DNA from: Seison nebaliae
Lineage: Eukaryota; Rotifera; Pararotatoria; Seisonacea; Seisonidae
NCBI GenBank assembly: GCA_023231475.1
Contig: JALJEE010002890.1
Coordinates: 1 to 50,298, forward strand
Reading direction: 5' to 3'
DNA length: 50,298 bases
This document shows, piece after piece, positions 1 through 50,298 of this stretch; within the stretch, counting starts at the first letter, position 1, and each line of letters opens with the position of its first letter. Below the pieces are notes generated by a model. The model was given only the letters and a program-made list of their open reading frames with translations. It did no database searches and was not told the DNA's origin. The position numbers and the translations under genes are program-made.

Positions 1-840
1 CTAGAACGTAAGCATCTACTAGAATTTCAATTTCGCTATTTAAAACGCTGTTTCACATTATTACAACAAATGAGAATGTCATCAGCATAAGCGAAGACTG
101 ATGGAAAACTCTCATTACCAACTTTAATAGAGAAGTTATTGTTAGCATCCGCAAAGAACTTCATCAATAATTCTTCCAAAAATTCAATGAGGAAGAATTG
201 AACCTTGTCGGACTCCTTTGTTATTCTTAAATAACGACAAAAATACTGATTTATGTTTGATGACACCATAAGCATTTGTGAACATTTCACTTATGAAACG
301 AAGAGAATACTCATCTATTCTGGAATTACGTAAGACTCTCATACCATGAGACATCGAAATCGAATCAAACGCTTTTGACGCGTCCAAAAAATAAAAAAGA
401 AATTTCCTTTTAGATATACGACATGAAGAATTTAAGAATTTTAGAAGAATCAGTAAAGGTAACGTTCCTCTGCAACTTTTACGATAAGCGAATTGAAATA
501 CCGAGGAATACAATTCTGATGTGTAACGATTTTTTATAACTTGTTCAATAATCTTAATGAGACCATTTGCAATGCAAATTGGTGTGTAAGAAGCTACAAA
601 GATTTTCCATAGACCTTATAGACAGGGACAATCGAGAAAATTGTAAAGAAATTGAAATCGACGTTCCCGAGAAGAATTTCATTGGTATAATCAACCAATA
701 GGTCCAATGAAGGTTTATTCAGATTTGAGATTATACATAAACAGACATCATCTTCCTCATGCGATTTAAAAACATTCATAGATGACATTGCGATACATAC
801 TTCCGAATTGAATTATCAATAGAGTATGTCTCTATTTTAT
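1..840 (-). mobile_element. Degenerate LINE (non-LTR retrotransposon), reverse transcriptase part
   Basis: The minus strand carries reverse transcriptase motifs in three frames, so the copy is broken by frameshifts. Going 5' to 3' there is the pre-palm region (594-788), then palm motif A as LDASKAFDSIS with the upstream block FAYRKSCRGT, then motif B as GVRQGS (184-513). After a frame change comes the catalytic motif as FAYADD (36-290). The element runs off the left edge, so its 3' end is not visible. The block FAYR-SCRGT-PLL is shared with the copy at 18.4-20.1 kb, so both belong to one family. No intact endonuclease or open frame remains; this is a dead copy. Confidence 0.8.
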
Positions 841-1277
841 GTCACTGCTTAGAATTATAAGATAAGTTTTTCGAAATCGAATTTTGTTCGATTACTTTTG
901 AATACAGCTGTAATATGTAATTTATGTATGTAATTTCGCATAATATGATTTGTACGAAATATTTACAATTTTTATTTTAGAACGAAAAATTGAAATGCTT
1001 TGGTAAAATAACTAATAATGATTGAAGTCGAAATAAAAAAGAAAAATCGTAGAAAAAGAAAAAACGACTGAGCAACGGAGAAGCAACGATCACAAACAAT
1101 ATTATACAAAAGATAACTTTTATGAGAAAAAATGTAAAATAAAATTTATTGTTTAAATGAAAAATTTTTGTCATTCAACTTTCAAGTTAAATAGTAGTAT
1201 ATAAGTGGGGATGAGATATTTTTTTTTGTTTTTTCGTGAATAGTTAACCGGAATGGAGAAATTTTACTATTTTTCAT
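841..1277. other. Intergenic, AT-rich
   Basis: No coding frame could be supported. It lies between the 5' side of the LINE fragment and the stop codon of the Ig-like gene, and probably holds that gene's 3' UTR. Confidence 0.5.
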
Positions 1278-2958
1278 TTAATTTTTAAGTGGCCTATAAA
1301 ACGGGTTTTCATATGTTTGTTTAGTAATTTTCATGTCTTTCGGTTGTAGTGGTCGTTCAATGGACGACGATGTTGAAATGTAGGTTTCTTTTGGAGAGTT
1401 CAATGAACTCTTGATGCTAAGAGACTCACATTGTGAATAATCGGTCACTCCTTTCAGAGTAGGAATCGAACGGTTTCTCAAAATTTTGGCGGAATTGCTG
1501 TTCGGTATAGGTGACCATTTGTAAGTGGAATTTACTTTTTTCTTCGTTAAAATTATGGCAACAATTATAGAAAGAAGAAGAACAGTTCCAATCACCGTTA
1601 TTGTAATCAAAAACCAAAGAGTTTCATAAATCTTTTTATTGCTATTTAATTTCTTGATATCCTTTTGGCGATCGTTAACTAGTTGGACAAAAGTTGATTC
1701 GGGCAATTTTCCCACAAGCAATTGATTTTTCTTTTCAGGAGATATTGATGATGACCTTGTGATTTCATCGAATTTAGCACGGTCGTGATGGACATTACCA
1801 ACAATATTTCTAATTATATTCTTTGTTTTGCTAATCTCATTATTCGTTATTGAACTTTCTAAACGCCCCTCTTTCGTGTTAGACCTTGTTACCATAGGGT
1901 TTTCAATAAATTTTCGTCGATTTGGATTCTTCCTCATTGAATTATCAATAGAAAATTGTTCGATTATATCAGTAGTCCACAACCTTGTAGCAATTAAAAT
2001 TGTTGTCGTCGTCGAACTACTAGTAATAGTAGTAGTAATAGTAGTAGTAGTAGTAGTTGTTGTTGTTATTGTTGTTGTAGAAACAGTTGTGGAAGAAAAT
2101 TTACGCCTAACTTTAGGGGTTGGGAATTTTTGTTCTGTTATCTGTGGAGTCGTTTTGAATGATTGATTGGACGTTGTAGTGGAAGGGAATTGAGTTACAT
2201 GAATTTCATTAAACAATTCTTCCAATAATTGATTGGATTCTTTAAAAGATTTTCCTTTAATTTTTTTCTTTAATTCGTTCAAGTAATAAGAATGGAGTTC
2301 TGCCGGTAAATTGTTGATTTTGCTCCATAACTTGCTATTTTTCAATACTCTAATTTCCATCGGCTCCTTACTCGGATCATAAGTGTTTGGCAATTTAAAA
2401 GGGTCGAAACCCAATTCTAAGTAGAACATAGAACAATTAAATGAAATTTTAACGGTAAAAAAATATTACCTTCAATATCAGGTACCAGAAATGGCAAAGG
2501 TTTGTCCGTCGTATTATTGTGCAGATTTGGTTCGTTTCTTATTTTTTTCTCCATTTTCAATTGTAAACTTTGACTATTGGAAGATGTTATTTTCTTGTTC
2601 AATTTGTCGTAAATCGAACATTTGATTTCTCCATTATTCATTGATGATGGCAAATCGATATATTTGAATCGGTGACCTACATTCGTATAACGATATGGCG
2701 AATTGTTCGAGTTCCACAATTGTTGGTAATTTTCTTTGTTCGCCGGTCGATGTTCCCAAATAATAATTTCAGTTGGAATAGACAATCGACAAGGACATTC
2801 AAGTCTGATCCATTTTCCATGTTCTAATATTTTCGGTTCATTGCATCCTAATTATGAAAATATTATAAAGCATAAAATGGAATGTGAAAGAAGGTCAAAA
2901 ATTAACCACATTTGATTTCAACAATGAAATAGACGAGAATGAAGAGGAATTCTCTCAT
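1278..2958 (-). CDS. Ig-like, mucin-stalked type I membrane protein (3 exons)
   Basis: Exons 2958-2907, 2847-2470 and 2416-1278 join in phase through GT/AG introns of 59 and 53 bp to give 522 residues. The start ATG at 2958 opens a signal peptide (MREFLFILVYFIVEIKCG). Residues 18-110 look like one divergent Ig-like domain: two early cysteines, a core Trp in IIWEH, and a late D-L-P-S-S..G-E-I-K-C strand. A Thr-rich stretch at about 250-285, likely O-glycosylated, forms a stalk. One membrane helix follows at about 406-432 (FLITITVIGTVLLLSIIVAI), then a basic stop-transfer KKK and a cytoplasmic tail of about 90 residues. I do not recognise an orthologue. Role is inferred only as a cell-surface receptor or adhesion protein. 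Confidence is high that this is a gene and moderate for the Ig fold. Confidence 0.8.
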
Positions 2959-5900
2959 TCCTCCAGACACTAAATCGATTAGAAAATTCGGAAGATTTTT
3001 AAATTTGTATTTCTGTTTTTTGGTCTTTAAATCTAAAGGTAAATCATTTATTACTCATTATTATTCGATGACCATAAAATGATGTTTATTTGATGTTTCA
3101 ATTCGTAGGAGGAAAAAGGATAAAAGTTCTTTGGACGAATAAAAATCAGATGAAATAGAAGAAGAAATAGGAGGAATGAGAATAATTATGAATATTTTAT
3201 GGTAACAAAAAAATAACGAGGAACGAAGGATAACTCAAAATAATTCATCATAATTTACAGTTGCTGTTCTTTACAATAGATCACCGTTTCTTTTCTTACA
3301 CAGTCCAACATACATATCTCCTATTTATTATGTGATCAAAAAATAGGAAACTAATAAATATTTTATTGAATATTGCAGTGAGATGCAACTGCCCCCCCAA
3401 CCCCCAATAAGGATGAAACGACCTCTAACTTTGATCAAACGACCTTACGTCGGTCATTTGCTTATGGCATTGCTAGCTTCTTTCCCAGTTCAAGGAGAAA
3501 AGTGTCGGTCATCAAATTTCCTTTTCCATATGAAGGGGGCATGGATGTCCATGTAAAGAAGGAAAGAACTCATCAATTCTTCTATAACGTCTCTGTTGTA
3601 TCGTCTATGCATTAAGCGAAAAGGAATATGGTCTAATGGGAACACAGTCTACTTTCACCGAATACACATTAGATAATATTATTGTTACTTAATCGGATAA
3701 ATTTCGATTGACTTTCGAATCAAGATTAATTTATTGCTATTTATCATGAAGGAAGTTTATTTATTAATCAAATTTCCTAACTCTCTATTTTTCATGGCAA
3801 TTAATATTGATTAATAAATTTGGGATGTTTTTTCTGAAATATAATGAAAAATTAATGATACTCTGTTTTTTTATAGAATCGAACTGATGGAATAACAATC
3901 ATGATAGATACCTTCAAAAATTGGACATGTCGAGTCAACTATTTATTGTAAGGTTTTCTCATATCTTGTCGACTAATAAACTCGGTAACAAATCAGATCA
4001 ACCTCTTAAGATCCACAACCACTGTTTGTTAATAACAACGAATAAACATCAGTAGTGAATGTTTATGTAAGTGATGACTTTGGAAGACGAAGACGATGAT
4101 TGAACTTATATTATGGAATTACCAAGAAAAGAATTGGATAATAATTCCGTCGAATTATCATAATAATATGATGCATATATCTCCATAAATACTACGGGAG
4201 GAACAACGCAAGTTTAACGAGCTAAATGTGTTATAGTATTGTAGTATTGTTATTTCAATTTAATACAATTACGCGAAAATACTACAATTCTTCTTGAATT
4301 AGACCGAATAAAAGGACGATGACATTTGAAGTATTGTTATCTTTCCTTCCCTTCAAGAATATCAAGTACATCGTAGGAGAGACAGGAAAACAATGTTTCC
4401 GCTTAGAATTGTTAGTTTAATTATCAATTAATTACATAATGAATGACATAATTTTTTTCATTTGTATTATGAACGCTAATTCAACAACGTATTATCATTC
4501 ACATGATGAGAAGACTGGTAATGAGTATGAGTGTGTGTATATAATCGGAAATTTAGTCGTCTCATCTTCCACATTTTCGTCGAACGCATTGACTCTACGA
4601 CGAATAATTAATAGATAGGAAAAGAGATGGATTTCAAAAGTTTTCTTAGCATTCACCTATCAAGTTTCTTCTACTTCAATTTCTTCTACTTCTTGAACAT
4701 TAAACTTTCCTTCTTCTTTAATGAGGTGGGAGGGAAATGTTCAACTTTTAATGTGATAAAAATTTTACCTTGAACTATTGAGGATTCGTCTACAACGAAG
4801 AGTGAGTATCATAGGAGAACTATTCTGCACCATCTTCTGAACTGAATAATTCTAGACAGCTTATGATCGATCTATTCATATATTCATAATTATTGGTACT
4901 TATTCTGTCATTCAAACATAAACCGACCGCGGAAAAGTTAAGAAATTAATTAACCAACATTCATTCATTTATTCATTCATTGGGAGATACTAATATATTT
5001 ATATTAGACGGGAAACGGATGATGAAGAATAAAACTATTAACAACTTCACATAAAGCATGTAAAATTTTGAGACACTCATCTTCATTCAATATCATCATC
5101 ATCATCATTACACCATACGTTTATTTGTGTTGAACTTATTCTCCAAGTAGACAGGAATGAGTGTCAGGTGAATTGGAATGAGAACATTGTGCTGATTTAT
5201 TGAGTAACAACGATACACCCAAATATACACGGCTGAGTTAGTGTAGCAAGGTGTTTATTTCCCAACTACTAACCAATTAAAAATCCACAATAATTATCTT
5301 ACTAGAATAAATGAAGTCATATGAGTGGAGTCAGATGATATTTTTAATTATCGGGATAACTGCTACTTATACGGGGTTCGTTTGACGGAAATGTTGAAAT
5401 TGGAATAAAGTAGTCGTTATCAAACCACAACGGAAATAGAAAAATGCATCATCAATACGATAAGTGGGAAAGCGATAAGTTCCATAAACGAAAAGTAATT
5501 TGATCTTAATTGACTGTTTTACTTTAAGAAATCGTCGTCATGGTTACAATCGAAAAATCATATAGTAAATTTACAGTTTGGTATTAGTCGTTAAATTCCG
5601 ACCGTAATATTTAACTTCATAATTTCAGGTAAAGAATGGAAAGTTGAGATATCGTTATAATGGTTCTGGTGTTGAAAAATTAGAATCATTGTTCTCTCAT
5701 TTACGTAACTCCTAAAATAATGAAGTTGGAGATTGTTGTTATATGAAAAAAATAAATTTAAATTCCACAATTTCTTCGGTCTCACATTAGTACCACATAT
5801 TCATAACTTCTGGGAATTCAATTAGTTGAATTCAATGTCTTTCCTTCGTTGTTTCCACCGTTCATATCGAAGATATTACATAAGTAAATAATAGTGAGTC

Positions 5901-6406
5901 TTGAGCGTGAAACATTGTAGAATAACAGAGAACAATATCGATTATGAATGAAGAAAAATTTATCAATCGAACTAATTCAATTGTTTATGATGGTTATAAT
6001 GTATTATATCGATAAATGCGAATGACGATGATGTGATTTTTCTTTATAAATTCGTATACTTTGTATTTTTCTAATGTTATTACATATTCACAAATAATAG
6101 GAACAACAACAAGAAATTAGTCTATTCATAGTTGTTTATTGTATTGTTATTGTTTTTGTGGTTGTTATCTGTTTCTTTGATTTCAATTGATAATGTAATG
6201 GTAATAATATAGATAGTAGAACCACAGACAGATTGTGGTTGATATGTTGATGAATAAACAATAATATCATCATCACGTTCTCATTATGATGATCACGTAA
6301 TTGAAGAAAAAAATAATATTGAAAAGAAGAAACATGAAATTATTAAAACATCATCATCATTATCATCATCATCAACACTCCCTAAAAATTGTTGTATACC
6401 GTTGTT
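2959..6406. other. Long intergenic region
   Basis: AT-rich DNA with no convincing multi-exon gene. The only coding candidate I can support is a small signal-peptide ORF at 3383-3556. A simple (CAT)n-type tract lies at about 6341-6374 just upstream of the lectin-like gene. The stretch presumably holds the promoters of the divergent genes on either side. Confidence 0.5.
3383..3556 (+). CDS. Candidate small secreted peptide or first exon
   Basis: A 57-codon frame opens at ATG 3383, with a second in-frame ATG at 3413. From the second ATG the translation has a basic N-terminus, a hydrophobic core (HLLMALLASFPV) and a plausible signal cleavage site near VQG/E. A short Cys-containing tail follows. 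The frame ends at 3556, and a GTAAAG splice-donor-like sequence overlaps its stop, so it may instead be the first exon of a longer gene whose later exons I could not find. Local base composition is less AT-rich than its surroundings. No family is recognised and chance occurrence is not excluded. Confidence 0.25.
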   Translation: MQLPPQPPIRMKRPLTLIKRPYVGHLLMALLASFPVQGEKCRSSNFLFHMKGAWMSM

Positions 6407-8092
6407 ATGAATTACATTAATGCGCTATTAATTATTACGTTTTTGGTCGATATACGAACAGTTGTTCATGGTCGATTGAAAACTTATTGTCCTTCCACTA
6501 AATGGATGCAAGTCGGTGCCATATGTCTCTACTATGTTGATACCGAGAAGAATTGGTACGATGCCAATAATTATTGTATGGAGGAATATAATGCAACATT
6601 GATATCGTGGGATTTATTTGATGTCGTCGATAAAACACGTCACATTTTTACCGATCAACACGACTTTAATGCATTTCATGGAAATCGAAGTTAGTGAATA
6701 CTTATGTTATTTCCGTTCATTCCATTTAATCGTTTCACAGCTTTAGTCCGAATGAATATTCTGAAAGATCTTCAGAAATTCATTTTACGAAATTCAACTT
6801 GGATCAAATTACGTTTATATAAATCACCCACTGGAATCGTTGTTGACGGTTATTGGGTTTGGTTGAAACATTATTTAGTTAATACCGAACAATTAATGAC
6901 ACCGGCTAACATCAAAATGACTTTATATTTCGATTCTCTACGTGTCTTGACATCGATCGGTTCAATCAAATTTAAATCATCCTCAAAATCAAAATTAGTA
7001 TTAAATCGAAATATCGAATGGAAGTCTTCACATTCACCATATGAGAACAGTCTTTTTACCAAATGTTCAAAATTATTACTCTCCCGAAACAACCAACCAA
7101 ATAATGTGCTTTCATTCTATATAGAAAGTACTTCCTGTATTCAACAGGAATCGAATCAGACCGCACACCTGAGCATCTGTAAAATATGGAATTGTAATTT
7201 AATTCGTGATCAATTAAAACTTAGTTCTAAAACATTTATCGATTCATTACGTAACACTAATTATACCATTGAATTTGTACCTAATTCTGTTGTAGAAGAT
7301 AATTGTTACTTGATTATCGACACTATTCAACCAATGGATTATTCAGATGTCTCACATATTTGCAGAACTATCCATATGTTCTATTTCAGTTCGTTGGTTG
7401 CATTTAGTGGATTAACTGAATTACAATCATTCATTTATAATTTGTGTTCGATTCAAAATGGAACTTGTCAAAAATATTTATCAGATACAAATCCTGAAGA
7501 ACCGTTAGGATTGATAATCGGTTATTATCATGATAGATGGGAATCATTAGATCGAATTACATTACCATCAATGAGGACTCGACCACATATTTATAATTTC
7601 GGACCGACATTCAGTGATGTTGATGATGCTTTCCATAGTTCTCAAGATTTATGTGCAATCATTCCAGCAGCTGTTAATAATAAGAAATCGAAGACGAAAG
7701 AATTCTTAAATAAAATTCTTTCTCGAAATTGTGGAACACATAAAAGTTCATTCTTCTGCAGTCGTCACTATGAGAATTGCGATGATTTACATCATCATAA
7801 ACATCCAGGTATTGAACATCAACCTCACATCAATGTTACACATTTAAAAACACCGCCACTTTATTATCGTCAGAAAATCCTGGGAAGTTTCTTCTGGACT
7901 TTCATCTACATCGTCTATGCGCTGGTTCTCATTGTCATAGTTTACTTATCTCAAAAGAATGTGAAAAATCGATTAGTCTCCGAAAAACCAAAAAATCAGT
8001 TACATGTAGCAAACAAACGAGCATATCTTTATTCCACTGAACCCATAGAAACATCATACGATAAGACAGATTTTGTATTTCGACGTAAGTGA
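6407..8092 (+). CDS. Type I membrane protein with two C-type-lectin-like domains
   Basis: Two exons (6407-6689 and 6741-8092, intron 51 bp) give 544 residues. The ATG at 6407 is chosen because it starts a clean signal peptide (MNYINALLIITFLVDIRT). The first lectin-like domain begins with the classic pattern: CPSTKW, then CLYY, then W-x-DANNYCMEEYNATL. It continues into exon 2 with GYWVWLKHYLV. A second, more divergent domain spans roughly residues 290-440, from NCYLIID through DVSHICR to CGTHKSSFFC. A membrane helix at about 478-500 (FIYIVYALVLIVIVYL) precedes a tail of about 45 residues. I see no EPN/QPD or WND calcium-sugar motif, so carbohydrate binding is doubtful. The stop lies inside a sequence resembling a splice donor (CGAC/GTAAGT), so a further 3' exon is possible. 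Confidence 0.75.
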
Positions 8093-8268
8093 ATTTAGTG
8101 TGAAATGAAATTTAATTAAAAAAAACAATTATTTAATTTAAGAAATAAAATTTTTTGAATGAATTTGAACGCATATAGTTTATTAAAATAATGCGTTACT
8201 CATCAATTGTCAGTTTGTTTTCATATTGCGCCGTGGAAGATTCACCGGAATTTCCTTCGCATTATCCA
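8093..8268. other. Tail-to-tail 3' UTR gap
   Basis: Only 176 bp separate two converging genes. A plus-strand AATAAA at about 8143 and a minus-strand AATAAA (TTTATT) near 8177 lie within it, so the two transcripts probably end in or overlap this gap. Confidence 0.5.
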
Positions 8269-10020
8269 CTAATTCAGTAATTTTTCATTTTCATCTTTCT
8301 CATCTTCGGTGGAGGAGAAGGTGGGAACTTGTTTTTGTTGGAATTTTGGTTTCTCTACAGGACTCAGTAGTGAGATAGACGAGTTCGGTTTCATTAAATA
8401 TAAATGACGACGATAACGATTTTTATGTGCATCTAAACTTAGTCGATCTTTTTTTTGTGGTTTCTGCTCAAATTTCTTAATTGAAGTGTTTCGGTTGCTT
8501 CGTAATTGGACGCTTGGTCCCAAAAGTGTATTCTCGTTATACAATTGATAATCGTTGGATATGGTACATAACGATGTACTTCTTGGAGGGATATTATTCG
8601 ATTCGACACTATTCCTATTCTGTTTGAGTGTGGAGGAGAAAATGTATTTTTTCATTCCAGGATATCGAGAGAAACAAATTAGAATGAAATCCTTCCTGAA
8701 AGTTTGTGAGAAGTAGAAATAGATGGGAAAGTTTACGGCCGATTTGACGCTCACTAATAAATCAGTAATTTCACGTACACCACGTATGAATCCATTAGAT
8801 GATGCATAATCAAAATGAAGCATTGTTAAAACCGTATCTGGTAACAAGCAGACTAATGCAATCACATTAATTAATATCAACATAGCTGTAATTCGATGAC
8901 GTTGTGTCATTTTCCTTCCAGGAACTCTGGCGCGATGAAGAACACGTATAATAATCAAAGTGAGAACGATCATTATAATACATGGTATGACCAGTTGAAC
9001 TAATCCACAAAATAGTTGATAAGTTTTTTGAAAGACAGGTGAAATAATATTGACTGCGACAATATCATAATTGCATTGTTGCAATTTCTCATCTGGTTTG
9101 TAACGACGTTTATAACGGAATGCTGATGGTAATCCAATAAGAATGCATGTTATCATTATGATGCTCGATGTGACTTTGGCCCTGAAGACTGTGCACAATT
9201 TCTTGGAGAGAACTAAAAGTGTTACTAGGAAACATCTGTCTAACGTAGCGGCAACTGTCATCCACGAGGAGAGCATCATTGAAATCAACATAAAATAATG
9301 AGATATTGGATAAAGTGTAACGAACATATTTTGACTCGTCTCTTTGTTATATTTGCCCGTGAAAATAATTAGAACATATAAGGAATCGTTGATCAGTTTA
9401 ATCAAATCCCATAAAGCGAGATATGTCAAGAAGACGTTAGTAGAATTATGATTGTTGGATAAGACGAATGTGAGAAATGTTAATAGATTTCCCACAATTC
9501 CGAATGCACAAACGATCGGATAAAAAATGCATGCCGTTATCAATTGGGAGATCTTGTAGAAATCATCACCATTCTTTAAAAAGTCTTCGATCGATTTGGT
9601 GGTAATAACGGTGCTAGTCATCGATGTTGTCGTATTGTTATCGGAATTGAAGAAGGATGTGGTTGCGGGAGTGGAAAGATGAAAAAATTTATCAATGTTA
9701 TCTTGAATCGAATAAATTGATGGGTCAAAAAAGTGTCGGGTTTGTAAAGAAAGAATTGGCTGTATAAGAAGAGTATCATAATCGTTCTTCAAATCTGGTA
9801 AGGAAGAACTAGTGGGATTGTAGTAAGAAGAATTCTTCGAATGATACAAATGTTGAGTGTTGTTTGAATTTTGATGATGATTAGTAAGATTGTTGTTTAG
9901 TTGGAAGGCATTCTTCTCGTTGTTCACATGAGAATAGAAAGTATTAGTCGAATTAGATGGATAGATCGTGCTGTTGATGAATGATTCACATTCATATTTT
10001 GTGAAGAAATTTTTATTCAT
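8269..10020 (-). CDS. Divergent rhodopsin-family GPCR (peptide-receptor-like orphan)
   Basis: A single coding exon encodes 583 residues. A long, Asn/Ser-rich, glycosylatable N-terminus (about 155 residues) precedes seven hydrophobic helices. Family landmarks are Asn178 in helix 1 (GNLL), Asp205 in helix 2 (LALWD), an altered DRY motif DRC at 261-263, CLLPD in helix 6 where CWxP is usual, and NFPIY at 430-434 in place of NPxxY. I see no cysteine at the start of helix 3 to pair with Cys316 in loop 2. The helix 7 style resembles the FMRFamide/myosuppressin-type receptors of invertebrates, but this is only a tentative placement. A strong donor at 10178 (GTAAGT) and an acceptor near 10038 suggest a 5' UTR intron just upstream of the ATG. 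Confidence 0.85.
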   Translation of the reverse strand: MNKNFFTKYECESFINSTIYPSNSTNTFYSHVNNEKNAFQLNNNLTNHHQNSNNTQHLYHSKNSSYYNPTSSSLPDLKNDYDTLLIQPILSLQTRHFFDPSIYSIQDNIDKFFHLSTPATTSFFNSDNNTTTSMTSTVITTKSIEDFLKNGDDFYKISQLITACIFYPIVCAFGIVGNLLTFLTFVLSNNHNSTNVFLTYLALWDLIKLINDSLYVLIIFTGKYNKETSQNMFVTLYPISHYFMLISMMLSSWMTVAATLDRCFLVTLLVLSKKLCTVFRAKVTSSIIMITCILIGLPSAFRYKRRYKPDEKLQQCNYDIVAVNIISPVFQKTYQLFCGLVQLVIPCIIMIVLTLIIIRVLHRARVPGRKMTQRHRITAMLILINVIALVCLLPDTVLTMLHFDYASSNGFIRGVREITDLLVSVKSAVNFPIYFYFSQTFRKDFILICFSRYPGMKKYIFSSTLKQNRNSVESNNIPPRSTSLCTISNDYQLYNENTLLGPSVQLRSNRNTSIKKFEQKPQKKDRLSLDAHKNRYRRHLYLMKPNSSISLLSPVEKPKFQQKQVPTFSSTEDEKDENEKLLN

Positions 10021-13000
10021 TTTTCGACTTCATCTACCTTGCGTGAAAGCGAACTCAATGAAATTGATTGTTAAATTTCTTTTTTTTCTTCTGTTGTGCA
10101 AACAATAGTTAGAGATTATTTATGTGCGAATAAAATAGAAATTGCATCAATCGATCAGCAATGAATGAGCGTACTTACAGGAAATAGAACGAAATAGAAA
10201 AATATGAGCGATAGTTTCTTTCTACTCATAATCATCATGATGATGAACATGAGAAATAATTTTCATTATATTCCATAGTCCATGGAGTCAAACGAGAAGA
10301 ATTGGTGGAAGCTCTAAAAAGAAAAAATCTGGCGTTTCTCCGGAAAGAACAGAACAGGCGCACTTTCAATTGATCTTCTCCACTAGACGACGTAGGGAAG
10401 AGCATGTCGACCCACGGACCAACAGACGAGGAAGAACTCCATAATTTAATTACTTAAACTTTTTTTCTCACTTGATTATTTGATGCAACTGTCCCTCCCT
10501 CCCATATATCTATATACTCTTCTAATAACATCATCCCCCTTATTCTATTTATTATCTAACTTTTGTTCTTGTTATTGTTTCATTTTTCCTTGCCATTTCT
10601 GATCATATCTTTCAATGATTCGTCTATAACCTCCTCATCATTACCATCACCATTGTGATGAGAATTATGATGATAGAAATAATAATAAAAGAAAGAAAGA
10701 AGGATAATAATAATCCTCATCATTAATAATAATAAAAATGAAAATAATGAACGGATGTTCTTGTTATTTTTACTTTTAAGTTTTTGTCCTCGATGAAGTC
10801 CATATCGATAAATTCCGACAATGAAATTTTCTTCCTAGTCTACTTGTCAATAATGGTAGTGACTTATTGATAGTTAGACTAAGAATGTTTATTGCATTAT
10901 TACTAACGATAATGTTTAGAATACAGTCAACTTTTAGGGAATGAGTATATCGATGATCAATCACCAGACTCTCTTTCTTTCATTGTCATTGTCAATCGTC
11001 GACGAAAGACTTTGACGATTGAATGAATGAATTGAGGAAACGATGCTTGAGGCATTTGTCATAATTTAAGAAGTAAAAATAACATCACAATGAGGAAGGA
11101 GCTATATATATATGATATACTAAAATTATATATATATGTGCAATCCCCGTTCCATTATTTTGACTGGTTAAGCACATTAGGATCCATGTGCTTGCATACT
11201 TGAGTAGATCGATGTGTAATATCCTGGAAATGGATGACACACGTCGACGTGTGAGATACGGGAAATAATTAATCTATAATATCGGATATGTATGTGGGTA
11301 TATGTCATCTCATCCAGTTCTCAGCCAGTGGATGACTTATTGGACTAGTCATAATCCATTTCTATTCTTATTCCATATTTCCTTCTATGCACATTGTAAA
11401 TTTTATCGCATTTCACCAATATTTATTAGAATATAAATAATTGAATAGGAAACAAATGAACGAACAAATAAGATATTCACATTCATTTCTTCTCATCTAT
11501 TGGATCGAATAATATTACGTAAATAGATTTACAAGCACGTAGATTAGTACTTCTATCATTATCCATCGTCCTTATTTCCATTAACGGCATTCCTAATCAA
11601 CATTACAATACGCTTTGTCGACAGTCGGCGCATGTCAATCTTCTGCATTTTCACACCAATAACTCGAATCCGAGTTCATTTGGAAGGAAGAAAAGATAGA
11701 TTATCGAAATATGATGACTTCACTTACTCGAACTGTCTTCAATTATCAGATTAGAAAAGTAGTCAAATAGTTATTCATCTCGTTAAGCTGCCAGTCTTCC
11801 TTCCTCCATCTCTATCTTTCTTTCTAATCAACATTATTATGACGCATATTATTATGATTTAAACGATGCAATTTATTTCGGTCTATATATCCTCGAATAA
11901 TCGGACGATTAAATAATCATAAGAATGGAAAAACATAGAGAAAAAGTTCCAGTGCATTACATTCCCACTCCACTCCTACACGACGACAATGAATCACTAT
12001 TCTTATTTCTAGTTACACCTTCTCCCAACTCCTCCCATACGTTTTGTTTGTTCTTCTGATGATGCATTGTGAATCAAAGCTGCCGCATCAAACATAATCG
12101 TCTACCAACTGTAAACTTACCATATATCTTGTAAGAATAATTATTGTTATCGTATCAAAAATTATCATAATCGTTGTCTTTCTTTTCCCCAGAGTACATG
12201 TACGGAGAAGAAACTGCATAGGCATAATACATTAACAGATGGACAGACTACCTGAAAAATGGAGATAATTGGAACATAACATTAAAGAGAGTGTATATAT
12301 AGATGGGGAAAGTATTCGTCTGACTATATTTTAAACAAACGAGAAAACCAAATTTTTCTCGGCCGTCCTTCACTTTGACCCGCATCCAACAACTAGTAGA
12401 AAGCATTTACTCGGGAAACTGACCTTTTCTAAGAAAAAGAATGTTATGCATCGAAATAATAAGAAATTGGTGAGAAAACGATAATAAAGAATGATAAGAT
12501 TTCACACATTTTCTTTTTATTAAAATTTCTGCATCAATCTATTTCAATTTATTCTCCTTCGTAAAAGAAACAAACGTCAATTATGCTTTGTGTCATTGTT
12601 GGCGATTTTATTATTCATAATTACTATCGTATCACTATCAGAATAATAAACAAATTACATTGGTGAAAAGGTAGCAATGCAATTTTGTGGAAAAATTTCC
12701 ATGTGAATGACAGATGCATTTCATCTCGATTAATTACGTAACTATCGTGATGATTATAAAATCAATTTATCTTATCAATTCACTGCCTCGCTATTTAATC
12801 ATTGAATAACATCTATCAACATCAATGACAATAACATCAGAACTGTTTATCCATCTTGAATTGATTTCGAATCTCATTAGTTCCCTGAACAATTTTTCTG
12901 TCATAAAATCCAGAATAGAAAACATTTATTGTTGTAGTGCAATCATCGTGATTATAGGAATTGGAAAAGAAGAAGATATTTCAATACGATAACGTAAGTG

Positions 13001-13054
13001 GACTGAAGTGGTTATTGAGAGAATCTTTCAACCAAAAAAAAAATTTTTGTTCTC
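10021..13054. other. Intergenic and 5' regulatory region
   Basis: Contains the probable 5' UTR intron of the GPCR (about 10038-10178) and a less AT-rich patch at 10300-10440 that may be its first untranslated exon. A second patch at 11555-11760 has open frames of 30-70 codons on both strands but no recognisable product. Short AT-alternating runs lie near 11100-11140. No tRNA or other RNA gene could be recognised. Confidence 0.45.
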
Positions 13055-13521
13055 TCACGTATAAATAAGTCGATTCCCATCAATATCATGAGAGAAGTAA
13101 TTAAATGGCATGGACATCGAATGCTGTTGTTGCTCCCAAAAGCGGCGTACATAAGACGAATCATGGCCGTTCTTCTTTATTTCATTTACACCATTTTTCG
13201 GATTAAATGTTGACCTATTTTCCTTGAGTGGATTGACATTATAAATTAACGTTCGTGGCGATTCGATGGAGAAATGTACTTTCTTCCTCTTCTTCCGACA
13301 ACAAATCGCTCTGCAATTTCCTCCTTTGGATGTTCAGATAGAAATTTGTCATCATAGAATGATTATTGTAAATGGAAATTAATTGACAGTTTGGAGAAGA
13401 AGCAGAAACTATTACTTTTACATTTATTCGATCGGACAATGAGTGTTATAACGATGATCATTATGATAATGAACAAGAGCACTGACAAAGCAGCTAATAG
13501 ATAAATGATAAGATTGCTCAT
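13055..13521 (-). CDS. Small single-pass membrane protein (2 exons)
   Basis: Exon 1 (13521-13416) and exon 2 (13323-13055) join in phase across a 92-bp intron (GTAATA donor, CCAAAG acceptor) to give 124 residues. Residues 4-30 are one uninterrupted hydrophobic helix (LIIYLLAALSVLLFIII). It is followed by a Cys/Lys/Arg-rich juxtamembrane stretch (CKRGNCRAICCRKKRKK), as in a palmitoylated, positive-inside cytoplasmic border. The last 75 residues are polar. A stop codon in the exon 2 frame lies immediately upstream of the acceptor, and the exon stays open for about 90 codons, which supports a real exon. An upstream exon adding an ectodomain cannot be excluded. The family is not recognised. Confidence 0.6.
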
Positions 13522-14007
13522 AATTGGAAATTGGAAATTGAATTAATCTCTTCTTTTCTCCTCTTCAATTTTTAATATTGCTCCATATTAAACGACAACT
13601 GTTAACAACGAAATAGTTTTATATAACAAAATTGTGACGATAACGTCGGATGATGATGATAATGATGACGACTTTTATTATATTCTTATCATCACCATCA
13701 TCCTTATCATGATGACGGTCACTAGTGAAATGGTAATAATTATAATAATCATTGAAAAAAACAATAAAATTTCTCACTAGCAGATCATTCTAATATGTCA
13801 TTCAGATGATATCATGTCAAGAACGGAAGAAAAAAAAATCGTTCGACATATTGTTCATTCCATTTATCTCCACAACTGATGTGCATGAGGTTTGACAAGG
13901 AAAGAAAAGGAATAAGAAAAATTAAAATTTGCTCTCAACAAATGCTTAAATGCAAATGAAAGTAAGGAAAGAAACAAGTTTCTGTCAATTAAATCGTATT
14001 GTTTCTT
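13522..14007. other. Intergenic
   Basis: AT-rich spacer between the small membrane protein gene and the 3' end of the ERdj5-type gene. Several ATG/ATC-rich simple stretches occur; nothing else is seen. Confidence 0.5.
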
Positions 14008-16747
14008 TTACAATTCATCATGTTGCTTCATTGTCTGTAATATATCTTCCACATAGTAATGAATATATTCGGCCGATAAAGAATTAATCTCTTCTCCTGA
14101 GTATGCCTGTGCTTTCTTGTCTTTTCGACCTTTATATAGCATGACAGTGGGATAAGCTCGGATGTTTGCTTTGCGACATATTACTGGAAAATTGTCACAA
14201 TTGATTTTTGCACACCGTACTCGACCCTTCAATTTCTAAAAATTTTTTTTTAAATAAAAAAAGTCAGATTATTAAAATTGATTTGGTGAGACTCTTATAA
14301 GCATGGATGACGATTGACATGCAGATATTAATAAAATTCTCTCTCAAATTAAATGAGAAGTGGATGACGAGGACGAATGTCGATATTCGGTTTCAATTAA
14401 TAACTTACTAACTCGTGCGATTTCTTCGAATTCTGGTGCAAATTGTTGGCAATGTCCGCACCATGGTGCAAAGAAATCCACTAACCAAACGTCGGTCGAC
14501 TTTAAAATTCTCTCATGAAAATCTAGACCGTCAATATATTCGGTTTCCGAAGGTAAATATTCAAAAATCCATGTCCGTAGATTGTGGAAATCTCGAAACC
14601 ATCCATTGTACACACTAGAATAAATAAAGAGAATTAATTGTAAGAGAGAAATTGAACTAACACATATTTACTTAATCCGACGTCATTCGAATTGTAGAGA
14701 CGAATGTTTGGATAATGATGAATAGATTGTCGTTGACATATTTGCGGGTGTTTCAAACAATCGACAGAAGCGAATTGTGCTTGACCTTTCATAGCCTAAG
14801 TAAAATAATATTATTATAAGACAACAACAAAATTTGTGAGAAGATGAAATAAGTTGAAATTGTAACTTTTGCCAATCGTCTCCAAACAGGAATGAGATCT
14901 TGACACGGTCGACAATTGGGATTGTAATAGTCGACAAGCCAAAGCTCATCCTTTCGTTCCTCTACGAGTTCTTTGAGTGATTGTTCGTTGAGTTTCACAA
15001 CGACTGGATTAAACATATCCTCGATGAAATCTAAAATATCCTGCTCATTCAATTGTCCGGAATAATGGGTCGTTTCACTGCCATTAAAGAACATGAGAGA
15101 AGGATATGATCGAATTGAATATTTGTTACATATTGCCGAATTGACAGTGCAGTCCACTGTGCCAAATTTGACTTGCTCACGATACAGCGATTTAATATTT
15201 TGAGCGGCTCGACGAAATTGAGGAATTAATTGCATACAAGGTGGACACCAGGGGGCGAAAAAATCTACGAACCAAATTGGATTTTCTTTCGTGATTAGTT
15301 TTCTCACTTCTGTGCTGATTGAGATACAAGGAGAATTAACATTATCTCTTGCGAAATTTACAATATCGTGCGCCATTTGCCTTCCGTAATGAAATTGAAA
15401 TTGATTCTCATCTTTTAACAAGAGGAACGACGGATATTTAGTAATACGAAATTCTTTGCACACCTCATACAAATGACGACAATCAATCGAACTGATTTGT
15501 AAACTATGCTCCTTGAGCAATGATGGAATCTTTCGAAATTCTAACGAATCTTCATCATTCGTTGTGAAGTAGAGAAGATGTGCTTTTTCTTTCTTTGTTT
15601 TAAGATTGATTCGAATGTCTTTATATTGTTCGATGGTTAAATCGTTAAGATTTGGTAGTAATTCTAAACATTTCTGAACGATCTCTTTATAGTCTAATGC
15701 AGTAAATGATAATGAATTAGTCAATTTTCCTTCTTTCTTCTCCACAAATCCCAAAATATTTTCATGCTGAAAATAATTCACTAAATTCTTCATTTGAAAT
15801 GTTTGACATAATTCTTCTTCCAAATGACAATTGACTGATGCCACATGAACAAATCCGTCAAGAGCTGACGCTATTTTCTTTAATGTGATATCTTCCAAAC
15901 AATCTTCGTCGTGCATACAACTAATGATAATCCATGGAAGATGATGTGGTCGGTTGATTGTTACAATTTTCTTTATCATATTCTTCCAACTTCCATTATG
16001 TAATTCATAGAATTTAGCCGTAACGAATGACATAACGAAATTAATCAGACTATTCGTATCAGTTTCACCTTTATAGAATTGTTTCGATGGATACATGATC
16101 AATGAGGGATACATTTCGATTCCTTCTTGATTACATAGTGGATTGTCATCCAGACAATTTACTGCACCTATTCTTACCACACCTTCGACGGCTGCTGCTA
16201 ATTCTCGCCAGAAGGGAGCCAGTTCATGACAATGCCCACAATGCGCTGAATAATAATTAATGAACCAGATCGTATCGCTATTCTTCACCGCTGCTTCGAA
16301 GTCTGCTCTCGTCAATGTCACAATATCTTCGTCGTCGTCATATATTCCAAATTTCGAATTATAGAAATCCCAAGTCTGGTAATTATTTCCACGATTGTGT
16401 GCGTCATCTTTGAGACCTTCCTTCCCGTACATGTCATATTTCTTTCGGAGTTCGTCGTCTTTCAAAATCTCATAAGCTTCGTTAATCTTTATGAATTTAT
16501 CGTGAGCTGCTTTATCTCCAGGATTCTTGTCGGGATGCAATTTCAATGCTAGTTTCTTGAATGATTTCCTTATATCTCTCGAAGTTGCACTACGTTCAAC
16601 TTTAAGTAAATTGTAAAAATCATCATCCTCCGACGATGTTTGTCCATTCCGGAAACAATCATGTGAGATAATGATACACGAAATAAACAAGAATATTATG
16701 AGACTTATTCGAGATTGAGATTCGATCATTGTCTTTAATATTTTCAT
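14008..16747 (-). CDS. DNAJC10: DnaJ homolog subfamily C member 10 / ERdj5, ER disulfide reductase
   Basis: Four exons (16747-14867, 14795-14662, 14614-14413, 14235-14008) join in phase to 814 residues; the known family is about 790. The order is signal peptide (10-28), J domain with HPD at 71-73, then thioredoxin domains with active sites CGHC (170-173), CPPC (501-504), CRPC (612-615) and CGHC (724-727). Two inactive thioredoxin-like repeats lie between the first and second. The protein ends in HDEL, an ER retention signal. In the known family the J domain recruits BiP and the CxxC sites reduce disulfides of misfolded proteins for ER-associated degradation; this copy keeps all needed parts. 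The exon 2/3 join uses a GTTAGT donor at 14661, chosen because it alone keeps phase. Introns are 71, 47 and 177 bp. Confidence 0.93.
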
Positions 16748-18440
16748 ATTTTTCACGACTATTCTCTACAGTCTACACAAGTTATTGTGATTTTTCCAAC
16801 TTCCTTATTCTCAAAGGTATTCCTCTTTTACGTACAGACTATGACTGAAATTCTGAAAGAATGAATGTATTCGTCTTTTTCTTTATTGTTCCTTGTCACG
16901 TTTGGAGTAACAGACGTTCCATCTCTTTATAAATTTCTGGTTCACAACGTCTCCATAGAACATCATATCGGTGTCAATCGCCATTATGCTACGTAAGCAC
17001 TAATTTACAGAAGGCGGAACTATCAATTTCATCTTTAATGATTTCCATCAAATTCTCTTCTTCTTTCAAAAAAAGCTTAAAAGAAATAAAAATATTATTA
17101 TTTAATTCATTTATCGCCTGAGGTATTTTTTTCTTTATTTCCTTTCTTTTTCGAAGATTCTTCTCTTTCCCAAACGATAATACACGTCATCTTTCCTCAA
17201 CTTTAATTTAACGCGGAAGTTTACTGAATAAAAATTTACTGAACTCTTGTGAAATTTTTGTCAAACTAATTTAAAAAAGTTTCCGAAATTCCCCTTCGTA
17301 TAACATCCTTCCTAATTGTACAAAGTCTTACTTCTACGTTATTTAAAGAATTAAATTTAAAAAATTTTTCTTGTGTTACAATATTCATTATGTGAAATGA
17401 CCGCGGAATTGGATAAGATTCGTCTGATTATTAATTAATTATAGGATAAAATTAAATTAATTACTTATATGATATTTTTGGATATATTTGGATAGTTTGA
17501 TTAACTTTGAATTTGGAGTGAAGTATGGGGATACGAAGAAAGAATACTTTCGACGAACGTACGGAACAGACTTCATTTTTAGTTTTTTTCAATGTTGATG
17601 CTTTAGACTCTAAAGTTTAGAGAAAGAAAATATTAATAATATTAATTTTTTTTAAATTTAGATCCGTTCAGTATTTTATCTTCATTTTCTAATTGTTTTT
17701 GACTAATTCAACATATTCTTCTTATCACACATATCTTGCTTGGTAAGACTTTCGTTTTCTAATCTGTTAATCCAATAAATTCGTTGCTCTTACAATTGAA
17801 AAACTTTTATTCAGTTATCTCTGCGATAATATCGTAATGAGGATGTTGTTGTTGTTGAAATATAATGTTTCGCTCATTACCTAATGTTAGCTCCTCGTTG
17901 TATTTTGTTGTTTTAAGTTCTGGACAAATATTTGTCGTTTTTCCGTCTTTATTAGAGTTCCTAGATTGAAATCTAGGATATAAATATATTTGTCTAAACC
18001 CAATTACTTATCTTATTAGATTTTTGAGGTTTACCTTCAAAGTCCGCAGAACTGAAAAATTATGCATAAGTTTCCATCGACATTTAATTAAATGCTTATT
18101 TTGATAGTTTAAGGATAATTCCTCAAACAATAAGGTTCCAATATATAGATAATATATTACAGATACCACTGAATATATGGAGAAAAGAAATTAAGACGGA
18201 ACGAAACAAAAAACGGAAAAAAATTGATCAAAAAATCTTTACATGTTCCTTCACAAAACTCGATCACGTTTCTTTCCGACAATTCCTCCACTGACTTAAT
18301 CACTGACAAGATACATTCTCCTTGGAATTTAAGTGAATGGAAGACTCCTTGGAAGACTCCGTGATGAATATTCGTTAAATCCAAATCTTCGATCTAAAAT
18401 CTTCATCCTGAATATTTATGTATTGAAGCATTATTATTAT
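16748..18440. other. Intergenic, ERdj5 promoter side
   Basis: AT-rich, with no supportable coding frame. The region right of 16748 should hold the ERdj5 promoter. The left flank of a LINE insertion (18.44-20.14 kb) bounds it. Confidence 0.5.
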
Positions 18441-20145
18441 TATTATTATTATTTATTGGTTAAAATTCCCGCGGGGTAAACTTGAAAAAAAAGAAAAAAA
18501 TTACTGTCATCCTCTGTGTCAATAAAAAGGCGTAATTGATCGAGAGAATCGTGGTTGATAGGTAGAGTTGAAGGGGAGTCGTACGTTGAGATGAAATTTT
18601 TATAATCGGTTAGAGAAATGTTTGGAGATAACCCATAGTATCTGACAGTGTATGTGAAAACGGAATGGGTGTAAAAAGGATGGATAACGGAAGGATGACT
18701 AGAGAGTGAGTCGGAATTGTTACATTTATCACGGAGTAAAAAAATACGACGACATAGAAGAATTGGAAGTGGTAGGATATTCACAGTGGCGAAAAAAGAA
18801 GTGAGCGGTTACATCTATGAAAACAGCGGATAATTCTCCTAATCAGCCGATTATAAGCTCGGTCCAAGGACAGAAAAGACCGATGAGAGCATAGAAAGAT
18901 AGTCTCCAAAGAATACAAAGGAAGCACTAGGCTCCTGAAAAGTGAAAGACGGATCTTTAACGGGACGAATTTGGATTTAGGAGAAAAGGAGAAAAAAGCC
19001 CTACAGAATTTGTTTCGGATACGATCGAGAGCGGATGAGGAAAAAGACCGCATATCGACAAGTGTGATCGATCATATCACCGTGAACAATACACCCGGTG
19101 GAATTACGGGAGAGATTAGCGAGAAATCTGAGGATGGGATATGGGACGAGTTGACGCACAAGGTAATCAAAAGCATAAGAAACGTTAACGGAATCGAATG
19201 CCTTTGTAGCATCAAGGAAGAGAATATGTAGGGATAGTTTCATTTCTTTGGCAATACTTATAACCGAACGGAGAATGAGAAGGAGAGGATAGGTGCCACG
19301 ACAAGACGATCGATAAGCGAATTGGTAGGATGACGAAAATAGTACGTTCCGATATCGGATCAAAATGAGGTTCTCGAATACTTTCAGTAGGAACGAAGAA
19401 ATGCAGATCGGTCTGTATGAATTTAACGAGGTTTGATCGATATTCGGTTTCTTCAGAATAGGAATAATTTTGAAGACGAGCGAGATAGAGGAGAACTGAT
19501 GATGGAAAAGAATCAGATTTACGGAACCAGTAAGGTCGGTTACGAGAGATGGAAGTAAGTGTTGCACCAATTTAATGCAAACGTTATCGACACCGTGAGC
19601 CTTAATACCTTCGAGAGCCTGGATAGATTCGAAAATTTCTTGAGAAGTGAAAAAATCGAAATGAACATTGACGATAGGGCAGACGTAGAGTATAATGGAG
19701 GTGCGATACATGAAAAAAAGAGCCGAAGTATTCCGCTAAGGAGTCAGCAGAAATAGAAGATGTCGATGAGTTGGAGAAGCGATTAGTTATTAATTTCAAA
19801 ATATTCGTAGGATGAGAAGAAAGACAAGCGTTACTGAGCCTGCCGTGAAAATGGTCCCTGACACACATTCTCACGGTTCTGCGAAACAACTTCCGAGATT
19901 CTAGATGATGTTCGCGGTTGAGAAAAGAAGGATTTTCGCGGAAGGTTTTCCAGCAACCGATGCTTAAGATGGGAAATAGAAGAAAAATTCGAAATAAGGG
20001 GACGAGAAAAGTGACGCATGAGAGGGAGTTTATAATAGTGCTTGCAGGTAATGTTACGTGGGGTGGTATTTGGCGAATACAAAGTCATGGAAGTGGGACA
20101 GGAAAAAAAAGCATTATCGTGCAAAAAATAAACTTTCTTTGATTT
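18425..20145 (-). mobile_element. 5'-truncated, internally deleted LINE with (TAA)n tail
   Basis: Minus-strand copy of the same LINE family as at the left window edge. The 5' part (20124-19602) covers the linker between endonuclease and reverse transcriptase; the endonuclease is absent. The 19711-19001 frame has the block SYRPICISSFLLKVFEN, FAYRSSCRGT and motif A as FLDATKAFDSV. The next frame (19053-18781) is already the C-terminal thumb region, so motifs B (RQG) and C (FADD) seem deleted. The last frame (18784-18449) ends ILTNK, and the stop codon is the first unit of the (TAA)n tail at about 18429-18452. Frame changes and missing catalytic residues show it is dead. Confidence 0.85.
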
Positions 20146-20663
20146 TGTTTACCACTGACAAATGAAAGAAATTCATTTTCAATCATAAAAACATACTCTT
20201 CAAACTTCGCCTTGAAGGTAAATTTTATTAATTTTAAAGTATCTTTTGGTTTTATGTGGATGCTTGATTCCTTTTAGTACCTTTAGTTTACGTTTTAATA
20301 CCAAACCTCATGTCTCCCGTCACAGCCAGAAAACGAAAACTTTTTTCATCGATAAAAATTTCTTTTTTATTTTTCTTTTTATTGCCCTGTGACTTCTAAT
20401 AATATGTAACTTGTGCACAACATATATGCAAGATACGATTATTGCTCTGACAAGTGGTATGTAGTATACTAATAAACATCAATCTCGGTGTCTTCACATG
20501 TTCCACTTGGCGGTGTCTCAGTCAGTGTCGCCTTATTTACTTTAATTTATTAAACTTCTTAACTCGTAATAACTATAGTTATTATTATAGTAACTATATA
20601 GTTAATTAACTATAATTAATATAACTATTATTATTATACTATTATTATTTATTTAAAGAAGGA

Positions 20664-20695
<32 letters not shown>

Positions 20696-21211
20696 AATAA
20701 GAAATATAAAAATACTATAGCCTATAGACTAAGATTTGTTTGAAAATATTACAACATTTTCAGGAATGTATAGAAATTTGTATGTATGATACGCACTGTA
20801 TGACATGATACGTTAAACTGAAATTTTGAGGATCATCATTTTCAAGACGTTAACATCTACCGGCATGTGTGGAAAAATGGGACACTTCTCAATAAGCTTC
20901 TTTTTATTTGAGAATAAACCATTTTAATAGCGTGTTAATTATTCTTAATATTAATTTTATACGTTAATAAGAATGCTTATTCTTGGAATTACAACTCATT
21001 TTAATCTATTTTTATTTAGAAAAAAAACGAAACCGCTGCAAAATAATGTTAAATTTAGCCAAAAAAAATTCAATTTTTTCTCATTATAAGATACAATCTA
21101 AATTGATCAAAATCTCCCTATAACTGGAGTAAGTCTTTATTTAGTGTTCGTGAAATTTTGGAAACTTTAATTGCCGAGAAGGAAAAATTATTTAATGATT
21201 ATGTTTGAAAT
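20146..21211. other. Intergenic, repeat-rich
   Basis: Very AT-rich spacer between two LINE copies. It includes A/T palindromic runs near 20570-20645 and a GAAA microsatellite. No gene is seen. Confidence 0.5.
20661..20697 (+). repeat. (GAAA)n microsatellite
   Basis: About nine tandem copies of a 4-bp AAAG/GAAA unit are directly visible. Confidence 0.9.
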
Positions 21212-21410
21212 ATTATTATTATTATTTATTGATTAAAATTCTCGTCGGAATAAAGTAGAAAAAAAATGTAAAAAAATTTCGATCCTCGCCACTGTTGATC
21301 AATCGGTGTAATTCCGCAAGTGATTCCGGATCGATTGGCATAGAATCTGTGGGATCGTAGGAAAAAATGAAATCTCTAAAATCCTGAAGTTATGATCTGA
21401 ATATGTTTGC
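21212..21410 (-). mobile_element. Short 3'-end LINE copy with (TAA)n tail
   Basis: About 200 bp that align by translation with the C-terminus of the LINE at 18.4 kb: SYDP..SMPIDPESLAEL here against TYDSPSTLPINHDSLDQL there, both ending in ILxNK. As in that copy, the stop codon is the first TAA of a (TAA)n run (21212-21230). It is a heavily 5'-truncated insertion, as expected of target-primed reverse transcription. An in-frame stop in its upstream part and sequence divergence show that it is not recent. Confidence 0.75.
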
Positions 21411-23690
21411 TTGAATGACAGGTCGAATTCGAATTTTTATACAAAATTTTTTCATTTAATTTTCTCATCCTATAATATATCAATAATATCGATAATATAT
21501 TTTTATATATTGATAATCAGGAATGGTTATCACCAAAGTAAGAATAGGATGAAGATATTTTATTTTAAATTAAAAATTTAGTTATTGAATATACTATTGG
21601 TAATTGTGCGGAAAATGAAATGCTAATTTATATGAAGTATACTTCAAATATTATTATTTTACTATTATTATTTAGTTGAGTTACGGATTGAATTATTCCT
21701 TGTCGATTCATATGAAAAATAAAAGGGTTTTAAGTCTTTTTGACATGCTTTATTTAGTTTCAAGTTAGATTTGCTCGTATTAAGTTGAAAAGTATACTTT
21801 GTCCCTTTTGTAAAAGTAACATTACAACTTACATTATACTTTTGTTAATTCGGATAATTGTAAAAGAACTTTCCTTTCTCATTAAGTGGTACTTATCGCA
21901 ATACCATAAACGAATTAAAATAAAATCGGAATTCGGAAACAAATTAACAAAAAAACTAAAACTGCCTTGGAAATTATTTACTCTTATTATTAATTGTTAT
22001 GTTAGTGGACAATAATGGTTATAATTCTTTATGTCATAAAGTCAATTCAACGACAACAGATATTCCTTGAATTTTCTATATAAATGAAATCAAATAGGAT
22101 AGAAGATAAAGTAGAAAATTAATGAATTTGGTTTGGGAAAGATTGGAAATCTCTCTGAAAGAAAGAGAAAGACAACGAATGTCCGATAGACTGATTTAGA
22201 ATTCCGATACTCTTATAACTTCCGACGTAAGAATGTTAATCTAATTATTCGTCTCGTTGAAATTGAATATAATTTTAAATTGGTTGTTTTAACATATCAA
22301 AATCATACCACTGGAGCCTATAGTGTGCAAAATTATGTTTCATTTTCCTTGATAATTTTCACGTTTCTTTCGTCCAATATGCAAAACTCATATTATTCCT
22401 AAATTTTTATATTTATCTGTTTTTAAACTTAAGAGCATAAGATATATCTTTCTTAAATATCTTCATAGACCTTTTGGCGCCCATTCTAGATCCATTATGC
22501 ATTCGATAATGATTATAACAAAATATATATGTCTATCAAATTAATTCACGTAATTTCGTATAACTTATTATATTCAAATATCTACAAGATAAACCAAAAG
22601 AGGTTTTATGTGTTTTTAATTATTAATTATTTCCAACAATCTATAAAAAATCAATAGTATAAAAATTGATAGTAAAGCAAATGAAAGTTTTTTTTTAGGT
22701 TCTTTATATATATATATTATATATATGTTCTACTTATAAAATTCGTAGAGAATGAAAAAAAATTTTTAAATCTTCAGAATTAAAAAAAATAATTTAATGC
22801 TTTCTTAAATTTGAATGTTCCATTAATTAAAGAAAGTTAATATATATCTGTATTACAGATTCTGTATAATCTAATTATGTTAAATATCATATGTGAAAAA
22901 CGAGAGTTAATTTGTAATTAATTCTTTTATTGGTAAAATTCCTGTTTTTTAATTTTCTAATTTCCATAAACAACCATGAAAAAAGCCACGGTCCACAATT
23001 AGATTATTCGTTTTTGGTTCTTCATTTTGCACTCTAATTGTTCTTATGTTGATTTCCGGAAATAATATATCTATAAATATTAATGGTCAAACACAACTGA
23101 ATAAAAATAGGTGCATGATATGGTAGTAGGAACATTGTTTGTGAAGTTAATGAATTATTTGAAAATCGTGACCTTTTAATGAAAGGTTTAAAGAAATAAA
23201 AATTATCGAAATTTCTTGCATTCTTCTATTCATATTCGCATGTGCGAAGAGGAAAATTAATATTTATCTTTTTTTTCTTTGAATTATTTTTATGATGAAG
23301 AAATGGACGAATATGCTAAGGGCGAATGAACTATATTCTTTTGGAAATGGAAGGAAGAAAAGGAAAATAAACAAATTATAGAGATTAATTATAAAGTTTT
23401 CATCAATAACTTCTAAATACTCTTTTATTGCTAAGTGAAATGAATGATATAATCAGCTGTCAACTATTACTTGTTGATGAATTTGAAGGAGAATATTGTG
23501 TTGGATTACAGAAATAAATCATCATTAATTCTCATGCGCTCTACTAGAAATAAGAAGCAACTGGTGATTTGTGAGCTCCCCTTAAGAATTTCTAAATAGG
23601 AAATATTCATTAAAATAATATACTATTTATGTGAAAGTAAATATAGATGATAAGTCGATGTTACTTCATTCGAGTATATGAATCAAGACA
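21411..23690. other. Intergenic, extremely AT-rich
   Basis: Long runs of A and T and palindromic TA repeats (for example 22705-22725). No coding frame is supported. Confidence 0.5.
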
Positions 23691-25330
23691 TGACCATCAG
23701 AATTGACAATGTTAGACTGGTGTGGATGTAAGGTGGAGAAAATAGTGTTTCTTTCAGTATTGAATTAGTCCTGCTAAACCAGTAGGATGATGAATGGTAT
23801 TTGGTGTATGAGAACATCCGTATGCTCGACTTTATTAAGAGGTATATGTACCTATTGTCCATGTAAACATGTCGATAAGTTATTGGAGAATATTTCGGTT
23901 TCGTTATGTTTTGTTTTTGGTAGCAGTAGGTGATATTATAGAAACTGATTAAATTTCATTGATCGACATCAATTGTTTAATTTGTGTTTGATGGAATTTG
24001 TCCCAATGTAACCTCTCTTCCAAAGAGCAAGCGATGAATAAATCGATTTGCACGTACATATCAAATAGAATAGTTATTCTAAACTACCTGCAAATCAGTC
24101 ATCTTCCCGAAAAAAATGGATTAATGTGAGAAACAACTTTTCCATTCCAACAGAATTCTAAGTAAGAAGAAAATCAACTTAAAATTTTATATGATTCCAT
24201 TATTTTACAGTTTACGTCATCTGTAGTTAATGTGGAAATTATTGAACATGTTTAGTTGGCTGCATTATTTTTTCGATTTTTTTTGTTAACTGATTAAAAA
24301 ATCATAAAATGCTTTGCTTTTCAAGAATTTTAATGTTGTATACTTAAGTATTTTACTATAAGTATAATAAGCGAAGAAGATCACAAACAATATTATGTAA
24401 TGTACTGGAATAAACGTAATATATTGTATGAGGATTGTATTGTCTTAAATACAAGAATATATGTCACAATACGCCGAGTAACGGTAAATTTATCTGAATG
24501 ATTAGATTATTTTTATGTATATTTTCAAATCTTCCTTCATTATTATTGGAGTCTTTTAAGTGAGAAGGAATATGGAGGAATTGTCCCTGTAATTCATATG
24601 TGGCGTGAATTGTGATGATTAAATGAGCAATTGATGAATATTTTGCTATCAATACACTATTCGGGTATTATGGACCATCAGTCCAACACATAAATAAATG
24701 GAGAAACAACCGGATGTCAATAAAGTTATGGCGTATATGTACAGGTAAGTACTATCGAATAGATAAATAAATGTGTGACAGTCTCAAAATGAAGAAATAG
24801 ACTGAAAAGTGATTAACTGCCCATTCAAGTCTCGAAGTAAAAAAAGTAAGCAGTTCAGTAAGCTTTCGTGCATCGAAATAACTATTGACGGGGAAGTGCA
24901 GTTTTATGTAAATTAATCATTGTGATATAAATGATATTAAATAAAAGTTTAAGTATAATGAAACTAATTAAAAGTAGAACTACATAATCTATTCCGTTTG
25001 GAGTGTCGATGTCAGACGATGGAGAGTGGAACTACTGGTGCTGAGCTAATCAAAACAAACTAATTTTGATTAAAGAAGGAAAACTTACTTGAGTTATATT
25101 TATATCCCCTCTTATCGACTTTGAATACTTTAATCTCGATAGACGCTCCGAAGCGAATATAAGTAATTCTTCCGAAATGGCAGTAGAGGTAGATAAATGA
25201 TGGGGCGAAATAGACGATGTCGGATTAGAGAGGTTTTAAATATTGAACTTTCATAAATTCCTTCGTTCAATCTCCAAGTGTGGTGAGAATCTTATACCGA
25301 ATATTAGACGAGCATATTCCTCCAGATGAA
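23690..25330 (-). mobile_element. Probable decayed LTR retrotransposon, BEL/Pao-like
   Basis: Several stop-poor minus-strand frames appear in the order expected of a BEL/Pao pol. A reverse-transcriptase-like block FGIRFSPHLE lies at about 25271-25304. A further frame follows at 25085-25240. An RNase H-like pair comes next: WTDGP at about 24672-24686 and LHIPSHLKD at about 24560-24590, which resemble the W-T-D-S and W-x-H-x-P-S motifs. Possible integrase remnants lie at 23690-24060. Stops and frameshifts interrupt every part, and no LTRs were recognised by eye. The family call rests on short motifs and is tentative; it could be another LTR type or unrelated low-stop DNA. Confidence 0.35.
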
Positions 25331-28300
25331 GTAATTTTGGAGATTTTCATATAAATGATTTGTTCTCCTTTTCAGTTATTGAATAAGAATACATCTGTTA
25401 TGCAAAGATCTCTATAAATATCAAATAAATTTACATCAATATTGCATTATCACTTAAAAAAAGGAAATTTATGTTAATATGTCGACATAGATTGATAAAT
25501 ATTATTCCATTATTTAATGCGTACGGTTTACAATATGGCAAGTATGAGGTGAGAAAAAAGTACGACGGTAAAAGAAAGGAGTATGCTATTATATCATCTA
25601 TTCCATATCGATCTACATGTCTATTGTTTTTAATGTATCGTTAACAATTGTATAAAGATTACAGATTTGTACTGCCGACCTGAAACGATGTATAAGGGAG
25701 GGGAAAATTTCTTTTTCATTCTGAAATAGAATATCATTTGGAAGAGTTGATTGGAAAATAGATAATGTGATAGTGAGCATCAAAACAAAAGAAGAATGAT
25801 ATTAAAGACAGGTTTATGCAGTAATTTATGAAATATTACGTAATAAATCAGTAGTTCTTTTCCCAAATAGCTCGATTCATTGACCCATTTAGATCATTAT
25901 GGTTCATCCGCTCATTTAATTCTAATATGAAATCTGATTGATCATCAAACAATGTTACAGCGAAATTATTGGAGGAAGACTGGAAGAGAATATTGTTCTT
26001 TATGTCTTCTAATATTTGAATGATAATGTAGACGAGAATGAAGAACATTTCTGATAATTTCGGTGATAATCGTTAGGAATGATGATAGACATGATGATGA
26101 GAAGAAAAGTTCGAATCACTTCACAAATACATATATATACACAAATAATTATGATAATCAAACGAGAATTGAGGATCATAATAATTAGGTGAGAGGTGAT
26201 GTTAATTAAAATGTTGTTTCTCATTTTTTTTTGTTCTCACTCGCATTAGTAGTACGAGAGTAGTCTTATCCATCTCTTAAATGTGCTTCAACGTGAGCAT
26301 ATTTGCATAAATCCGCTTCTGATTTCATTGCACAATGAAGGAATTTGGTGAAACGAATTATCTCTTGAAACTCTTCTCCATTACTTGTAGATGATGTTGT
26401 AATGAATGTGGAAGTATTAATGAACGCAGATTGTAGTGATGTTTCAGCAGCCGTGATGCAGATGTTAATAATTTGGCTAATGCGCTTAAAAAGATAATCA
26501 AAATTGAATAACATATCAATATATGTGCACATAGAAAAAGTTAATCTATAAAGTACATCATAATATAATGTTTTACGAATTCTTTCACATTTGAAAGTTT
26601 CTCCTTTTCAACGATCCATAAGTCAGAGGAGAAACAAAATCTTTTTTCCTCCTTTTATAATATTCTTCAAAATTCATCAAACTTTTCGGCTGAAAGTTAT
26701 GTCGTGCATCATATTTGCATAAGCGAACATATCCTTTATAGAACTACCACAACATTCAATTATTTGTAGAAATTGGATGAAGTAACTTCAGGTATAATGT
26801 CGCATTAGAATGGGGGGCATCGATGTTTTGTGCTGGAGAGCAGAGAATAAAAATTCCAACTAACAAGTGCTTCGATATGTTTATTACTTATCTACTTTAT
26901 TTTCAGAGAATCTTGTGTGGCCGGAATGATGTTTAAGTCTTAATTGTTTTATGGAAATAAGATGGGCAAATTGAAATTGGCAATATTCGTTGTTGTGCAT
27001 TCCAATTATTTATCATCCAAATTCTTCGTCTTGTCTTCACATTTCTTTTGTACATTCTACAATTCATATTTACATTGTCTACGCTATCTTGTACATAATA
27101 TTTGATTGGCAACACACACCTAATTCTTGATAATAATAATTATCATTCCTTTAGTGCCAATAATGGAATTCGACTGTTGGAATGCTTTTATCCGAAAATA
27201 CTTTAAATGGTTCTTCCTCCAATGGAGAACACGCTTTCGTCTTTCCGAAAACAATCTGAAAACATTAGATGGAGGAACATACGTGGGCCTATTGTAGCTC
27301 ATACTAAATGTAGCTCAATGTCTGCTTCTTTATTGGAAATTTGACCAAATTATTTCCTTCCCATATACTCGTTTCAACTCGTTATTACCAATTCAATAAA
27401 TACCAGCTCTATTCTCATTCACCTTATCCTAATACATCATTTGCAACTCATGTAAATTTACGTTCCTCCTTCTTATCAATTAACAGAGAAAACAAACATC
27501 ATCTATTAGTATCTCTCCCACAACCATCAACCGGTTTGGTCACGGTTCTCCTTTTTTTCTTTCGCCATCAGAACCATTATTTTTCTTTTGGTTCACTGTC
27601 TATAGTATCACTTTTACTGATATCAATCAATTTTTATATAGAAAATATGTAGAATGTGGCCGGTCTGGCGGGGGGAATGTCTGTAACAGTTTCATCTCCA
27701 GATTTGAAGGCAATTTGTCATAATCCTTTAATGTTTCCCAACATTTTGTCATCATTAGTTAGATTAAAGTATTTCCACATGTCGCTAACACATACACACC
27801 TTATTTCCCGATCATTCCGCTCTCTAATTGAGAATAAGTAGAGAATGTAAATTTCGTCTATTTCCTCTAAACTAGCTATTAAGTCAATTTCCTTAATACT
27901 TTTATTCTCTAATCGTCCTATTTGGAGAAAGGTTAGAAATATCCTCCGACATTTTTTAATAATATAAATATATCCTAATCTTCCTGAATTCACGTGGTCT
28001 TGAGTGAATTGGTGGGAAGTATGTCGAATCATTTCGTGATAATAGGAAATTTTTACAAAACTTCGTATTATCTATTATTATTCTCCAATCGAATATGCAT
28101 ACTTACCTATTTAGTATTCATAATATGCTGGATATTGGCAAATTATCTCATCAATCTAATCGTCCATCTATCCAACAGTTATCTGACTAAGATTGCACGA
28201 TTCTTTCTAATTTATTGTGTGTAAATTGAAAAAAAATGTATAGGAACTGTAGCATGATTTTATATTAACATTTTAATAGAATAGATTATCAGGTTTTAAC

Positions 28301-28664
28301 GAACACCGTCGATGGGACGAAATAATATCGATGAAAATATTCCAAAAAGGATCATCATCTATATGAACGTATTTGAATAACAATAATCATATAAAAAAGG
28401 TGGAATAAAAAAGAAAACATTTTAATGGAATATCATCAATCGCGGAACGTTGGACTGATGCATAATTACGAAAAATGAATATGTTGCATCTGAATTGCAG
28501 GTGGACAAATTTTTGAGAAATTGTGAATTCTTCATTTATTCTCATCAATCATCAATCGACCAAAAACTGCATTCTACCTACGAAGTGCTTGTGGATGTGA
28601 GAAATATTTCGATGTACATAAGTTATTCAATTGTCAATTCGATAGCACCCACTCCTCATAGGCG
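25331..28664. other. Intergenic with scattered stop-poor minus-strand frames
   Basis: Minus-strand frames of 60-100 codons occur at 25848-26048 (hydrophobic start, polar tail), 26266-26490 (preceded by an acceptor-like AAG), 27165-27262 (preceded by TTTTCAG) and 27610-28032 (interrupted by one TGA and one TAA). They could not be joined into a gene model by consistent splice phase and match no family I know. They may be remnants of the neighbouring retroelement or of a lost gene. The right part should contain the promoter of the GPCR at 28665. Confidence 0.35.
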
Positions 28665-31268
28665 ATGAGTGTTACTCTTAAAACGATTAATGATATACAT
28701 AGTCTCCAAACAGACAAATCCTTTCCTTTCATCCGGCAATTCAACTTGTCCCACAATCAAAAATACGATGAAGATGTTTCGGCCACATATAACTGGTCAG
28801 CTTTCCCATCTTCTCACAATACGTCGATATCCTCTGAAGATCATGAACGTCAACGGAATATTGCAATTTCTGCAAACTTCGATCAAATTTGCTCGATTAT
28901 TGTACCACTCATCTTTTCTTTGATAACATTAATAGGAGCTATAGGAAATTTCCTAGTCATCTATATCATCCTCATTAATCGCTCTATGAGATATACGACG
29001 ACGAACATCCTAATTTTAAATTTGGCATTTGCTGATATGTTGTTCATTCTTTTTTGTGTTCCTTGGACAGCATATGACCTGGCAACAGACGTTTGGCTCT
29101 TTGGAGACATGTGGTGCAAGATTTCATCTTATTCTACATATCTTACTGCCTTTCTCAGTGTCTATCTATTGGTGATCATGTCATTTGATAGATATTTGGC
29201 TGTAGTCCATCCGGTTAAGAGTGTCCGATTAAGAAATGCTAGAAATGCAATTATTGTATGCTTCTGGTTATGGATTGTATTGATCTTGGCTTGCATGCCA
29301 CTAATTTTCGTCCATCAACAATACACTTATAGTTATGATAACGTGACGAAAACCAGATGTTTGACAGTCTATCAGAAGATTAATGGAACAGACATCGACA
29401 GCCTATGTATTATGTACATGTCAATCTTTGGTAGTAGTTATGTTCTACCACTCATACTGATCTTGTCATTATATTCGATGATATTACAACGATTAAGAAA
29501 TGCGACGACAAATATGTCGTCAAATCGTGCGAAGAATGAGGTGGATGTGATTGAACCAAAACAAACCACTTCCGATAAAATCTCGTCGTTCTGTTCAAAT
29601 TGCCTCATGGGAAGTTGTTGTACTTGTTGTTGTTGTAAAATTTGTTGTCCATTTGGATGTTGTTGGAGACTTCTCAATAGATCATCCCTTATCAGATATC
29701 GACATACGAGGAGTACAGCTTATTCAATGGCGGCGAATAATGGTGAGAATCGTTTAGTTCAAAATGCTATCTATTCTAAATCATCAAGAGAAACCATTCA
29801 AAACATTTCCAGTGTATCACTAAGGCAACAAGAATGTTTATCTCCCAAAAGGAAGTTCGACAAGATGAATCTATTTCGTCGTACGAAACCAAACGGTGAT
29901 AAGAAAAGTATTTCGAAGGAAATGCAAAAGAGAAAACGGAAAGTCACACGAATGGTTACGATTGTCGTTGCAGTTTTCGCCATCTGCTGGGCACCATACC
30001 ATTTGTATAATGTTCTCAAATATTTGTTCAAGATTAACCCAAAAGCAATCGAACTACAAATTGCTTTCCGTACTTTCGCGATCCTTTCCCAAATAATGGC
30101 ATATATGAATTCATGTATCAATCCATTCCTTTATAATTGTTTATCAGAGAATTTCCGAATGAGTTTTATCAAACTATTGGGTTGTGCACCTTTGACAAGA
30201 TTAATTCTCAATAATAAATCAAAAAAGAAAATAGGAAGAAATAAAAAGACAACAAAGAACTTTATAGAGTTAAACCAAAAACCGAGAAAAATTCCGACGG
30301 ACACAGAATCGAAAATTGAACAACCACTTATCAGCAATCGAACAGAGAAAGAAAAATCGATAACTAATTCATTTAATCAGTTATCTAATAATTGTAATGA
30401 AGAGAAATCTTTTCAAAAAGTACCCATTGGTGACGACCATAAATCATTGAGAACCAACACTCCAATTGTCACATTAAAACCGAATGGAAAAGTTCCAGAA
30501 ACGAAAAGATTCTTATGTAGTTCAGAGACAGTTCATCAATTGACTAAAGTAAAATCGCTTTATGATAAACCAACGTCCTCTCTTCAATTTCCCCTCAAAT
30601 ATAACGACGTCTCATCTAATTCCACAAACAATTCGATCAAACAGTGTTCGCTTCCACCAGATCGACGATATGAAGATTTTGGTTTCCTCACTGGAATTCC
30701 TTTAACATATTCCACATTCAGTTTTAAAGATTATAAAAATAAAGATTTATTGATATTCAACAACAAACTTTCGATGGGAAATAATTTAGTGAAAAAGAAA
30801 ATTTATTGTTCTTCTCCATGTATGTCTTTTTACAATCGAGTTTTCTGGAGGAGAAAGTGTGAAAAGATGATGACGAAAAAGTTGAGATATGCGAAAACTG
30901 ATCGAATGTCTTATCATAGTGATTCAGTTGTAAGTTCCATAACAATCGACACATCGGTCAATTACCCAATAACCAATTCATCTCTATGCAAATCTTTAAT
31001 TGAGAAGAGTCACAAACAACCAAATAAAAAACGTACTCGAAAACCTATTTCCATCAACTTATGCAATGAATCGAATAAGACTTTTTTAATCTGCTCAAAA
31101 TTACCCAAATCATCTATAGCCACTATTGATATTCAAAAGAAAGTTAATAAGTTTGGGCAAATAGTTGAACTTCGTTCAATTGGAACCTGCACATTATTGA
31201 AAGCTTTGATTACCACTAAATCAATTAAACCTAATGATTGTACAATTGCTCATCGTCAAACACCCTAA
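28665..31268 (+). CDS. AstA-R: Allatostatin-A/galanin-type neuropeptide receptor with extended loops
   Basis: Single-exon, 867 residues. The N-terminus has N-glycosylation sites (NLS 27, NWS 43, NTS 52). Landmarks are Asn95 in helix 1, NLAFADMLFILFCVPWTAYD in helix 2, Cys151 paired with Cys232, DRY at 175-177, CWAP at 441-444 and NPFLY at 486-490. The helix 2-3 sequence and MAYMNSCINPFLY are typical of insect allatostatin-A and vertebrate galanin receptors, so a Gq/Gi-coupled plasma membrane peptide receptor is expected. Unusual features are an intracellular loop 3 of about 150 residues holding 12 cysteines within residues 310-333, and a C-terminal tail of about 375 residues. The usual family length is 350-450. 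A close relative such as a kisspeptin-like receptor is the main alternative. Confidence 0.85.
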   Translation: MSVTLKTINDIHSLQTDKSFPFIRQFNLSHNQKYDEDVSATYNWSAFPSSHNTSISSEDHERQRNIAISANFDQICSIIVPLIFSLITLIGAIGNFLVIYIILINRSMRYTTTNILILNLAFADMLFILFCVPWTAYDLATDVWLFGDMWCKISSYSTYLTAFLSVYLLVIMSFDRYLAVVHPVKSVRLRNARNAIIVCFWLWIVLILACMPLIFVHQQYTYSYDNVTKTRCLTVYQKINGTDIDSLCIMYMSIFGSSYVLPLILILSLYSMILQRLRNATTNMSSNRAKNEVDVIEPKQTTSDKISSFCSNCLMGSCCTCCCCKICCPFGCCWRLLNRSSLIRYRHTRSTAYSMAANNGENRLVQNAIYSKSSRETIQNISSVSLRQQECLSPKRKFDKMNLFRRTKPNGDKKSISKEMQKRKRKVTRMVTIVVAVFAICWAPYHLYNVLKYLFKINPKAIELQIAFRTFAILSQIMAYMNSCINPFLYNCLSENFRMSFIKLLGCAPLTRLILNNKSKKKIGRNKKTTKNFIELNQKPRKIPTDTESKIEQPLISNRTEKEKSITNSFNQLSNNCNEEKSFQKVPIGDDHKSLRTNTPIVTLKPNGKVPETKRFLCSSETVHQLTKVKSLYDKPTSSLQFPLKYNDVSSNSTNNSIKQCSLPPDRRYEDFGFLTGIPLTYSTFSFKDYKNKDLLIFNNKLSMGNNLVKKKIYCSSPCMSFYNRVFWRRKCEKMMTKKLRYAKTDRMSYHSDSVVSSITIDTSVNYPITNSSLCKSLIEKSHKQPNKKRTRKPISINLCNESNKTFLICSKLPKSSIATIDIQKKVNKFGQIVELRSIGTCTLLKALITTKSIKPNDCTIAHRQTP

Positions 31269-32200
31269 CTTAAAAAATATTTGTAATGAACTTCTGATAT
31301 CCTCATCCCTAGTTTATAATCTTCAACCATTTTTTCTAAATAAAATGATTAATTTAAATAAATAAAAAGTATACATTTATTTATTACCTCACGTACCTAA
31401 AACTTCATCATAACCACGTTAATTCCTCGTTTTCGATATCATAATAAGACATTGCCGACATGTTATTTTAGACATAATAATACAACGTTCAATAAAAATT
31501 ACCTATCGACATTTTCCTGAACGAGGAAAATAATTTGGACACCATATCCAATAGGTCTCAAATCTAACATTAATCTAACACCATCTAACAGTCATCTGGA
31601 CCAACATAGGAAGTAAGAAAATTTAAAGTTTAAATCGTGAACAGAAAATGAAATTTATTCATCACATTATTTCAGTGTCTTCACCTTAAAATTATTTTCC
31701 TGCTAACCAAATCGAATTTATAAACTCTCTGTTGTTCTGTGCTCGTTCCGAGGTTTCGATTATCTCCTGCTGATCTACCTTTGCAGTTTTTCTATTATAA
31801 TCCATTGCTATTATAACATGTATTACCAATATTTAGGCTATAGATTTTCTAACTTACTTGACCAAATTAAACTTCACAATCTACCCCCATTGATTTGTAT
31901 ATCATTATCTCGATTAATATAGGAATGATAATTCTGAAAATCTGGTATGATATTTAAAAATATATTGGCTAGAAATTAGAGTAAAAAAATTATTGACCAT
32001 ACTAATATGCAATCTTATCCAAAATTTTGGTTAAAAATAATGAGCCCTTTTGTTCCCTATTTATATGACATAACTGTTCTCAATCTTACTGGAGAGTGAA
32101 TAATTCGTTTTTGGACAAAAAAAATTTAATATAAACATCTAACTTAAATATAGAAATATAAAAAATGAACTCCTTATCGGATTTTATAGAAATTTTATCG
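31269..32200. other. Intergenic
   Basis: Short 3' UTR of the receptor with AATAAA motifs at about 31339-31370, then AT-rich DNA without supportable genes. The 5' part of the gypsy element, if any remains, is not recognisable here. Confidence 0.45.
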
Positions 32201-33660
32201 GCAACAACAACAGCAACACTTGAAGCAACAACAACAAGAATCAGGTGAGCAACTTGCTATTCGGCAAACTTTTGTTAAAGACAGAACAACATCTGAATAG
32301 AGTCGTAATGATCCATGAAAATAATTATGTTTTGCAACGTTATGTTTCCGTCCGCTTGAAATGCGATAAGTGTCGTAAGCTAAATACTGTTAAAATAGAA
32401 GAATATATATGAGATAAAGTGAAGATGTTAACCGATCCAGTAAAAATAGCACCTATACCACCAAAAATCGCATGCTTAATCTAAATGGCTTAGGATATAA
32501 TTATTATATTTAAAAACAAAATGAACTTCATTCCGGACTATTATGGCAATAGTTGTGAAACTTACAATGAATTGTAAGACCAAAATGGAAATGGTTAAGC
32601 AAACCGTTAATCGAAACTGGAAAGAAAATTTTATAAGATTTAAATCTCGAATCAAAAAGGAACTTTAGCTTGACAGGAAAATATGAAAAACCCAAAATTT
32701 ATCCAATTCGTTATACAAATTGTCATAAGAATCGAATCAGTTTTATGATACGCAGAGATAATGGCTACGGATAAACTGAAGATAGCAGTCTAGAGAAATA
32801 TAAACAAATTTTTTATCCGTTAACAAATTTAACAATTAGTAGAGTATAAAGAAAGGCGATGCATTGATGACGAAACAACCGATCAATAACAATCAATACT
32901 AAATAAACCAATAGCGCTAAGATGCTTAAAGAAATGAATTATTTTAGAATTAAGAGAACTGAATCGAACTATGACCCGATATAAATTGCTTTCGATTTCG
33001 CAACATATTCTTGAATTTCTTTACTAATATAAGAAAATAATTTTAAAAAAAAAGAAAAAGTGAAACATGAAAATGAATGTTGAGCAAAGTCCAGCAGAAA
33101 TTAATAATTCTATTAAAACGATCAATGTCACGAATCGAATGAATCGTTTCCTTTCTTTATGAGAAGCTTCTTCTAAAGTCTCTTCACTAGATAACTCGAC
33201 TGTATCTCCAAATATCTTTTGTTCGAGACATCGTCCTAGAATTTTTTTTGAGGAGAGAAACGTTAGTCAGCTAAATTCCAAAATAAACATATTTGGCAAA
33301 CCGAGTGTATCGCCCATTTTTGGGAAGAAAATAAATTGGCATAAATTTACTGTTGAATATTTGGTGAAGGTTAACACGAAACATTTTCACTTAATCATCA
33401 AATGGAGTTCGGATAACAGAGATGACTTGATGTGGAAAGAGCAACATGGGCAATATGGTTTTTGAAGTTTCTTACATTCAATTGACCTCATGACATGTTA
33501 AACATTCATTCGAAAATCCCAACAACAACAATATGTTGAAATAGAGACGGAAGAAGTTTTGTTTTCAATTTAGCAAGACCATCTTCATGGCTCAAAACGT
33601 ATTGACATAATTTACACTTTACTAGTTACACAAACTGAAATTTAAGAGGGAGAACATTTT
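32200..33660 (+). mobile_element. Fossil Ty3/gypsy pol (reverse transcriptase - RNase H - integrase remnant)
   Basis: One plus-strand frame has far fewer stops than expected for DNA this AT-rich. It carries gypsy landmarks in the right order and spacing: EQHLNRV at 32284, a following K-C-D-K-C segment, TDPVKIAPI at 32431, and NFIPDYYG at 32524 (the usual FIPNYA after the thumb). Next come the RNase H end TTDQ-QSILNKPIALRC at about 32875-32920 and ILELRELN at 32941. A further open block (33160-33463) may be integrase linker, and a possible C-x-x-C remnant lies near 33490. About a dozen stops are present, and the YxDD region is replaced by CAA-type repeats. It is an old, dead copy; no LTRs were seen. 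Confidence 0.55.
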
Positions 33661-34030
33661 TCACTAATTTTACTAATTTTTTTCTGATTATTTTCACTTT
33701 TCTCGAAGTAGAAATTTCACAATTTTTGTTAAGTAAAAGAATTAATGTTGATTTAGCTTATGTACAACATTTTAGTTTTATAATTCAATTTAATTAAAAC
33801 GAACGTTTTCCTTATATCTTTAAGGAAATTGCGACTAAAAAAAACTAATATCGTAATGACGATGATGTGAGAGATAACTAAAGTAATAAGAGAGTAGAAA
33901 TGGAAATATTTATTCCTCATAGAAAAATGATAAGAATTATGTGAACAATTATGAATGAAAAATATTATGATCATTTTGGATAATTTAATAATTTAACAAC
34001 AACAACAACATTTGACTATCGATAATTTAA
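33661..34030. other. Intergenic, promoter side of the dehydrogenase-RING gene
   Basis: AT-rich. A (CAA)n run at 33997-34012 lies just before the ATG. No other feature is seen. Confidence 0.45.
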
Positions 34031-34942
34031 ATGTTTGTTAGTGTCATCGGTTGCGGTTGTTTGGGGATTGAAATAACAACGACGTTGTTATATTATGGAT
34101 ATCATATCAGAATATTCGATAATAACGAAGATGATTTGAATAAAGCACATTCTCGAATTATAGCAAAAAAAAATCGTTTAATAAAAGACGAAAAACTTAA
34201 CCGGAATATTTTTGATTATGGAACAGTCTCATTTTTTTCTTCTTTAAGTTCTGCCTTGAAAAATGTCACAATCGTCCTCGAATGTATTACGGAAAATTTA
34301 GAATTAAAAAGGAAATTATTCGCAGAGATTTGTAACGAGACGACTGAAGATGTAATATTAACAACTAATTCGATGTTCATCCATCCGAGAGTTATTGCAA
34401 ATGAGAACAAAGAATTGATGAAACGTTTATTTGGAATGCGATTTCTCTATCCCGTTTTCTACAGTGATGAAGTACAATTTGTGATGAGTGAAGAGAATGA
34501 TTTGAGGAAGTTCAAGAAATTGGAACAATTCGTAGGAAGTCTCAACAAATTAATTACACTTCGTTCCAGCGTACCGAAAGTGATGACTCCAGATGAGCGC
34601 GATGCGAAAAAAATTCAATGGAAAAAAGATAATTCAAATATCGTCGGAAATTTTTCAACTGACATCAATAAGAGTAATTTAACTTTCTCCAGTAACTTCT
34701 CTCAAGAATTGGAAAAAATCATCGGAGTCGATTTACAATCGTCCAAAAAGTCAATGCAATCAAATGAAATGGATGCGTCTCAATGTGTCATCTGTATGGA
34801 TAATAAGAGAGACACACTCATCGAACCATGCCACCACTTTGCAATATGTTCATTTTGTGCGGAGAATCTTCGTGCTCGACATGATCATTGTCCAATTTGT
34901 CGTGGAACAGTTAAAGCTTTAGTGAAAGTATTTTATTCTTAA
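34031..34942 (+). CDS. 3-hydroxyacyl-CoA dehydrogenase-type NAD-binding domain fused to a RING finger
   Basis: Single exon, 303 residues. Residues 2-180 follow the N-terminal domain of 3-hydroxyacyl-CoA dehydrogenase/lambda-crystallin proteins. VIGCGCLG gives the GxGxxG motif at 7-12, acidic Asp30 ends strand 2, LECITENLELKRKLFAEI is the conserved second half, and MRFLYPV stands where the family has HFFNP. The catalytic His and Asn are therefore replaced by Arg and Tyr. The C-terminal dimerisation/catalytic domain is absent. A Ser/Asn/Lys-rich linker (about 185-250) leads to a complete C3HC4 RING: Cys252, 255, 267, His269, Cys273, 276, 287, 290. The RING resembles the terminal RINGs of MUL1 or Neuralized-type E3 ligases. 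Inference: a ubiquitin ligase with a nucleotide-binding pseudo-enzyme module. No intron separates the halves, so a mis-join of two genes is unlikely. Confidence 0.85.
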   Translation: MFVSVIGCGCLGIEITTTLLYYGYHIRIFDNNEDDLNKAHSRIIAKKNRLIKDEKLNRNIFDYGTVSFFSSLSSALKNVTIVLECITENLELKRKLFAEICNETTEDVILTTNSMFIHPRVIANENKELMKRLFGMRFLYPVFYSDEVQFVMSEENDLRKFKKLEQFVGSLNKLITLRSSVPKVMTPDERDAKKIQWKKDNSNIVGNFSTDINKSNLTFSSNFSQELEKIIGVDLQSSKKSMQSNEMDASQCVICMDNKRDTLIEPCHHFAICSFCAENLRARHDHCPICRGTVKALVKVFYS

Positions 34943-35054
34943 ATATTATAGGAAATTTCCAAATATATATTGTTTATTTCTTCTGTATATTCCAAAAAAT
35001 TATTTATTCTTTTGGCAATATATTTCTTTTAGAATCTCATCACTTCCAGATAAT

Positions 35055-36036
35055 ATGTCGTCATCGAATGATAAAGGAGTTCTGAAAATTTTATTTGATC
35101 CTGTTTGTCCGGTAGGAGAAATCGAGGAAGAATTAGAACAAAAGATAGTTAATTTGGAAGAATTCTTGAAAGAAGATGAAGATAAAAGTTTTTATAATTC
35201 TTTTAGTGAAATATTGAAATAAAATTTGGTTACAGATGAAATTGAGGAAAAAATAAAACTATTTACAAAGAAAGAAATTGAAGGTTCGCTAATTTCCATC
35301 ATTGTACAATCAGTAAATTGCCGATTTAGCTGTCGTTCTTGCTGAGAAGGAAAAAAATTATGAGGAATCGAGAACAAAACTGAATTTGTTGATTAATGAA
35401 TTGAAGAAAGAAATACCAGAAAATTTCCAATATTTACAATTTATTCTAACTGTAGTTGATAAGGAGGGATTATTGGAGGAAGGTTCTAAGAAATTTTTGG
35501 GTGTCGATTATTCGAAAGAAATGAAAAATGGAAAAAAGAAATATTTGAGATTTTGTGAGAAATTGTCATCGGTTTATAATAATCTGGCACAAGTAATACG
35601 ATTAGAATCGAATGATTCATCGAATGTCAATGAATCTTCCACTTGTCTTTTGTCAGCAATTCATAATCTCTTGACAAAAGAAGTTTATGAACAAATCAAA
35701 TCAAATAATTTACCAAGTGATATGAAATTATTGAAACAATATCTGCCTGAACAATCTCATCGACTCTTCGGACAATTATTCGCCCATTATGGAATGGTCT
35801 GTCGTATAATTAGTTCGTTCATTATAATTGATGTATCTTAAATAATATTGTTTTTTTTTTTGAGAATAGGTGGCAAAGATGAAATGAGTATTACTCATCA
35901 TTATGAAGTGGCTGCTTTGTTTGGAAACGAATGGGCGAAAAAGACAATCGTTCAACAGAATCCATATGCTGCTCTTTGTAATTCGATGTTGAATCAAATG
36001 ATGGCACCATATCGACAACCAGAACAAAATGCATGA
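35055..36036 (+). CDS. Uncharacterised coiled-coil protein (4 exons)
   Basis: Exons 35055-35187, 35236-35283, 35330-35803 and 35870-36036 join in consistent phase to 273 residues. The introns are 48, 46 and 66 bp. The third donor could be at 35801 or 35804; 35804 (GTATAA) is preferred. The first 95 residues are acidic and heptad-like (EIEEELEQKIVNLEEFL), predicting a coiled coil. The remainder is helical, ending with HHYEVAALFGNEWAKKTI and a short polar tail. No signal peptide or membrane helix is seen, so it is probably cytoplasmic or nuclear. I do not recognise the family. The ATG lies only 112 bp after the stop of the RING gene on the same strand, with no AATAAA in the gap. Confidence 0.7.
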
Positions 36037-36238
36037 AATCCTCATGTGAGTAAGTTACGAATAACAACGGGACTATTGGAATTTCGTTCAACTCTTTTTT
36101 TGTTCGACTGATAATGGGAAGATTGTTGCTCGTCATCTGTATCGACATCTGATTCGATCGATATTGCTACATCTGGTAACAAATACTTCACATCTATATT
36201 ATATAATTTATTCAATAATTTAAAATAAAAAAAAAAAA
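36037..36238. other. Tail-to-tail 3' UTR gap
   Basis: The coiled-coil gene (plus) and the disordered-protein gene (minus) converge here. A plus-strand AATAAA lies at about 36226 and a minus-strand one (TTTATT) near 36208, so the two 3' UTRs very likely overlap. Confidence 0.55.
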
Positions 36239-39187
36239 TTAACTTTTATCTTTCTTCAATTTCAGTTTTTTTTCTTTGTTATCATAAGTATTTTTGGGAT
36301 AATTATAATGTTCAGTGATAGGATTTGGAGGAATATAAGGCAAATTTGGTCCATTTCGATAATGTTCTCGATGTAATTTATTAGCGAATTTTGGATAGAT
36401 AGGTATCTTCTCTTTCTCTTTATCGTCATAATTAAATATCATTCTATTCAATTTAACGCGTTGGAAATGACGATAATCTTCATCCGTCATATTTGGCTTC
36501 TCTTTCACCGTCGTTATGGCAACATTCCTCACATCGTTTATTGTAATAACATTCATTGTTGGTTGATAATTTTTAGCCGAAGTTATAATGGCTGATCGAT
36601 GTTTCATATGAGTTTCCAACGGTCTTTCTGTTATCGGTGTAGTTGGTAATGAAATATTTTCAGTTATTGTTGTTGTAATTGGTCTTTTCTTTATTGGTAC
36701 TGTCGTATCCAATATAGTCAACGGATGACCATTAATTCCATCACTTAATCTTTTATTATCAAAAATATTATTCTGATTGTTGTTGTTGTTGTTTGATTGA
36801 TAGTTACTTACAAACATTTTCTTCTCGTTCGAATAAGTTAAACGATTTCGTGGTCGATGTTTACCATCGATCTGCAATGACGATATATCACTCAATTGTT
36901 GTTTTTTGCGATTGGAAAAAAAATTGGGGACATTCATCGATTTTCGAGAGTTTCCGTCTTTTCTCCTTAAAAGATTTCTCGATTTGATAGTATCACTTAG
37001 TTCTTGTGATTTACCTGAACTAATAACGGAGAATAAAGGTAATTTAGGTGTCACAAAATTAATATTTTTCGATCGATTCGCTTTTCTTATAATATCGGAA
37101 TAAATACTCGACACCTTCTTACCCGAAGTTCCAGTTGAATCTCTTTTTTGTCTAATTTCCGTTTTATTATTTCGTTCCTGATGGTTCGTTTCCAAAATAG
37201 GTTGTTGCTGTTGTTGCCTCTGTTCGATTTTGTTTCTCAATATTCGATGATGATGATTCGGGTTATCATTATTGTTCTTAATATAATGATGATTAAAATT
37301 TATAGATTTTCTTTCATCATTTTCTTTCATTTCCATCACCGATGATTCTTGAGAATTGGCATTCGAGTAAATAATATTATTCTTCCTTATCGCCGTTGTA
37401 ACAATTGGAGTCGATTTACTATTTGTTGCCATAGTAGTTGGATGGATTATCGTTGTAATTTTCGATGCAGCGGTAGGTATTACTGATGATTTAGAAACAT
37501 AATCCGATGATGTTACAGATGTCGATATCGGATGATTAACATTATTATTTTGAAAAATTGTGGTTGTTATTGGTGTTGGTTTGGTTGTTGTTGTGGGAGG
37601 AGAAGGAGGAGGAGGAGGAGGTTGAGGGATAGAAGATTGTTGCAGTTTATTCAAATTGAAATGATTCCGACGAAATGTTTTCATTCGACTGGTCGTCGTA
37701 TGTGGAAAATTCATGGAAATTTTAGGTAAATTGCTTCTCACATTAAATTTATCTTTATTGTTGTTGTTGCTATTGTTCATTGAAGATTTTGGTGGAGACG
37801 TGTACGTCAAATCCTTCATGTTGATATCATAATGTTTGAATGTTTTCGGCTCCATTGCATGACCAGCTTGTCGGATCGAATGAGAACAATAATGATTTTT
37901 ATGATTATCCTCCGTATTCTGATTTAATTGTGTATTGATTAAACGATCAATATTAGTTAAAGTTGATGCGTTCGTTGATGTCATTGTAGTTGGATGTGTA
38001 GTGGAGGAGATTGAGGAAGGCCAATTGACGGTGGAGTTCTCTTTAGACTTATTCAAATTAATCATTTTCATCTCTTCCTGTATATCGTTAATCTTATTCA
38101 AATCACCTTGTATCTTTTTCAATTCATAATTATTCGATCTCATTCTTCTTCTTCCTTCATCATCTTCCAAAATATTTTTTATAAACAAATCTTGGTCATC
38201 GACATAGTTTAATGAATTATTAATTCCATCCTTCCTCAAATGACCTTTCTTCAATAATATTCTTTTATTTTCAATAATATTTTTATCGATATTATTCTTA
38301 TTCGTCAGATGTCTAGATGGAGGCACATAATACAAAGTATTCATTGACATATATTTATAGAGCGGTTGTGAATTATTATGATAAGTATTCGTATTATAAT
38401 AATTATCATCCACCGATCTCAATTTGTTATCAGGCGTCTCATTGACATGTGATAAGGTACCAGGATATCTATCGTTCTCTATTTGATTCATAAGATAACA
38501 TGATTGTGCTCGTTTTCTTAAATTACTCCGGTTAAATCGACCGCTATTAGGAAATCGTTTCATTTTCACTTTCCCATTATCATCGTTTATTAAATTTGAT
38601 TTCTTTAATTGGATTGTTTGATATCCATTCGACGATAAAGGTGATGACGTTGTTGTTGTTGTAGGGGTCGTATCAGTTGTTGATGAGACTTCGATTAATG
38701 GATCAATAAATTTTCCTTCCAACACTTCATTCTCGTCACCATCGTTCAGAAAATGTTTTCGATGTCCTCGACGAAAGATAATTGAATAAGGTGTCGATTG
38801 TAATTTTGACGAGTCGTTATGTTGTGAATTATTCGAACTGATAAAAGAATTGTCACTGCGTTTACGTTGATAAATCGTTCGAATAGGTGATCGCATTGGT
38901 CGATAAGAATTTCCTAGTTTTCTAGTTGATGCAATCTTTTTAGAATGAGATTGTTTAGATGGATATCTTTTCGAATAGACTTTTTCCAGTTTGTTTCTAT
39001 TAATATTTCTATATAAATTATTATTATTGTTGTTCCTATTTGGGTTGTTGCTCGTATCGTGATTCGTGTAAATGATTAATTGGGGCTCATTCAACTTATT
39101 AAAATGTGAGAAATTTTTATGATGTTCAAATGCAGAATAAGTTGAATAATTGTGACGTCGTTGTTCTGGTTGGGGAAGATACGCCAT
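36239..39187 (-). CDS. Large intrinsically disordered, Asn/Ser/Thr/Arg-rich protein
   Basis: One uninterrupted exon of 982 codons from ATG at 39187. Composition is low-complexity: Asn runs, Thr runs, a Pro run (PPPPPPSPP near residue 520), a Gln run, and many basic clusters. No signal peptide, membrane helix or globular domain is visible. Less simple blocks occur at both ends, MAYLPQPEQRRHNYSTYSAF at the start and a Tyr/Pro-rich segment (GPNLPYIPPNPITEHYNYPK) before a Lys-rich terminus. These could be conserved interaction motifs. A frame this long without a stop in AT-rich DNA cannot be chance. Family and function are unknown; a cytoskeletal, RNA-binding or scaffold role is possible but unsupported. 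Confidence 0.75.
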   Translation of the reverse strand: MAYLPQPEQRRHNYSTYSAFEHHKNFSHFNKLNEPQLIIYTNHDTSNNPNRNNNNNNLYRNINRNKLEKVYSKRYPSKQSHSKKIASTRKLGNSYRPMRSPIRTIYQRKRSDNSFISSNNSQHNDSSKLQSTPYSIIFRRGHRKHFLNDGDENEVLEGKFIDPLIEVSSTTDTTPTTTTTSSPLSSNGYQTIQLKKSNLINDDNGKVKMKRFPNSGRFNRSNLRKRAQSCYLMNQIENDRYPGTLSHVNETPDNKLRSVDDNYYNTNTYHNNSQPLYKYMSMNTLYYVPPSRHLTNKNNIDKNIIENKRILLKKGHLRKDGINNSLNYVDDQDLFIKNILEDDEGRRRMRSNNYELKKIQGDLNKINDIQEEMKMINLNKSKENSTVNWPSSISSTTHPTTMTSTNASTLTNIDRLINTQLNQNTEDNHKNHYCSHSIRQAGHAMEPKTFKHYDINMKDLTYTSPPKSSMNNSNNNNKDKFNVRSNLPKISMNFPHTTTSRMKTFRRNHFNLNKLQQSSIPQPPPPPPSPPTTTTKPTPITTTIFQNNNVNHPISTSVTSSDYVSKSSVIPTAASKITTIIHPTTMATNSKSTPIVTTAIRKNNIIYSNANSQESSVMEMKENDERKSINFNHHYIKNNNDNPNHHHRILRNKIEQRQQQQQPILETNHQERNNKTEIRQKRDSTGTSGKKVSSIYSDIIRKANRSKNINFVTPKLPLFSVISSGKSQELSDTIKSRNLLRRKDGNSRKSMNVPNFFSNRKKQQLSDISSLQIDGKHRPRNRLTYSNEKKMFVSNYQSNNNNNNQNNIFDNKRLSDGINGHPLTILDTTVPIKKRPITTTITENISLPTTPITERPLETHMKHRSAIITSAKNYQPTMNVITINDVRNVAITTVKEKPNMTDEDYRHFQRVKLNRMIFNYDDKEKEKIPIYPKFANKLHREHYRNGPNLPYIPPNPITEHYNYPKNTYDNKEKKLKLKKDKS

Positions 39188-41097
39188 CGTTGTAGTCAGA
39201 AATTGGGAAGAAATGCGTTAGCGAATAACTATAACGATCACCTTGAATTAAAAATATTCATCATTATCATTAGTAGAAAACTAATTTTATATCGAATAAT
39301 CAATTATATATTTCTACAAAATTCTTAAGATTATTACTTCTATTCCTCCAACTCATATAAATATCAACCATCAATTTCATTCATCAACTTCTTCTTAAGA
39401 GAACTGATATCACTTTCAAATTCATCATAAAAGAAAAATTAATAATTTCATCATAATATTTCAACATTCTCTTTCCTTTCCCACTTTCACTATTCTATTG
39501 TTGTCGATTTATAATTCGACTTAACTAAAATTATTTTCCAACTTTATTACTAAATAATTAGAAATCGATTAAACTATATTGAAATTACAATAGGACATAA
39601 ATATAGATGTCTTTAATTGAACTGACTTTGAAAGATAGAACATGAAGAGCATTGAATGCTCTTGAGAACAATTAATTGGAATTAAACGAACACGATAACT
39701 ACTTCCCAATCTCAATCGATCAATCTTATCCAATTTGCTATTGTTCTTGTTCAATCTTGTTCAATTAGGATTCAATTCAAATAATCAAATCTTCATTTGA
39801 GATAGACAATTCGTTTTTTGAAATAGTTGAGAAAGTGTTCTTTGAATTGAATATAAATGAAATGTGAACCTGCAACAAAGTAAATTAGTCTATTCAAATA
39901 ATCGAAAAACAATGTCAAATTGAATGAACATTCGTTAAAGTAATTTCAGTTGTCAAAATGAAGAATTGTATTCAGAGAAATAAATTGTAAAGAATACGAT
40001 TTGAAATGAAAGATTTGAGTCTTTCAAGAAAGTTAACCTTCTTTAATTGGGAAACTTCCGTATGTAATACATGAAGATTTTTCTTATTCTTCTTCTTCGA
40101 TCAATTTAATTTGATATACATTATCTGTTGGATGAAGTGACATTGAAGAAAGTTTTTTCACGTTCGCCAATTACAGACAAGTGATGAATCAACACATCGA
40201 GTATGTATATTAAATTTCTTTCAATTTGATCAGTTGAAATTATGCAAATAATAGATTTTCGAAAATTGACTTTTTGTTTGAAACGGATTTGAATGTTCAA
40301 TATTTTAAAAACTATCTTGACTCCTAATCGACAGTTCACTCGAAAGTTATATCAATCTGTCAAGTGTGATAGTTGAATCTCCTTCTAATTGAATAATATA
40401 GTAGCCCGATAGATAAAGGTGAAGAAAATAAGATTAGAAAACTCAATAAAGGATTTGATTAAGATCGTTAACTTAGAAATGAGACTAGTTTTCGTGAATG
40501 GGTCTTTATGACATACGAAGGAAATGAAAAATTTCACAAAAAAAATTACCGGAAAATATTGTTTAAGTTAAATTTAGAGGAAACTGAATGGAGATAAGAA
40601 GAAAAGAGGTAGGGCGAATACGATTCAATATAATTTTAATAAATCAATAAGAGATTATAGAAGTTGTTGATGTGCAATGTATAGATGAATGGTTTGAATG
40701 AATTGAACTGATTTGAGAATAACAAGAATCATAATAATGATATTGGATAATATGATAATTAATTTACATAAAATGATAAATATGAAAGAAAGGGGAAATG
40801 ATAATTTGTTTTAGATGAAAACTTGAAAAGAAAATACAGAAGAAACAAAGAATGATGACCATTAAAATTATATGTCTATTCTTCCATTAAATATAATACA
40901 TATTTCATGTTGATTATAATTGCTTTCCTTTCACTATTCTTCTTGTTGTTGTTGCTGCTTTTTTTTCGTCGCTCTTCTTTATCATTTTTATCCATTGACC
41001 CTCCTCTTATTCATGTTCTTATTAGTCGTAGTAGTAATAGATAGTGATGGTCCGAGGTCGGAATTGTGGTGTCAGTTCCAAATTATCAGTGAAATTG
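39188..41097. other. Intergenic
   Basis: AT-rich spacer between the disordered-protein gene and the 3' end of the Kv-beta gene. It should hold the promoter of the former (right of 39188) and the 3' UTR of the latter (left of 41098). No gene is supported; frames up to about 70 codons here look random. Confidence 0.5.
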
Positions 41098-43457
41098 CTA
41101 CACATCATTCAATGACTTCATGCCTCCTTTAGCAGGTAACAAAGTGGTAGACGATGAGGATGATGATGATGTTGTGGAAGAGGATGTTATTGGGACAAAT
41201 GATTTCATAATTGTCGTCGATTGTGCGATTGGAGAGGCAGTGTAATTGGAGAGTGTTGGATGAGTGTTGATTATTGTCCCATCACTAGCTGTGTTTATGA
41301 GTGAATCGTCAGATTCGACAGCATGCATCCGAACAGCAATCTTATTACGACTATTGAAACTCTCATACGGTTTCAATACGGCACATGAGCCAATGAACAT
41401 CGACTTAGTTGGTGGTGGTGCACTACTTTGTGGTATAGATGACGACGACGATAATGATGTATGTGAACTGGTGATGTGAGTTGATGGGGGATTGATTAGG
41501 TTGGAGGAGCCACCTGAAGAACGTGATAATGTCGAAGGAATATTAGTTATTGGACTAATTGGATTTGATGAGATATTGTTAGATATTCCGGTTGTCATTA
41601 TTGTAGTAGGAACTGATGGTTCATGTGTCGATGGAAAGGAAGATAAAGATAAATCATAATTCTGTTGAAATGGATGTTGATATTGATGAAACAAATGATT
41701 ATGTTGTTGTTGTCTTTGTTGTTCGAGAAATTGTTGTTGTTGATGTTCGGTTAAGAGTGAAGGTAATGGTTGTTGATTCACTAATATTTCTCCTCCATCA
41801 TTTACAAATGATTTCGTCATTAATTTATCGTTATTCCTTAAAATAGATTGATCAACAACTTCGACGGACGAATAACTCTTCTCGCCTAAAGCTTTTGAGG
41901 TAGTCGTTTGTTTCTTTGGTGATGTTGTCGATGTTGTTTCACTATTTGAGATCTTAAGTAGAGGTAATCGTTTTGGTTCTTGTCCATTGCCAGATAACGT
42001 TCGCGGTGATACCGACATGGATTGATGTATACTACTAGTTGATGCGATAGTTGTTACACATAAAGTGGAGCGTGCCATTGTATTCCGATTGAGTTGTCCT
42101 AAAGGAATCATCGATTGATCATTTGGCATCGTTGGCATTAATGCCGAAGATCGAGGTGAATTCTGTTTAGATTGAAATGACAATGTGGGTGCTATATTTA
42201 ATGTTTGAGCATTGGGCAACAAATTTCCAACGTCCGTTCCATCCAATATAGTTTCAATTTCTTGTTTGATACCTGTCGTCAATCGATTGACTATACGGAA
42301 GGCTTGCAGATTCTCATATAGTTGTTCGGCTGACGAAACACCCAACAGTGTACAATGAACCATTTCATTTTGGAGACACCAAGCTACAAGAAATATTTTT
42401 ATTAATTTCTCATTAATTATATTAAAAATGAAACCGATCGATAACTGAGAGAGTGTACACGATAATTTATCAGCAATCAATTGTAACTTACTCAATTTCG
42501 CTTGTTGTCGTTGTCCTTCTTCACTTAACAACTTCTCTTTCAACCATACACATCCTTTCAACGACGCACGGGAAAATAATGGAATACCATCTCGATATTT
42601 GCCTGTACAGATACCGGAGGCCAACGGACTCCAAGTAATGAGACCAATTCCTGAAAAGTTTTCTTTTAATGAATTTAATTATTTATTTTAATTGTTAAAC
42701 CAATTTTCGCTGTAATCTCAGGCAGAATATATTCGACTTTCTCTCGTCGAAATAAATTATATTCCACCTGCTCACAAATCGGAGCAATCAGATTGAACGT
42801 TCTTGCTACTGTATACGCTTCCATAATCTCGTTCGGTGACCATCTTGATGTGGCCCAATAGAGTGCCCAATTCTGGTTGATACAATGGGTAAATGCACGT
42901 ACTATCTCTTCCATCGGTGTATGAGAATCCAACTTATTTGCAAAGACGATATCAACATAATCTGATAATGAATTTATCAAAAAATAATCATAAACAATAT
43001 AAAGAAACCTAATTGGAGACGTTCGAGTGAACCACGCAATCCTTCAATAATATGTTTTCTGGAAAGTCCTTTTTCCGTTTCGGCTCTAAAGAAAATTTAA
43101 ATTTAAAAAATTTTAATTAAATAAAATCGAAACTTTCCACCCCAAAAGATTTTCGTAGTGACTATATAAGTTGATCTCTTCCACATTTTCTTTTTAAGAA
43201 TTTTCCCAAGAGCAATTTCTGCTTTTCCATTTGCATAAACTTCAGCTGTATCAAAAACATTGATGCCACTATCATAAGCTACAGTGACGATCTCTTCCGC
43301 CATCTCATCTGATATTTGTGCACCAAACGTCACCCAAGTACCCAAGCCTAACTGAGAAACCGGAAGACCACATCGACCCAGATGACTGAATGGAAAAGAG
43401 AGAATGGAAATTAATCGAATTAAAATGAAACCTATATTGCATTAATGTAGTCATCAT
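41098..43457 (-). CDS. Hk: Voltage-gated K+ channel beta subunit (aldo-keto reductase; Hyperkinetic/KCNAB)
   Basis: Six exons (43457-43432, 43385-43134, 43085-43009, 42961-42701, 42650-42435, 42383-41098) join in phase to 705 residues. The core matches Kv-beta throughout: [67 protein letters not shown] and [14 protein letters not shown]. Catalytic aldo-keto reductase residues Asp54, Tyr59, Lys87 and Asn127 are all kept. They are offset by exactly 31 from those of mammalian Kv-beta2 (85, 90, 118, 158). The subunit binds NADPH, docks on the Kv channel T1 domain and modulates gating. Unusually, about 375 Ser/Thr/Gln/Pro-rich residues follow the core. The short N-terminus is the shortest possible start; an upstream alternative first exon may exist. 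Confidence 0.92.
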
Positions 43458-46400
43458 TGGGAGTAGTTGCACATTAAACTTTTGAAAAGAAAATTTAAAA
43501 TTTGTCGTTGATTGAAATGATGAAGTTTTGGGTGAAGATTTATGGATTCTTCGATGATTAGACTTGATTAGAAGCAAGAAGAATAATGACAACGATGATG
43601 ATGATGATGATAGTAATAGTAGTAATAATAATAATGAATGAGATTCATTCTCTTACAAATTAGATTTCATTATAATTCTAATCAGTTCAATGAAGATGAA
43701 TGGACTAGAAAAGAAGAGATAGAAACTTTCTAATTTATTCCGATTCTATACCATTTCGTTGTGAGGAGTATGACGAATAGATGGTGAATGAAGGAGAAGA
43801 AATATAATTTAGTGGAATAAAATCAGAGTTCTTGAAATGAAATGAAATTTAATTTTATTATCGAGAAATCATAATTAAATTTTATTAATTTCACTTATTA
43901 TCTTTTCCAATATTAATCTTCTTTTTTTATATATTTATGCTATATCAATGTTTTTATTATAAATAATCTTCTTTTCTTCTATGATTGTGACTATTACATA
44001 AGTTTTTGTTGTACTTATTTGCTATATTGTCGGGTAGTAGTAATGGAAGTTATAATAATTTACTGCCGCCGATAATAATAGTAATGATAAGAATGAAAAT
44101 ATTTCATAGGTTTGGATCGTTGTATAATTCCATATACTTTCCAATGCTGTTATAGTTTATACTCTGTTTTTTTTTCTTTCGTCTTCCTCCTATCTAGTCG
44201 TTCATAGCACCATCATCATCCTCCTCATGATTATTATGATTATGATAATGTTATAGTAAATTGATATGAATTTGTTGGACTGGTATGTTCTCCTCTCATT
44301 CTCTATTGTTTCGTTCTGGCAGACTCTGTTTTCCTTTTTTTCTTTGGCTCTCGAAAGTGATAGAAGGTCAAATGCAAATCAAAAGAGGTTGCACTCCTTT
44401 GCCTTTTCGTTAGACATCGTCGACCCATGGCATCTTATTATGCGCATCTTCCTTTTTGTATTTCTCCTTCTTTCGGTTTCCTTTCTTTCCTTCTTCCTCC
44501 TCTTCTATTTTTCAATTCAATCTTTATTTGCTTCTCCCTTCCAATCTATTTATTCTGATGAATGACAGAAATGGGACGTTAATCAATAGTTGAATGATGT
44601 CATCCTTCCACCCCATTCTTTTACACGTTACATTAAATCATTTCAATATTATCGATCTTCTCATTCCAATCAATTAATTCGTCTTAAGTACAATAACGAT
44701 ACGAATCATCTATTCATCATTCCAACTTTCATTCCATCTACATCAATCAATTCCCAAATATATGTGATGGAATATCATTCATTTATCCTCTATCTCCTCC
44801 CTCCCACAACATACGACGATGAGACAATCGTCATTCTCACGAATGTTAGAGCAATATTGATAACATCCACAACACTTTATTTTCCATTATTCTCCAAACA
44901 TTTTTGATTTGAAGAGAAAGAAATCGACAATCCAATTATTCTTTCACTGTCATCAATATAATCTCCTCCTATTTAATCAGTTGATTGGCAGATGGAATGA
45001 TTAATCAATCATCGAATCATTCGAATTCCTATTCTAACCTTTCCATCATCTTCCTCGATCATACAACATTTGTTAATAATAGATATCTTGAGATATAGAT
45101 GGTAATATGGAATAATCATTTCGATGATATTTCACATAATCGAACAATTCTCTATTAAGTTACATATAGTACGTATAAAACTTATTAGAATTTAGCGGAT
45201 GTAATCTCATCAGAAATTTAGTTTGTCGAATAAGAATAATTTAAAAATAATATTCAATTTTCATGTAAAATAAATAATTCTTCAACTGCATAATACTTAC
45301 TGGAACAACAACAACAAAAGCGGCTGGTTTTTCTGTCGTTTAAAGATCTCATATTATTCGATGGAAGATGAACAATTGTTTGTGGGAAATTAATGGGAAG
45401 AGAATTAATGTAAAATATCGATAATCTCTTCTTTCCATTCTTCACAATTCATTTCATGTCATTAGTTATGTACAGTGGAGAAACATATGCGCTATAACTA
45501 AACTAATTTCTCTTCCGCAAACTCAATTATCTGGACATTGAATTTGAGGAAGAAGATAATGGGGGACTCTACGATCATCTCCCTAACTACTACCGCACTC
45601 ACATGGGATGGATGGACGATAAAATATGATGAGATCCATTCTTCGAATGCTGATGGACCTAATCGAAATAAATGTAATTCATTAATTATCGAAGAGAATA
45701 GATTGAATAGAAACTGATGCAATGATCTTTCCTTCCAAACAATCTTCCCTAATATACACTCCACTATCCAGTTATTTCTTTCGGTTTCCTATGTTCACAT
45801 GTAGATGAATGTCTATAATTCCGAACGAATAAGACTATCTGTAAAGCCTTTTACATCCCATCCATTCCCGACTTACCAAACACAATTACATAGAGCACAC
45901 ATACGGTTACATCTCCCAATCATTATTGTAGTGGTATATTCGTACTCGTTATTGTCGAAATGAGATTTATAGAAATTCAAGAAGGAAATCCAATATATAA
46001 TTTTAAGAAAACATCGAGTATACGTCGTTGGGAAACGAGTGCTCATCAATGACTATTATCCATCCATACAAATAGAGTCAACACATAAATCTATTTATTA
46101 TAACAATGTGTCCATGCAACCCTTTTGTTATTGCATTACCAAGGATGATAATAAAAATCATCATCATCATCGTATCATATAAATCGTATCACATTTAACA
46201 AGTAGTATGAGATGTGAGTGTGAAACATATACCATCCAACATCTACTGTACTCCATCATCTATATATCAATTTCTTTTAGTTACATATGTAAAAAAACTG
46301 AATATCTTCCAAATCAGTCCAGAATCATTTCTTTCATCAATTCTCATGTCCCCATATATATTTCCCATTGATTTCTCCACATACTAGATATTATTATTAT

Positions 46401-47984
46401 ATATATATATATATATATATATCTGCATACATCATTTACGTAAGCACATATGTTCTCCACTATCGTTTCTTCATTAAATATTCCACATAAAATTTTTGGA
46501 AATTCCATTCCTTCTTCTAAAATATGACAACAAACAATTTCTCTTCTTCCTAATATGCCACCATTTCGACCATCATTCACTCCCGACACATTCCTTTCTA
46601 ACACAACAAACTGGCGTTCTTCATCCAGTTCTATACTTTCTTCAAATCGTCCAAACAAATTCTTCGAGCTTCCTATGTTATCTCTCTGTGTCACGCACTT
46701 TTTAGATTAAATTGTCTTAATTTCGAACTTTCCCTTATTCCACCTTCCCTCTCATATCATATATATAATCACAAACAGCGATCTACCTATATATCTATAT
46801 ATTTATATACATGTCTCTATGTATGTATGCATTGTGTGTGCATACATATATGCACAAATCGTGCATTTCAAGTTCGCTCCAAATAATATCATATACATAA
46901 TATCATTCTCTTGTTGGTGACCTAAACTGCCCATTATTCCTCATATTTATATTGAACATTCTTTAACAAACATCACTGGTCCAGACATATTATCTAAGAA
47001 TTGGTGACAGCACAAAATTGATAACTCGTACATTCTACTTGATGCATCAATATTCGCTAATCGTCCATTTCCTCAACACATTCATAATGAAAGAATATTC
47101 TTTCCCATAAATTTGACATAATATTCCCTCGACAAATCACAGGTTGAAATTACCATTAACAAAATTATTATTCAAATTCTTTATTTCAATAGAAACTATT
47201 CATTTCGATTCCATGGAATTTATTCCAAGAAATACACAATTATATTAATCTCTCAAAATTAGATTTATGAAAATTATTTAAATTCTTCCACAAATCTCTC
47301 ATATTCATTCCACGGACCTCTTCCAATACATGTTATCACTCTCTCCTTTTAAATGACGAGCTTCCTCCTTTCTTTTGAGGTGTGTCACCATCACATTCCA
47401 ATGTGGACAAATCCTGAATTAATTTACAATTGTTAATCAAACAATTGCACCCCAAAGCATTCGCTTTGTCAGACTTTTAATTGGAAATATTCATAAAAGA
47501 AAACAAGTTTCTAGATATCAAATATTTTTTAAGTAAACAACTTTTATAATGTAGTTTCCTTCTCATAAATTTTGTATAAAATCAAAATATAATGTCATTA
47601 TCAAAATTAATTTAAATTCCAAATTGATCTAATTTGATGTTAACAAACCAAATTTGTAAATTTTGTTTTAAAAAAATTGTTGGATATTGTTAGAAAAATA
47701 AAATATTTTCAATGATCAAAAATAATGAAATAATGAGAAAATAAATTGATATTATAAGTCTGAAGAAAGAAAAAGATTTTAATTAAAAGAATGATAAAAA
47801 AACATCAAAAAATGCAGAAATTGCAATAATGAAAAATTAAATTTAAGCGTTCAAAATAATCAAAAAAAGAGATAATTCAATCTGCTTACTGTGTGTCGTG
47901 AGAGATATATATTATATATATAACGCGAAATAGAATTAGGTCGAATTTGAAAGAATTTGAATAATTTTCAAAAAAGATCTCAAG
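43458..47984. other. Long intergenic region
   Basis: Pyrimidine-rich and AT-rich DNA with no gene I can support. Frames of about 100 codons at 44266-44907 (plus) are made of C/T-rich sequence. A 116-codon minus frame at 46344-46694 contains an (AT)n microsatellite. The right end should carry the TACC promoter, with a TATA-rich run at about 47903-47922. Confidence 0.45.
46397..46423 (+). repeat. (AT)n microsatellite
   Basis: An uninterrupted AT dinucleotide run of about 12 copies is directly visible. Confidence 0.9.
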
Positions 47985-49681
47985 ATGAACATGGATATCT
48001 CAGACTTCAATCCATTTCAGTCAAAAACGAAACTTACCAATTCACCTGAACGTTCGACATTCCAAAATAATGAAATAAATTTCGACGACATCGAAGATCC
48101 ATTTAAACCGAGGAAGAACTTGTTAAATGATATCGAACAATCAATTCCCAATGATCTCACTATTGATGATATTGATATTAGTTTAAGTGGAGGTAAATAT
48201 ATTTTTTCTACTTTTATAATGTGCCGATCACATTTGTTTCAGATGAAACGATTATCACTGATGAAAATGATAAAGAGAATGAAGATGGAGAAGAACGGAC
48301 GAAGAATAAAGTTAGAAAAATTCTTCTCTTCCCCATAAACAGAATAGATAGGAAAGAAGAAATAGGATGATGCGGAAGAATTAATGGAAGATAACTTCAA
48401 TTGTTTATCTTGTTTACTGGCAATTAATTTATGCTAAGATCTCCTCCATCCAACATTATTCCACATCATTTTATAAATATTTCACATTGAATGAGTTAAG
48501 AATGGAAGATGTGAAGCGAACAACGATTCTTTGTCATCCCAAAATTAGGAGATACATTACTAATCGATATACTCAATTACATCTGGACAAAGTCTTTAAA
48601 TAAATTCTACACAACGTTCAATTATTTTAATTTCCAATCTCTTATTTCTATCAGATACAAATCGATCTTCGAGAATTAAATGAGAAAAAAGAAAGTGAAG
48701 AACATCAAGAAGTATTTGAAGATTGTACAGATGAAGTTGAAAACGTACAAGAATGTGTTGAAACTAAAGAAGAGAAGACAAATTTAGAAAATGGTGACAA
48801 TATTAACTATTCATTAAATGTTGATTATTCGTTTGGAAATATCGAACTAGAGAAACAAATTGAATGTTCTCAAGAACATAATAATGAAACTTCATTGGAG
48901 AAGACGTTGTTAAATAAATTAGAAAAATTAAAAAAAGAGAATGATTTCAAAGAAACCTTAATAGAAGAAAACACTGGAAATGGTCACGAAGATCTCCCAA
49001 AGTTTCCTCAATTTAATTCCTTCAAAATATTTTAATTATTCTTTTCTTTCTATCCAGAATCTTCGGAGAATATACGAATATTATTGAAAAAATGATCAAT
49101 GAAAGATTAATATTGCAAAGAAACCAAAAACATAACGTTTAATATTTCTATATATAAATAGGTGGAATAACAAATAAATCCGTCTAGATTGTATCTGTGA
49201 AGAAAAGTGTTATTAGTGTTTCTGATAAACTTAGTCAAATGGAAAATTACTTGAGAGAAGCATTGGAAAAGAAGAACAAACAAAGAAATATCTTGCAAAC
49301 TTATCGAGACGTTTAATATTTTGGAATTTTTCTTAAATTAATTCGATTTTAGACCGAAACAAATTTGTTAAAAGATAGAACGAGTATTCTCAATTGTATT
49401 CGAGATGGAAAGAATTCCATGAAACTAATTCAGAATGAAGCCAAACGAGAAATTGAGAAGTTCTTCTTTTTCATCAATTTATTGAAATTCATGTTGTTGG
49501 CAGAAATCAAATAATGGCAGAGAACCAGTTTGAAGAAGGCAGAAATACGATAAGTAAATTAGAATTTGTTATCGAAAAACGTAAAGTAAATCTCAATTCA
49601 TTAAAAGATAAAATATCTAATACTGAAGCAAAAATACAACGGTCATGTGAATTCCTAGAAAAACTGGTTGGCGATGGCTAA
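47985..49681 (+). CDS. tacc: TACC-family (transforming acidic coiled-coil) protein, 7 exons
   Basis: Exons 47985-48192, 48243-48310, 48655-49001, 49058-49136, 49188-49310, 49353-49459 and 49504-49681 join in perfect phase to 369 residues. The N-terminus has the TACC-style repeats NPFQSKTKLTNSP and FDDIEDPFKPRKNL. The middle is acidic. From about residue 190 on lies the coiled-coil TACC domain: FGEYTNIIEKMINER, then TYRDTETNLL (the family's YRKNEE-L), then IQNEAKREIEK, and a C-terminal helix SKLEFVIEKRKVNLNSLKD where the family has LE-x-x-EQK-x-x-E. TACC proteins bind XMAP215/ch-TOG and Aurora A at centrosomes and spindle microtubules. Introns are 42-56 bp except the second (344 bp). It is short for the family, closer to nematode TAC-1 than to fly D-TACC. 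Confidence 0.82.
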
Positions 49682-50298
49682 CATGGTAATATATATCAGC
49701 ATTTACGACATTCTCATATACACCGAACAAATAGAACGAATTCATTCTTCCCATCAAAAGAAACTTCGATCAAATTCAAAATATTATTAATTGAATAACA
49801 TATAGGTAAGGGGAATAATAGTAAAAGAATATTCCTACTAATAATGTCTATTCATAATCGACCATTGGTCAGACTAATTGATAAAAATTCAAATTATTCG
49901 TATAAATCGCTCATATGTTCAAAATGTTCAGCAATAACTTTTCGCATATTTACTTTGCTTTTTTTTTTCCAATACAAATAAATCTGAAGTCAAAAAGGTT
50001 TCATTGAAGTTTCCTGATGAGATTAAATGAAGCACTTTTTTAAACTTTATTCTATTGATAATAAATCGACTAATAATACTGTTTAATTTGAATTATATTT
50101 AATTTTGTAAGTTTATAATGATGCTGTTACTTTCACCCCGAATTACTTTCCCCCCGGAAAAAAATTGAAGAGAAAAATGAGATTTTAAGGGGTTTTTCCT
50201 CATTGAAAATAAGCGAACTAGGGTTCATTCGAAAGAGCATAAAATTCTTTTTCGAATGCATATCATATCATTTAAAAAAATTCAATATTAATATTAAA
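49682..50298. other. Downstream flank, AT-rich
   Basis: The TACC 3' UTR and the start of the next intergenic region. Nothing else is seen up to the window edge. Confidence 0.5.

Follow-up and report, generated by a model that had tools for sequence, protein, structure and literature searches.

One uninterrupted reading frame of 303 codons in the genome of the rotifer Seison nebaliae joins an NAD-binding domain of the 3-hydroxyacyl-CoA dehydrogenase (HADH) type to a complete C3HC4 RING. The frame lies in the window that was analysed, a stretch of 50,298 nucleotides. The preferred reading of the product, whose probability is put at about 0.4, is that of a RING E3 ligase with a catalytically dead, likely NAD(H)-binding pseudo-dehydrogenase module in front of it, the ubiquitination being regulated by the cofactor. 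The gene and its parts are the following.

34031..34942, + strand: whole gene, pseudo-HADH N domain and RING (single-exon frame, 303 aa)
34037..34549, + strand: 3HCDH_N domain, NAD-binding, Rossmann-type, residues 3-173 (Pfam)
34049..34066, + strand: glycine motif GCGCLG, residues 7-12, in which G22, G24 and G27 of the human enzyme are kept (alignment to HADHs)
34373..34375, + strand: M115, replacing Ser137 of human HADH (alignment)
34439..34453, + strand: RFLYP, residues 137-141, with R137 in place of the catalytic His158 and Y140 in place of Asn161 (alignment)
34475..34477, + strand: Q149, replacing Glu170, the partner of the catalytic His (alignment)
34550..34774, + strand: linker, residues 174-248, with no recognised domain; the model is of low confidence after about residue 182
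34775..34915, + strand: C3HC4 RING, residues 249-295 (Pfam E 2.8e-14; MGRN1 RING E 4.4e-12)
34916..34939, + strand: C-terminal tail ALVKVFYS, which aligns with the extreme C-terminus of the cIAP1 and cIAP2 RING chains (..TVRTFLS)

Reading frame and gene structure

The frame is open from the ATG at 34031 to the TAA at 34940-34942, and another in-frame TAA lies immediately 5' of the ATG. With the base composition of the ORF itself, the probability that 303 codons stay open is 1.4e-11; for the 75-codon linker by itself it is 0.002. The first-pass annotation had described a single frame of 303 codons uniting the two halves and had proposed a search with the 3HCDH_N and RING profiles. This description holds, as both domains are matched above their curated Pfam cut-offs in the one frame (84.5 bits against 22 for 3HCDH_N and 53.1 bits against 27 for zf-C3HC4_3).

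The fusion could in principle be the result of an assembly error or of an unseen intron that makes two genes appear as one, and it is known from one assembly. This explanation is very unlikely, however, because no stop codon occurs in the linker or closes the first half, and a simple scan of the gene revealed no believable in-frame intron. The scan returned one weak candidate, spanning codons 85-226, the removal of which would delete half of the dehydrogenase domain. A frame of 790 residues elsewhere in the genome, containing both 3HCDH_N and 3HCDH and read as the alpha-subunit of beta-oxidation, is likewise uninterrupted, and a single-exon gene is therefore not odd in this genome.

Neither AATAAA nor ATTAAA is present within 218 bases downstream of the gene. 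The next gene on the same (+) strand appears to start at 35055, 112 bases past the stop codon, and neither hexamer is found between the two.

Elsewhere in the window, a single-exon frame at 28662-31268 (+ strand) encodes a rhodopsin-type receptor of 868 aa (7tm_1 E 1.4e-58). It contains a dense cluster of cysteines (SNCLMGSCCTCCCCKICCPFGCCW), likely located in the third inner loop, which is unusual. A second rhodopsin-type receptor frame is found at 8269-10029 (- strand; 7tm_1 E 4.3e-19). The frame at 14789-16765 (- strand) encodes a DnaJ domain and, after it, several thioredoxin domains, an arrangement that resembles the ER reductase DNAJC10/ERdj5. Two partial reverse-transcriptase frames (RVT_1) at 184-615 and 19001-19735, both on the - strand, are likely retroelement remains. 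An aldo-keto reductase extends across two adjoining frames at 41098-43043 (- strand), the longer of which continues at its C-terminus for about 400 further residues, with abundant Ser, Thr and Gln. A 992-codon frame rich in Asn and Thr, at 36239-39217 (- strand), has no Pfam match at E<=1.

The dehydrogenase half

Residues 3-173 match the 3HCDH_N family with an E value of 1.1e-23. The likeness to HADH extends to about residue 180, as judged from residues 3-179, which align with a profile of 37 HADHs, and from the structural match, which covers residues 1-181. Most of residues 1-180 are modelled by AlphaFold with high confidence. The model superimposes onto solved members of the fold with deviations in the range of 1.6-1.9 Å: 1.6 Å for FadB2 and CRYL1, and 1.8 Å for human HADH (1f0y). 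The first modelled strand is formed by residues 2-6, and the frame starts one residue before it. A mitochondrial targeting peptide would thus have no space, and the module is probably cytosolic.

The second dehydrogenase domain, which had been noted as missing, is indeed absent. The C-terminal (dimerisation) domain of 3HCDH, PF00725, is not among the 14 Pfam families matched at E<=1, and the HADH profile stops at residue 179. None of the NCBIfam dehydrogenase and HADH models (25 families listed) reaches its cut-off, the best scoring 69.2 bits against 312.

The equivalence of residues to those of human HADH was taken from a pairwise alignment to PDB entry 1il0. Three motifs quoted in the first-pass annotation, GCGCLG, ENLELKRKLF (residues 88-97) and RFLYP, are all found in the protein. 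The alteration of the catalytic HxFNP segment to RFLYP is confirmed as well: HADHs have HFFNP or HFMNP at this position, and the equivalents of both His158 and Asn161 are replaced. All seven NAD-contact positions are kept, namely G22 (G7), G24 (G9), G27 (G12), D45 (D30), E110 (E88), K115 (K93) and N135 (N113), the residues of the fusion protein being given in brackets. None of the four active-site positions is kept: Ser137 has become M115, His158 R137, Asn161 Y140 and Glu170 Q149. The list of the seven contacts and the role of Asn161 in HADH are taken here as assumptions; E110 has partial backing as an NAD contact, being named in the title of an NAD-containing PDB entry.

Within residues 1-182, 50 positions are at least 90% conserved among the 37 aligned HADHs, and the fusion protein keeps 24 of them, the other 26 being changed. 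If changes were assigned at random, the joint chance of retaining 7/7 NAD positions and 0/4 active-site positions would be 4.2e-4. This figure is indicative only, as it presumes that all positions are equally changeable and as the position lists were picked on the basis of prior knowledge of HADH biochemistry. Three of the changes (A8>C, M11>L and G14>E) affect the glycine motif or its immediate neighbourhood; they could weaken the binding of NAD and argue against unchanged binding.

In HADH, the proton is accepted by His158, which Glu170 holds in place, according to the relevant passage of PMC10988713. Both Ser137 and His158 are directed towards the nicotinamide, and FadB2 Ser122, the counterpart of Ser137, is described as indispensable for catalysis (both from passages of PMC6333283). 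The catalytic His-Glu pair and the Ser137 by which an HADH enzyme is recognised correspond to R137, Q149 and M115 in the fusion protein. Judged by profile and modelled fold, the protein is to be classed as a 3HCDH_N protein and not as an HADH enzyme. The Rossmann fold and the NAD positions would also be expected if the dehydrogenase were active despite an unusual active site and the RING only controlled its turnover. However, with the equivalents of Ser137, His158, Asn161 and Glu170 all replaced and the second domain absent, this is the least credible of the explanations considered.

In a tree of 23 rows, the end branch leading to the dehydrogenase half has a length of 10 changes per column, and 12 of the 19 inner branches are open. 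The tree places this half neither with an animal nor with a bacterial origin.

The RING half and the linker

The zf-C3HC4_3 match covers residues 249-295. The zinc ligands, assigned by alignment to solved RINGs, are C252, C255, C267, H269, C273, C276, C287 and C290, in the order and spacing of the family. The full C3HC4 RING of the first-pass annotation is thus complete both by profile and by its eight ligands. R291 directly follows the last RING cysteine, at the position typical of the linchpin arginine. On sequence grounds, the fusion protein is a RING protein and a predicted ubiquitin ligase.

Among solved RINGs, that of MGRN1 is the closest in sequence, followed by those of cIAP1 (E 7.1e-10) and cIAP2 (1.9e-9). 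The last residue of the fusion protein aligns with the last residue of the cIAP1 and cIAP2 chains, FYS corresponding to FLS. In dimeric RINGs such as those of MDMX, RNF4 and the IAPs, the partner contributes an aromatic residue located at the donor ubiquitin, as stated in a passage of PMC8897509. The structural model of the RING is of low confidence, with a mean pLDDT of 41.6 when residues 174-303 are modelled alone (3 alignment rows) and 29-54 per block in the full model.

Of the 16 zf-C3HC4_3 places found in the genome, the RING of the fusion gene has the top score. It is also the best match to the human MGRN1 segment (5.4e-15), the next place, on contig C631, scoring 2.4e-4, or 2.7e-6 when the query is an MGRN1-like database protein. 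No separate RING equally close to MGRN1 was found in the genome, although one might be concealed by introns or by gaps in the assembly.

Two origins were considered for the linker. The first, a remnant of the lost C-terminal domain of HADH, is unsupported: residues 174-250 gave no reportable score with the HADH profile, whereas 483 of 500 of their shuffles did, with up to 9.1 bits. In tblastn searches, four Sulfitobacter plasmid records reach residue 252 with 22% identity, and a Rhizobium record reaches residue 234; these extensions into the linker are treated as alignment run-on. The second, descent of the linker together with the RING from MGRN1, was also rejected. The likeness of the RING is clear, but that of the pre-RING helix is within shuffle noise, 769/5000 and 1577/5000 shuffles being as good.

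Distribution and relatives

The searches of the organism's own genome, which proceed exon by exon and score the best candidates only, found one copy of the fusion gene. The one further 3HCDH_N place found is that of the alpha-subunit, which also contains the only 3HCDH C-domain located. With a bacterial HADH-type query, one more place was detected, with a weak score (E 0.0046). Profiles of Blo-t-5, Chitin_bind_4 and Col_cuticle_N gave no match; as no control gave one either, they carry no weight for or against the mite implied by the first-pass annotation.

A search of the protein database with the full-length protein returned no relative with both halves at E<=0.01 among 1057 candidates. The RING end alone gave 2 matches at E<=1 among 72 candidates, neither of them with a dehydrogenase Pfam family. 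A profile built with four plasmid HADHs produced 7828 matches at E<=1e-5 among the 8000 best candidates scored. The 120 of these that were listed all have 3HCDH_N, and no RING family occurs among them; the best-scoring of the 120 (P0052) is 34% identical over 144 columns. Pattern matches were found in viral contigs (17) and in prokaryote contigs (36), and no relative with both halves is among them. One phage record matches residues 1-142 weakly, and each of 134 plasmid records has an identity of <60% (134/134). The contig collections searched comprise prokaryotes, viruses and plasmids, and the absence of relatives there says little about animal orthologues.

None of the papers listed by searches of the open-access (PubMed Central) literature describes a 3HCDH_N-RING fusion. 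The words 'dehydrogenase', 'Rossmann' and '3HCDH' have 0 occurrences in the main texts of two surveys of E3 or RING proteins (PMC3166285 and PMC12741051). Within the collections and papers covered, the joining of 3HCDH_N to a RING appears as a domain combination not previously seen in RING ligases.

The lack of such relatives, the very long branch and the lack of a canonical poly(A) hexamer close to the gene would all be expected of a fusion that is recent or degenerating, has no settled function and has remained intact by chance in one genome. This is unlikely, however. All 303 codons are open, and the complete retention of the RING zinc ligands and the NAD positions is not what neutral decay would be expected to produce. 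Furthermore, animal genomes are barely sampled, so that the lack of relatives means little.

Proposed function

Under the preferred reading of a cofactor-regulated ligase, the RING would be active as a ligase and might pair with itself through its tail, by analogy with the IAP and MDM2 RINGs, and it would recruit a loaded E2. The dead dehydrogenase module would bind NAD(H), and the bound cofactor would alter the shape of the module or its binding of substrates, so that ubiquitination would follow the redox state. The doubt rises along this series: from an active ligase, through self-pairing by the tail, NAD(H) rather than NADP(H) as the ligand and no binding of acyl-CoA, to the cofactor setting the activity or the choice of substrate. 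The weakest link is regulation of the ligase by NAD, as opposed to a role of the cofactor only in holding a substrate-binding module in shape. The extreme divergence, with 10 changes per column and 26/50 conserved positions changed, counts against this best explanation.

In Rossmann folds, an acidic residue after strand 2 predicts NAD(H) over NADP(H), and NAD(H) is predicted here because the acidic D30 occupies that place. The first-pass annotation had suggested ligand binding without catalysis. As a sequence pattern this fits, the NAD positions being kept and those of the active site lost; the binding itself is a prediction. Its further suggestion that the module senses acyl-CoA was not sustained. 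Binding of acyl-CoA is not expected because the C-terminal domain that closes over the ligand is gone and the equivalents of Ser137 and Asn161 are replaced, and NAD(H) appears the likelier ligand.

The main rival is that the dehydrogenase fold provides a docking surface only. It would be a plain substrate-recruiting or scaffold domain that has lost both its chemistry and its control by a ligand, and that binds a partner protein for tagging by the RING. Many RING ligases use borrowed folds as substrate receptors, and the changes at 26 of the 50 HADH-conserved positions and the missing second domain are consistent with such a role. The selective retention of all seven NAD-contact positions argues against it, and it is considered a serious possibility, short of an even chance. 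The cofactor-regulated ligase can also be given a more specific form, which is doubtful: a soluble, self-contained redox-sensing ligase, in which a burnt-out fatty-acid dehydrogenase would act as an NAD(H) sensor wired to a dimerising RING, the state of the cofactor picking the proteins for destruction.

Comparison with known systems

The dehydrogenase half shares its NAD-binding fold and NAD-contact residues with HADH (human 1f0y; C. elegans F54C8.1, 4j0e) and with bacterial 3-hydroxybutyryl-CoA dehydrogenases. Unlike HADH, the fusion protein has its catalytic residues replaced, lacks the C-terminal domain and carries a RING. If it functions as proposed, it would exemplify the reuse of a metabolic enzyme as a regulatory domain; if the gene is the private, fast-evolving fusion of one lineage, the interest is smaller.

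Among the RING ligases, MGRN1 and RNF157 are the family to which the closest solved RING belongs. In MGRN1 the RING is preceded by an engager domain (residues 79-260), for which the fusion protein offers no space, as 3HCDH_N fills residues 3-173 and only 75 residues remain. In agreement with this, an MGRN1-like database protein of 354 residues aligns to the fusion gene only over its residues 269-350. MGRN1 binds membrane adapters, as reported in a section of PMC12752501. The RINGs of the IAPs (cIAP1 and cIAP2) and of MDM2 resemble that of the fusion protein in the C-terminal tail, which ends at the same residue and has the same aromatic character. In contrast to the IAP family, the fusion protein has no BIR among its 14 Pfam families at E<=1, and the body of its RING is nearer to MGRN1.

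The ligase MARCHF6 of the ER membrane responds to NADPH, which it binds at its MarA motif, according to part of a commentary (PMC9583509). It is a parallel in the manner of working only, a nicotinamide cofactor setting the activity of a ligase, and is not a relative. MARCHF6 is not known to have a dehydrogenase fold. To our knowledge, few ligases besides MARCHF6 read a nicotinamide cofactor directly, and a probably soluble chain of 303 residues that combines a likely NAD sensor with a RING would lend itself to simple tests of how metabolism sets protein turnover.
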